Positions 1-47,420 of a DNA stretch of 47,420 nt are shown here, one piece after another. The first letter of the stretch is position 1, and each line of letters opens with the position of its first letter. Under the pieces are notes generated by a model. It was not told where the DNA came from. It worked only from the letters and a program-made list of their open reading frames with translations, and ran no database searches. The translations under genes and the position numbers were made by a program. This DNA is from a virus, in the IMG/VR virus record IMGVR_UViG_3300018067_000071, positions 1-47,420 of that record; one strand, given 5' to 3'.

Positions 1-928
1 AGGTGGAGCAGGAGGAGGTGGTGGGGGTGGTGGTGGTGAGGGTTACACTGCACAAACATGGAATCCTGAACTAATCAAGTACAATGATCCCTTCACCTCT
101 TATACTGGATTTCAGGAGTTCAGTAACACTGGTGGTTATTCACCTGCCGATATCAATAATATGCGCGCTCGTGGGGTTTCTCCCATTAGAGCCGCATATG
201 GTAATGCTGAACGTGAAGTAGGTAGACAGCGTTCATTACAGGGTGGATATTCACCTAATGCTTTCGCCCTACAGGGTCGTATGGCTAGAGAGCAGGGTCA
301 GCTAGGTGCGGATGCTGTACAGAATGTTGAAGCTGGAATTGCTGAGGCACGTAATAAGGGTCGTCTCAGTGGTCTAACTGGCATGACTGACATTGAGAAG
401 CAGCGTCTTGCTGGTGATCTCAAGGTACAGGAATACAATGCCGATGCTAAGACAGCAGCTGCTCAAGCTAATGCAGCAGCAGCTAATGCAGCAGCATCAC
501 AGGGTGCATCATCACGAGATGCCGCTAGTAGAGCTAGTAGAAATGACCAGTTTGAGGCTCTTGCAGGTATGAGAGCACTGTATGGAACTACTCCTGCTAT
601 GGCTTCTAAGTTTGGAGATCAGGCTATTGAAATCGTTGGTCAGGGTGGCACGTTTGGTAACAACGTAATCAATAGTCAGGTTGCTGCTACTCAGGCTCCC
701 GGTCAGTATGAGCAGACAATGGGCAGGCTTAATTCAGGTATTAAGACTGGCCAGGAGATAGCAAATATGACTGGTACAGTGATCAATGGTATCAACCAGT
801 ATAAGAAGCAGCAACCTATTGCTCCTACTAATGTTGGTACTACCACTGGTCCAAACTACGGTCAGACTGGAGCCACTGGTGGTGAATACGATCCATATGA
901 GGCAGAACGTCGTGCGAGGAGGCAATAA
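1..928 (+). CDS. Virion-associated protein, C-terminal part (gene continues from 47199..47420)
   Basis: The reading frame is open from the window edge to TAA at 926-928, so the ATG at 161 is internal and not the start. If the 10 bases shared by both window ends are collapsed, this frame continues without a stop from the ATG at 47199, giving a protein of about 379 aa. The junction is a run of glycines. The rest is rich in Ala, Gln and Gly, with an alpha-helical Ala/Asn stretch in the middle (bases 440-500) and a Gly/Thr-rich tail. No enzymatic motif is visible. It lies directly upstream of two other large virion-type proteins, so an internal virion (ejection) role is inferred. The next gene starts in a TAATG overlap with a strong GAGGAGG site at 916-922. 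Confidence 0.75.
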   Translation, partial: GGAGGGGGGGGGEGYTAQTWNPELIKYNDPFTSYTGFQEFSNTGGYSPADINNMRARGVSPIRAAYGNAEREVGRQRSLQGGYSPNAFALQGRMAREQGQLGADAVQNVEAGIAEARNKGRLSGLTGMTDIEKQRLAGDLKVQEYNADAKTAAAQANAAAANAAASQGASSRDAASRASRNDQFEALAGMRALYGTTPAMASKFGDQAIEIVGQGGTFGNNVINSQVAATQAPGQYEQTMGRLNSGIKTGQEIANMTGTVINGINQYKKQQPIAPTNVGTTTGPNYGQTGATGGEYDPYEAERRARRQ

Positions 929-2451
929 TGATTGACGTTGGCGCACTTCGTATGCGTTCTCTTACTGGTAGCTTCAATGATCTCAGTCCCAGTAGGAATA
1001 GAGATACATCAGATGTAGATAATAGGGGTAGCTTCAGACAGCCTGTTAAACAGAAGAAGACTACTTCTGTTTATGATCCCTATGATCCTAACCAACCAGA
1101 TAGTCCTCCGGAAGAACAGGCACCTACTCCTGGTCTAGCCAGAATAGCAGACCTATCAGTGGACCCTAATAAACGGCCAACTGTTGATGATGACATTAAT
1201 GCAACTAAAAGGTATATTGATGTAGTTCAGGGTAGTTACAAACCTGAAGTCCGGTCCAGAGATAGGAATGATAATCTACTGGATAACTTCCCTACACGCG
1301 GACAGCCCACTAAGATGGATAGGGCTGCTGCTATTCTCTTGTCTCTTGGTAAGCCTGACCCTGCTGAGACTACAGAGAAGGTACTTCAGCAGGACTACTA
1401 TCGTAACCTAGCTGATTGGAAGACGAAATCTGACCCTTACTACAAAGCTGCACAATTGGAGAATACTTCCAACACTAATGAACGTCAGGTGTTGGGTAAT
1501 GCACTTACTGGATTCAACTATAATCGGCGTACTCAGGCAACTGAAAGAGTTGGAGATCAGAGGTATGATCTTGGAGTAGAAGCTAATAGAATTAGGAAAT
1601 TCATAGCAGAAAATCCTAAGTATAAGTATGATTTTAGTGGTCCTAGAATTATTGCTACTAATGAAAATGATCCAGATGATTTCCACGTTCTTGGAGAAAC
1701 AGGTAAGCTAACTGAACGTGAGAAACTTATACTTCAGGGTCAGAATGCAGAGAGAGTAGCGCGTGTCCGAGCGACTGCAACTACTGATTCTGCTAGGATT
1801 CGAGCTAATGCAGCTCTAGCACGTGGTGGTAGTGGTTCAGCTTCACGAGCCACACCTAAACTAATGCAGGATGATGCTGGTCATCTCTATAAGTTTGATG
1901 GCAATGAACTTATTCCAATGGAAGACGATAGTCCTGATGAGCCAGAAGGTAACCTCTACACTATCACTGGTAAACCACGTGCGGTTGTAGATAAGCCTAT
2001 GTCTCCAGCAGGGGAGAAGACTGATTATCAGAATGATATGCGTCGTCTCTATGACACAGTATCTGAGGAAGATAGAAAGTTTATTCTCAAGAGTAACAAT
2101 GGTACGTACTATTTTGCAGATAGACCTAAGCCTAATCTGTTTAATGACAATGCTGCTGCCATTGCACGATATGATGCACTGAAAAAGAGAATTTATCCCG
2201 ACTATGATCCGTCTCACTTTGGAGCTGGTGCTACTCCAAATAATCCACCTCCTACTCCTACTGCTCCAACTCCAACTCCAACTCCACCTGTAGGACCTGT
2301 TAGACCTACTCCTACTCCACAGGGTGACGCGGGCTTGAGAGAGCGTGCGCGTCAATTCCTAGCTAGTAAGATTAATCCTAGAACTGGAAGACCTTATCCA
2401 GCTACAGAAGCCAACATTCAGCACGCTATTGCTAAGCGGTGGGTGCAGTGA
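928..2451 (+). CDS. Hypothetical virion-associated protein, Pro/Thr-rich tail
   Basis: A 507-aa protein starting at the ATG that overlaps the previous stop (TAATG), preceded by GAGGAGG with good spacing. The N-terminal part is polar and disordered-looking with many Asp, Pro and Asn. The middle is helical and charged. Near the C terminus (about residues 443-470) is a low-complexity Pro-Thr repeat, followed by a short helical end (RERARQFLASKINPRTGRP) that resembles a small helical binding tail. I recognise no family. Its place between two large virion-type genes and its composition suggest an internal virion or ejection protein. The function is inferred from context only. Confidence 0.75.
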   Translation: MIDVGALRMRSLTGSFNDLSPSRNRDTSDVDNRGSFRQPVKQKKTTSVYDPYDPNQPDSPPEEQAPTPGLARIADLSVDPNKRPTVDDDINATKRYIDVVQGSYKPEVRSRDRNDNLLDNFPTRGQPTKMDRAAAILLSLGKPDPAETTEKVLQQDYYRNLADWKTKSDPYYKAAQLENTSNTNERQVLGNALTGFNYNRRTQATERVGDQRYDLGVEANRIRKFIAENPKYKYDFSGPRIIATNENDPDDFHVLGETGKLTEREKLILQGQNAERVARVRATATTDSARIRANAALARGGSGSASRATPKLMQDDAGHLYKFDGNELIPMEDDSPDEPEGNLYTITGKPRAVVDKPMSPAGEKTDYQNDMRRLYDTVSEEDRKFILKSNNGTYYFADRPKPNLFNDNAAAIARYDALKKRIYPDYDPSHFGAGATPNNPPPTPTAPTPTPTPPVGPVRPTPTPQGDAGLRERARQFLASKINPRTGRPYPATEANIQHAIAKRWVQ

Positions 2452-2452
2452 T

Positions 2453-5400
2453 ATGGCAAACAGAACATATAATGCACTCTCGCCCCGTAATGCATATCAG
2501 CTGATTCAGTCTCAGCCTCCCATACAGGAAGAAGATCCGTATCTGAGGCAACCGAATCTGGATGAACTGCCTGATCAGGATGAGCCACAACAGCAGGCAG
2601 CTGAACCAGACCTGAGTGATCTACCAGATCAAGAAGATTATGGAGACATGCCCACATCTGGGTATAATCCTAATTACAGTGATCTGCCGTGGCTAAATCC
2701 AAAGAATACAGATCCATTCAAGCCTAAATCATATGATGCACTAGGTACTAATCTAGGTAATGAGGTACCTGAAACTCCTAGTCTCAGCGGGAGTATGTAT
2801 GGGGATTCCTCATTTAACTATCAAAATAAACCTAGTAGTTTTGAGGATATCCATTCAACTAACCCTGATGACTATGAACAGTCTGATGCGGGGTTCAGTC
2901 TCAAGACATTAAAGGACCAGTTTACATGGCCTAATGCTGCCAGAATGGGCATATCCACTGCCGGAGATATTGCCGGTGCAGCTACGGGTGGACTTCTATA
3001 CTATCCCATATCAGCTGCTGCTGGTGGACTTGGTGAGTTTACTGGTCAGGTAATGGAGGGCAAGAGTCCTTGGGATGTTAACTATGCAGCAGTAGGAACA
3101 GAAGCTCTCCTTAATCCTCTAACTATTGGTCCTAGTATCCCCAAGGCAGGACAAGGACTCAGGGGTGCAATTAAGTTCATCGGTGGTGCAGCTGAGGCCG
3201 GTGGTAAGAATGCACTAGTTGGAATTAACCCACGTAAATGGGCCAATGAGGGATTCTTTGATAACCAGGGTAAGTTTAACTACGCTGGACTAGATGAAAC
3301 TGCTGGTCAGGTAGGCGTAGGTACGCTGATGGGCGGAGCTACGGGCGCGTTGATGCATGGTGCTACTAGTGCATATCGTGCAGGTAGGGCAGGTCCTACT
3401 CCATTTGATGTAAATAATATGAAGGGTAAGTATACTGTTGATGAGACAGTTACCCCCAAGTGGCCTGATTTTGATCCTAATGCTGAGACTGTAACTCGTG
3501 AGACTCCACAGCTAAAGGCTGGTCCAGAACCAGTAGTTACACTCCAGCATCCTGATATGGCGTCCATTCAAGCATGGCGTGATCAGGGCTATGTAGCTGT
3601 AGATCGTAGTCCTGAGGGTTACTTCAGGATGGCGCGTGCTGATGTTGCAGATCAGTATATTGCTCCTATTCCTGATACTCCACCTACTGCTAATGAAGCT
3701 AGTTTCCAGTATACTGATCCTAACTTTAATCCGGGTGGAGCAGGTGATGCGGAGATGGCTGGTTCTAGTCCTTATGGGAAGGCACCAGACATTGAAGGAC
3801 AGGTACTACAGGGAGAGATTCTTCCACCTGAAGTAACTCCTGAGGCTCCTCCTGCAGTTGAACCTGTTCCTCCAGTTCAGCGAGTAGGGAATCAGACTGA
3901 AATAGATAGAAATGAGGATTGGACTAGATCACAGCGTAATCTATCTGTCTATGAGGGTAAAACTGATCCTGTAATCAAAGCATCGTATGACAAGATGCAA
4001 GAGGTGAGGAATGCTTATGCTGAATGGATTAGTCAACAGGAAGAACTACTTGGTCCGGGTGAAATCTTCACGCCTCCACCTGAAGTAAGAGAAGCCTATC
4101 TTGCTCAGATGGAGCAGATGGAAGATGCGCATCAGGCTGTAATCAATAGTAGAGGTGGATTTGAACAGGGTAGACCTCCTGATATTGAAGGAGAAGCATT
4201 ACCCAATCCATTTGGACTTCCGGTGTCTAGTGTAGGGGTAAATGTACCTACTCAGGCTCCAGTAACTCCAACTGTTCAGCTACCTCCAGGATTCACTCCG
4301 CCGCCTCCACAAGATCCTTTCATTCAGGATCTAAAGGCGCGTATGAAGTATCTGGATGGACGTAAAGTTCCAGATGAGAAGTATAAGCCTCTTGCACTGA
4401 AGATCTCTGCCGAACCACTGAAGAAGCGCGAGACGTGGCGTAGTAGGTTGGCTAAGGGTATTAGAGAAGCTGAAAAAGGACCGGGTAAGATTGAGAAGGG
4501 TGGACCGGGCTCAGCTGATGTAAGTAACACATATACTCAGCTTGAACGTATGCTAGGTCGTCCTCCAACTACGGAGGAAATAGATGCAGCTGCGGCTAGA
4601 CAGGCTGGTGTAGGAGATCAGACTGGACAGGTAGCTCAATTCCCTGAATCTCTGGGTCAGATGGCTCATAGACTGGTTCAGGAAGAAGCAGCTAATCCTG
4701 CTCCCTACTTTGCTCTTGATAGTACTCATGAATTTGCAGAGAGAGTAGGTAAGATACAGTCTATTCCAGAACTGGATAGATTAAGAGAGGAATTGAGGGC
4801 TGGTATAGAGGCTGCTAGACAGTCTGATATGCCTCCTGCAGCTAGAGTTGCATACTATGATTTGATGGGCATTCTTGACCGGAGGAGAGTTGTACTATCT
4901 CCTACTGGTCAATTGGATAGGACTCTATCTGATCTCAAGAAGACTCAGGATTGGACCAACCATATGGCAAGGGCTGGTAACATTCCAGTCCGTGTCCCTG
5001 GTCGTGAAGGTAACGTAGAGTGGCCGCCTAAGAGTGGTACTGTACAGCAGCCCACCTATCAGCCTACTGAGGTATACGAACAGCCCGGTCTACCATTTGG
5101 ACCTGTAGCAGCTAATCCTAACCCACCACCAATGGGTATTGGAGACATGCGTGCGCAGCAGGGCGTACAGAACATCACACCACCTGATCCTAACCAGGTT
5201 CCACTGCCACTAACTACTGATTATAACCATCCTAAAGAGGGTGGTCCAGGTAGTGCTGATATTAATAAGGCATTCTTGGAGTTTATTCAGAGAGAAGGAC
5301 GTGATCCTACTGATGATGAATTGGTGAATCTCACGTGGGGTGCTGAGCAGTCTCTCAATATGGCTCCACCTACACCTACTACATCTACTGGAATGATGGC

Positions 5401-8400
5401 AGGTCCGCAGATTGATCTGTCTAGCTATGGTCCTAAGGGACAAGAGTACATCCAGTGGTTGAAGGATACAGGAAGTCTCTGGAATCCCAATGAAATGGAT
5501 GTGGCTCAGAAGATTGAATTTGATGGATTTGTAAGGTCACTAGATTGGGAAGAAGATCCTAATCAGATGCCTGCTGTACGTCCACAGGATGTAGATAATG
5601 CAGTACGTGACACTACATTGTCTGACGCGCGTGTGATGGGTAATGGGGGATTGCCTCTAAATCCTACTGAGGAAAGAAATGTAGGTAGAACTGAACCTCT
5701 CCCACCAGAGGTACCTATTCCTCCGATTGCTAGGATAACTGCTAAAGTAACTGATATCAGTGCATTATCAGGTCTTGATAACATTCCTATCACTGATGAA
5801 ACTAAGGTTGTTATCCGAGCAACAATGGATAGGATCAATGAGACTAAAACTGTCGCTGAAACTAATGCGATGATGGATGATCTTGATAGACAAACAGAGA
5901 TAGCAATTGATGAAGGAGACAGAGATTCAGCAGAGATATATAGTGAACTAGCTCACTATGCAGCTCAGCGTGTAGTGAATATGTCTAGAGAGTCTATTGC
6001 TAGTCTGAATCTTGATCCGGATGTAGCAAGTCAAATAGACAATGATCAAGCAGTGATCTTCAGAGCATCTATGGACAAGGTAGATGCTGCTGATACTGTA
6101 GCAAAGGCTCAAGAAAACTATACTGACTTGCTTAGAATGGGAAATGGTCTTACTCAGACTCATCCCAGACTGGCTCATATAGCTAACAAACTAGCTAACT
6201 ATGCTGGCTATAAACTGACTCAGCTAGAGAAGGAAGCTGCTGAAGTAGGTCCTGAAACACCTATTGAATCAGCTGATATGCCTATTCCTGTTGAACCTAC
6301 ATTCCGTAGGTCTATCGCTAAGCCAGGTGAGCAGCAGGACTTGCCTGAGATGGGACTTCAGGAGAAGAAGCCCTATGATGTAGCTAAGGGTATCGAGGAA
6401 TGGGAAGATGCTCAGGAGACTCCAGGATTCCACAAGATACCAAGTAAAAAATTAGTAGATCCCGATACTGGGATGACCGAACGAGATCTGGTAGACCAGA
6501 GAAATATCATTAGGAATGCGCAGATGGATGCCGCGCATGGCATCACAGAGGGAGACTTTACTCCTGAATTCTTGGAGAAAGCTCCTCACTATAAAGACCA
6601 GTTCAAGCGAATTGTTGGATGGAATGCTGGAGCAGTTGACGTTGAACTAAAGGATGGCAGAGTCCTTATCACTGACCGTGGTAATGTAACTTCTCCTATC
6701 CCCAATAAAAAGAGTTGGACTAGCCATCCTGTAATGAATCCTGAGAGGTTCGATAAGAATGGTAAGTTTATTGGTAGTGCTAAACCTGAGCCTGACCTTG
6801 GTTCATTACCAGATCAGGAACCACTACCTCTCTCAACTGATCTGGAACATCCACCAGAACTAGAAGGTAAGAACTATGGACCGGGTGCTGCTATGCCTGG
6901 TGACATTAGTGGAAAGACTAATGATGAGATATGGATGGAGATGTTGGAGGAATTGGGACGGCCTCCAACTCAGGAGGAATATCTTGCATTCTTGAGGAAT
7001 GGACCTACACGCACGCCACCTCGTAATCTAGCTGAGAGGGCTGCTAGAAGGAAAGAAGTAGTTCAGAAACTTGACTTTACTTTTGAAGAAGCTAAGGGGT
7101 ATGGAGCTACTGATTTCATTCTACCCAATGGCAAACTACTAGCTCATGGTGATATCACACATAACCGTGGAGCTATGAGAGCAGGTACGTCACTAAATGA
7201 GGTATTGAATTCAGGTGTAGTTCGCTTCGCTAGTAATTCAGCGGAGACTAATGGACCTATTACTGGTGCTCAGGCTGCACACATAGCTCAGGCAGGAGCA
7301 GATCATCGTCATGAGCGCGCGTATGTAGATATCAATCTCCCCGGTGGAGATATTGTATCTCGTACATTCGTTGACAGAACTCTCAAAGGCTCAGCTATTC
7401 AGCAGTGGGTTAACTCACACTTCCCCAATGAGGGAATGAAGTCTGGTGAGCAGCAGATTCTACCGGGTGTACCACAGGGACACATTCCACCTGCTGATGT
7501 ACTTCGTTCAGATGTTGAAATATTTAAAGGAGCTGGACAACTACAGCTTCCATATGATCATCCTACTATTGCAAAATTCCGTGAAGGATTGAAGGAAACT
7601 AATAGTCCTTGGGATGCACACTTTGTACTTCCTGATGGAGTTGCATTAACTGGTGGTTCATTGAAGACACATCCAGAAATTGCAGCTAAACTAGGATTCA
7701 ATCATCAGGAAGTCCTTAAGGATGGACTGATGCGTGTTAGATATACTAGTGCTGAAATATCTTCACCAATATCAATAGCACAAGCTAGATACTTGATAGA
7801 TGCACGAAAAACAATGAAGAATAATCATATTAATGTAGATGTAAATCTTCCAGAACATGAAGTAGTAGGTAAGAGTTTTGATGCTAGAGCTAAGGCATCC
7901 ACTATCTATAACTGGGTTAAACAGCAGTTCAAGGATTTAGCAAAGGATGAGACTGGAGCTATGCCTGTTCCACAATGGGCACAGAACGCAGCTAACAAGG
8001 CTAAGAATAAGACTAGACAGTGGGGATGGGGACAGGGCAGAGTTAATGCCAATGCTCCACCACCAGGTCAGCCACAGCCTTATAGTAAGGTACATGAGGC
8101 TATGCAGGTACCTAAGAATGCAATGACTGCGGGTGATGCTTCCTTCCTAATGAGGCAAGGAGCAGGTGCAATACTATATAAGCCTTACTGGAAGGCTTTA
8201 AGTGAAATACCACAGTCAATGACTACAGCGGGTGCTGCTGCAATCCATGCGCGGAATGAGCAGAATCCTATCTATCAGCGTCCACTAAGTTCAACTAGAA
8301 CTCGTCAGCATCCTAATGGTGTACCTCTGCCATCTATTGCTGAGAAGATGGGCGTAGAACTGTATGATGATAACTCTGCTCCAGTAGGTAATCGTGCTCA

Positions 8401-9568
8401 GGCAGTAGCTAGTAAGTGGCTTGAGGAAGGTATTGGACAGGGTAGGGGATCTAAACTGTGGAGTAAGACTGCTGGAAAGTTCTATCGTATCTCCAATAGA
8501 ATGCACCGTACCTTCCTGAATACGGTGAAGACCGGACTAGCTCAGGACATGACTGACTATGCTGCAACTCTGGCAGATTCAGCTGCTAGACAGGCTAGTC
8601 AGAGTCCAACTGGTACTGCTAAGGTTAGACCAGGACTAATGAATAGAACAATGACTGCTCAGGAAGCTGCGGAACTACATCCGTGGTTGAATGATCAGCT
8701 AGCTAGGGAGATAGGAGACTGGGTTAATACTGCCACAGGATCGGCACCACTCAAGGCTCACATTCTTCCATTCGATCATAAGTATGCGCAGTTGGATCTA
8801 GAGGATTCAGCTGCTCTATTGAATAGGACTATGTTCGCATCAGGTCTAGCATTCAGCCGCCTGCGTATGACTAGTCCTGCCACGTATGTCATGGCTACCC
8901 CAATGGTACGCAAGCAGTATATGCGTAGCCTACTGGGTCATGCAGCCGCGTGGACTACGATGATAACTGCCACTAAGCTAGCTGCTGATGCACTTGGTAT
9001 TGACAATGAAATTAACTTTAATCCTACTAGTGCAGATTTTGGTAAGATTCGATTTGGTAAAGTACGTCTTGACCCTGGACAGGGTATGCTACAGTTCCTT
9101 GTGTTATACGGTAGACATCTTGCAGGTGGGCATACCACTGCTAGTAGTGATGAGTTCAAGAAGTTTGGTGAGGAGTACAGAGGTGAAACACACGGATCTA
9201 ACCTCCTACGATTCGGCTCAAACAAACTTGAACCTATCACGAAGTTTGCGTATGACTTCGCCTTTGCGGATAAGAACAACCCATTCCACGTAGGAGATCG
9301 TATAATCCAGTTAGCTGTTGCACTGTACATTCAAGATTTGTGGGAGTTGTCTAAGGAAGATCCTAAGTTGTTTGCACCGCTGGCTGGTGGGGCATTCATA
9401 GGAGGCGGTACTCAGATCTACGATAGGAATGAATCCAAGGCTAAGTTTATCCCTGAGGAGTATGACTATGTGTACAGGGGTGACAAGGGAATTCGTAATC
9501 TAATGCCTTGGAACTGGGGTGAACAGTCTGACGAGTATCAGGGTCCACCGAACTACAAGATCAAGTAG
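2453..9568 (+). CDS. Giant polyvalent-type virion protein (2371 aa)
   Basis: The largest gene. ATG 2453 is chosen over the upstream TTG at 2429 because it follows the previous stop by one base. Residues 1-60 carry repeated acidic LPDQE motifs, and residues 160-205 are a Gly/Ala-rich hydrophobic stretch. A GPGSAD-type module followed by a helix ending in LGRPPTxEE occurs three times (from about 683, 930 and 1476). A helical domain is duplicated (about 1113-1180 and 1195-1262), as is a domain with an F(I/V)LP(N/D)G core (about 1545-1680 and 1715-1845). The last ~370 residues, containing DFGKIRFGKVRLDPGQG near 2196, resemble what I know as large polyvalent protein-associated domain 38, common at the C terminus of giant phage proteins. 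Such proteins are thought to be packaged and delivered with the DNA. No catalytic motif is certain. The assignment to LPD38 is from memory. Confidence 0.85.
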   Translation: MANRTYNALSPRNAYQLIQSQPPIQEEDPYLRQPNLDELPDQDEPQQQAAEPDLSDLPDQEDYGDMPTSGYNPNYSDLPWLNPKNTDPFKPKSYDALGTNLGNEVPETPSLSGSMYGDSSFNYQNKPSSFEDIHSTNPDDYEQSDAGFSLKTLKDQFTWPNAARMGISTAGDIAGAATGGLLYYPISAAAGGLGEFTGQVMEGKSPWDVNYAAVGTEALLNPLTIGPSIPKAGQGLRGAIKFIGGAAEAGGKNALVGINPRKWANEGFFDNQGKFNYAGLDETAGQVGVGTLMGGATGALMHGATSAYRAGRAGPTPFDVNNMKGKYTVDETVTPKWPDFDPNAETVTRETPQLKAGPEPVVTLQHPDMASIQAWRDQGYVAVDRSPEGYFRMARADVADQYIAPIPDTPPTANEASFQYTDPNFNPGGAGDAEMAGSSPYGKAPDIEGQVLQGEILPPEVTPEAPPAVEPVPPVQRVGNQTEIDRNEDWTRSQRNLSVYEGKTDPVIKASYDKMQEVRNAYAEWISQQEELLGPGEIFTPPPEVREAYLAQMEQMEDAHQAVINSRGGFEQGRPPDIEGEALPNPFGLPVSSVGVNVPTQAPVTPTVQLPPGFTPPPPQDPFIQDLKARMKYLDGRKVPDEKYKPLALKISAEPLKKRETWRSRLAKGIREAEKGPGKIEKGGPGSADVSNTYTQLERMLGRPPTTEEIDAAAARQAGVGDQTGQVAQFPESLGQMAHRLVQEEAANPAPYFALDSTHEFAERVGKIQSIPELDRLREELRAGIEAARQSDMPPAARVAYYDLMGILDRRRVVLSPTGQLDRTLSDLKKTQDWTNHMARAGNIPVRVPGREGNVEWPPKSGTVQQPTYQPTEVYEQPGLPFGPVAANPNPPPMGIGDMRAQQGVQNITPPDPNQVPLPLTTDYNHPKEGGPGSADINKAFLEFIQREGRDPTDDELVNLTWGAEQSLNMAPPTPTTSTGMMAGPQIDLSSYGPKGQEYIQWLKDTGSLWNPNEMDVAQKIEFDGFVRSLDWEEDPNQMPAVRPQDVDNAVRDTTLSDARVMGNGGLPLNPTEERNVGRTEPLPPEVPIPPIARITAKVTDISALSGLDNIPITDETKVVIRATMDRINETKTVAETNAMMDDLDRQTEIAIDEGDRDSAEIYSELAHYAAQRVVNMSRESIASLNLDPDVASQIDNDQAVIFRASMDKVDAADTVAKAQENYTDLLRMGNGLTQTHPRLAHIANKLANYAGYKLTQLEKEAAEVGPETPIESADMPIPVEPTFRRSIAKPGEQQDLPEMGLQEKKPYDVAKGIEEWEDAQETPGFHKIPSKKLVDPDTGMTERDLVDQRNIIRNAQMDAAHGITEGDFTPEFLEKAPHYKDQFKRIVGWNAGAVDVELKDGRVLITDRGNVTSPIPNKKSWTSHPVMNPERFDKNGKFIGSAKPEPDLGSLPDQEPLPLSTDLEHPPELEGKNYGPGAAMPGDISGKTNDEIWMEMLEELGRPPTQEEYLAFLRNGPTRTPPRNLAERAARRKEVVQKLDFTFEEAKGYGATDFILPNGKLLAHGDITHNRGAMRAGTSLNEVLNSGVVRFASNSAETNGPITGAQAAHIAQAGADHRHERAYVDINLPGGDIVSRTFVDRTLKGSAIQQWVNSHFPNEGMKSGEQQILPGVPQGHIPPADVLRSDVEIFKGAGQLQLPYDHPTIAKFREGLKETNSPWDAHFVLPDGVALTGGSLKTHPEIAAKLGFNHQEVLKDGLMRVRYTSAEISSPISIAQARYLIDARKTMKNNHINVDVNLPEHEVVGKSFDARAKASTIYNWVKQQFKDLAKDETGAMPVPQWAQNAANKAKNKTRQWGWGQGRVNANAPPPGQPQPYSKVHEAMQVPKNAMTAGDASFLMRQGAGAILYKPYWKALSEIPQSMTTAGAAAIHARNEQNPIYQRPLSSTRTRQHPNGVPLPSIAEKMGVELYDDNSAPVGNRAQAVASKWLEEGIGQGRGSKLWSKTAGKFYRISNRMHRTFLNTVKTGLAQDMTDYAATLADSAARQASQSPTGTAKVRPGLMNRTMTAQEAAELHPWLNDQLAREIGDWVNTATGSAPLKAHILPFDHKYAQLDLEDSAALLNRTMFASGLAFSRLRMTSPATYVMATPMVRKQYMRSLLGHAAAWTTMITATKLAADALGIDNEINFNPTSADFGKIRFGKVRLDPGQGMLQFLVLYGRHLAGGHTTASSDEFKKFGEEYRGETHGSNLLRFGSNKLEPITKFAYDFAFADKNNPFHVGDRIIQLAVALYIQDLWELSKEDPKLFAPLAGGAFIGGGTQIYDRNESKAKFIPEEYDYVYRGDKGIRNLMPWNWGEQSDEYQGPPNYKIK

Positions 9569-9782
9569 GCTTAGCTACATGTCTGCGGTGTGGTCCGTAC
9601 TTGCAACACGGACAGTAGTTACAGGAGTAGACTACCTTAGCACCGCAGACATGACACTTCCACGGAGTCTGTTCAAAGAACCATTTGACCCACGCGCAAT
9701 GCTTCTCACTACTCGCTGTTGGTATGTCCTCAGCGACAGCGGGCAAAAGATAGTCATTGTGCGTGGGTCTCGGTATCAGCAC
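9561..9782 (-). CDS. Small zinc-ribbon protein (73 aa)
   Basis: GTG start at 9782 overlaps the stop of the upstream gene (TAGTG) and has a GGAAGGG ribosome site. The C-terminal half carries C43xxC46 followed by C54xxC57 and C59/C60, a plausible zinc ribbon. Its 3' end overlaps the end of the convergent giant gene by 8 bases. Two long inverted repeats (9578-9653 and 9687-9769) lie inside it, so the stretch may owe its sequence to RNA structure rather than protein. The coupling and cysteine pattern favour a real gene, with reservations. Confidence 0.55.
   Translation of the reverse strand: MLIPRPTHNDYLLPAVAEDIPTASSEKHCAWVKWFFEQTPWKCHVCGAKVVYSCNYCPCCKYGPHRRHVAKPT
9578..9653. repeat. Nested inverted repeat at convergent gene ends (IR1)
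   Basis: CATGTCTGCGGTG (9578-9590) pairs perfectly with CACCGCAGACATG (9641-9653). Inside are two further stems, GTCCGT/ACGGAC (9593-9598 with 9608-9613) and GTAGT/ACTAC, giving a three-way-junction-like fold. It lies just past the end of the late operon, where a terminator or 3'-protecting structure would be expected. There is no T-run, so it is not a classic intrinsic terminator. Confidence 0.7.
9687..9769. repeat. Nested inverted repeat at convergent gene ends (IR2)
   Basis: GACCCACGCGCAATG (9687-9701) pairs with CATTGTGCGTGGGTC (9755-9769), 15 bp with a single G.T-type mismatch. An inner stem, TCGCTG/CAGCGA, closes part of the loop. It follows IR1 by about 34 bases, so two large stem structures stand in tandem between the converging operons. 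Confidence 0.7.
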
Positions 9783-11062
9783 TACTTGCCCTTCCCTGCG
9801 TAGAGTTTCCTATACTCCGCTACAATCAACTCAGGCATACGGAAGATAATCTGATTACCGATTGTCTCCGTCTTAATCATTCCCGCCTGATCAAATGACA
9901 GCATGATCTCATCCAGTTCATGTGCCTCCTTATAGTGTGACCACATTCGTTTCAGCAGCATGGTTCTACTGATCTGATGCGTGTCCCTTCCAAGTAGTTC
10001 GGCAATTATCAGACTCTTGATGTTCTTAGCGTCTGATAGTCCCTTCTTACCGTGAGTCATCTCACGTACATTGCCGACTAGCTTCTGACAATAGGTGATA
10101 GCTGATTGCATGGATTCAGGGTCTATGTACAACTCAGGACTCCGACTCAGAGCCAGTAACATGGCTACCTTGAGTACCGAGTCACCAAATCTGTTTAACG
10201 TACCTGTCTCATCCTTCAAGTCATCTGTCAACACCTCATTAATGAAGTCCTCATACCACTGCTGGTAGATTACACCTGCCTCAGTGAAGTAGTGGACTAC
10301 ACCAGTTACAGGTTCCTTGCGTGCATACCTGAATCCATTGTCATCTTGTTCACTCTTAGCTAGAGGTGCGAATGGTCCACTTAGCTTAGCAAGTTCCTTA
10401 AGGTACTCGATGTGATCAGGGTACTTGGGAGGATTAGTAAGTGGGACCAGAAGGGAGTTAGCTCTATGCCTCCTATTCTCTGATATAACGAAAGTGCGTG
10501 CGAAGTAACCACCGTGTATATCCTTCTTACCAAAGAAATCACTCGAATGTGCCTCATTAGTTGCAGTTAACATGGTGATGGTAGGATCTTTCAGGTTGAA
10601 AGACTCCATCTTTAGTAGACTACGCCACTCTCCAATATTGTACTGTCTGTCGTACAAATCTGTAAGAATGTCAGTAGCTACCTTATCCTCTACAATGGAA
10701 CTAGTTAACTCACTACTACAGATAAAAGCACAGGATTTATTGATTACCTTACCACCTGGCTGAGTCTGTGCAGTTCCTAGTTCCTTCAGGATACCCTGAA
10801 TACTACTCCGCCCCGAGATGATGCGCGTCCCCCCTGCTCCACGCACTAGCTGTTTAGCCATACTGATAGGCGGACCTTTCTTCAGTCCACTCTCAGCATG
10901 GAACATCACATAGATGTTAGGATAGAGGTTGTATATCTGGCGATCTAACCAGACATTATCCTTAACAACAGCAGAGATTGCCGCTATGCCGCCCCACAAC
11001 CAGAAGTTCGTAGGGCTTTCTAACTCGCTGTGTTGATGCAACAGTTTGTCCAGCCATGTCAT
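9782..11062 (-). CDS. DUF3987-like P-loop ATPase, putative helicase/primase component
   Basis: A 426-aa protein starting at ATG 11062 with an AGAGG site. A Walker-A-like loop lies at residues 57-66 (AESGLKKGPP); the usual GK[S/T] is degenerate (KG in place of K[S/T]). A Walker-B-like strand FICSSELTS follows at 113-121, then GGYFARTFVISENRR near 185-200, typical of DUF3987 proteins (… GGF.aR). The C terminus looks like a winged helix. DUF3987 proteins occur in phage and plasmid replication loci and are related to primase-associated ATPases. Here it sits last in the early operon, 9 bases after the polymerase. No other replicative helicase is visible, so it is the best candidate for that role. 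The degenerate P-loop makes ATPase activity uncertain. Confidence 0.6.
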   Translation of the reverse strand: MTWLDKLLHQHSELESPTNFWLWGGIAAISAVVKDNVWLDRQIYNLYPNIYVMFHAESGLKKGPPISMAKQLVRGAGGTRIISGRSSIQGILKELGTAQTQPGGKVINKSCAFICSSELTSSIVEDKVATDILTDLYDRQYNIGEWRSLLKMESFNLKDPTITMLTATNEAHSSDFFGKKDIHGGYFARTFVISENRRHRANSLLVPLTNPPKYPDHIEYLKELAKLSGPFAPLAKSEQDDNGFRYARKEPVTGVVHYFTEAGVIYQQWYEDFINEVLTDDLKDETGTLNRFGDSVLKVAMLLALSRSPELYIDPESMQSAITYCQKLVGNVREMTHGKKGLSDAKNIKSLIIAELLGRDTHQISRTMLLKRMWSHYKEAHELDEIMLSFDQAGMIKTETIGNQIIFRMPELIVAEYRKLYAGKGK

Positions 11063-11071
11063 TCTGTGCCT

Positions 11072-13702
11072 CTAGAACGGGATATCTTCGTCCACTAGTT
11101 TACTACGTACTTCATCACGTTTCCGGAATATTTCATCCCTCACCATTTCATCATTCACAGTGAACTGCTCAGTTATAGTCAGCGGTCGTATCCTAACAGG
11201 CTCAGGAACTTCCATCTTAATCGTTTCCTTAAACTTGTATTTCGATAAGTCTTGGTAGTTCTCCCCAATCTCCACATCACATGGAATCTTAAGGAATCTA
11301 CGAGGGAGACTACACGCACTAAAGTTGAGCGCACGCTCCATCTCCTTCTTAGCTAGTGGTACGAAGTCATCTAGATATTCTCGTCTAAGAGCGAACAGAA
11401 GTGCATCGTGCGCCTCCAAAATAATTCGCGCATAGGGGCGCTGTTTTTTAATTCTGATACCAGCTGCCTTGGTATTGTCAGTAACAGCTCGCTGGGGGAT
11501 GTAGGAGAAAGCCTCACGGAACAGATCATCTCCCCACCGTTCGTAGAATATTCGAATACCACCTCTTTCGGCATCTATCCCCCAAGGTAAAGGTGCAACT
11601 AGTTGACGTGTTTCCTTAAGAGCTTCAATGATTCCCGCGTGGAAGACTTGCTGAATCTTGGGCTGCTTAGCGTGGAAGATCCTGAGTGCTCTATCGGCTT
11701 GTCCTTCATCAATTGTAATCGGGATCTTAAATTTTCTTGCTTGCGTGTTAAGTTCAACAGATGCTCGTCGCTTTCCAGCTCCAAGATGGCCCGCATGACG
11801 TAGAGTCTTCCCTGCAAATCGTATGGGAGACTCGTACCCCAGAACCTTCTTAGAATAGTCTTCTTCAGTACCGCCAAAGAACCACGAAGCCGTAAGAGCA
11901 TGGTAGTCATGTTCATCTATATCCCTCAATGCTTGATCATCTAGTGCTAGGTTGAATACTACTCTCGCCTCAGCTTGAGAACTATCCAGTTGCACAAGTA
12001 TTTCCTCTGGGCCAGGTCCATACATACTTCTCACATCCGCTCCAATATCACCATGCTTAGTCATGGTTTGGAACGCTGTGCCCATAGGCTTCATGTCTGC
12101 TTTTTTGCCCTTACCTACTGTATCTATCAGCGGGCGTGTAGGTGGGTCTTGCTGACCTGTACTAGTCCTACCAGTCTCTAGACACATGTACGTGGTAGTC
12201 TTCATCCGCCCATCATAGTCAGGTATGGCGAGCAGGTACGTAGAGACAGTCTTACGAACTCTGCGTCTCTCTAGACACTTCTCAATCCATGTCCTATGGT
12301 CTGGATTCTTTACTCCACTCTTGAGATTCAGTAGAGCAGTAAGCTCCTCCTCACCAACTCCATTACGGCGAGGTAAATGCCATATATCGAACAGCAACGA
12401 ATGAACAGCAGGAGGAGAGTTCGGATTGATATCGACTCCTGCAATCTCATGCATCTCAAAGCCAAGTCTCTCATCCCATTGGACATATTTCGTTATCAAC
12501 TCCTTTCTCTTGTCCTCGTCTACGTAGAATCCGTTCTGTTCGATTTCAGCATAGAAGTCAGGGAGAGTCATGATAAAGTTCTCATAGAACTTCCTCACTC
12601 CCAACTCATCTAAGTCCGCATCCATCGCCTCATCTATTTCGAGTGTAACACACGCATCTCGTGCGCACCCAAGAAGGAGATCTCTATAGGACCCTTCATA
12701 CATACCATCATCTTTGTAGAAGGGCTCTCTGGTGTAGATAGATGTAAGAAACGCGAGTCCCTTAGGCAACTCAGGATTAATTGCGAATGCCTTGAGCATC
12801 GTATCACTGTGGATGCGTCGTATTGTAAATCCAAGTCGTCTGATCTTGTCACGATCATAATTGAAATTCTGTCCGACAATGTCTTTCTCCATCAGAACCT
12901 TAGCTACCATAGTCCACATGGATGCTAGGTCGGAAGTTGGTATGTGACTAATACCATCTTTGTTCCACAGAGGAACAGTAATACCATGGTTCTTGTTGAA
13001 AGCCAGTCCAAGACATATAGGAAGACAGTGCCCACCAGCCTCGATATCAACCGATAGTCTGTTGCAATGCTTATATCGCTCAAGGAACTCATATAGCTCC
13101 CCACTGTGCTGGGCGATATGTAAAAGTCTACTCGGCAGTTGCAGGTCTCTAGTTTGAGATTCTTCATATGCGCGCTTGAAGTCGAAGATCATTATTTGGC
13201 GATTCCAGTAGCCTTTAATCTCACTCCCGGAAGCACTATGTAGTAGGTGCGCGGGGTGATAAGTAGGTACGAACTTAGTACCCATTCCCCAGCTAATGGA
13301 ACCACGATGCTTACTAATTTTATCCTTACCTGATAAAGCCCAAAGCGCCGTGCCACCAAGGGCCAGAATACAATTGGGCTTAATATCATTAATTTCAATT
13401 CGTAACTCCGCTAGTTGCTGTTCCATGTCAATACCCGCATTCCGCGCGCGTATGTGAAATGGTAGCTTCTTTCTGACTAGATTAGGTGGAACCTCATACT
13501 TACATACATTGGTAATCCAGCACTCACTACGCTGAATACCTGCGTCTTTCAGTAGTCTGTCTAGCTCTCTACCAGACGCACCAATGAACGGCTGACCCTT
13601 AGCCGTTTCTTCATAAGATGGGGCCTCACCTAGTATGAGTAGCTTAGGACCAATTGGACCCATACCAGGTACATACTTCTTATCTGCCATCTCTCGGTCC
13701 AT
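11072..13702 (-). CDS. Uracil-DNA glycosylase / family A DNA polymerase fusion
   Basis: An 876-aa fusion. Residues ~10-175 are a family 4/5-type uracil-DNA glycosylase with GEAPSYEE at 25-32, WITNVCKYEVPPN at 62-74 and HPAHLL at 149-154. The N-terminal cysteine pair of iron-sulphur UDGs is absent. Residues ~210-360 are a DnaQ-like 3'-5' exonuclease: D219/E221, NxxxD (N279-D283) and D349; the usual exo III Tyr appears to be Gly345. The remainder is a Pol I-type polymerase. Motif A is DSSQAEAR with D573. Motif B is in RFAGKTLRHAGHLGAG, where the usual Tyr is Leu. Motif C is HDA around D766 instead of HDE. The acidic metal ligands are kept, so it should be active as the replicative polymerase. 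The start could instead be ATG 13690. Neither start has a well-spaced ribosome site, and both overlap the previous gene. Confidence 0.92.
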   Translation of the reverse strand: MDREMADKKYVPGMGPIGPKLLILGEAPSYEETAKGQPFIGASGRELDRLLKDAGIQRSECWITNVCKYEVPPNLVRKKLPFHIRARNAGIDMEQQLAELRIEINDIKPNCILALGGTALWALSGKDKISKHRGSISWGMGTKFVPTYHPAHLLHSASGSEIKGYWNRQIMIFDFKRAYEESQTRDLQLPSRLLHIAQHSGELYEFLERYKHCNRLSVDIEAGGHCLPICLGLAFNKNHGITVPLWNKDGISHIPTSDLASMWTMVAKVLMEKDIVGQNFNYDRDKIRRLGFTIRRIHSDTMLKAFAINPELPKGLAFLTSIYTREPFYKDDGMYEGSYRDLLLGCARDACVTLEIDEAMDADLDELGVRKFYENFIMTLPDFYAEIEQNGFYVDEDKRKELITKYVQWDERLGFEMHEIAGVDINPNSPPAVHSLLFDIWHLPRRNGVGEEELTALLNLKSGVKNPDHRTWIEKCLERRRVRKTVSTYLLAIPDYDGRMKTTTYMCLETGRTSTGQQDPPTRPLIDTVGKGKKADMKPMGTAFQTMTKHGDIGADVRSMYGPGPEEILVQLDSSQAEARVVFNLALDDQALRDIDEHDYHALTASWFFGGTEEDYSKKVLGYESPIRFAGKTLRHAGHLGAGKRRASVELNTQARKFKIPITIDEGQADRALRIFHAKQPKIQQVFHAGIIEALKETRQLVAPLPWGIDAERGGIRIFYERWGDDLFREAFSYIPQRAVTDNTKAAGIRIKKQRPYARIILEAHDALLFALRREYLDDFVPLAKKEMERALNFSACSLPRRFLKIPCDVEIGENYQDLSKYKFKETIKMEVPEPVRIRPLTITEQFTVNDEMVRDEIFRKRDEVRSKLVDEDIPF

Positions 13703-13874
13703 TCTCCGGAGTAGTCTTACTCTTTCTTACCAGCTTTCTTCTAATCTCCTGAACAGTCCTAATCCATGCAGCTTCTTCCGCGTGTCTATCCTTTAGTTGA
13801 GTGAGATATGCATCCAGCTCCTTGACACTCCACTCTTTAATGAGGTCAGTCGCTATCTCTTTGTGGAAGTTCAT
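13680..13874 (-). CDS. Small charged helical protein (64 aa)
   Basis: ATG 13874 with AAGGAG five bases upstream. The product is helical and highly charged (WSVKELDAYLTQLKDRHAEE) with a basic tail. Its end overlaps the start of the polymerase gene by 23 bases, so the two are probably translationally coupled. Function unknown. Confidence 0.6.
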   Translation of the reverse strand: MNFHKEIATDLIKEWSVKELDAYLTQLKDRHAEEAAWIRTVQEIRRKLVRKSKTTPENGPRDGR

Positions 13875-13883
13875 TCTTTCTCC

Positions 13884-14048
13884 TTACCAGGGATAATCGT
13901 AATCATTCATTTTCCTAAGTTGACCCTTCATACGTTCAAATCGTATAAGCTCACGATTAACATTATGCTTACACTCGATGACGTATGTATCAGGATTCTT
14001 GATCTTTTCCAGTACTTTGAGTAAGAGTTGAAATTCTTTCTTGGTCAT
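13884..14048 (-). CDS. Small basic helical protein (54 aa)
   Basis: ATG 14048 is preferred over an upstream GTG at 14072 because GAGG lies six bases before it. The protein is mostly helical and Lys/Arg-rich (LLLKVLEKIKNP; RFERMKGQLRKM). It lies in the replication operon, 9 bases before the next gene. No family recognised. Confidence 0.55.
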   Translation of the reverse strand: MTKKEFQLLLKVLEKIKNPDTYVIECKHNVNRELIRFERMKGQLRKMNDYDYPW

Positions 14049-14089
14049 GAGGCACCTCAAATAGTTTGGCACATACTAGACAGAACCAC

Positions 14090-14413
14090 TTAGTACTTGG
14101 TGTCAGCTGTTCCAACATCGACTTGTCCTGATTCAGGCAGTTCGGACACATCAGCGGTGTCTTCGTCATGATTAGTCACCGGCTTAGGAATGACACGCAC
14201 ATGCACAGCCCTATATCCCTTACCGGGAATCTGGAGTGGTGTGAACTCCACATGCATACCTGGCTTTAGTTCTGGAAACGTAACAGTATCCTGACGTAGT
14301 GCAGTCCAGTGAAAGAAAATGCGTGTAAATTCAATCTGTCGTGAACTAATGAACCCCCATCCCTGCTTACTCACCTTGATTAGACGACCCACTACTTTAG
14401 TTTCAGTCTCCAT
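14090..14413 (-). CDS. Cold-shock-domain protein
   Basis: A 107-aa protein with an N-terminal OB-fold of the cold-shock type: the RNP1-like KQGWGFISS at 16-24 and the RNP2-like IFFHWTAL at 32-39 are both recognisable. The C-terminal ~35 residues are an acidic tail. Such proteins bind single-stranded RNA or DNA and melt structure. The start is fixed by an AGGGG site five bases before the ATG. The 5' leader (14415-14505) holds an intrinsic terminator and three complementary 8-mers, so expression is probably set by RNA folding. The short acidic tail is unlike host CspA and may mediate protein contacts. Confidence 0.85.
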   Translation of the reverse strand: METETKVVGRLIKVSKQGWGFISSRQIEFTRIFFHWTALRQDTVTFPELKPGMHVEFTPLQIPGKGYRAVHVRVIPKPVTNHDEDTADVSELPESGQVDVGTADTKY

Positions 14414-14414
14414 T

Positions 14415-14505
14415 GCATCCCCTATAACTAGTTAACTACACATACAAAAACGGGGATGCACCCGTTTCATCCACCTTATGCGGAAGTATTGTGCGCATCC
14501 CCTAT
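14415..14505 (-). promoter_or_regulatory. Possible attenuator/RNA switch: three complementary 8-mers
   Basis: In - strand RNA order: GGGGATGC (14502-14495), its exact complement GCATCCCC (14459-14452) inside the terminator hairpin, and GGGGATGC again (14422-14415), which is the ribosome-binding region of the cold-shock gene. The middle element can pair upstream (breaking the terminator), with itself in the terminator, or downstream (hiding the ribosome site). The regulatory reading is inference; the complementarity is directly seen. Confidence 0.5.
14446..14467 (-). terminator. Intrinsic terminator in leader of the cold-shock gene
   Basis: On the - strand AAACGGG, loop TGCATC, CCCGTTT, followed by a U-run (five A at 14446-14450 on the + strand). 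It lies about 33 bases before the cold-shock start and after the acidic gene, so it would act as an attenuator. Confidence 0.75.
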
Positions 14506-14529
14506 CATCGGGCTTATCTAGGCCCAAGT

Positions 14530-14550
14530 GTGCTAGATGGGAGCTAGCAC
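14530..14550 (-). terminator. Hairpin just after the acidic gene
   Basis: GTGCTAG (14530-14536) and CTAGCAC (14544-14550) form a perfect 7-bp stem with a 7-base loop directly downstream of the stop at 14561. There is no T-run, so it may be a processing or 3'-stabilising hairpin rather than a full terminator. Confidence 0.4.
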
Positions 14551-14560
14551 TGTGTTGAGG

Positions 14561-14752
14561 CTAGTTCTCGTCCGATGAATCCTCGTCGTCCTCAACTTCT
14601 TCAACATCCTCGTCCTGATCTTCGAGAATGTCGTCGTCTTCTTCTTCCTCGTCTTCCACATCATCATCCTCAAGCTCAGGAATGACTGATGGGTCCGTGT
14701 CCTCTACCATGAGGTATGGCGGTACATCTTCAAACTCGTCGTAAGTATTCAT
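14561..14752 (-). CDS. Extremely acidic small protein (63 aa)
   Basis: ATG 14752 with GGAGAG six bases upstream. From residue ~27 on, nearly every residue is Asp or Glu, with almost no Lys or Arg in the whole protein. This composition is that of DNA-mimic proteins (restriction inhibitors, histone-like-protein antagonists) or of a disordered acidic tail, but composition alone cannot choose between them. It stands as a separate cistron between the SSB-like gene and the cold-shock gene and is flanked downstream by a hairpin and an intrinsic terminator. Confidence 0.7.
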   Translation of the reverse strand: MNTYDEFEDVPPYLMVEDTDPSVIPELEDDDVEDEEEEDDDILEDQDEDVEEVEDDEDSSDEN

Positions 14753-14869
14753 ACACTCTCCAGTTGATGGGCTGAGTTAGCCAGATAAGTGAGGGTTCCG
14801 TCATTTTACGTGCTCCCCGCAACCCACAAGCATCCACACAACCTGCCATACAAGACAGGGAACTACAAA

Positions 14870-15259
14870 CTAGCCACGCAGAGCGCGATACTTGTGGTTC
14901 ACGCGGTTGAGCATACGCCCATTCCACGTATCGTTCTCTACGAACACCTCGACCTGCTTACCAATAGCATTGGACAGCTCGAAGCGCGCACCAGACTTGA
15001 CATCCACACCAAGTGCGGCAAGGAAACCAGCAGCGAAACTGATAGCCTTGTTGTTGAACATCCAGTCCAGAGGAACACCCGCGAACTCCTCAGAACCATT
15101 GTCAGCATTCTTGACAATGACTCCCTCGACGGGGTAATTCGTGGAGTCACCAGCCTTGGACGGTGCTTCGCCCACGTTGTTGATGGTGACTACGTACCAT
15201 GCCGGCTCCACAATCTTACCGCGGAGAAGATCCTTCTCACTGAAACTGATGATAGGCAC
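14870..15259 (-). CDS. SSB-like phage protein (putative)
   Basis: A 129-aa protein. The GTG start at 15259 is supported by AGGAG six bases upstream. It begins ISFSEKDLLRGKIVEPAWY, has a Gly/Asn-rich beta-strand pattern through the first half, FNNKAISFAAGFLAALG in the middle and a basic end (NRVNHKYRALRG). This arrangement resembles the DUF669-type single-strand-binding proteins that accompany Sak4-like ATPases. The next gene upstream is such an ATPase, 9 bases away. No catalytic residues are seen. SSB function is inferred from pattern and neighbours. It could be an unrelated beta protein. Confidence 0.6.
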   Translation of the reverse strand: MPIISFSEKDLLRGKIVEPAWYVVTINNVGEAPSKAGDSTNYPVEGVIVKNADNGSEEFAGVPLDWMFNNKAISFAAGFLAALGVDVKSGARFELSNAIGKQVEVFVENDTWNGRMLNRVNHKYRALRG

Positions 15260-15268
15260 AACTAGCTC

Positions 15269-16081
15269 CTAGAATTTCTGTACTACGTTGTTGGTTGAGT
15301 TGAGTTTGGTGATGGCTGGTCGGATATAGGTGTCGTAGATTGGTTTATCTCCAAACACGATTTCCTTATCCAGTTCGAGTGCAGTTCTTGCGAAGTCATC
15401 ACCCGTGTGAGTGGTCAGTAGTGAGTAGTCACCTCCTTGTCCTTCAATGAATCCCTGCTTGATATTGAAGTGATAGACTTCACCACAATATGCGGGGATC
15501 TTAGCCGCCACGTTCTTGCCAGCCGTCACAATCTGACGACTAACATGCGTGGTCTTCTTAGTAGTGTCGCGGTACTCTGCCTTCACTACATGCGCAATGA
15601 GGACTACATTCACCTTATGGAAATTGTGAATGTCCTTCGTCAGTGCAATGAGTTCCTGAAGTGCGCTAGACTCAGCGTTGTAATCCTCAATCTCGTTGAC
15701 TGCAATACCTGCAACCAACTTACCAGCACTAGCTCCAGACCCCTTCGTCTTACCATACTTGATGCGCATAGTCTGACGCAGAGTCATATCCGCCATGCTA
15801 GTCAATGAATCAATGACGATGGTCTTATAGGGGCAGTTAACTTGCAGTTTCTCCAACTGCTTCTTGCCCGCTTCCCAGTCATCATAGTCATCATACGAGA
15901 TAGTCTTAGGGTCAATGCCCCACTTCTTCATGGGAAGGATGATACCATCCATCTTCCTATCCCATGAGAACCAATACTGTGGTCCAGGAAATGAGAGAGC
16001 CTGCGTAGACTTACGCAACCCCGGCTCACCCTTGAACATACAATACAGGTGGTCTACCTGTCTCTCGCCCATGTTAGGCAT
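15269..16081 (-). CDS. Sak4-like RecA-family ATPase (single-strand annealing)
   Basis: A 270-aa single-domain P-loop ATPase. Walker A is GEPGLRKST at 18-26, Walker B is IVIDS with D91, and VNVVLIAHV (about 154-162) is the RecA-type strand after the switch region. Its length and lack of extra domains fit the Sak4 (AAA_24) group of phage recombination ATPases, which work with a cognate SSB. Here an SSB-like gene follows and an exonuclease gene precedes, the expected cassette. The ATG at 16081 overlaps the previous stop (TAATG) with a GGAAG site. The likely role is recombination-dependent repair or replication of phage DNA. Confidence 0.8.
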   Translation of the reverse strand: MPNMGERQVDHLYCMFKGEPGLRKSTQALSFPGPQYWFSWDRKMDGIILPMKKWGIDPKTISYDDYDDWEAGKKQLEKLQVNCPYKTIVIDSLTSMADMTLRQTMRIKYGKTKGSGASAGKLVAGIAVNEIEDYNAESSALQELIALTKDIHNFHKVNVVLIAHVVKAEYRDTTKKTTHVSRQIVTAGKNVAAKIPAYCGEVYHFNIKQGFIEGQGGDYSLLTTHTGDDFARTALELDKEIVFGDKPIYDTYIRPAITKLNSTNNVVQKF

Positions 16082-16326
16082 TAGTGTATTTCTTCCTTCT
16101 TCTCAGGCTCGTCGAATGGAAGACTCAGCTGCTTTGGCTCACCATCATCTGCGATATCCTTCGCTTCACAGATAACAAAACCAACAGGCTCACCATCAAC
16201 AGCATCAACGATAGGAACGAGTTCCATCTCCTTATACTCGTCACCCTCTACGTCGATATATACTTCCTTGTCCAAGTCACCTACAGTGAGGTCATGCAGT
16301 TGCGCGAGTAGGACTCTGACTCTCAT
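16081..16326 (-). CDS. Small protein with sliding-clamp-binding motif
   Basis: An 81-aa acidic protein between the exonuclease and the Sak4-like gene, overlapping both (ATGA and TAATG). Near its C terminus, residues 66-71 read QLSLPF, which closely matches the beta-clamp-binding hexapeptide of bacterial replication proteins (Hda of E. coli has QLSLPL). The rest is a compact beta-type sequence (YIDVEGDEYKEMELVPIVDA) followed by a Glu/Lys tail. It could tether recombination or replication factors to the host clamp, or block the clamp. No other domain is recognised. Confidence 0.7.
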   Translation of the reverse strand: MRVRVLLAQLHDLTVGDLDKEVYIDVEGDEYKEMELVPIVDAVDGEPVGFVICEAKDIADDGEPKQLSLPFDEPEKKEEIH

Positions 16327-17288
16327 CCGTCTTCTCCCTTATTACGTGGGTCCCAAATTGGAGCCTGAACGTAATTCAGTTGCAATACTTCTTCCCGCAT
16401 AGCAGGGTCAGCCTCACATACCTGCTTATACGCGCATGGACCGTACATCGTATCGCAGTGCGTGTAATCAGGCGGCCAGTACCCAGACTCACTGTACTGA
16501 ACATACTTGTAAGCGTAGTATGGCAAGATTTCCTGTTGCCATTCCAACAGCCTAGCTGCACTGAAGCTCACTACTTCCCGCGTCAGTCTCTCATCAATCT
16601 TGAGTGTGGTCTGTAGACCAATCTTATTGACGATGACTCGACGTGCCTTCAGCAACAGAGCCTGTCCCAAGAACTGATTGGACAGTGTAGACTTATCTCG
16701 TCTCTGCTTGAACGTCTTGTGGTCCATTGACACGACACCAATCTCATTCGTATCAATGATGAGGTCGAACTTCGCCTTCCACAATACGCGAATCTCATCG
16801 TCCTCATACATCACCTCACCCTTTACATGCTCACATGAGAGAGGGACGAATGCGTCATTCTTGTAGAAGTCGAAATACTTCTCACACGTATCGAGCGCGA
16901 ATCTCCAGCCTACCTCGTACTTGACACTCTGTTCAGGAGTGTTAGTTACGCCAGGATACTCGTCGATATCATGTCCGCACGCAGGCTCAGGTTGTGTCTC
17001 AGACGCAATGAAACCTGCACACTTGGGACAGCCGAGCACAAACATCTGACCAGCAGTGAGTCCAGCACCAATAGACTCAACACGTCCAAATCCCTTAATC
17101 TGGTGCGCGTAGAATGTCTCCAACACCTTGTGGATGAGACTTCCTACTTCCAGACTATTAGATCTGCCCTTCTGACTTACTAGACGATGATTGAAGCGAA
17201 TGTCATGATAGCGGCCACAACTCATCAGACTACTGAGTAGTGTAGCGTCCATGATGACATTCTTCTTCGGTACTAGAATGTCCGTCAC
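16323..17288 (-). CDS. RecB/Cas4-like PD-(D/E)XK exonuclease with Fe-S cysteines
   Basis: A 321-aa nuclease. GTG 17288 is the start: GGAG lies six bases upstream and the codon overlaps the previous stop (GTGA). Nuclease residues in order are H53 in SLIHKV, D175 in AKFDLIID, D189-x-K191 in SMDHKT, and Q209 in the QxxxK/Y helix. Four cysteines, C24 and C278/C285/C291 (CDTMYGPCAYKQVC), are placed as in Cas4/AddB-type iron-sulphur nucleases. An extra CxxC...C insertion at 87-104 may bind zinc. It would resect phage DNA ends to feed the Sak4/SSB pair encoded just downstream. Confidence 0.85.
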   Translation of the reverse strand: MTDILVPKKNVIMDATLLSSLMSCGRYHDIRFNHRLVSQKGRSNSLEVGSLIHKVLETFYAHQIKGFGRVESIGAGLTAGQMFVLGCPKCAGFIASETQPEPACGHDIDEYPGVTNTPEQSVKYEVGWRFALDTCEKYFDFYKNDAFVPLSCEHVKGEVMYEDDEIRVLWKAKFDLIIDTNEIGVVSMDHKTFKQRRDKSTLSNQFLGQALLLKARRVIVNKIGLQTTLKIDERLTREVVSFSAARLLEWQQEILPYYAYKYVQYSESGYWPPDYTHCDTMYGPCAYKQVCEADPAMREEVLQLNYVQAPIWDPRNKGEDG

Positions 17289-17485
17289 TTCACTCTCCGA
17301 ATCTTCGGCTTCGACTCATATGCGTACAAGTCGATATTGAAGGTGAACGCGAGCGCATTACGAATCACCATTGAACGAGTGATATCGTAACGTGCGCACT
17401 CCTTCTCAATAGCTAGTTCAATCTGTCTGTCTGCCCCCATGCTATAGGGACGACGACCACCTTCCTGTCTAGGCATTCTCTGCAT
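17285..17485 (-). CDS. Ribbon-helix-helix-like small protein
   Basis: A 66-aa basic protein with ADRQIELAIEKECARYDITR then SMVIRNALAF (residues 18-47), compatible with a ribbon-helix-helix DNA-binding fold. ATG 17485 overlaps the previous stop (TAATG); the GGAG site lies 8 bases before. It is a candidate regulator for the palindromic operators in the control region, but this is inference from fold type only. Confidence 0.55.
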   Translation of the reverse strand: MQRMPRQEGGRRPYSMGADRQIELAIEKECARYDITRSMVIRNALAFTFNIDLYAYESKPKIRRVK

Positions 17486-17742
17486 TAGTTCTTCTCCAGT
17501 GTGTCCATCACTTCATCTACCTGCTGCTGAGTGGGATAGGTGATACCCTTACCATACGTCCACTCAAAGCAAGTGCAGTCCATCTCATCAGTGATAATGA
17601 CTCGCGTCACGATACCCATTCGTGTCGCCACATTATCAGTGTAGTGCTTCACAGCCTGTACAGCTTCGAGTGCGGGTACATTCTTCCGAACATACTCAGA
17701 CGTACCATCCTCGAAGAACTGTACTACATTAAACAGGTCCAT
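17485..17742 (-). CDS. Hypothetical protein (85 aa)
   Basis: ATG 17742 overlaps the previous stop (TAATG) with GGAG eight bases upstream. A mixed alpha/beta sequence: a beta start (LFNVVQFFEDGTSEYV), a helix (ALEAVQAVKHYT) and a Thr/Cys-containing strand (MDCTCFEWTYG). No family or catalytic motif recognised. Confidence 0.7.
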   Translation of the reverse strand: MDLFNVVQFFEDGTSEYVRKNVPALEAVQAVKHYTDNVATRMGIVTRVIITDEMDCTCFEWTYGKGITYPTQQQVDEVMDTLEKN

Positions 17743-17894
17743 TACTTAGTCTCCTCAGCCATTGGCTTCAACATGCCACGCGCAATCAATGCCTCTTTCA
17801 AGAGCATCTTCACAACTTCCTCTTGAGTCTTGTGAGTCTCGCCCATGATGTAGCGGACGAGAATCCAGATGACTTCCTCAGTAGTTACGCTCAT
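17742..17894 (-). CDS. Small hypothetical protein (50 aa)
   Basis: ATG 17894 is preceded by AGGAGAACAA and overlaps the upstream stop (ATGA). Its own stop overlaps the next start (TAATG). The product begins MSVTTEEVIWILVRYIMGET and continues as an amphipathic helix (TQEEVVKMLLKEALIARG). The double coupling and strong ribosome site make it a real cistron despite its size. Confidence 0.7.
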   Translation of the reverse strand: MSVTTEEVIWILVRYIMGETHKTQEEVVKMLLKEALIARGMLKPMAEETK

Positions 17895-18097
17895 TTGTTC
17901 TCCTTTATTAGCTCACGTCCAACCTCATTCATCTCGTGAGTCATGCACCACACGTTGAGTCTTCCCTCAATGATGACAGGAGGATAGTTACCCACATTCA
18001 ACCTCTTGTGGCATACACAACACGGAGCATAGAAGTAGCCCGGATTCTCTCCGTTCTCCTTGACCCCGCGTGTCACATTGTGCTCGTCGTATTTCAT
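17891..18097 (-). CDS. Small putative zinc-binding protein (68 aa)
   Basis: ATG 18097 is chosen over TTG 18109 because GGAG lies six bases before it. The product has C26-C27-x-C29-H30 and C51xxH54, a plausible CCCH-type zinc site. Its stop overlaps the next start. It is one of several small cysteine-rich early proteins here. Function unknown. Confidence 0.6.
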   Translation of the reverse strand: MKYDEHNVTRGVKENGENPGYFYAPCCVCHKRLNVGNYPPVIIEGRLNVWCMTHEMNEVGRELIKENK

Positions 18098-18120
18098 TTC
18101 AGTCTCCAATAGGTCCGCAT

Positions 18121-18158
18121 GGTTCCTCTAATATACCCGCCAGTACACTAGAGGAACC
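18121..18158 (-). repeat. Intercistronic hairpin, perfect 10-bp stem
   Basis: GGTTCCTCTA (18121-18130) and TAGAGGAACC (18149-18158) are exact reverse complements around an 18-base loop, between the stop at 18167 and the start at 18097. No T-run follows. A processing or stabilising hairpin is likely. Confidence 0.6.
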
Positions 18159-18166
18159 AAACTGAA

Positions 18167-18394
18167 CTACTGTCCCAGCTTTGCCAGTGCTTCCCGCGCC
18201 ATCTTGCCCAACTCCTCACGGTCTTCAGCAGTGAGAGCCTTCATCTCAGCCATCTCCACCTTACGTCCACCAAGCTCAAAATACTTCTTGATGAGAGTCA
18301 CGTTGCTAACAATCACTTCAGCCATTTCAAACTCCCTGTTAGCGTCTACTTCGTAGTAGTCATCCCAATCCCAGTTCGCGTCGTACACCATCAT
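18167..18394 (-). CDS. Small acidic helical protein (75 aa)
   Basis: Two consecutive ATG codons, the first overlapping the upstream stop (ATGA). The N terminus is Trp/Asp/Tyr-rich (ANWDWDDYYEVDANREFE), followed by a helical C-terminal half (LTAEDREELGKMAREALAKL). No recognised family. Confidence 0.65.
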   Translation of the reverse strand: MMVYDANWDWDDYYEVDANREFEMAEVIVSNVTLIKKYFELGGRKVEMAEMKALTAEDREELGKMAREALAKLGQ

Positions 18395-18591
18395 TCACCT
18401 TCTACTTGATGCTCCAGTTCACGAATCATCTTGTGTAGAATACCCTCGATGCGCGTCTTGACATCACGCGGACATGGAATCTCAGTCGCAGTGCATGTCA
18501 TACGAAACGTCTCGAATACAGTACAGAGGGTGAGGATTTCCTCTACGTCAAGGACGATGAGAATGGGGTGCATCTTATCAGTTAGTGCCAT
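18391..18591 (-). CDS. Small hypothetical protein (66 aa)
   Basis: ATG 18591 with GGAG six bases upstream. The sequence is helical and amphipathic (LDVEEILTLCTVFETFR and RIEGILHKMIRELEHQ). Coupled to the next gene through ATGA. Function unknown. Confidence 0.65.
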   Translation of the reverse strand: MALTDKMHPILIVLDVEEILTLCTVFETFRMTCTATEIPCPRDVKTRIEGILHKMIRELEHQVEGE

Positions 18592-18647
18592 TTCACTCTC
18601 CAGAAAAAGCGCACAGTCAGGTCGAGCAGCAGAGGCGAGGAAAGAGG

Positions 18648-18671
18648 AGGTGAGCTATATTAGCCTCACCT
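18648..18671 (-). repeat. Intercistronic hairpin
   Basis: AGGTGA pairs with TCACCT, and an inner GCTA/TAGC stem continues it with one bulged base, leaving a 3-base loop. It lies between the stop at 18680 and the start at 18591. No T-run follows. Confidence 0.5.
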
Positions 18672-18679
18672 CACTTCTA

Positions 18680-18865
18680 CTACTTCTCCAGTATCTCTAC
18701 AACCTTCTCGTACGTTACATCCTGCGTGAACTCTGGGATACCGAACTCACCGATGTAGTCAGTGATAATGTCCTGAACTGAATTCGCAAACTGGTCAACG
18801 AACTCCGAGGACACGTCTCCCTTGTCAATACACACGCGGAACTCAATGTAGCTCTTGGTCTTCAT
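18680..18865 (-). CDS. Small acidic hypothetical protein (61 aa)
   Basis: ATG 18865 with AGGAG ten bases upstream. An alpha/beta protein with an acidic middle (GDVSSEFVDQFANSVQDIIT) and a helical end. It is bracketed by two hairpins (18928-18964 upstream, 18648-18671 downstream), so its mRNA segment may be separately processed. Unrecognised. Confidence 0.6.
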   Translation of the reverse strand: MKTKSYIEFRVCIDKGDVSSEFVDQFANSVQDIITDYIGEFGIPEFTQDVTYEKVVEILEK

Positions 18866-18927
18866 CAGTCTACTACTCCTCTGTAGTTTAACTTCACGGA
18901 CTCCCTGTAGGAATCCTCAGTTTGGAT

Positions 18928-18964
18928 GGCCCTACAGCCTGCATAACTAGACAGGCTGTAGGCC
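18928..18964 (-). repeat. Strong hairpin after the SprT-SNF2 gene
   Basis: CTACAGCCTG and CAGGCTGTAG form a perfect 10-bp stem (18932-18961), extended by GGC/GCC with a one-base bulge. It begins 13 bases downstream of the helicase stop. No U-run follows on the - strand, so it is either a weak or factor-dependent terminator or an RNA-processing site. Confidence 0.55.
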
Positions 18965-18976
18965 ACCACTACTAGA

Positions 18977-21094
18977 CTACTTAGCAGCGAGAATCTTGCG
19001 ATTCTTCTTAGCATTGTGAGCATTCACGATAGTCTGGCCAAGCTCCTTCATCAGACTATCCTCATTCCACTTAACAGCCTCGCCCTTATTCATGGCGTTG
19101 TGGAACTGGATTCTCTTACGCTCCACGATGTTATCGAACTGCGCATCAATAGCAGTGATACCATCAAGGTTCGCGTATACTGCGTTCACGCTTGTAGCAG
19201 TAGAACCAATGCGAATGAAACGTCCCTCGCACTGCTCCTCTTTAGCAGGATTCCACTGACGCTCGTGCATGATACAATCGCAGCACGTCTGGAGATTCAA
19301 GCCCTCACCACCAGCCAGCTCACTAGCCACCATGATAACTTGTGGTAGAGCATTGAACTTCGTCTGTGCTTCATGCTTTGCAGCGTCATTCATACCCGCT
19401 ACAAACTGCATGACAGGGAACTTATCGCCGTACTTCTCCTTCAACTCCGTGTAGAGAATATCCTGCACATCCTTGTGATGCGCGAACACTACCAGCTTGC
19501 GGCCAGTATTCTCTACGAACTCATCCACGTATTCCTTCGTGGTCTCAATCTTGGCCAGACCAGCGAGGTGACGCATCTTACTCATCTGAGCAAGTATGTG
19601 CATCCCACTAATCTCCTCTTTCTGGTCCTCAAACCACTGTACGAACTTCTCTACAGCCTCATCGTACATAGCCTCGTCCTGCTCACTCATGACGACGTTG
19701 AGCTTAGTACGATTGACTAGTGGCAGCTCAGGGAGTACCTCAGCACGTTCACGACGGATGCAGATATCCTTCGTGTACTCCTTGAAACGCTCGATATTCT
19801 TGATGCCACCCTCTTTAGAGTAGCCACCCTGAAATTCATAGCGTACCCACGTCTGCTTGAATCTCTCAGGCGAGGGAAACTTCATGGGCGCCATCATATT
19901 CAGAACTGGGAACAACTCACTACCACGATTGTTCCAAGGCGTACCAGACAGGGCAATCACTTTCCTGTCCTTAACTACCTTACGGACCATCTGAGTACGT
20001 GAGCTATCCACGTTCTTAATCTGCTGGCATTCATCCAACACTACGCACTTGATACCGATTCTATCAAACTCGGTGATATCAAAACCTGACGTAACAGTCT
20101 TACCAGACTTCAACGTGCGCGTCTTGCTCACCAGCATATCGTAGCTGACGATATAGTGTCGGATTCCCTTACCAGTGGCGGGGTTGTAGGCAGGCCACAA
20201 CTTATCCTTCGACGTCTCAATTACCTGTGGAACATGCTCAGGTCCAAGCCAATTGACTAGGAATGCGCACGTCTGATACTTGAGAGCGGACTTAACCATC
20301 CACAGACATGGCTGGAGCAGTTCAGGGTGGAAGTATACGATACCACCAGCCTGAATAGTCTTACCCAGACCCATCTCATCGAATACTGCTGCGCCCTTGT
20401 TGGAGTACAGACCAGCTTCAAGGAACTCCATTCCCTCTAGCTGGAACTGATATGGACGCTTCCTGTTGCAGAGGACACAATTATTCTTGTCCCACTCATG
20501 CTTGCAATCAGGATTACCACCCATCTGGAATAGGTGGAAAGGTGTACCCTTTGGAACCATACGGACAACCATATGTCCGCATTCCAATGTGATGAGTTTG
20601 GTATCTGGCTTGTGCTCGTCAGGATTCTTGAGTAGAACCTCTTTGACAGAGACAGCCACCTTACCACACATAGGGCACTTGTCCTGAAGACGAGTCACCT
20701 TATAGCGTGGAGTACGGATTACCTGCTCATCGAATGTCACTTCAACATCAGCGCCACCACGAATGGCGTCAATAATCTCAGGTGACAGTGAGAGATTGGA
20801 GCATGGCTGCGTATTATCACAACCAACTTCACGCGCCTTATCAGCCCACACATAATCGTGTGCATGGCCCGGTCCCACTAGCGCGTGTGCAATCTCATGA
20901 CGGATAGTATTGATAACATCCGGGTCAGGATGAATATCAATATGGTGAGCGGACAAGATAATGCACTTGTCCTTGTATGAGCATAGGCCGAGGAATCTAG
21001 AATCAGCATTCTGATTCAACCTCACAGCCCAATCCTGTAGACCATGCTTATTCAGCTCGTCTCTCAGGATTTGTGTAGCCTGTCGTCTATCCAT
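18977..21094 (-). CDS. SprT-like metalloprotease / SNF2 helicase fusion
   Basis: A 705-aa fusion; ATG 21094 has AAGGA seven bases upstream. Residues 1-100 are SprT-like: HEIAH at 66-70 (two zinc histidines and the catalytic Glu), with H77/H79 as possible third ligand. Residues 140-209 hold cysteine pairs C140xxC143, C172 and C197/C206xxC209, fitting zinc ribbons. From ~215 on is an SF2 helicase of SNF2 type: Walker A GLGKT at 242-246, DECQ at 354-357, SGTP at 383-386, and ending with GLNLQTCCDC and QCEGRFIRIGST (motifs V and VI). SprT/Spartan proteases digest DNA-bound proteins and SNF2 motors remodel or translocate on DNA. A single chain with both could clear protein blocks or host proteins from phage DNA. 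The activities are inferred from intact motifs. Confidence 0.9.
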   Translation of the reverse strand: MDRRQATQILRDELNKHGLQDWAVRLNQNADSRFLGLCSYKDKCIILSAHHIDIHPDPDVINTIRHEIAHALVGPGHAHDYVWADKAREVGCDNTQPCSNLSLSPEIIDAIRGGADVEVTFDEQVIRTPRYKVTRLQDKCPMCGKVAVSVKEVLLKNPDEHKPDTKLITLECGHMVVRMVPKGTPFHLFQMGGNPDCKHEWDKNNCVLCNRKRPYQFQLEGMEFLEAGLYSNKGAAVFDEMGLGKTIQAGGIVYFHPELLQPCLWMVKSALKYQTCAFLVNWLGPEHVPQVIETSKDKLWPAYNPATGKGIRHYIVSYDMLVSKTRTLKSGKTVTSGFDITEFDRIGIKCVVLDECQQIKNVDSSRTQMVRKVVKDRKVIALSGTPWNNRGSELFPVLNMMAPMKFPSPERFKQTWVRYEFQGGYSKEGGIKNIERFKEYTKDICIRRERAEVLPELPLVNRTKLNVVMSEQDEAMYDEAVEKFVQWFEDQKEEISGMHILAQMSKMRHLAGLAKIETTKEYVDEFVENTGRKLVVFAHHKDVQDILYTELKEKYGDKFPVMQFVAGMNDAAKHEAQTKFNALPQVIMVASELAGGEGLNLQTCCDCIMHERQWNPAKEEQCEGRFIRIGSTATSVNAVYANLDGITAIDAQFDNIVERKRIQFHNAMNKGEAVKWNEDSLMKELGQTIVNAHNAKKNRKILAAK

Positions 21095-21130
21095 GTCTCT
21101 GTCCTTGCGGAGTTCAGTAGACCAGTGAAA

Positions 21131-21823
21131 CTACTCAGCAGCAGGAGGATTGAACGCAGAGGATAGCAGCTTACCAGCAGTGTCCACGTCCATGTTACGC
21201 AGTTCACACATGGACTTCAGTGTGGACATTGCAACATCATACTTGATAGCTGCAATCTTCAAATCCTGCATCTTGATAACTACCTTGGGCGCCTTGTTAG
21301 ACTGTACAGACGGTGGAGTCTTACCCTTGATAGCCTTCTTAGTGACAGCAGGAGGCGCGTATGTGATGTTAAACTTGCTGTACTTCTCACGCTCCTCAGC
21401 ACGCAGCTTGGAGATGAAATCTACAGTAGCCTTGCGCCATCCTTCTCGCTCATTCTCCTTAGCAATCTTCTGCTCATTGAGATTGAAGATTACATCAGTG
21501 AAACCAGCGATACGGTCCTTGACGAGGTTTACCAGAACCTCATTCTTCTTCTCAGCAGGAATATTCTCATCATGCTGAATAGCAGTGTACAGCTCACCGA
21601 ATGACATGGTGGCTGCATTGAAGATATCAGCCTTGAGCTGAATAGCCTTATCCTGCTTGAATGAGGTTTCGATAACCTTATTCACAGTCTTGCTGGACTC
21701 AATAGCAGCCAGCTCAGCCTGATAGCACTTGATGCAGTATCCATCCTTGCTAGGCGGAATCTGAAACAAGTCCGTATCTGTAGCAGGACAGAAATCACAT
21801 TCACCTACTGCGAATGGCTTCAT
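21131..21823 (-). CDS. Zinc-ribbon plus coiled-coil protein (230 aa)
   Basis: ATG 21823 overlaps the previous stop (TAATG). An N-terminal zinc ribbon (C9xxC12, C30xxC33) is followed by a long charged helical region (about 40-150, likely coiled coil), a Pro/Lys linker (TKKAIKGKTPPSVQSNKAP) and a C-terminal helix pair. It precedes the SprT-SNF2 gene by 36 bases. The layout suggests a DNA- or protein-binding adaptor. No family recognised. Confidence 0.75.
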   Translation of the reverse strand: MKPFAVGECDFCPATDTDLFQIPPSKDGYCIKCYQAELAAIESSKTVNKVIETSFKQDKAIQLKADIFNAATMSFGELYTAIQHDENIPAEKKNEVLVNLVKDRIAGFTDVIFNLNEQKIAKENEREGWRKATVDFISKLRAEEREKYSKFNITYAPPAVTKKAIKGKTPPSVQSNKAPKVVIKMQDLKIAAIKYDVAMSTLKSMCELRNMDVDTAGKLLSSAFNPPAAE

Positions 21824-22005
21824 TATGCCCTCTTTAGTTTAAATGTAGAGACTACCTTAGGAGTAGCCTGAACTGATTCAGCAGAGTGACGCGCGCATTC
21901 TCCGATACGCTCCATCGGATTTACGTCACTAGACGACGAGGTATTAGCAGGATACTTGCGTACCCGCTTTACCTTCCTGCATACTGTGCAATAGAATCGC
22001 TTCAT
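21823..22005 (-). CDS. Small putative zinc-finger protein (60 aa)
   Basis: ATG 22005, first cistron after the promoter at 22108-22136. C6xxC9 and C37/H40 could bind zinc; the chain is basic with a Ser-rich linker. Its stop overlaps the next start. No clear ribosome site. Function unknown. Confidence 0.6.
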   Translation of the reverse strand: MKRFYCTVCRKVKRVRKYPANTSSSSDVNPMERIGECARHSAESVQATPKVVSTFKLKRA

Positions 22006-22062
22006 CTCTCACGTCCTTGCGGATTGTCTCTCCATTGCAGAGAGAGCGTGGGTACTGTGTGT

Positions 22063-22085
22063 GACTATTATACCGTATAATAGTC
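22063..22085. promoter_or_regulatory. Perfect palindrome, probable operator
   Basis: GACTATTATAC and GTATAATAGTC, 11-bp arms around one central base, are exact reverse complements. It lies just downstream of the leftward promoter at 22108-22136, about where transcription would begin, a usual place for a repressor site. It could also fold in RNA. Confidence 0.6.
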
Positions 22086-22107
22086 TATGGGGCTTGCGCC
22101 AGTGATC

Positions 22108-22136
22108 ATTTTGGCAGGTCTGGCGGAAGGTGTCAA
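22108..22136 (-). promoter_or_regulatory. Sigma70-like promoter (leftward)
   Basis: On the - strand, TTGACA (perfect -35) at 22136-22131, 17-base spacer, CAAAAT at 22113-22108. It would drive the 22005 gene and the downstream early operon. Confidence 0.65.
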
Positions 22137-22137
22137 C

Positions 22138-22194
22138 CCCCAACATATTGTGGTTTTTGGCTTCTGAACGACTTTCGACCACAAGATGTTGGGG
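22138..22194. promoter_or_regulatory. Pair of inverted operator-like sites abutting the -35
   Basis: CCCCAACATATTGTGG (22138-22153) and CCACAAGATGTTGGGG (22179-22194) are reverse complements with one mismatch. Each arm is itself roughly symmetric (CCA...TGG). Their centres are 41 bp apart, about four helical turns, and the first ends one base from the -35 of the leftward promoter. This suits cooperative protein binding; in RNA it would make a 16-bp stem. Confidence 0.55.
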
Positions 22195-22211
22195 TGGGGC
22201 AAAACGCCCCA
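22195..22211. repeat. Short GC-rich hairpin
   Basis: TGGGGC, loop AAAAC, GCCCCA: a 6-bp perfect stem between the 22251 stop and the operator pair. It could end the upstream leftward transcript, but no T-run is present. Confidence 0.35.
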
Positions 22212-22250
22212 GTTGAATCCAATACTGGCGAGTTTTACCCAACTATTGGA

Positions 22251-22637
22251 CTACTTACAGTCACAGTCTCCACCAGCATATATGTCACAGTCAGCCGCGT
22301 GTTCTTCTTCAGCTTCAGTTACTTCTACTTCATCTTCTTCAGTTACTTCCTGAATCTTACGCGCATTCATCCTGCGTATGTGCTCCTCGAAGTCAACTAT
22401 CTCACTAGATGAGAGTCTGCCACTAGTGCAACCACAATTCGGCATATCACTATTCTTTCGCGCCTCATCTAGTGCTTCCTGAGTGGCTGTAAACTCCTCA
22501 CCACATTCCCAGCATACTATTCTTCGTCCAATGATTGTAAACTCCAACCCCGTATGGATGAAGTAGGAACAGCCAGGCAACATACATTTCCAAGTCTTCT
22601 TCGAGAACAACATAACCCGATGCGCGTGCTTGGCCAT
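22251..22637 (-). CDS. Zinc-ribbon protein with acidic tail (128 aa)
   Basis: ATG 22637 with GGAG eight bases upstream, first gene after the operator-controlled promoter near 22720-22764. C18/C23 and C42xxC45 form a zinc-ribbon-like pair around a beta hairpin. The second half is very acidic (VTEEDEVEVTEAEEEHAADC) and ends Cys-rich. As the first cistron of the leftward operon it is a candidate early takeover or regulatory protein. No family recognised. Confidence 0.7.
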   Translation of the reverse strand: MAKHAHRVMLFSKKTWKCMLPGCSYFIHTGLEFTIIGRRIVCWECGEEFTATQEALDEARKNSDMPNCGCTSGRLSSSEIVDFEEHIRRMNARKIQEVTEEDEVEVTEAEEEHAADCDIYAGGDCDCK

Positions 22638-22719
22638 GACTTACTCTCCAATATTTCCCTAAATAGTTTTCATCCTCCCGACCTAGGGATTGTGGAGAGG
22701 ATGTGTCCGCGTGTGTGTC

Positions 22720-22749
22720 AGTGTATCATGGGTCATGAGGTAGGGTCAA
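22720..22749 (-). promoter_or_regulatory. Extended -10 promoter (leftward, early)
   Basis: On the - strand, TTGACC (22749-22744), 18-base spacer, then TGATACACT, i.e. a TGn extended -10 followed by TACACT (22725-22720). The -35 touches the operator at 22750-22764. It would drive the 22637 gene and perhaps the whole operon. Confidence 0.55.
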
Positions 22750-22764
22750 GTGTAAAGTTTACAC
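22750..22764. promoter_or_regulatory. TGTAA-N3-TTACA operator, copy 1
   Basis: GTGTAAAGTTTACAC, a perfect palindrome with a one-base centre, directly adjoining the -35 of the leftward promoter. Two more copies lie at 23994-24008 and 24110-24124. Confidence 0.7.
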
Positions 22765-22792
22765 AGTTGAGGCGACGAAAAATTAATAGATT

Positions 22793-22815
22793 AAAAAAAA
22801 AAAAAATAAAAAAAA
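22793..22815. other. Long A-tract (candidate DNA-unwinding element)
   Basis: Fourteen A, one T and eight A in a row, in an AT-rich stretch with no gene. It is easily melted or bent DNA, about 130 bases from three direct repeats. Confidence 0.5.
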
Positions 22816-22943
22816 GAACTTCTTCTTATCAATTTTCCTATTGGATTCGACCTGTCCTCTAAATAGGTCAGTAGGGGTGGATATGGGAAGGAGACACGCA
22901 CACACACACCCACACCCGAATTATTAATAGGGGTAGCAGGGAA

Positions 22944-23011
22944 GTCGCACAGTATAACTTGTCAAGCGTAGCGGAAATGTCGCACAGTGCGGAGGAGAAA
23001 AGTCGCACAGT
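22944..23011. repeat. Three direct repeats GTCGCACAGT (iteron-like; candidate origin)
   Basis: Exact 10-mers at 22944-22953, 22979-22988 and 23002-23011, all in the same orientation and spaced 35 and 23 bases. They lie in the otherwise gene-free 22638-23034 stretch beside the A-tract. The layout resembles iteron origins, although a transcription-factor array is also possible. Confidence 0.5.
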
Positions 23012-23034
23012 TGCCGGGGGGAGATGCGGGCGAG

Positions 23035-23062
23035 AAAAAGGCCCGCTGTCCTAGCCGGGCCT
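23035..23062 (-). terminator. Intrinsic terminator after the 23072 gene
   Basis: On the - strand AGGCCCG, 10-base loop, CGGGCCT followed by a U-run (A at 23035-23039 on the + strand). It starts 10 bases after the stop codon and separates the two small GC-rich genes from the origin-like region. Confidence 0.8.
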
Positions 23063-23071
23063 GCTCTGGTA

Positions 23072-23293
23072 CTAGCTGAGGTGATGCTGGCGGTCCCAGG
23101 AACTACGGCGAGCCTCGATAGCGCGCTCGTTGGATTCCTGACGACGCCGCTCCAGTCCGAGAACAGCTTGCTCCACGATACTGTCGAAGTCGTATACGCC
23201 CATGCTGCCGAGCGTGCGGAGTACCTTCTTGAGCTTCCGAAAATCCGTTGTGCTCATGGTGAGCACGAGAGCTGCGAGTGTGTGGGGTTTCAT
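23072..23293 (-). CDS. Small helical protein (73 aa), GC-rich gene
   Basis: ATG 23293; no clear ribosome site. The product is helical and basic (TDFRKLKKVLRTLGSMGVYD then SIVEQAVLGLERRRQ). An intrinsic terminator follows directly. Base composition is clearly richer in G+C than the surrounding phage genes, shared with the next gene, suggesting a different origin. Function unknown. Confidence 0.55.
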   Translation of the reverse strand: MKPHTLAALVLTMSTTDFRKLKKVLRTLGSMGVYDFDSIVEQAVLGLERRRQESNERAIEARRSSWDRQHHLS

Positions 23294-23361
23294 GGTGTAG
23301 TCCAGTGTGTGAGAGTGTGAGAGAGTAGGGGCGGATATTCAGTCCGCCCCCGAGGTACGTG

Positions 23362-23769
23362 CTAGGCATCCTCCCAATCGATGCCCGAGACCTGCGCGGC
23401 CATCTCACGAGCAGCCTCGACAGTGTAACGCTTGGACAGCATCAGCTTGTCGAAGATGTCCTTGAGAAGAATCTGGGAGTCATTCTCAGCAGTGGGCTTG
23501 ATGACTCCACGGTTTGCCAGCTCGACGGCCAGAGCAGCGGCACGAGCCTTGCCCACCTTCTCGCCGTTGCGAACCTTGACCTGCTCGGCCAGCGTCAGCT
23601 CATCCTTCTCTGCGACCAGCTCCGCGCGTCCCTGCTCCGTCTCAGCGTACAGCTCTGCATCAAACTGATACGTGAAGGACTTCAGCGGCTTGCCGTCGGC
23701 ATCCTTGTAGTAGCCGATGGGCTTGCCGTGTGCAGTGTTGCACGTGCTTGTCAGCGTCTTCTTTTCCAT
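23362..23769 (-). CDS. Hypothetical protein (135 aa), GC-rich gene
   Basis: ATG 23769 with GAGGA five bases upstream. A basic N-terminal beta region (HGKPIGYYKDADGKPLKSF) is followed by a helical, Ala/Glu-rich domain (TEQGRAELVAEKDELTLAEQ) and a helical C terminus. The - strand frame is preferred over the overlapping + frame because of its ribosome site and protein-like composition. It would be transcribed from the promoter at 23887-23915. Its leader contains the parS-like palindrome. No family recognised. Confidence 0.65.
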   Translation of the reverse strand: MEKKTLTSTCNTAHGKPIGYYKDADGKPLKSFTYQFDAELYAETEQGRAELVAEKDELTLAEQVKVRNGEKVGKARAAALAVELANRGVIKPTAENDSQILLKDIFDKLMLSKRYTVEAAREMAAQVSGIDWEDA

Positions 23770-23780
23770 GTTGTCCTCAG

Positions 23781-23796
23781 TGTTCCACGTGGAACA
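23781..23796. promoter_or_regulatory. parS-like palindrome
   Basis: TGTTCCACGTGGAACA is a perfect 16-bp palindrome and fits the general bacterial parS consensus TGTTNCACGTGNAACA, the loading site of the ParB chromosome-segregation protein. It lies 12 bases upstream of the 23769 start. No parA or parB gene is seen in the window, so any ParB binding would be to a host protein. Confidence 0.6.
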
Positions 23797-23815
23797 TGTT
23801 GCCGGGTGCCGCCGG

Positions 23816-23835
23816 TTCGGTTTGCTTCGGTTTGC
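23816..23835. repeat. Tandem 10-bp repeat
   Basis: TTCGGTTTGC occurs twice in immediate tandem, 20 bases from the parS-like palindrome, in the leader of the 23769 gene. Confidence 0.55.
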
Positions 23836-23886
23836 CTCGTCTAGGTCTGAGCGGCTCGTGAGAGCGGGTGGACCATCGACTCACTG

Positions 23887-23915
23887 AGTATCTCATGAAC
23901 GGCTTTTGTCGTCAA
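23887..23915 (-). promoter_or_regulatory. Extended -10 promoter (leftward)
   Basis: On the - strand TTGACG (23915-23910), 17-base spacer, GATACT (23892-23887) preceded by TGA. It resembles the promoter at 22720-22749 (both have an ATGA before the -10) and would give a leader of about 110 bases to the 23769 gene. Confidence 0.6.
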
Positions 23916-24144
23916 CAAAATAATGCGTGCCACATACTTTTTTTAGGACCACAAGATATGGGACTATCGGAGGATACCCACTACCCATGGTGTATGTAAA
24001 AGTTACACCGTTCCTCAGGGCGGCCTCGTAGAAATAATGTGTGTCAGGCTTAGAAAAAGTAATAGGGGACCCAAAATTCTGTGAGAAAAAAATAAATTTT
24101 TCCTGAAGAGTGTAAGAATTACACACCTCCGCTAACTGAAGCAA
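23893..24144 (-). CDS. Doubtful reading frame across the operator region (83 aa)
   Basis: Open from TTG 24144 to TGA at 23893, with no convincing ribosome site before the TTG. The product is aromatic-rich and unrecognised. Two TGTAA-N3-TTACA operators and the -35 of a promoter lie inside it, so the stretch is more likely regulatory DNA. It cannot be excluded as a small early gene. Confidence 0.25.
   Translation of the reverse strand: MLQLAEVCNSYTLQEKFIFFSQNFGSPITFSKPDTHYFYEAALRNGVTFTYTMGSGYPPIVPYLVVLKKVCGTHYFVDDKSRS
23994..24008. promoter_or_regulatory. TGTAA-N3-TTACA operator, copy 2
   Basis: ATGTAAAAGTTACAC: symmetric TGTAA/TTACA arms around AAG. About 80 bases upstream of the leftward promoter at 23887-23915. 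Confidence 0.55.
24110..24124. promoter_or_regulatory. TGTAA-N3-TTACA operator, copy 3
   Basis: GTGTAAGAATTACAC: GTGTAA and TTACAC arms around GAA. It lies 102 bases from copy 2, between the divergent operons. Confidence 0.6.
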
Positions 24145-24301
24145 ACAAAGGACTTAGAGGGCTTGACTTCCCGGCTAGTCTGTGAGACACTGTGTACGGC
24201 CTTTACCGGCCCATCCCTTTACAATTTAATTATTTACTTTTCTGCTCAGTTATTATAGGAGTAGTGTATGCTCCTCGCTACGCTCGCATAAGGAACTCAT
24301 C
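24145..24301. other. Divergent intergenic region
   Basis: Separates leftward and rightward transcription. AT-rich from about 24215 to 24256 with one good -10 (TATTAT), then a leader with a weak TATGC/GCATA stem before the small-terminase start. No strong rightward promoter is obvious. Confidence 0.6.
24228..24256 (+). promoter_or_regulatory. Possible rightward promoter for the late genes
   Basis: TATTAT (24251-24256) is a good -10 in an AT-rich stretch, but the hexamer 17 bases upstream (AATTAT) is a poor -35. It is the only reasonable -10 between the divergent genes and the first late gene. A second weak candidate is TTGACT at 24163 with TGAGACACT 14 bases on. Confidence 0.3.
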
Positions 24302-24892
24302 ATGCCTATTGGAATCGTGTCAGACGCAGATCTGTTGAAAGAGATAGAGTCCTACAAAACTCCTACTCCATTAAAGGTGGTAGATCCTCCTAAAGTTCTA
24401 GAGGGAGAGATCATTGATGTACCCGCGCGTGGTAGAAAGAGTGGAGACAATAACGTACCTGATACGTTGAGACAGATCATTGGAGAAGATGCACTACTTA
24501 ATGGACGTGAGTCCGCGTTGCAAATTGCAGCAGACTTTGGCATTTCTCCTTCATCTGTCAGCGCATACACAAAGGGTGCTACATCTACTTCCAGTTATGA
24601 CGCACCCAAACCCTCCATCATTAACCACATCAACAAAGCTAGACAGCGAGCTATCGGTAAGGCGAGTAAGACCCTCAACGCAGCTCTATCTAGTATCACT
24701 CAAGAGAAGCTAGACTACACTGATCCTGATAAGTTGTCAGGTATCGCTAAGGATATGTCTGTCATTATCAAGAATCTTGAGAAGCAGATTGATCCTGGTG
24801 ATGATAAGGGAGTTAAAACTCCACAGTTTGTAATCTTCGCTCCACAATTCCGTGATGAGCGATCGTTCGATATGATCACAGTTCAGGAGTAG
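24302..24892 (+). CDS. Putative small terminase subunit
   Basis: A 196-aa protein, first gene of the late operon; ATG 24302 with AAGGA seven bases upstream. A helix-turn-helix is visible at about 68-92 (GRESALQIAADFGISPSSVS), followed by a helical middle with SGIAKDMSVIIKNLE, which resembles the oligomerisation helices of small terminases, and a beta C terminus (PQFVIFAPQF). Small terminases bind packaging sites and hand DNA to the large subunit, which is encoded 3.3 kb downstream. The intervening four genes are unusual for this pair. A DNA-binding regulator is the alternative. Confidence 0.6.
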   Translation: MPIGIVSDADLLKEIESYKTPTPLKVVDPPKVLEGEIIDVPARGRKSGDNNVPDTLRQIIGEDALLNGRESALQIAADFGISPSSVSAYTKGATSTSSYDAPKPSIINHINKARQRAIGKASKTLNAALSSITQEKLDYTDPDKLSGIAKDMSVIIKNLEKQIDPGDDKGVKTPQFVIFAPQFRDERSFDMITVQE

Positions 24893-24896
24893 AAAT

Positions 24897-25520
24897 ATGG
24901 AACCACAAGCGCGTCCAGTTCCAGCATTTCACAACGATCCATACAATCCTACTCTATTCAGTCCTAACTCCAAGTCTCTTGATGTATCAGGAGAACAGGA
25001 GAGGCTGATTAGGGAAGTGCATATGTTGGGATCGTCAGACACACGATTCGCTCAGAAGATGTCTGATGCAGTCCTTCATATCCTTCGTGCTGGATATGTT
25101 GAGACTCCATTCATTGAATCTATTTCTCCCACATCTCAGCCCGTCTCTACTCCACCATTCCAGTTATCGGTTACGGGAAGTGGATTCAATGAGACGAGTA
25201 CAATCTACGTGAATGGTGAGCCTGTCACGACTAACCGCGTGTCAGATACTAATCTCACCACAGAAGTAGATCTCACTCTAGTAACTGAGCCAACTAGCTA
25301 TGCAGTTCTAGTTCATCAGGATGGTGGAGTTCTCTCGAATAATGTAGCACTTGAAGTAACTGCTACTGAACTTCAGCAGAGAGAGAAGGAAGATCGAGAG
25401 AACAGACAGTTCGATAAGCTGAAGGAAGATAACGATAAGTTTGGTAAGCTAGAGGATCAGCGTAAGGATGTGCTGAAGAAGGAGTCTGATTTCTACGTAC
25501 CAAAGAAGGATGACAAGTAA
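24897..25520 (+). CDS. IPT/TIG Ig-like domain protein
   Basis: A 207-aa protein; AGGAG seven bases before the ATG. Residues 71-156 form an IPT/TIG immunoglobulin-like domain (FIESISPTS start, LSVTGSGF, then IYVNGEPV, and a final ALEVT strand). The N terminus is Pro/Asn-rich; the C terminus is a strongly charged helix (LQQREKEDRENRQFDKLKED). Ig-like domains decorate phage heads and tails and bind surface sugars weakly. The charged helix may anchor it to the capsid. It is a head-decoration or fibre-associated candidate. Confidence 0.7.
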   Translation: MEPQARPVPAFHNDPYNPTLFSPNSKSLDVSGEQERLIREVHMLGSSDTRFAQKMSDAVLHILRAGYVETPFIESISPTSQPVSTPPFQLSVTGSGFNETSTIYVNGEPVTTNRVSDTNLTTEVDLTLVTEPTSYAVLVHQDGGVLSNNVALEVTATELQQREKEDRENRQFDKLKEDNDKFGKLEDQRKDVLKKESDFYVPKKDDK

Positions 25521-25765
25521 TGCCTATCGAAGCTCTATCAATCGGTATGCCTTGGACATTGATAGCTAATCGTGTCTATGCACTCCCGCCAGTGAAGCTC
25601 ACTATCTTCACTACTCATGGCACTCCTGCCTTTGAAGTATCTAATCACTCAGATTTTGCGCAGCCCGGTATGACGCCAGTTCTAACTAATGGACTGGCTA
25701 CAGTAGCGGGTGGATTCATACGCACGGCCGCGTCTGATGTGACAGTTAAACTCGTTCGTGATTAG
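25520..25765 (+). CDS. Small beta-rich protein (81 aa)
   Basis: Coupled to the previous gene through TAATG with AGGA upstream. The sequence alternates short hydrophobic strands (PVKLTIFTTHG, VTVKLV at the end), as in small head-decoration proteins. No family recognised; role inferred only from place in the late operon. Confidence 0.6.
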   Translation: MPIEALSIGMPWTLIANRVYALPPVKLTIFTTHGTPAFEVSNHSDFAQPGMTPVLTNGLATVAGGFIRTAASDVTVKLVRD

Positions 25766-25779
25766 TTCAAGAGATTAAC

Positions 25780-27459
25780 ATGTATACACTTAAATCAGAC
25801 CACGGTAAGTTCGCATCAGCGGAGGACGGTGGTAAAGAACAAGGTACTACCGATGGTAGACCGAATGGACTCATGACTGCTAATCGTGACTCTGCTGGAG
25901 GCTGGGAGACATTCACTATTGAGGAATCTGATGAACCTGGAATCTATGGAATCAAGTCTACTCATGGATTCTATGCGTGCTGTGAAGATGAAGGTAAAGC
26001 TGGTTACATAGCTTTCAATCGTCCCGGTATCACAGCATGGGAGAAATTCAGACTGTGGGTAAATGAAGATAAAGTTTCATTTGAATCTGTATGTAGACCA
26101 GGTTATTTCATTAAAGTATGGGGAGATGGTCGAGTTGAACTAGCTCAGCCTATGTGGGAAGGACAGCCAGCTAATGAACCGGGTGGCTATGAAACTTTCA
26201 CTGCTGATCCTCCTATCTCTCTATTCAGTCCAATAGAATCTCTCATTAAAGGTCAACTGCGTGTTACCGAAGCAGGTTGGGCAGATGATTCTGGTCCAGT
26301 CCTTCCTATTGGGTTGCATGTGGGGGATCTGTTCTCCGTATTCGTACGTGACCCGGACAAAGCAGAGCATATAGTTGCGACTGCGCAGCAGGCCGGATAT
26401 CCATTCATTCACTTCTGGATGAATCTTGGTACACTAGGTGACTATTGGTCTGGCCGTGAGTGTGGTCCTGGCTATACTTCTGACTTCTGGCCCAAACTTG
26501 GTCTACTTGGAGATATGCTAGACCAGTATGGTATGAAGGGTGGTTACAATCTTGGCGACTACAAGTTGTGGTCTGGCACGCATAAAGACTTTTTCAGACA
26601 GCTTGGACAACACTTACACGGGAGGCAAAATTGTACAGCCGCGTATGTGTTCGGTGGAAATGAAGCGTGGCAAACGGGTGCAGATAGTAAAGAGGAGATT
26701 TCCGACGCACTCAATTGCTTCAAGGAAGAATGCAACACGGTCCCAGTAACTACTACAGCTCCTCCATCAGAACATGCAGATGATATAGCTAATTGGTGTG
26801 CAGGAGACTTCTATGGAATCCATGGATATCGTGCAGGGGAGGATCATGATCGCATCCGGCATATCTTCAGTGTTGGATGGGAGGGTAATCCACCAGTTGA
26901 ATACGGAGTTCAGGACGAGCCGACTGGACCCGGTGATGAGGTATCCGTTAAATCTTCCCATTGCTATGAAGGGCGGGATGTTGACAGTAATCATATCTGC
27001 GCCTTGGCCGTTCAATCTCTCCTCTGCAACCAAGGATACAACTATTTTTGCGGAGCTGGCGTAAAGTCTGATACTCCTATTGAATCCTATCCAGGTTTCT
27101 ATGAAGTCGCAAGATCTAAGCAGATTGTACCGCCTGATATCATGGGATGGCCAAAGCCATTTCATTTTGGTAACTCTCAGCCCGACAGGGTATTTAGTCC
27201 GTGCGCGGAAGATACTCTTAGATTCGACCACAGAATCTCTCATGATGGCCGGATATTCGGTATCTTCTATGGGGATCAAGGACATACACGCGCCCGATGT
27301 GAGCGCGCATGTTATCTCCAGTTCAAAGGATTCGATGGATCTGTAAGTTCAGAGATGCAATTTGATCTAGGTCAAGAGATCTCATTTGATTTCCGTCGTT
27401 CCAGTGGCGGTCAACCAAACGGTTATACAGCACAAGTAGTTATCGGGAGGTTACGCTAA
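25780..27459 (+). CDS. Fascin-like beta-trefoil plus glycoside-hydrolase-like protein
   Basis: A 559-aa protein. Residues 1-145 contain repeated units of fascin-type beta-trefoil (LKSDHGKFASAEDGG; GIKSTHGFYACCEDEG; FESVCRPGYFIKVWGDG), a fold that binds sugars or actin. Residues ~155-430 look like a TIM-barrel glycosidase: VFGGNEAWQ puts an Asn-Glu pair at 294-295, as in the acid/base site of clan GH-A enzymes, and E374 in VEYGV could be the nucleophile. The last ~100 residues are beta-rich. It is a candidate virion depolymerase or cell-wall enzyme. No other lysis enzyme is recognisable in the window. Enzyme class and catalytic pair are inference. Confidence 0.6.
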   Translation: MYTLKSDHGKFASAEDGGKEQGTTDGRPNGLMTANRDSAGGWETFTIEESDEPGIYGIKSTHGFYACCEDEGKAGYIAFNRPGITAWEKFRLWVNEDKVSFESVCRPGYFIKVWGDGRVELAQPMWEGQPANEPGGYETFTADPPISLFSPIESLIKGQLRVTEAGWADDSGPVLPIGLHVGDLFSVFVRDPDKAEHIVATAQQAGYPFIHFWMNLGTLGDYWSGRECGPGYTSDFWPKLGLLGDMLDQYGMKGGYNLGDYKLWSGTHKDFFRQLGQHLHGRQNCTAAYVFGGNEAWQTGADSKEEISDALNCFKEECNTVPVTTTAPPSEHADDIANWCAGDFYGIHGYRAGEDHDRIRHIFSVGWEGNPPVEYGVQDEPTGPGDEVSVKSSHCYEGRDVDSNHICALAVQSLLCNQGYNYFCGAGVKSDTPIESYPGFYEVARSKQIVPPDIMGWPKPFHFGNSQPDRVFSPCAEDTLRFDHRISHDGRIFGIFYGDQGHTRARCERACYLQFKGFDGSVSSEMQFDLGQEISFDFRRSSGGQPNGYTAQVVIGRLR

Positions 27460-28226
27460 TGGGAATCTGGGATACGATGCAGGGTGCTGCTACTGGAATG
27501 GGTAATGGTGGATCATTTGCTCAGAAACAGCAAATGAAAGCCAATCCCATGATGCAGGGTAGACCTGCTATGGGTGCTCCATTAGGTCAAACTCCACAGG
27601 TTAATGCATTTACTGCTAATAAGATGCAGAAGCCTAATAATAACATGGCCAATCCAATGGCCCAAATGCAGAAGGTTAATGCTAATGCTGGTCAGGCTGG
27701 ATCACGCACGCAGATTCAGGCTAAACAGCAAGCTATGAAACAGCAGCAGCAGGCTCAGACTGGAATTGGTCCAACAGATCCAGTTCAGCAGCTTCAGCAG
27801 ACTCTATCTGCTCAAAAGGGTCTACAGACTCCATATGATCAGCAGCAGCAGGCACAAGTACAGGCACAAACTCAGGCTGCTACCCAGCCATATCAGGAAC
27901 CAGCAGTAGATTTAGGCTCACAAGATCCACGTGAACTAGCGCGTGTGGCTCAGCAGAATCAGACTCAGGGAATGTCTCAGTTGTATGGTTCTGCACCAGA
28001 TATGCCTGGTCCTAATCCAATGGAACAGCAAATCATGGCTAGTAAGCCTAATGTACAAATGGGTGCTAGTCAGGCTGGTCCTGCTATTGGTGCAATGGGT
28101 CAGACTATGGGTCAGGAAATTCCTACAGGTGGGGGAATTGGTGGATCTGGTATTGATCAAGTTATGCAGCGTATGGGTCAGCCTGGTGGTATGCAGAGAT
28201 CACAGGTTATGCCACGCCGTCGTTAA
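27459..28226 (+). CDS. Gln/Met/Asn-rich low-complexity protein
   Basis: A 255-aa protein coupled through TAATG. Gln, Met, Asn, Gly and Ala dominate; it has Gln runs (KQQQQAQ; DQQQQAQ) and almost no charged segment except a basic end (MPRRR). No fold is apparent; the composition is prion-like. It sits immediately before the large terminase gene, where an unstructured head or packaging accessory protein is possible. Confidence 0.65.
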   Translation: MGIWDTMQGAATGMGNGGSFAQKQQMKANPMMQGRPAMGAPLGQTPQVNAFTANKMQKPNNNMANPMAQMQKVNANAGQAGSRTQIQAKQQAMKQQQQAQTGIGPTDPVQQLQQTLSAQKGLQTPYDQQQQAQVQAQTQAATQPYQEPAVDLGSQDPRELARVAQQNQTQGMSQLYGSAPDMPGPNPMEQQIMASKPNVQMGASQAGPAIGAMGQTMGQEIPTGGGIGGSGIDQVMQRMGQPGGMQRSQVMPRRR

Positions 28227-28232
28227 TTAATC

Positions 28233-29885
28233 ATGGAAGATACACCGCAGAAGAAAGTATTTAGTTCTAATGAGTGGCGCCCTAGTGCCAAACAGGAACT
28301 CTTTCTCTCATTACCTACTACAGTAAAAGAGGGATTCTATGGAGGTGGAGCAGGCTCCGGTAAATCAGACGTCCTACTATTGTATGGTATTGTCCATAGA
28401 TGGCACGAGCACCCTAAGTTTAAACAAGTGTTCATGCGAAGAACCTATCCAGAACTGCGAAATGAGATCATTCCTAGATCCCGTGAACTTTATCGTAAAT
28501 TTGGTGCAACTCTTAACAAAACTGAGATGTGTTGGACATTTCCACGTACAGATCAATACGGTGGGACTGGTGGTACTAACGAAGGAGCAATGATATTTCT
28601 CGGTCATTGCGAGAATGAAGATGACGTTCATCAGTACGACACCATGCAGATTTGTCTGTATACTCCTGATGAGCTTACCTCAATCACTGAATGGATTTAC
28701 ACTTACATTACTTTCCAAAGAAATAGATCCCCAATCGACTCAGGACTTCCATCTATTACTCGTGCTGCAGGTATGCCTGGGGGTATTGGTCACACTTGGA
28801 CCTATAAACGATTCATTAAGCCCTATCCGAAAGGCGGAAAAATAATTGTTGGTAAGGGTGGAAATAAGAGGATCTACATCCACTCTACTCTGGAAGATAA
28901 TCCGCATATTGACCCCACTTATAAACAGTCACTGCAAGGTATTACAATTGAGGCTGAAAGGAAGGCCAAGCTATTAGGTGACTGGGACGCATATCAGGGT
29001 CAAGTCTTCGATGAGTTTAGGGATCGTAAGTTTGAGGATGAGCCTGCAAATGCTCTCCATGTTATAGAACCGTTTGAAATTCCTCACTGGTGGCCGAAAA
29101 TCTGTATCGGTGACTGGGGTTTTGCGGCTATGACATGGATTGGATGGGCTGCAATTAGTCCATCTAAGCGCATGTACATTTACAGAGAGCAAACATGGGT
29201 GAAAACTAAGATTGCGGAGTGGGCACCATATGTTAAACTCCACCTCGACAAAGAAAATCCTCGTCTTGTCAGGTTTTGCAAATCAGCTGGTCAGGATAGA
29301 GGTCAGGAACACACCATACAGGAGCAGATTGAATCAGAACTTGGAGTTTCCGTTGAGTTATCCAACAATACACCAGGTTCGCGTATTGCTGGAAAGCAAC
29401 TTATACATGAATATCTCCGGTGGCAGCCAAAACTGATCAATACACAGGAAATTGGACTCTATAATGAAGAATATGCGATGTGGATTCATCGAAATAGAGG
29501 TCTAAAAGAGTATCACGCTTACATGAACTCATTTAATCCTGTTGAACCTGAAATAAATATCCCAAAATTACAGATTTTCGCCGGCGCATGTCCAGTTTTA
29601 GTCGAAGCTATCAAAGCATGTAGCTATGACAAACCAAAAGGTAATAAAGCAGCAGAAGATATCGCAGAATTCGATGGTGATGATCCCATTGATGGTCTGC
29701 GATACATGGTTGATGCTGCAGAATCGTTCTTTGAGGACGCTGACCAAGAATTTAAGAGGGTACAGGCCCAAGACGCGCTCATTCAGAAGCTCCACCAGTC
29801 ACAAGATTGGACTGCATTCTACCGAAACATGGACAAAGTAGAATCAGATGAGACGATTAAGCCTGTTGGTCGTTATCGTCACTAA
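28233..29885 (+). CDS. terL: Terminase large subunit
   Basis: A 550-aa packaging motor. Walker A is GGGAGSGKS at 37-45, followed by Walker B with the catalytic Glu in ICLYTPDEL (about 140-148). The RNase-H-type nuclease domain starts near 289 with KICIGDWGFA, where D294 is the first metal ligand. Its length is normal for the family. It pumps DNA into the prohead through the portal, encoded 2.4 kb downstream. There is no clear ribosome site before ATG 28233, so translation may depend on the upstream gene, whose stop is 7 bases away. Confidence 0.92.
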   Translation: MEDTPQKKVFSSNEWRPSAKQELFLSLPTTVKEGFYGGGAGSGKSDVLLLYGIVHRWHEHPKFKQVFMRRTYPELRNEIIPRSRELYRKFGATLNKTEMCWTFPRTDQYGGTGGTNEGAMIFLGHCENEDDVHQYDTMQICLYTPDELTSITEWIYTYITFQRNRSPIDSGLPSITRAAGMPGGIGHTWTYKRFIKPYPKGGKIIVGKGGNKRIYIHSTLEDNPHIDPTYKQSLQGITIEAERKAKLLGDWDAYQGQVFDEFRDRKFEDEPANALHVIEPFEIPHWWPKICIGDWGFAAMTWIGWAAISPSKRMYIYREQTWVKTKIAEWAPYVKLHLDKENPRLVRFCKSAGQDRGQEHTIQEQIESELGVSVELSNNTPGSRIAGKQLIHEYLRWQPKLINTQEIGLYNEEYAMWIHRNRGLKEYHAYMNSFNPVEPEINIPKLQIFAGACPVLVEAIKACSYDKPKGNKAAEDIAEFDGDDPIDGLRYMVDAAESFFEDADQEFKRVQAQDALIQKLHQSQDWTAFYRNMDKVESDETIKPVGRYRH

Positions 29886-30105
29886 TCTAGGCTGTGGATA
29901 TGTACTTCCAAGAGTGCGTGTACCTCCAGTATGCTCAGATGGCTTACCAGTTAAGGTTCTGATAGATCCACGGTGTCCACCTGATGGAATTTGTGGATAT
30001 ACATGTGATCCGGACAGATGGATTATTCGAGATCCAATAGGAAAATCTAATGCTTTTCTGGTTCCAGTGGTATCGAAAATTAAGAGGTGGGTTGTGGCAG
30101 TATAA
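29848..30105 (+). CDS. Small Cys-rich protein with N-terminal hydrophobic segment
   Basis: An 85-aa protein overlapping the end of the terminase gene by 38 bases in another frame. It begins MRRLSLLVVIVTNLGCGYV, which looks like a lipoprotein or signal-type sequence, though the residue three before the Cys is Asn, not a usual lipobox residue. Four further cysteines lie in DPRCPPDGICGYTCDPD. It could be an outer-membrane spanin-like protein, but this is only suggested by the leader. No clear ribosome site. Confidence 0.45.
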   Translation: MRRLSLLVVIVTNLGCGYVLPRVRVPPVCSDGLPVKVLIDPRCPPDGICGYTCDPDRWIIRDPIGKSNAFLVPVVSKIKRWVVAV

Positions 30106-30172
30106 TCCACAATGGGGATGGATTCGTTACAAAGAACCAAAACCAATGCCACCTGATGAGGATTACCGATAA
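30050..30172 (+). CDS. Trp-rich 40-aa peptide
   Basis: ATG 30050 is preceded by AGGA at good spacing and its stop overlaps the next start (TAATG). The product begins MLFWFQWYRKLRGGLWQYNP and has six Trp, with a Pro-rich end. It overlaps the end of the previous frame. The coupling at both ends favours a genuine small gene. Amphipathic and aromatic, so a membrane-active role is possible. Confidence 0.5.
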   Translation: MLFWFQWYRKLRGGLWQYNPQWGWIRYKEPKPMPPDEDYR

Positions 30173-30480
30173 TGCTAAGAAAACTAATGTATAAGTGGTT
30201 CGGGCTATCTGAGGAACCATGTGAGACTTGTGAGGTTCTCCGCCTCCAGCTCGATGAGAGCAACAGAGAACGCCGAGAACTTTTACACAGGCTCCTGGAG
30301 AAAGATAGACCCGAACCACCCTCTAATAAGGAAGAAGAACAGGTTCCTATAACTCCACAATATACTCCATGGCGTGTAAGACAGCAGATGCTTGAACAAG
30401 AAGATCGTGTAAAAGCTAAATTAATGCGAGATAGGGCAGTAGAAATAGATAAATTGGAAAAGGAAGTGGGGATTAGCTAA
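30172..30480 (+). CDS. Small charged coiled-coil protein (102 aa)
   Basis: TAATG-coupled to the preceding peptide and the following gene. It has an early CETC, then a charged helix (VLRLQLDESNRERRELLHRL), a Pro-rich linker and a second helix (QQMLEQEDRVKAKLMRDRAV). It looks like a two-helix coiled-coil protein. Function unknown. Confidence 0.65.
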   Translation: MLRKLMYKWFGLSEEPCETCEVLRLQLDESNRERRELLHRLLEKDRPEPPSNKEEEQVPITPQYTPWRVRQQMLEQEDRVKAKLMRDRAVEIDKLEKEVGIS

Positions 30481-31322
30481 TGCCTCTTGGTCCCTCTTGG
30501 TCACTTCGTCCAATGGCTAGTCATAAGACAGAACCTCTTACCAAAAGTAAGACTAGAAGGGTTCCTGATGTGCCATTGTATGATGACATGGACCCAGATG
30601 ATGAGAATGTGGAGCCACCTCCTGTAATTTCTCCAGAAGAAGCAGATAATCCACATCCAACTGATTTACCAGAAGGATTACTAGAGAAATTCATTAAATA
30701 TGCTGCTAGTAAGGGTGGTAACTATATGGATGATGATAGGATCTATTTGGAACAATATCTTCATCCAGAAAAAGATATTATCCCTAAACAGCCACTAAGA
30801 CCTACTAAGGGAGGGATGGGACCATCTGATGATATGGTCTATCGTCGTATTCCTGAGAAGCAAGTGGGAGATCAGCATTACCCGATGACAGATGGTTTGG
30901 GTAACTATACTAAATCTTACGGTGATAAGTACAATAGTGCGTATGATGTATGGGACTTTGACACTCCCGCTAATCTAACTGGGAGAGAAGGTATTGGGTT
31001 ATTTAATACTGGACTTAACTGGTTATCTAAGAAGGTAATGCAGAATGTGGGAACTCCTTATAAGGTGTATGAACGCTATAATAAGGATCGAACTCCATTT
31101 ACTAATGAAAATGAATTTGGTCCAATAGAAAATCCTGATAATACCGATTGGCATAATAATGTACCACTAGAGGACCATCAACTTCCTAAGTACGAGTATA
31201 AAGAACCTAATACTCCTGCATATGGAGTTATGAAGAATGATACTCCAGACTATGAATCATATCCTTGGAATATCCCCATAACTGACTTAGAAACCCTGCA
31301 AACGAAGAAAAGAGGATTTTAA
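30480..31322 (+). CDS. Hypothetical virion protein (280 aa)
   Basis: Coupled at both ends through TAATG. Rich in Asp, Pro, Asn and Tyr, with few hydrophobic stretches apart from GREGIGLFNTGLNWLSKKVM (about 170-188), which looks amphipathic. Composition resembles the large ejection-type proteins at the other end of the late region. No family recognised. Confidence 0.65.
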   Translation: MPLGPSWSLRPMASHKTEPLTKSKTRRVPDVPLYDDMDPDDENVEPPPVISPEEADNPHPTDLPEGLLEKFIKYAASKGGNYMDDDRIYLEQYLHPEKDIIPKQPLRPTKGGMGPSDDMVYRRIPEKQVGDQHYPMTDGLGNYTKSYGDKYNSAYDVWDFDTPANLTGREGIGLFNTGLNWLSKKVMQNVGTPYKVYERYNKDRTPFTNENEFGPIENPDNTDWHNNVPLEDHQLPKYEYKEPNTPAYGVMKNDTPDYESYPWNIPITDLETLQTKKRGF

Positions 31323-31498
31323 TGATTCAAATGATCATTATTCTTGTCGTCCTAGGATTCTGTCTCTATCTAGTCGAGACGTATGTTCCGATGAGTCCTC
31401 CATTTATTATGCTCATTAGGGCATTTGTAGTCCTATTTGGCCTACTGTATCTCCTTTCCATGTTCGGCATCATCCACACGCCTCTCGTATCGAGGTAG
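31322..31498 (+). CDS. Two-helix membrane protein, holin-like (58 aa)
   Basis: ATG 31322 overlaps the previous stop (TAATG), with GAGG six bases upstream. Two transmembrane helices are clear: MIIILVVLGFCLYLV and AFVVLFGLLYLLSMFGI, separated by a short polar turn (ETYVPMSPP). The sequence resembles the small Thivi_2564-type membrane protein family (helix, YxPM turn, helix), named from memory. Two helices, small size and late position fit a holin. The lysis role is inferred, as no endolysin lies next to it. Confidence 0.65.
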   Translation: MIQMIIILVVLGFCLYLVETYVPMSPPFIMLIRAFVVLFGLLYLLSMFGIIHTPLVSR

Positions 31499-31500
31499 TC

Positions 31501-32286
31501 ATGGGATTCTGGAATAAACTCGGCAAGATAGCTCTCCAGGCTGCTCCATATGTGGCTGCGCCCTTTACTGGTGGTGCGTCACTATTGGCTACTGGAGGTA
31601 CACAGTATCTTGGTCAGAAGTGGGCTGAAGCTGATGCCAAGAAAGCCATTGCAAAAGGCCTCGCTCCTTCTAAGTTCGACAAGTATCTTGGCTTGGCTTC
31701 TGCTGGTGCTGGCCTCGCTAGTAGTTTCGCTCCAGTATCAAGTGCGTTAACTGGATTGAGTTCAGCAGGTAAGGCTGCTAATGCTGCTAAGGCGGCTAAA
31801 GCTGCTAGTACAGTAGGTAAGGTAGCTGGTTGGTCAGATAAGTTGGGTAAGATTGTCAAGGTTGGTAATGCTGCTGCGAGTGGCGCTGGCCTAGTTGGTG
31901 GTGCAATTCAGGTTGCTAGAGAGGGTAGTGACCCTGGTATCTCTAGTGATGAACTCTCTGTTACTGGTTATGGTTCCCCCTCTAGTGGATCTTCATCTCC
32001 TTCTGGTGGAGAAGCACAGCCACGTGGAGTTAGTAATTTCGCTAGTGCTCTAGCTGCTGGTAGAAATACTGCTCTCCGTAACCAGCCATTCCGTAAGGGA
32101 TATGATGTAGTTAGTCCGGGAATTAATGAGGGTGATCCAGAAATTAGAACACCCATGCCACCTATCTATCCTCAGTATCGGGAAGATATTCGTACTGAAC
32201 CTAACTCATTTCCTGAGCCTAGTGGATTTCAGCGTAATCTAGCTGGTGTACAGGCGCGTCGTCGAAATCCAGAGGTAAGACAGTAA
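31501..32286 (+). CDS. Ala/Gly-rich internal virion (ejection-type) protein
   Basis: A 261-aa protein; GAGG five bases before the ATG. The N-terminal 150 residues are Ala-rich amphipathic and hydrophobic helices (KIALQAAPYVAAPFTGGASL and a run of AAKAAKAAS), and the C-terminal 100 are Ser/Pro/Arg-rich and disordered. This is the pattern of podovirus internal or ejection proteins that cross the host membrane. It is coupled to the portal gene through TAATG, which fits a head-neck location. Function inferred. Confidence 0.6.
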   Translation: MGFWNKLGKIALQAAPYVAAPFTGGASLLATGGTQYLGQKWAEADAKKAIAKGLAPSKFDKYLGLASAGAGLASSFAPVSSALTGLSSAGKAANAAKAAKAASTVGKVAGWSDKLGKIVKVGNAAASGAGLVGGAIQVAREGSDPGISSDELSVTGYGSPSSGSSSPSGGEAQPRGVSNFASALAAGRNTALRNQPFRKGYDVVSPGINEGDPEIRTPMPPIYPQYREDIRTEPNSFPEPSGFQRNLAGVQARRRNPEVRQ

Positions 32287-34658
32287 TGACAAATGATGAG
32301 TTGGATGACGAAACTAAAACTCTACTGAAGCATCTAATTGATCATTTCGATGATGAAGATAGAGGTGTGCGTGACCGTCAGATTCGTACATGGCGTAAGC
32401 TAAAGTTGATGTGGGAAAACGTCCAGCATACCTATTACTCTGAGGTAGCACATGACTGGAGAGTCCCTAATTCGCAGACTGATGAATCGGATCAGGATTT
32501 CTACGATAAACCAGTCAACGTATACCGCGCATATCTCGAAAGCATTATTGCAGCTCTATCTGTCACTGTTCCTCCTATTACTTGTTACCCTGATGATGCT
32601 GATAATCCGATAGACGTAATTACTGCTAAGACAGGAGATAAGATTGCTGCTCTTATCTTCAAGCATAACGATATTCCTCTATTCTGGCTCCATTCACTGT
32701 TCGTATTCGTTACCGAAGGAATGACCGCGTGTTATACATACGCGCATGAGGATGAGTCCTACGGTACAATCGAGCAGAAGAACTATGAAGATGTTGGCGT
32801 ACTACAGGACGTTAAGATTTGCCCTCTATGTCAGCAGAATATGGCAGATCCTACTATTTCCAATGCTCAGGATGACAAATTTGCACCAGATGATGCAGAC
32901 GCAGACCTCAACTACCTGTTAGATAGTGGAGTTGAAATCTGCCAGAATTGTGCTCAGCAGGTAATTCCAGACATTCAGCAGCAGACTATCACTATGACTC
33001 GCCTCGTGGGAGTCACTAAACAGCCCAAATCTCGGGTAAAGATGGAAGTTTATGGTGGTCTATTTGTCAAAGTGCCTGTCTGGGCGCGGAATCAGTCCGA
33101 ATGCAACTACCTTATCTACTCTTACGAGACACATTATGCAAATGTACTCGAAAAGTATCCAGAACTCAGAGACAAGATCACTAAAGGTGGTGCTTCATAT
33201 GACATGTACGAACAGTGGGGTCGCACTAGTCCACAGTATCGTGGTGAGCATCCAGTAAACAATGTTACGTGCAGAACTGCATGGATTCGCCCGTGCGCGT
33301 TCAATATTCTCACTAAAGAGGAGATGGAAGACCTGAAAAAGAAGTTTCCTGATGGTGTGAAGATTGAAATGGCGAATGATCTTGTTGCGGATGCTAGTAA
33401 TGCAAATATGGATGACTCGTGGACTCTTACTTACAATCCACTGTCTGATTATATCCATTTTGATCCTATTGGTCTTCTTCTAACATCAGTTCAGGATATC
33501 ACTAATGACCTAATATCACTCGTACTACAGACCGTAGAACATGGAATTCCACAAACCTTTGCCGATCCTAAGGTGTTGAACTTCCATGCGTATCGAAATT
33601 CTGAAGTCATTCCTGGTGGTATCTATCCTGCTACTCCTAAGTCTGGTAAGCCCCTACACGAAGGATTTTACGAGGTTAAGACAGCTACTCTTTCTCAAGA
33701 GGTTCTCCCGTTTGCTCAGAAAGTACAGGAAATCGGACAGATGGTAAGTGGTGCTCTCCCCTCTCTGTTCGGTGGACAGATGAGTGGTAGTAGAACTGCT
33801 TCTGAATACAGTATGAGCAGAGCACAGGCGTTGCAGCGTCTCCAAGGTACATGGAAGATGCTCCTCCTGTGGTGGAAGAACGTATTTGGTAAGGCAATTC
33901 CGCTTTACATCAAGGTAATGAAGGATGATGAAAGACAAGTTCAGAAGGATGAATTTGGTAACTTCGTCAATGTCTTCATCCGTATGTCTGAACTACATGG
34001 TAAAATTGGCTCAGTTGAACTTGAAGCGAATGAGAATCTCCCAATTACGTGGAATCAGCAGAAAGACGCCATCATGGAGCTATTCCAGCTGAATAACGAG
34101 GGAATTACCAATACTCTCGCTTCACCTGAGAATATTCCATACATTAAGAAGGCTATTGGACTGGATGACTATATTATTCCTGGTGAGGATGACAGAGTTA
34201 AGGAATTTGAAGAAATCCAGCTCCTAATCAACTCTGAGCCTATTGAAATGCCTCCTGATCCAATGATGGAGATGCAGGCAATGCAAATGGGGATGCCTCC
34301 GCCTCCTCCTGTTAGGTTGCCAAGTATCGAAGCTGATTTGGATGTAGATAATCACGCACTTGCAGCCGATATTGATAGGAGATGGCTAGTATCTGACGCC
34401 GGTAGACTATGCAAACTCGATAATCCAGCTGGATACGAGAATGTACTATTGCACATGAAGATGCATAAGGATATGGATCTTCAGAAGCAAATGATTGATA
34501 TGCAGAAACAGATGATGGCACAGGGCGGTATGATGCCCCCAGTACAAACGGCACCTCAGGGTGCCCAACAGGGTCCACCAGCTCCTCAGCAGGGTGGTGC
34601 CCCACAGAGTACAGGTCAACCACTAGGAGTTGGCGAGAATGAACCTACGATTCAATAA
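32286..34658 (+). CDS. Portal protein
   Basis: A 790-aa portal of the large podovirus type: helical N terminus, long mixed wing/stem region, a conserved-looking SLFGGQMSGSRTASEYSMSR near 495-515 (portal proteins carry an ase-type loop here), and a Met/Gln/Pro-rich C-terminal tail. Unusually, residues 179-222 form a zinc-ribbon-like insertion (C179xxC182 and C219xxC222 separated by an acidic loop). It forms the dodecameric DNA channel. Gene order before scaffold and capsid supports this. Confidence 0.88.
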   Translation: MTNDELDDETKTLLKHLIDHFDDEDRGVRDRQIRTWRKLKLMWENVQHTYYSEVAHDWRVPNSQTDESDQDFYDKPVNVYRAYLESIIAALSVTVPPITCYPDDADNPIDVITAKTGDKIAALIFKHNDIPLFWLHSLFVFVTEGMTACYTYAHEDESYGTIEQKNYEDVGVLQDVKICPLCQQNMADPTISNAQDDKFAPDDADADLNYLLDSGVEICQNCAQQVIPDIQQQTITMTRLVGVTKQPKSRVKMEVYGGLFVKVPVWARNQSECNYLIYSYETHYANVLEKYPELRDKITKGGASYDMYEQWGRTSPQYRGEHPVNNVTCRTAWIRPCAFNILTKEEMEDLKKKFPDGVKIEMANDLVADASNANMDDSWTLTYNPLSDYIHFDPIGLLLTSVQDITNDLISLVLQTVEHGIPQTFADPKVLNFHAYRNSEVIPGGIYPATPKSGKPLHEGFYEVKTATLSQEVLPFAQKVQEIGQMVSGALPSLFGGQMSGSRTASEYSMSRAQALQRLQGTWKMLLLWWKNVFGKAIPLYIKVMKDDERQVQKDEFGNFVNVFIRMSELHGKIGSVELEANENLPITWNQQKDAIMELFQLNNEGITNTLASPENIPYIKKAIGLDDYIIPGEDDRVKEFEEIQLLINSEPIEMPPDPMMEMQAMQMGMPPPPPVRLPSIEADLDVDNHALAADIDRRWLVSDAGRLCKLDNPAGYENVLLHMKMHKDMDLQKQMIDMQKQMMAQGGMMPPVQTAPQGAQQGPPAPQQGGAPQSTGQPLGVGENEPTIQ

Positions 34659-35868
34659 ATTTTTTGCTGCTGAAGATGGTGTTGGTACTTCTACTCCAGT
34701 AGATGATGATCTGTCTACTATTGAGCTTCTAAATGAGCCAGAAGAACCTGCTGAAACTCTAGATATTGAGGAAAAGCCTGAAGTTGAGGGAGAAGGTGAA
34801 ACAGAAGAAGTAGATGAACTCAAGGAACTTGAAGAAGAACTCAAGCCACCTGCTGAGGAAGATTTACTTGAACTCACTACGCCAGTACGTCGTAAAGAGA
34901 TACTTGCAAAGTATCCGACACTTTTCAAGGACTTCCCGTATCTCGAAAAGGCGTATTATCGCGAGCAGCAGTTCACTGAAACTTTTCCAACTATTGCTGA
35001 TGCACGACTTGCGGCGGAAAAGGCTGATATTCTAGATAAAACTGAACGTCAGGTAATGAATGGGGACATTAGTTCAGTTCTCATCGCAGCAAAGCAGGAG
35101 AATAATGAGGCATTTAATAAGATTGCTGATAACTATCTGCCTACTCTTAGGAGGGTAGACCAGCAGGCTTATTATCATGTGCTTGGTAATGTCATCAAAG
35201 ACACTATCATCACAATGGTTAAGGAGGGTCGCGCACTTGGAGATCAAGGCGCACCTCTACAGGCTGCGGCCAACGTATTGAACCAGTTTATATTTGGTTC
35301 ACAGACCTTTTCCGCACCTCAGACGCTAGCTAAACAGGTAGATCCACGTGTTGCTCAACAGGAACAACAGTATCAGCAGTCACAGCGTCAGAGAATAATT
35401 AATACCTTCGAATCAGTTAAGGATGACCTCCAGACGCGCGCAGATAACGTGCTGACGTCTACGATTGATGGTCATATTGATCCGAATGGTACTATGTCTG
35501 ATTATGTCAAGGGCCACGCCACTAAGGAAGCCCTAGACCAATTAGAAGGTCTTATCAATAAGGATACTAGATTCCGATCTCTGTTGGATAAGCTGTGGGA
35601 AAAGGCATTCCAGACAGGATTTGATAAAGAATCCACTGATAGGATTAAGTCTGCATATCTCTCCAAGGCAAAAACACTGTTGCCGACAGTAATTAAATCG
35701 GCGCGAAATAAAGCCTTGCAGGGAGTTTCTGGTAGTCCTGAAGTATCGGTTCCTAAGAAGAACCCAGTAGCTCATGGCAGATCCGCAGCCCCGTCTAGCG
35801 GAAAGATTCGTAAAGCCTCAGATATACCGCGTGGTATGTCTACACTTGATGTGCTGATGAAGGATTAG
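34639..35868 (+). CDS. Capsid scaffold protein
   Basis: A 409-aa protein starting at ATG 34639, with AGGAG nine bases upstream; the TTG at 34630 is too close to that site. It overlaps the end of the portal gene by 20 bases. A very acidic N-terminal third (EGEGETEEVDELKELEEEL) is followed by long helices rich in Gln, Glu and Lys and a basic Pro/Ser tail. Position between portal and capsid and the helical, low-hydrophobicity composition identify it as the scaffold. Confidence 0.8.
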   Translation: MNLRFNKFFAAEDGVGTSTPVDDDLSTIELLNEPEEPAETLDIEEKPEVEGEGETEEVDELKELEEELKPPAEEDLLELTTPVRRKEILAKYPTLFKDFPYLEKAYYREQQFTETFPTIADARLAAEKADILDKTERQVMNGDISSVLIAAKQENNEAFNKIADNYLPTLRRVDQQAYYHVLGNVIKDTIITMVKEGRALGDQGAPLQAAANVLNQFIFGSQTFSAPQTLAKQVDPRVAQQEQQYQQSQRQRIINTFESVKDDLQTRADNVLTSTIDGHIDPNGTMSDYVKGHATKEALDQLEGLINKDTRFRSLLDKLWEKAFQTGFDKESTDRIKSAYLSKAKTLLPTVIKSARNKALQGVSGSPEVSVPKKNPVAHGRSAAPSSGKIRKASDIPRGMSTLDVLMKD

Positions 35869-35878
35869 AGGTAAGCCA

Positions 35879-37129
35879 ATGGCAGTTACCGAGTCTCAGG
35901 TAGCAGCAACCGAACTGGAAAAGGTTATTCCAAAGGTTCGTGTGTTGTTCGAGCGTGACGATAAGTTCTACGCGAATATCAAGAAGCGTGATGTGGAGAA
36001 GATCTCACATCGCCAGATGCGCGTACCACTTGAGTTGCGTCCGGGTGGTTCGTTCCAGTACTTCAATCCAGATGGTGGAGATCTGGGACGAGGTGGTGGG
36101 CCTACTTTCGACAAGGCTGTACTCAATTGTGTGTTCTTGTCAGAGAACATTGAGTACACCAAGTTGACTCAGTGGGCTACGGATGATGCGCGCAAGTCTA
36201 TCATCAATGCTATCCGTCGTCTTACGGCTACAGCATTGGATGAAATGCGTCGTCAGCTGGATAGCCAGATGATGCAGGCTGGTGATGGCGTAATCGGTAC
36301 GGTTACGACTGATACGCCTGCTGGTGGTAATAACGTATTGACGCTTACCACTGATGGATTTGGTGCGCGTCTGGTACGTTTTGGTCAGACGGTGCAGGTA
36401 TATGATGCTGCACTTGCTGTGAACAAGGGTAGTGGCGTCGTGTCGATGCATGACACGGAGAACAAGGCCATTAACCTTACTCCACAGGTTGCAGGTGTAG
36501 TTCCGGGTGACAAGTTGGTCACTGCTGGACTGTCATCTCCTGCCTCACTTCCCGGATTGTATGGTGTTCCTTACCATCATTCCAACGCATCTACTGGTAC
36601 GTGGCTTGGTTTCAGCCGTTCTGCTACGCCAGAGATTCGTGCTAATCGAGTCAATGCAGGTGGTAATGCATTGACACTTCCTCTCCCACGTTTGGCGATG
36701 AATAAGATCGGCAATCGTGTGGGTATGGAACACAGCTTCAATCCGCGTGCTTGGACACATCCTGCTCAGGCAGCCGCGTATGAAGAAATTGGTCAGTTGG
36801 TGAGCACTATCACCAAGACCAGTAAGGAAGAAAGTCTCAACATGTATTTTGGTGAGAACATGCAGCTTGCTGGTGCTGCTGTTACTACCTCATACAGCTG
36901 GGACAAGACTCGTATTGACTTCGTGGTAGACGAAGTGTGGGGTCGTGCGGAGATTCTTCCAATCGGCTTCTATACGACTGACGGACGGAAGATTTTCGAG
37001 ATTCGTGGCGCATCTGGTGGTGTCGCTGCGGCTGAAATCTTCTACATGGTTGTGGGTATGCAGACTTACGTGAGTAATCCTGCTGCGTGCAGCTACATCG
37101 ACAACCTTGCTGTCCCTGTGGGGTATTAA
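35879..37129 (+). CDS. Major capsid protein (HK97 fold)
   Basis: A 416-aa protein with AGAGGTAAGCC before the ATG. It begins with a helical N-arm, then the E-loop-like Gly-rich stretch (LRPGGSFQYFNPDGGDLGRG), a spine helix (ARKSIINAIRRLTATALDEM), and beta-rich P- and A-domain segments, ending in CSYIDNLAVPVGY. It directly follows the scaffold gene. No protease gene or cleavage signal is seen. Confidence 0.9.
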   Translation: MAVTESQVAATELEKVIPKVRVLFERDDKFYANIKKRDVEKISHRQMRVPLELRPGGSFQYFNPDGGDLGRGGGPTFDKAVLNCVFLSENIEYTKLTQWATDDARKSIINAIRRLTATALDEMRRQLDSQMMQAGDGVIGTVTTDTPAGGNNVLTLTTDGFGARLVRFGQTVQVYDAALAVNKGSGVVSMHDTENKAINLTPQVAGVVPGDKLVTAGLSSPASLPGLYGVPYHHSNASTGTWLGFSRSATPEIRANRVNAGGNALTLPLPRLAMNKIGNRVGMEHSFNPRAWTHPAQAAAYEEIGQLVSTITKTSKEESLNMYFGENMQLAGAAVTTSYSWDKTRIDFVVDEVWGRAEILPIGFYTTDGRKIFEIRGASGGVAAAEIFYMVVGMQTYVSNPAACSYIDNLAVPVGY

Positions 37130-37133
37130 TATC

Positions 37134-37442
37134 ATGCCTCTACTTGAATCTGAGTGGCATCAGCTTGACACTGTACAGGGTCCATCTGCACCTCGTGCAG
37201 CTACTCTGGCATCAGCTGCAACGATTGCACCTACTACGTTCCTGACGATTCTGACAGGAGCTACAGCAGTAGCTACGATTACACCTCCCTTGTCACAGGG
37301 ACATATGTTGGCACTCCAGTTTGCTGGTACTGCTGGTGTGTTGGCTACTGGTAACATCCTCACCGCTAAGGCATCTGTTGCCGGAATGGTGATGTTGTTG
37401 GTTTACAATCCGAACTCGAACAAGTACGTTCCAGTCGGATAA
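37134..37442 (+). CDS. Small beta protein, paralogue 1 (decoration candidate)
   Basis: A 102-aa protein; ATG 37134 is used rather than the upstream 37107, which lies inside the capsid gene. Ala/Thr/Val-rich with repeating strands; the C-terminal part GNILTAKASVAGMVMLLVYN aligns with the next gene's DNILTGITTSNAVLLVYV, so the two are paralogues. Location directly after the capsid suggests head decoration. No similarity to a named family is recognised. Confidence 0.7.
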   Translation: MPLLESEWHQLDTVQGPSAPRAATLASAATIAPTTFLTILTGATAVATITPPLSQGHMLALQFAGTAGVLATGNILTAKASVAGMVMLLVYNPNSNKYVPVG

Positions 37443-37445
37443 CCT

Positions 37446-37520
37446 GTAGGTGGATGCTAGCTCTGGGTACTTGCGTGTCACATTCATACTCCCTCACGCA
37501 AGTTGGTAGCATCCACCTAC
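37446..37520 (+). repeat. Two-tier long hairpin between paralogues
   Basis: GTAGGTGGATGCTA (37446-37459) and TAGCATCCACCTAC (37507-37520) pair perfectly over 14 bp. Within, ACTTGCGTG (37469-37477) and CACGCAAGT (37495-37503) pair perfectly over 9 bp around a 17-base loop. It lies between the two paralogous genes. There is no T-run after it. It is probably an RNA-processing or partial-termination element that lowers expression downstream of the capsid. Confidence 0.75.
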
Positions 37521-37541
37521 CCTCAGTACGAGGAGGTTAAA

Positions 37542-37829
37542 ATGTTTCAGGGAACAACGACCAAGCTGAGTGAATCTAAGCAGGCCGCAACTGCTACGAT
37601 TAGTGTCAAGACAGACATCGTAGTAGTTACTGGTACTGGTCCCATTAACAAGATCATTCCCAACTTTGGGGGTGGTAATTTTAGTGGGTTCGTTATTCTA
37701 GTTCCATTGACCGCAGGACTGGTACTGGGAACTAGTGATAACATTCTTACGGGTATTACGACTAGTAATGCCGTACTTCTCGTGTACGTCAAGTCTCTCA
37801 CTAAGTGGGTAATTCTCGGAGCATTGTAA
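37542..37829 (+). CDS. Small beta protein, paralogue 2 (decoration candidate)
   Basis: A 95-aa protein; ATG 37542 has AGGAGG with ideal spacing, whereas the upstream TTG 37503 lies in the hairpin. Val/Thr/Gly-rich beta protein that aligns with the previous gene over most of its length. Its own strong ribosome site and the hairpin before it mean it can be expressed at a different level from paralogue 1. Confidence 0.7.
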   Translation: MFQGTTTKLSESKQAATATISVKTDIVVVTGTGPINKIIPNFGGGNFSGFVILVPLTAGLVLGTSDNILTGITTSNAVLLVYVKSLTKWVILGAL

Positions 37830-37830
37830 G

Positions 37831-38364
37831 ATGGAATCTATTGAGGTTCTCAATCAACGTCTCATTGACCATTTTGGTCTTGATACATCGACAAATCAGC
37901 CGATTTTCAGGATCGTGTGGGCTAATGATCAGGTTGAGAAGCGAATGATGGATACTCTCGACAGCGGGATTCAGCTATTACATCCCGTTGTTCGAGAGGT
38001 TCGCAAGTATAACTACTTGAAAGATGTATGGGTAATGGAAAGGCTCGTAATTGTACCTGATTTCCAGCAGAAGGAACTTGCTGATGTGAAGCTAAGTTAT
38101 GAGCCTTTGTGGGTATTCGTAGATTCAACAGGCAATCCTTTGCCACCTATCTGGGATGCTGCCAAAGTCGTAGTTGATACGTTGTATGCGGCTTTAGGTA
38201 AGAGACCTCTGGTTCTCTCAGATCCCGATCTCGTACCAGAAAAGAAGGAAGAACGAATCATTGCATTACAGAAGGAATTATTCGGGAATGAGACTGATGT
38301 GAGTGATGCCCTGACGTATAAAGAGGGTGTTGTGGTTCCAACTAATTACGAGAAGGATAAGTAA
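37831..38364 (+). CDS. Hypothetical head-neck protein (177 aa)
   Basis: GGAG nine bases before ATG 37831; its stop overlaps the next start (TAATG). An alpha/beta protein rich in charged residues (VREVRKYNYLKDVWVMERLV; LVPEKKEERIIALQKELFG). No motif recognised. It lies between capsid-associated and connector genes, so a head-completion role is possible. Confidence 0.7.
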   Translation: MESIEVLNQRLIDHFGLDTSTNQPIFRIVWANDQVEKRMMDTLDSGIQLLHPVVREVRKYNYLKDVWVMERLVIVPDFQQKELADVKLSYEPLWVFVDSTGNPLPPIWDAAKVVVDTLYAALGKRPLVLSDPDLVPEKKEERIIALQKELFGNETDVSDALTYKEGVVVPTNYEKDK

Positions 38365-39059
38365 TGACACAAGTAGGAGAGTTTCCCGGACTTCAGCAGA
38401 CTAATCGACGCGCTATTCGTGCGCCAATTAATCCCCTTGATAAGTCGACTGTTGTATCTATTCTCCCAAAGCAGCTTTATGAGAAAAAGATCACAATTCA
38501 GCCCGGTACTTTTGAACTTGGACCTGGTAGCTTTGATAAGCCTAGCGTTCTGGTTGTTGGTCCTAGTTCTTGGTGGCGAGAGATAGACGAGAATCAGCCA
38601 CTACTGGAGATTCCTCTCTCTAGCATCCAGATTGCTGACAGTATCGTGCGAGATTACTGCAATGGGCTCCTTGGATGTAATATGTCCGATTTGATGCCCG
38701 GTCTGTTCTATCTACCCGGTGAATATACGGGTGAGAGGGTAAAGAAAGAACAGGCTCTACTTTTAAATAAGGCTAATGAGAATCAGAGACGCTGGTATCT
38801 TGAATTGGTACGTATTGCAGACATTCTGTGGTCACGAACCAATGGAAATCCTCTCTCTATCTCAAATGATGCGCGTCTGGCCTGTCGTGAACTGAATATT
38901 CACAATAAACCATGGTTGGGTGACTTGCAGACTGCCGAATTGGTCCGTTGTATCGCGTGTGGATCACTACGTAACAGCAATTTCCCAATCTGCCAGACAT
39001 GCAAGGCAATTGCAGATCCAGCTAAGGCTAAGGAACTAGGTCTAACCTTCGTTCAGTGA
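38364..39059 (+). CDS. Hypothetical protein with C-terminal zinc ribbon (231 aa)
   Basis: TAATG-coupled with AAGGA upstream. The N-terminal two thirds are unrecognised. The C terminus carries C196xxC199 and C210xxC213 (CIACGSLRNSNFPICQTC), a typical zinc ribbon. This plan, and its place between capsid and connector genes, suggest a head-neck or assembly protein. Function unknown. Confidence 0.75.
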   Translation: MTQVGEFPGLQQTNRRAIRAPINPLDKSTVVSILPKQLYEKKITIQPGTFELGPGSFDKPSVLVVGPSSWWREIDENQPLLEIPLSSIQIADSIVRDYCNGLLGCNMSDLMPGLFYLPGEYTGERVKKEQALLLNKANENQRRWYLELVRIADILWSRTNGNPLSISNDARLACRELNIHNKPWLGDLQTAELVRCIACGSLRNSNFPICQTCKAIADPAKAKELGLTFVQ

Positions 39060-39066
39060 GGTAAAG

Positions 39067-39384
39067 ATGCCAAATATCGCAGCAATTGATGGTGTTACAG
39101 GACCGGGTAGACGAACAGTAATGATCCAAGGAGAGATCCAGGAGATTACATTCAGATTCGGTAAGAAGGTGATTGACGTTACCAATAAGGACGGTAGCAT
39201 GGGCTCATATGACTTGGCCCAAGTTACTAGTATTCAGGTAACGAGTGATGGTAAGGATTTTACCCTTGCTGTTACATCCAAGGAGGAGAATGCAGATGAC
39301 AGACCAGTCCCCAAGCCCCAAGACAGTGAATCCGAACCCGTCAAAGAATCTACCGGAACCAGAAGCACTCCCGTCCGCAAATAA
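39067..39384 (+). CDS. Small beta protein with disordered tail (105 aa)
   Basis: GAGG before ATG 39067. The first ~70 residues are beta-rich (TVMIQGEIQEITFRFGKKVI; ITSIQVTSDGKDFTLAV), and the last 35 are acidic, Pro/Ser-rich and disordered. Overlaps the start of the next gene in another frame. Unrecognised. Confidence 0.65.
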   Translation: MPNIAAIDGVTGPGRRTVMIQGEIQEITFRFGKKVIDVTNKDGSMGSYDLAQVTSIQVTSDGKDFTLAVTSKEENADDRPVPKPQDSESEPVKESTGTRSTPVRK

Positions 39385-39667
39385 GATTCCGGGTGAGCCT
39401 AACCCAAAAGAGTCTTCCTCACATCCACAGAAAACTGTGGAAGAAAAGCAGGCGGAGATTGAGGAAGAACATCGGAGAGATGCTAAGCAGAAGGTAGAGG
39501 ACGTACATAATGATCTTATGAAGGCTAAAACGCCTGAAGATCATCGTCGCCTCGAACTGTTGAAGGAAATTGGTGAGTGTCTGAAGAACTATGGGGATGA
39601 ATCAAACATTCCCATTTCTTCTAATTACTGGGATCTCACTAATCAGTATCGAACAATCGGTAAGTAG
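39296..39667 (+). CDS. Charged helical protein (123 aa)
   Basis: ATG 39296 is chosen because the AAGGAGGAG site is optimally spaced; ATG 39290 is the alternative. It overlaps the previous gene by 89 bases. A Pro/Ser/Asn-rich start, then charged helices (EEKQAEIEEEHRRDAKQKVE; PEDHRRLELLKEIGECLKNY). An intrinsic terminator follows. Function unknown. Confidence 0.65.
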   Translation: MTDQSPSPKTVNPNPSKNLPEPEALPSANKIPGEPNPKESSSHPQKTVEEKQAEIEEEHRRDAKQKVEDVHNDLMKAKTPEDHRRLELLKEIGECLKNYGDESNIPISSNYWDLTNQYRTIGK

Positions 39668-39678
39668 GCCGGCTAAAG

Positions 39679-39707
39679 GGAGAGTCTAAATGGCTCTCCT
39701 ATTTTTT
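39679..39707 (+). terminator. Intrinsic terminator in the late operon
   Basis: GGAGAG (39679-39684), loop, CTCTCC (39694-39699), then a run of six T (39702-39707). It stands between the head genes and the tail genes, directly before the 39721 gene, so tail genes are either read through or separately promoted. Confidence 0.8.
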
Positions 39708-39720
39708 AACAGGAGTAGTC

Positions 39721-40428
39721 ATGTCCGCTGCCTATATCACTGCTAGAGAAGTAATGGATCGCAGTGCTGTGCTCCTGAATGATCCATCTATGACTGATTA
39801 TAACTATGTTGTTTTGACTCCCTTTCTCAGAATGGCAGTTGATGAGATGGTGGAGTCCATGATAGATAGCCAGAGTGCTCCCACACTCATGGGATCTTTC
39901 ACTGTTGATCTCCCTCCAGGCACTAATGCAATTTACCCCTCTGAAAGTGTGCAGAGTGTAACATATCCAACCCAACTAGTAGAAATTCAGGAATTGAGGG
40001 TAAAGAGGGCTGGAACTACTGATGATCATATACCCATGAAAAGGCGCGAGTTTATGCCTAGTAGTAGTACAGCATTGAATGGACTATTTACAGAATGGTC
40101 ATGGGAAGTTCAGACTATTATTCTTCATCGAGCTGGTTCAGCTGTTCATCAGGAAGTTCAGATTTATGGTCTGATAGATGTCAGTGGACCTATCACTAGT
40201 CCAGATACAATTATTGCTGGTTCTAAGTCACGTTCTTTTCTGTCCTATAAGACTGCTGCATACGCGGCTATGTTCATTGGAGAGAATTCAGAACGAGCTG
40301 CTGCATTGGATGAAAAAGCAGAAGAAGCAATGGATAGGATTGACAGCATCAACAATAAGAGTAGACAGCAAATCATGACTCGGCATCGTCCCTTTAGGGC
40401 TGCTTGGAAGGCGCGTGGAGGGTTCTAA
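39721..40428 (+). CDS. Putative head-tail connector (adaptor) protein
   Basis: A 235-aa protein; AGGAG five bases before ATG 39721. A helical N terminus (ITAREVMDRSAVLLNDPSMT), a beta middle and a C-terminal helix (ERAAALDEKAEEAMDRIDSI) ending basic (RHRPFRAAW). This shape and size, and the place directly before long tail genes, resemble podovirus head-tail adaptors of the gp4/gp11 kind. The assignment is by layout, not by a diagnostic motif. Confidence 0.55.
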   Translation: MSAAYITAREVMDRSAVLLNDPSMTDYNYVVLTPFLRMAVDEMVESMIDSQSAPTLMGSFTVDLPPGTNAIYPSESVQSVTYPTQLVEIQELRVKRAGTTDDHIPMKRREFMPSSSTALNGLFTEWSWEVQTIILHRAGSAVHQEVQIYGLIDVSGPITSPDTIIAGSKSRSFLSYKTAAYAAMFIGENSERAAALDEKAEEAMDRIDSINNKSRQQIMTRHRPFRAAWKARGGF

Positions 40429-42419
40429 TGGGGACAGTACGAGAGCATTATCCAGTTATTATTGAAGAAATAAATGGACTGTGGGCTAGAGGTGATGCGG
40501 AGTCATGTCCATTAGATCATCTCCTTATAGCAGATAATATTCAATTTTTTCATTCAGGAATTGAAACTCGTACTGCTGTCGAACCATATGTACGAACTCC
40601 TCTTGCCTTTAATCTGAGTGATACAAAACGTATTTATACTTATACTACTCAGACTGGTCAGACTCTCCTTGTTCTGACAGAGGGTGGACTACTTTATCAT
40701 GTAGTTACTCCAACTGAAGTATATAATATTCTAAACATTGCCGGAATGGAAGACTTTGGCTTCATAGCTATTGCTGGTAGAGCCTATATTACTCCTTTCC
40801 ATACTCTCACAAATACGTCAGGTCGAACATATTCACTTGGGCTGCCAAATGAATGTGTCTACGTGTACTATCGTGATCCAGCTACACCAGTTGGAACTCC
40901 TGTATTTGCACGACCCGCTGCTGGAGCTGCTCCTAGTAATGGTAGTAAGAAGCCAATTATTGCTTATAACAATAATATTGACGGTAAGGTCACTAAAGGG
41001 TATCACGTTATTGCAGTAGCTTTTAATGATGGCATTGTAGAAATGTCACTTAGAGTTGCAGTTGATGCTCCGGGTGATAAAACTATTAAACTAACTAATA
41101 TTCCAATTGGTCCCGCAGGTACGACTAGCAGGACAATTGTAATGACTAAGGCAGGTATTCCATATGCACCTGGAGTAGTCAATGTAGTGTATAAAGTTGC
41201 AAGTATTGCTGATAACACTACTACAACTTTTGTAATTGACATTGCTGATGCAGATATGACTACAGCATATGTACCTGGAGCAACTCCGGGTCCAGTGCTT
41301 GATGCAATGTTTGTTTTCAATCCAATAGATAGTGGATTCTGTGATACCGGATTTCATCTATTTGGTGTAGTATATGAGACAACTACAGGCTATTTGACTG
41401 CTCCTGGACCTGAATTCTATACAGGACAGACACTAGTAGATTCAACCAAGACAGTTAGAATTATTAATATCCCTATAGCACCTGCTAATGTAGGTCCACC
41501 TGTATCACCTAGCTATGTAATAAAGCGACATATTGTTGCTACTAAAGAAATTATTGATTATAGTGGAGATCAGAAAGGCTATCAGTTCTTCTTTGTTCCT
41601 AAGGGTACACTGGAGAATAATACTGCCACTACAATTGATGTTAATTTCTATGACTCAGATTTGGTAGCTGATGCTTCACATTTAACAGATAATTTCAGTA
41701 GAATTCCAGCGGGTGTGAATTTCTGTGAGTACCATGCGCGCTTGGTTATGGTAGGTGATGCCTCCTATCCTAAGGATACGGCTGGTAATCCTGATACAAA
41801 GAAGCCAGATAACAGGTCAGTAGCATGGGTATCAGCACCAGGAGAACCCGAAGCAATTAATCAGATTGATGGTCTGATTATTACACCTCTTGATGGAAAT
41901 CCTCTTACTAACTGTCAGGATTTCCGTGACAACTTGTATCTATTCAAGTCTACTCGCACATACGCAGTTTCGGATAATCAGGATGAGCCTACCACATGGG
42001 GACCAATTGAAGTACTGGACCAGGGTATTGGCGCATCTGTACATGGAGTCGCTGAAGTACTCGATTCCGGTGGCGTAAACGTAGACTATCTAATCATTAC
42101 TGATTGGTCAGGTCTGATGCTGTTTAATGGTACATATGCACGTCCAGAATTGAGCTGGAAGATTGAGGATATCTGGGTTAAATGGGATAGAAATAAGTTC
42201 CATAATATTCAACTTGTTAATGATTCGATTAATAAGAAGATTTGGATTGTTGATCCTCATGTTCCAACTAGGTACTTATGGCTAGTTGATTATGGAAATG
42301 GATTAAGTCCAAAGGATGTTAGATGGGCCAGATGGATATTTGTTGCAAAGATTACTTCCGTTACCCTTCATGACGTGGACCATCTAATGATCGGTACTAC
42401 TAAGAAGGGGGATGTTTAA
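40428..42419 (+). CDS. Tail nozzle-like / tail stabilising protein (663 aa)
   Basis: Starts at the TAATG overlap (ATG 40428); the earlier ATG at 40404 is inside the previous gene. The N-terminal region (LLIADNIQFFHSGIETRTAV then RIYTYTTQTGQTLLVLTEG) resembles the beta-propeller start of podovirus tail nozzles, where a viral-genome-marked region of R and G residues recurs. The remainder is beta-rich with Pro/Thr-rich strands. It is the best candidate for the tail nozzle. The match is by pattern only. Confidence 0.5.
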   Translation: MGTVREHYPVIIEEINGLWARGDAESCPLDHLLIADNIQFFHSGIETRTAVEPYVRTPLAFNLSDTKRIYTYTTQTGQTLLVLTEGGLLYHVVTPTEVYNILNIAGMEDFGFIAIAGRAYITPFHTLTNTSGRTYSLGLPNECVYVYYRDPATPVGTPVFARPAAGAAPSNGSKKPIIAYNNNIDGKVTKGYHVIAVAFNDGIVEMSLRVAVDAPGDKTIKLTNIPIGPAGTTSRTIVMTKAGIPYAPGVVNVVYKVASIADNTTTTFVIDIADADMTTAYVPGATPGPVLDAMFVFNPIDSGFCDTGFHLFGVVYETTTGYLTAPGPEFYTGQTLVDSTKTVRIINIPIAPANVGPPVSPSYVIKRHIVATKEIIDYSGDQKGYQFFFVPKGTLENNTATTIDVNFYDSDLVADASHLTDNFSRIPAGVNFCEYHARLVMVGDASYPKDTAGNPDTKKPDNRSVAWVSAPGEPEAINQIDGLIITPLDGNPLTNCQDFRDNLYLFKSTRTYAVSDNQDEPTTWGPIEVLDQGIGASVHGVAEVLDSGGVNVDYLIITDWSGLMLFNGTYARPELSWKIEDIWVKWDRNKFHNIQLVNDSINKKIWIVDPHVPTRYLWLVDYGNGLSPKDVRWARWIFVAKITSVTLHDVDHLMIGTTKKGDV

Positions 42420-42421
42420 TC

Positions 42422-44113
42422 ATGGCAATTGGATTCAAACCACCCAATACTGTACAAGCAGGAGCAATTGAAATTATTCCTGTTTCCAATAGTTCAGCTA
42501 ACTGGAAGTATAATCAGTATACCTCATGGTATGAGTTTGGAGATGTGTATCCTCCTCCTGCTGGTGGTGGACCTCCACCTGAATATTTTGAACTGTGGTA
42601 TAAATTTAAGCCGGGAACTTCCTTCACTCCTCGAAGTACACCAACTATATTCTCAGTAGTTGTTAAGAATATCGGAACAGTTACATTCCATCCTGATTAT
42701 AACTTTGCTTCTGTTGTAACAATATATAATGCTAGTAATAGTGTAATAGTAACAGGTAAAGTTGTTCAGTTTAATACAGGCATAAATGGGAATGATTGGT
42801 ATTATATTAAGGTAGTTACGCCTCCCCATACAGATATTGCACAATGCAGTATAACTATTGAATTTACCGAACTACCTATATATCCGATTAAAATCGGAGC
42901 TATTCTAGTTCAAGATAATGTTTTGGATGCTCCTATTGTAGCGTTGCCTACTGATGGTAACGCTGCTAATCAGTTATATACACCTAAAACTATGCTCATA
43001 GCTGAGCCTAATCATTCACTTGGAGGCACTGCTGCTGGAGATATTCTTATTACTGGAGAGACCTGTATTGCAGATGTTAGAGCTGGTGGTGTCACTATAC
43101 GTGATAAGAACTATGTTTACATGAGTTCTCCTGCTATTGGTAATCAGATTTATTACATTAAAGCTAATGCAAATAGACAGAATTTCTGGGTCTCTTATGT
43201 AAATGCTCCGTATAACATATGCAGAGCAATTGAAAAAGATGGTTCACTAGGAATTCCATATTTCTTTGCTGATCCTGTAATACATATGTGTGCATTTGAC
43301 CACCGTTGGTTGTTCTATCATACGGTTGGTAATAATGCAATCAAGATGCATGATCTGGTAAACAATGTAGTTATGCCAGATTTGGTGCCTACTCCTTCTC
43401 CATATATTGGAGAGATTCTAGATATTCTATGTACAAATAGAGGTACTGTAATTGTTAATTACTCTAGACCTGTAGGGTCAGAAACATATCAGCACACAAT
43501 AAGAGAATATCATATTCCTGCTGGTTTTAAAGTCTCTGAATGGAACTTTGGTTCTAATTTTTATGGTGGTCGTATTAACTATGGGGAAGACTTTAATCAT
43601 ATCTATGTTTGGACACATCAAACTTCATTTAATATACCAGGTCCTAACAGTATCTCTTTCTTCTCCAAAATTCGAATTACAGATGGAATCATTCTCTATA
43701 CTAGAGGATTTCAGCATTTCAAGAATAGTGCATTAATACATGATAAAATACTGTATGCTAATAATAGTATCGCTGTTACGATTCCACAGAGATTTGGTTC
43801 AGCAGGTGGATCTTCTGATTTGAATTTCTGGGTTAGTCCAATTCAGGTTAATGGTGGAACTGGTCTATTACCTCCACCTTGGGGACTTATACCTCCAGAT
43901 GAACAGTTTCCACCGTATACACCCGAGCCACCATTTATTTTTCCACCTATCGGTCCACCAGTTCTTCCTATTCCATCAAGTGAAGTTGGAGGAGGAATTA
44001 TAAGAATAGATCCAGATAACATCGTTAGACATGATGTTTATTATGGTATAGATAACACACTTCGAAATCAGGCAATCCCTGCAATCATTCGTACAGCCTT
44101 TATAGGTGATTAG
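42422..44113 (+). CDS. Beta-rich tail protein (563 aa)
   Basis: Follows the nozzle-like gene by 2 bases. Beta-rich throughout, with Asn/Tyr/Gly-rich repeats that look like a propeller (FDHRWLFYHTV; DFNHIYVWTHQ; NFWVSPIQVNGG), a Pro-rich linker near residues 478-520 (PPPWGLIPPDEQFPPYTPEP) and a C-terminal strand. No enzymatic motif. Probably a second tail-tip or nozzle component. Confidence 0.6.
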   Translation: MAIGFKPPNTVQAGAIEIIPVSNSSANWKYNQYTSWYEFGDVYPPPAGGGPPPEYFELWYKFKPGTSFTPRSTPTIFSVVVKNIGTVTFHPDYNFASVVTIYNASNSVIVTGKVVQFNTGINGNDWYYIKVVTPPHTDIAQCSITIEFTELPIYPIKIGAILVQDNVLDAPIVALPTDGNAANQLYTPKTMLIAEPNHSLGGTAAGDILITGETCIADVRAGGVTIRDKNYVYMSSPAIGNQIYYIKANANRQNFWVSYVNAPYNICRAIEKDGSLGIPYFFADPVIHMCAFDHRWLFYHTVGNNAIKMHDLVNNVVMPDLVPTPSPYIGEILDILCTNRGTVIVNYSRPVGSETYQHTIREYHIPAGFKVSEWNFGSNFYGGRINYGEDFNHIYVWTHQTSFNIPGPNSISFFSKIRITDGIILYTRGFQHFKNSALIHDKILYANNSIAVTIPQRFGSAGGSSDLNFWVSPIQVNGGTGLLPPPWGLIPPDEQFPPYTPEPPFIFPPIGPPVLPIPSSEVGGGIIRIDPDNIVRHDVYYGIDNTLRNQAIPAIIRTAFIGD

Positions 44114-44115
44114 AC

Positions 44116-44427
44116 ATGGCTAGAGGAGCTATTACAAGCGAAGGATCAAGCGGGGAGAACATCCATCACTTCTCTACTATTAGACTACGTGCAACTGGTC
44201 AGGGTAAGCTAAGTATGGTAGTTCATTCAATGGATCTTGTGAGATCCAAACAACTAGCGATGATGCAATTGGAAGGCAAAACTCGAATCCAACCTAATAG
44301 AATTGTAAATTTCGTTGAACAGCGTGCATGTTTTGAATTCCAGCTTACTGATATAGATGAGTACTTTAGAATCAATAGAATTATCGTATTCATGAAGGAA
44401 ATTTACACGTCTCATCCGGGTGCATAA
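44116..44427 (+). CDS. Small tail-associated protein (103 aa)
   Basis: AGGTGA six bases before ATG 44116; stop overlaps the start of the fibre gene (TAATG). A compact alpha/beta protein (FSTIRLRATGQGKLSMVVHS; FRINRIIVFMKEIY). It may link the tail protein to the fibre, being encoded between them. Unrecognised. Confidence 0.65.
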   Translation: MARGAITSEGSSGENIHHFSTIRLRATGQGKLSMVVHSMDLVRSKQLAMMQLEGKTRIQPNRIVNFVEQRACFEFQLTDIDEYFRINRIIVFMKEIYTSHPGA

Positions 44428-46454
44428 TGGCCTACCAGAAACCCAAAGTACAGCCTACATTTGCTGACTTGAAGGGAATTCTGTCTCAGACTCAGCTTGA
44501 TAACACTAGTTATCAGTTGATGCAAACTCTGATTGAGCGGTTGGGACAATTTCAGATTAGTTTAAATGAGGAAATAGCTCTAAAGGGTACAGGTAGTAAC
44601 GGAGCTAAAGGTGATAAGGGAGATAAAGGTGATCCCGGTACTGGTGTAGTTATTAAGGGTAGTGTACCAGATTCAGGTAGTCTACCACCTACTGGTAATC
44701 AGCCCGGAGATGGATGGATTACTGCTGATGATGGTCATCTCTGGGTATGGGATGGTACAGCATGGGTTGATGCGGGCTTAATTCAGGGGCCTCCTGGAGC
44801 TACAGGCCCACAAGGTCCACCCGGACCTACTGGACCAGCATCTACAGTACCCGGTCCACAAGGTCCTAAAGGTGATACTGGAGCAACTGGTGCAACTGGT
44901 GCTCAGGGACCTATAGGTAATACTGGTGCAACAGGTCCAGCAGGTCCCACAGGAGCTACGGGAGCACAAGGACCAGCAGGTGCTACTGGACCACAGGGAC
45001 CGCAAGGTATTAAAGGTGATCCCGGTAGAACAGGTGAGCAGTGGTTTAGTGGAACAACTGCAAATCCACCACCTGATATAGGTCAGATAACTGGAGATTG
45101 GTATCTTCAGACTACTACTGGTGATGTCTACGAATGTACTAATAATGTTACTAATACATGGGTACTTAGAGCTAATATCAAGGGTCCGAAAGGTGATCAG
45201 GGTATTCAGGGTGCAACTGGTCCGACAGGTGCTACTGGATCTACTGGTGCTACAGGTAGTCAAGGTCCACAGGGTGTAAAGGGAGACAAAGGAGATATAG
45301 GTCCACAGGGTGTACAAGGACCTCAGGGTGTTAAAGGTGATACAGGTGCTACGGGATCAACAGGTCCACAAGGACCTATTGGACCATCGCCTACACTACT
45401 TAATAAATTCATTACAACGGATGTAGATGCTGGATTACCTAATTCATGGCAGTTAACTGCGGGTAGTGGCATTCTTATTAACTTTCTTACTTCTCCTAAT
45501 AGGGCACAAATTAGTGCAACTGGAGCAGGAGCAGCACATCAGACTACTCATCAGCCTGGTGGAACTGATACTCTACTGAATAATGCTTGGTTAGATACAG
45601 CTAATATATTTACTAAATCCCAAACTATATCTGGATCACAAGCATCTCTTGATCTTTTTAATACTGGTGCATTATCAAATTCAAAGCGATTTAGAGCACT
45701 TAGTTCTAGTGATGGACAAATAGTTTTCATGATGATGAATGATGTTGGAGATACTGCCAATACAACACCTTTAGTCTTATTTCGTGATGGTTCCGCTACT
45801 GTACAGAAAAAACTTACCATAGTTGGAACTGGTCAAAATGCTAACCAATTAGAAGTAAGAGGAAATGGACAGCCTGCTACTATATTTAATGATACCAGTC
45901 AAGCTGTTAATGAAAGAAAAGCCCGCGTAGTATATACCGGAAAAGCTATTAGATTTGATTACGTAACTGATGATGAAACTGCAAATGTTGGAGCACCAGT
46001 AACGATTGATCGTAATGGTTCTATTGCAACTGGTGGTAATATTAGTGGTAGTAATGTTAGTATTGCTGGTAATCTTTCAGTAGTTGCTATTGCTAATAGT
46101 ACCGGACTAGCACATGGTAGTTATCAACCTACTACTAATAATCTTTATAATTTATCTGTTGTTGCATTCTATCCCTTATGGTATATGAGAGTAGGTAATT
46201 GTGTTACAGTATGGGGACAAGGTACTATTCAAGCAGTAGGTCTTGGACCCTCTAGTTTTCACTTTACTCTACCATTTCCATCTAATACTCCTTCAGGTAC
46301 TCTCGTAGCAGGACATCTTGGAACTAGTACAGGTTATGAAACTGGTACTATTATAGAGAGCACCCAATATGCTCAAGTTATTGGAGTCTATAAAGCAGCA
46401 TATAATGCTGGTCCGCAAGCACTGTTTGTTCACTTCAGTTATCGCATAGCCTAA
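44427..46454 (+). CDS. Collagen-like tail fibre / receptor-binding protein
   Basis: A 675-aa protein with a short helical N terminus, then Gly-X-Y triplets in three blocks (57-72, 121-203, 253-321) interrupted by two related ~48-residue modules (73-120 and 204-252) that carry GHLWVWDGTAWVDAG-like and GDWYLQTTTGDVYE-like patterns typical of phage fibre inserts. After ~322 comes a large beta-rich trimeric-type domain, and the end (VGNCVTVWGQGTIQ ... FVHFSYRIA) looks like a receptor-binding tip. Collagen triplets form triple helices, so a trimeric fibre is expected. The first helical part probably attaches to the tail. Confidence 0.85.
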   Translation: MAYQKPKVQPTFADLKGILSQTQLDNTSYQLMQTLIERLGQFQISLNEEIALKGTGSNGAKGDKGDKGDPGTGVVIKGSVPDSGSLPPTGNQPGDGWITADDGHLWVWDGTAWVDAGLIQGPPGATGPQGPPGPTGPASTVPGPQGPKGDTGATGATGAQGPIGNTGATGPAGPTGATGAQGPAGATGPQGPQGIKGDPGRTGEQWFSGTTANPPPDIGQITGDWYLQTTTGDVYECTNNVTNTWVLRANIKGPKGDQGIQGATGPTGATGSTGATGSQGPQGVKGDKGDIGPQGVQGPQGVKGDTGATGSTGPQGPIGPSPTLLNKFITTDVDAGLPNSWQLTAGSGILINFLTSPNRAQISATGAGAAHQTTHQPGGTDTLLNNAWLDTANIFTKSQTISGSQASLDLFNTGALSNSKRFRALSSSDGQIVFMMMNDVGDTANTTPLVLFRDGSATVQKKLTIVGTGQNANQLEVRGNGQPATIFNDTSQAVNERKARVVYTGKAIRFDYVTDDETANVGAPVTIDRNGSIATGGNISGSNVSIAGNLSVVAIANSTGLAHGSYQPTTNNLYNLSVVAFYPLWYMRVGNCVTVWGQGTIQAVGLGPSSFHFTLPFPSNTPSGTLVAGHLGTSTGYETGTIIESTQYAQVIGVYKAAYNAGPQALFVHFSYRIA

Positions 46455-46463
46455 GGAGATAAC

Positions 46464-46817
46464 ATGCCCGTGGAAGTCTCAGTTAAGCAGATGGCTCTTA
46501 CTCGTGATACTGGACCTGGCGGGTTCATGGAACGTGTTGTGGCTATGCTCGCTATGGTAGCTGGTACTATCCTTAGTGAGGCTGGTAGTGAACCATATCA
46601 CCAGTCTAGAGCAGGATATGCCCAGCGAGTAGTACAAAGTCCTCAGCAAGCTGCTGTTCAGGGTGGCCCTCAAATTGTCATGGGTGTGAATATCGTCAAC
46701 ACTACCACCTATGATGAGGTAGAGAAGAAAGCTACCTGTACAGCTACTGATCTTGATCTTCAGTCACAGATTACAACTCTGTGGAATGCCCTCGCTGGTA
46801 TTGACACTCCGAGCTAA
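46464..46817 (+). CDS. Hypothetical tail-associated protein (117 aa)
   Basis: AAGGAGATAAC before ATG 46464 gives a strong start. An Ala/Met-rich helix (MERVVAMLAMVAGTILSEAG, about 22-41) could insert in a membrane or pack in a bundle; the rest is polar. It follows the fibre gene directly. Possibly a fibre chaperone or small virion protein; not recognised. Confidence 0.6.
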   Translation: MPVEVSVKQMALTRDTGPGGFMERVVAMLAMVAGTILSEAGSEPYHQSRAGYAQRVVQSPQQAAVQGGPQIVMGVNIVNTTTYDEVEKKATCTATDLDLQSQITTLWNALAGIDTPS

Positions 46818-46819
46818 CT

Positions 46820-47191
46820 ATGATACGAGCCTTTCAACCTTCAGACTACGAGAAGCTGAAGGAACTACATGAAAAACACTTCAAATATGAGTTCCTTCTA
46901 CCTGATTTCATGCAGTTTATTTGTGCATTCGTAGTAGAAGATGAGCAAGGTGTCGTAACTTTCGGTGGTGTACGTGATATCGCTGAGTGTATCGCAATCA
47001 CGGACATGGATAGGACACCTCAGGATAGAATTAAGGGACTCTATCAACTACTTGACGCCTCTACTTTCGTTTGTAAGAAATCAGACTATGACCAGATGTT
47101 TGTCTGGAGTCAGAACGATAAGTACAGCAGGCGATTGATACGTAATGGATTTAGATTGCCACGAGGAAAGTCACTCATTCTAGACTTGTGA
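46820..47191 (+). CDS. GNAT-like acyltransferase (putative)
   Basis: A 123-aa protein. It begins IRAFQPSDYEKLKELHEKHF, a typical GNAT first strand and helix, and shows a central beta hairpin (AFVVEDEQGVVTFGGV) and a final strand after NGFRLPRGKSL, all as in small phage acetyltransferases. No clear acetyl-CoA pyrophosphate loop can be picked out. Such genes sit near fibre and internal-virion genes in many podoviruses. Moderate confidence in the fold, low in activity. Confidence 0.55.
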   Translation: MIRAFQPSDYEKLKELHEKHFKYEFLLPDFMQFICAFVVEDEQGVVTFGGVRDIAECIAITDMDRTPQDRIKGLYQLLDASTFVCKKSDYDQMFVWSQNDKYSRRLIRNGFRLPRGKSLILDL

Positions 47192-47198
47192 GGCGCGC

Positions 47199-47420
47199 AT
47201 GGGTGGGAACAAGAATAAAACCAAGGAAGCATCTGGTAGCGACCCTCGTGGAACTAACCAGAATCAGATTAATCAGCAGGTAGAAGCCTATCAGAGTCAG
47301 CAGCGACCACTGGCTGAGGAGATGGGGTATAACTACGCACGTGGAGCTGAGGCTAACTACGGCGATTATACTGACATCATGAATCAGTATCGTGGTATAG
47401 CCTCTGGTGCAGGTGGAGCA
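47199..47420 (+). CDS. Virion-associated protein, N-terminal part (continues at 1..928)
   Basis: ATG 47199 with GAGG five bases upstream. Seventy-four codons run to the window edge, beginning MGGNKNKTKEASGSDPRGTN, followed by a Gln-rich helix and ending in glycines. After collapsing the shared 10-base end the frame continues from base 11. The Gly-rich junction and the Ala/Gln composition match the piece at 1..928, so this is one gene split by the choice of linearisation point. Confidence 0.75.
   Translation, partial: MGGNKNKTKEASGSDPRGTNQNQINQQVEAYQSQQRPLAEEMGYNYARGAEANYGDYTDIMNQYRGIASGAGGA

Follow-up and report, generated by a model that had tools for sequence, protein, structure and literature searches.

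A SprT-like metalloprotease domain and an SNF2 motor joined in one predicted protein of uncultured phages

A single open reading frame in a viral record from IMG/VR (IMGVR_UViG_3300018067_000071, 47,420 nucleotides, analysed over its whole length and here called the window) joins a SprT-like metalloprotease domain, two zinc ribbons and an SNF2 motor in 705 amino acids. The fusion is stable across a group of uncultured phages and could act as one machine that frees phage DNA of tightly stuck proteins. The single-chain combination is apparently undescribed, and each half is known in phages.

Domain architecture of the fused protein

The gene lies on the minus strand, with its ATG at 21094 behind an AAGGA-like ribosome site, and runs for 705 codons to a stop at 18977. 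A SprT-like part (residues 1-112) is followed by the zinc ribbons (132-212) and an SNF2/Helicase_C motor (213-650):

18977-21094, minus strand: whole gene, SprT, zinc ribbons and SNF2, 705 aa (translation, Pfam, about 90 fused relatives)
20759-21094, minus strand: SprT-like metalloprotease domain, residues 1-112 (Pfam, PHROG, AlphaFold2 and Foldseek)
20885-20899, minus strand: HEIAH active-site motif, residues 66-70, with H66, E67 and H70 (identical in 94/94)
20858-20860, minus strand: H79, probable third zinc ligand (94/94; same place in stand-alone phage SprT), W83 being likewise invariant
20702-20758, minus strand: linker, residues 113-131 (mean majority residue 79%; low pLDDT when the N-terminal part is modelled alone)
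20573-20677, minus strand: zinc ribbon 1, C140, C143, C172 and H174 (94/94; present in SprT-less homologues too)
20468-20506, minus strand: zinc ribbon 2, C197, H199, C206 and C209 (93/93 where aligned; in most SprT-less homologues)
19574-20458, minus strand: SNF2 ATPase N-lobe, residues 213-507
20357-20380, minus strand: Walker A, DEMGLGKT, residues 239-246 (G242, G244 and K245 in 94/94)
20024-20035, minus strand: Walker B, DECQ, residues 354-357 (D354 and E355 in 93/93 where aligned)
19205-19534, minus strand: helicase C-terminal lobe, residues 521-630, with GGEGLNLQ (595-602) and GRFIRIG (624-630)

Pfam matched the SprT-like family (PF10263) to residues 15-93 at 33.7 bits (cut-off 25.6), SNF2-rel_dom (PF00176) to residues 218-507 (E 1.8e-25) and Helicase_C (PF00271) to residues 521-630 (E 7e-11), the last two also above their cut-offs. 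Among the PHROGs, families of stand-alone phage SprT (PHROG 1006, E 1.8e-25) matched residues 1-100, and the phage 'DNA helicase' family 62 matched residues 212-693 (E 7e-78). Among solved structures, the motor is closest in sequence to 1z63, an archaeal-type Snf2/Rad54 helicase entry. The chain carries the Walker A and B motifs, the motif III and the motif VI arginines by which SNF2 family ATPases are recognized, its motif II reading DECQ rather than DEAH; K245, D354, E355, R625 and R628 are invariant wherever they align.

These results bear out the initial annotation, which had reported, without naming a strand, an intact HEIAH and a set of SNF2 helicase motifs in one 705-aa chain. It had also placed zinc cysteines at the N terminus; the cysteines exist, but at residues 140-209, between protease and motor. 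We rejected a chance HExxH motif: a random sequence of the same composition would be expected to contain HExxH with a spaced third histidine only ~0.007 times, and the motif is invariant in the 94 aligned members.

The N-terminal domain is modelled as a SprT-type fold

We modelled the N-terminal part with AlphaFold2 from a 93-row alignment that included stand-alone phage SprT proteins. Residues 1-90 were confident (block pLDDT 89-97) and the linker was looser. Foldseek searches of the PDB with this model returned selecase (E 1e-3), Spartan (6mdx, E 1.8e-3) and Wss1 (E 0.05), at probabilities of 0.99-1.00, as well as projannalysin, which is the set to be expected of a minigluzincin; the named top matches among viral models were mostly SprT-like phage proteins. 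A profile search of PDB sequences likewise recovered Spartan 6mdx (E 2.2e-5). By the model, the N-terminal part is a minigluzincin of the SprT/selecase type, and profile and structure together dispose of the initial annotation's reservation that the domain might fold unlike SprT.

A whole-chain AlphaFold2 model built from 12 alignment rows was poor (pLDDT 56) and was discarded. The linker (20702-20758, minus strand) is conserved as strongly as the catalytic domain, yet it was modelled with low confidence; residues 113-131 are thus a candidate contact that may dock on the motor.

The fusion is conserved in about 90 relatives

We scanned IMG/VR twice, with the protein and then with a family profile, which gave 11 and then 80 loci, and enlarged the set by searching again with diverged members and the N-terminal portion. 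After removal of duplicates, ~90 distinct complete frames combined SprT, zinc ribbons and SNF2, counting the window's own copy. Across a 94-member fused alignment, H66, E67, H70, H79, W83, the ligands of ribbon 1, G242, G244 and K245 were identical in 94/94, and the ligands of ribbon 2 together with D354 and E355 in all 93 fused members that align there. The mean majority residue was highest among the major domains for SprT (0.76), followed by the SNF2 lobes (0.70) and the ribbons (0.64). Pairwise dN/dS for SprT was ~0.04-0.10 where calculable, a rough value because dS is saturated. As judged from these comparisons, all parts of the fused protein are under purifying selection.

The initial annotation had named a misassembly not seen in relatives as a possible undoing of its reading; an assembly or frameshift artefact was considered here. 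In one relative (L109:3660-5746), SprT and SNF2 do lie in two frames that overlap, the result of a deletion at the junction that represents either loss in progress or a sequencing error. Against this stand the ~90 distinct fused frames, from other IMG/VR contigs, each a single open frame with the conserved linker, and we consider the chance of an artefact negligible.

Another fused relative (L413:2962-6126) contains an apparent intein (~328 aa, with a LAGLIDADG endonuclease domain) that interrupts the SNF2 motor precisely at Walker A (MGLGK, then the insert ending in THN, then T). We had considered this locus as a second kind of fusion and rejected it as the same family plus an intein. That an intein sits at this motif suggests functional importance of the motor.

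Both halves are known in phages, and the single chain is apparently new

The initial annotation had described a counter-defence or repair function of this kind as one seldom assigned to phages. Stand-alone SprT-like proteases are in fact common there: 962 annotated phage records have a SprT-like match, many named 'SprT-like protease'. SNF2 helicases are also common in phages. The fusion itself was absent from annotated phages and plasmids, where tblastn gave no match over 80% of the query. Two scans of bacterial genome contigs gave no fused relative, the second yielding only distant motor matches, and 199 genomes of one phylum contained SprT-like genes, one HsdR-YgjP-like frame (L419, described below) and no SprT-SNF2 fusion (the two longest frames were read). 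In the literature, within partial coverage, a single-chain SprT-SNF2 fusion was not found; one paper names SprT, SNF2 and phage, but treats them separately. Since both halves are known in phages and the fusion was not found elsewhere, the apparent novelty lies in the single-chain fusion.

The protease domain appears to have been gained once and lost repeatedly

Close homologues without SprT (L010, L094, L097, L101, L128 and L162) begin just ahead of ribbon 1 and share the locus of the fused forms, following the 230-aa neighbour gene there as well. No other SprT match was found in the contigs of these phages, one of which is near full length (44.6 kb) and the others fragments. Two further candidates, L154 and L111, were dropped as their contigs end inside the gene. 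The two ribbons come after the SprT domain, as the zinc-binding subdomain of Spartan would, but they remain in the SprT-less homologues (L010 having lost ribbon 2) and hence belong to the motor half.

We followed the history of the motor in two quick maximum-likelihood trees. All SprT-bearing forms fell into one clade with support 100, and the outgroups of this clade, including the zinc-ribbon motors L275, L276 and L278, are without SprT. The SprT label required seven changes on the motor tree, and the same number when only the strongly supported branches of the second tree were used. Most simply, the trees suggest one gain of SprT and then about six losses while the motor stayed. Because the motor was kept at the locus while SprT was lost repeatedly, the protease appears to be an optional accessory to a core motor of recombination, and some phages of the group can do without this protease. 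Repeated loss points to a conditional role, compatible with repair or counter-defence.

That SprT-less forms still have the zinc-ribbon motor would also fit a SprT domain that steers the motor by binding DNA or junctions, without proteolysis. A precedent is ArdC, which couples a Spartan-like zincin to a single-strand DNA-binding domain and counters HsdRMS restriction; its protease activity is not needed, and its Spartan-like domain is dispensable for antirestriction (PMC7213743). However, H66, E67, H70 and H79 are invariant in the fused proteins (94/94), and metal binding alone does not require the catalytic glutamate. We therefore regard a purely binding role as very unlikely.

The locus is a replication-recombination cluster

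The genes around the fusion include:

21131-21823, minus strand: conserved upstream neighbour, 230 aa, with a Cys-rich start, upstream of fused and SprT-less forms alike
16323-17288, minus strand: Cas4-like PD-(D/E)XK exonuclease (PF12705, PHROG 1218; synteny)
15269-16081, minus strand: Sak4-like recombinase ATPase (PHROG 124, PF13479; synteny)
14870-15259, minus strand: probable single-strand-binding protein, by position only (no family match; syntenic)
11072-13702, minus strand: uracil-DNA glycosylase (UDG) joined N-terminally to a family A DNA polymerase (PolA) (PF03167, PF00476)

As far as each locus reaches, fused and SprT-less forms share the gene order 230-aa gene, (SprT-)SNF2, Cas4-type nuclease, Sak4, probable SSB, cold-shock protein and UDG-PolA. 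By gene content, the SprT-SNF2 locus is a replication-recombination cluster, and the Cas4, Sak4 and PolA setting favours a job in replication and recombination. The UDG-PolA fusion (11072-13702) adjoins the cluster; UDG generates abasic sites, from which DNA-protein crosslinks are known to arise (PMC7782752).

Elsewhere in the window, a frame of 2379 aa (2429-9568, plus strand) has no Pfam match, and a frame at 44427-46454 (plus strand) with collagen-like repeats encodes a probable tail fibre protein. Positions 1-10 and 47411-47420 carry the identical ten bases AGGTGGAGCA, and the genome in this record may be almost closed. Scanning the window for Rfam families and tRNAs gave no match, nor did a near-identity search of its first 24 kb against the phage collection, and the only relatives of TerL and PolA are distant and isolated.

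The setting also bears on counter-defence, in which the motor would travel on incoming or replicating phage DNA and SprT would destroy host defence complexes loaded there, such as restriction translocases or defence nucleases. The patchy loss of SprT among close relatives is the pattern of an arms-race module, and ArdC shows a mobile-element protein with a Spartan-like zincin and a single-strand DNA-binding domain countering HsdRMS, albeit by an antirestriction that does without protease activity (PMC7213743). But the gene stands among replication-recombination genes rather than small accessory genes, no defence target or anti-defence neighbour was seen, and the similarity to the bacterial defence SNF2 proteins ZorD, DpdE and DrmD is confined to the motor and falls far short of the NCBIfam cut-offs. 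Counter-defence is accordingly an unlikely reading.

Host take-over, in which the targets of the protease would be host proteins of the nucleoid, of replication or of division and the motor would only bring it to DNA, draws on stand-alone relatives. LHTSCC gp83, a stand-alone phage SprT whose gene we located, is bactericidal on expression in M. smegmatis and makes the cells filamentous (PMC7474061); host-protein targets have also been suggested for SprT copies of jumbo phages (PMC7824862). Here, in contrast, SprT is joined to a conserved motor within a recombination cluster, whereas the stand-alone copies examined lie apart from any SNF2 gene, and we rate host take-over as distinctly unlikely. 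The toxicity of gp83 does indicate that the SprT family can be harmful when unconfined.

A proposed role in clearing proteins from phage DNA

The reading that we place highest, at about even confidence, is of a phage SNF2-type recombination motor with an acquired N-terminal SprT, the tethered protease cutting stuck proteins on phage DNA. The SNF2 part would bind and track along double-stranded phage DNA or recombination intermediates, with the ribbons and the conserved linker coupling motor to protease. On meeting a crosslinked or very tightly bound protein, the tethered SprT would cut it and let strand exchange and synthesis by PolA continue; the tie to the motor would also confine a potentially toxic protease to DNA. 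An intact protease site and ATPase, two ribbons, purifying selection and the fixed place beside Cas4, Sak4, SSB and PolA are consistent with this proposal, as read from sequence and model. By analogy, ArdC suggests that a zincin beside a DNA-binding domain can work without proteolysis (PMC7213743), and gp83 co-precipitated mostly ribosomal proteins, with unclear specificity, which does not point to DNA (PMC7474061); the inferred repeated loss likewise weighs against a general need for the protease.

A stronger form is more tentative. In a predicted single-chain motor protease, ATP-driven SNF2 translocation would push or partly unfold the stuck protein and pass it on to the tethered SprT site, so that one phage protein would do the job of FANCJ or p97 plus SPRTN.

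Clearance of proteins from DNA is little known in bacteria and phages compared with eukaryotes, where the protease and the unfolding helicase are separate proteins. The natural fusion and its close SprT-less sisters at the same locus present the same motor with and without protease, a ready test. SprT-SNF2 is also a compact candidate tool for removing DNA-protein crosslinks, and it offers a testable context for hundreds of stand-alone phage SprT genes without an assigned role.

Comparison with known systems

Stand-alone phage SprT proteins (PHROG 1006; Mycobacterium phage LHTSCC gp83 and Koreni gp80) have the same catalytic domain, the nearest annotated copies sharing ~50% identity over ~98 aa and the same HExxH, third histidine and tryptophan. 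They differ in length (~150-280 aa, without a motor, against 705 aa with one), in a post-domain tail unlike the two ribbons and in having no adjoining SNF2 gene in the loci examined. The phage SNF2 'DNA helicases' of replication modules (PHROG 62) resemble the motor over residues 212-693, and close SprT-less homologues occupy the same locus, but the helicases of this family are without the SprT domain.

ArdC of plasmid R388 is likewise a mobile-element protein with a Spartan-like zincin joined to a DNA-binding part; unlike the fused protein, it has no motor, its third metal ligand is Glu rather than His, and its protease is C-terminal rather than N-terminal (PMC7213743). A frame in an Acidobacteriota genome (L419:2647-5124, minus strand) combines an HsdR translocase with a C-terminal YgjP/SprT-like metallopeptidase, the domains being named by eye. 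It resembles the fusion in that one frame encodes an SF2 DNA translocase as well as a SprT-like metallopeptidase, and differs in its type I restriction motor, reversed domain order and place on a bacterial chromosome.

Human SPRTN and yeast Wss1 share the minigluzincin fold and active site of the SprT domain, and are DNA-activated proteases without sequence specificity that act on DNA-bound protein (PMC7782752). Neither has an SNF2 motor in its chain, whereas the C-terminal part of the fused protein is a motor; unfolding falls to separate partners such as the helicase FANCJ, which unfolds the adduct, probably before SPRTN degrades it (PMC10175854). By this analogy, SPRTN and FANCJ would divide between two eukaryotic proteins the same two jobs that the phage protein may hold in one.
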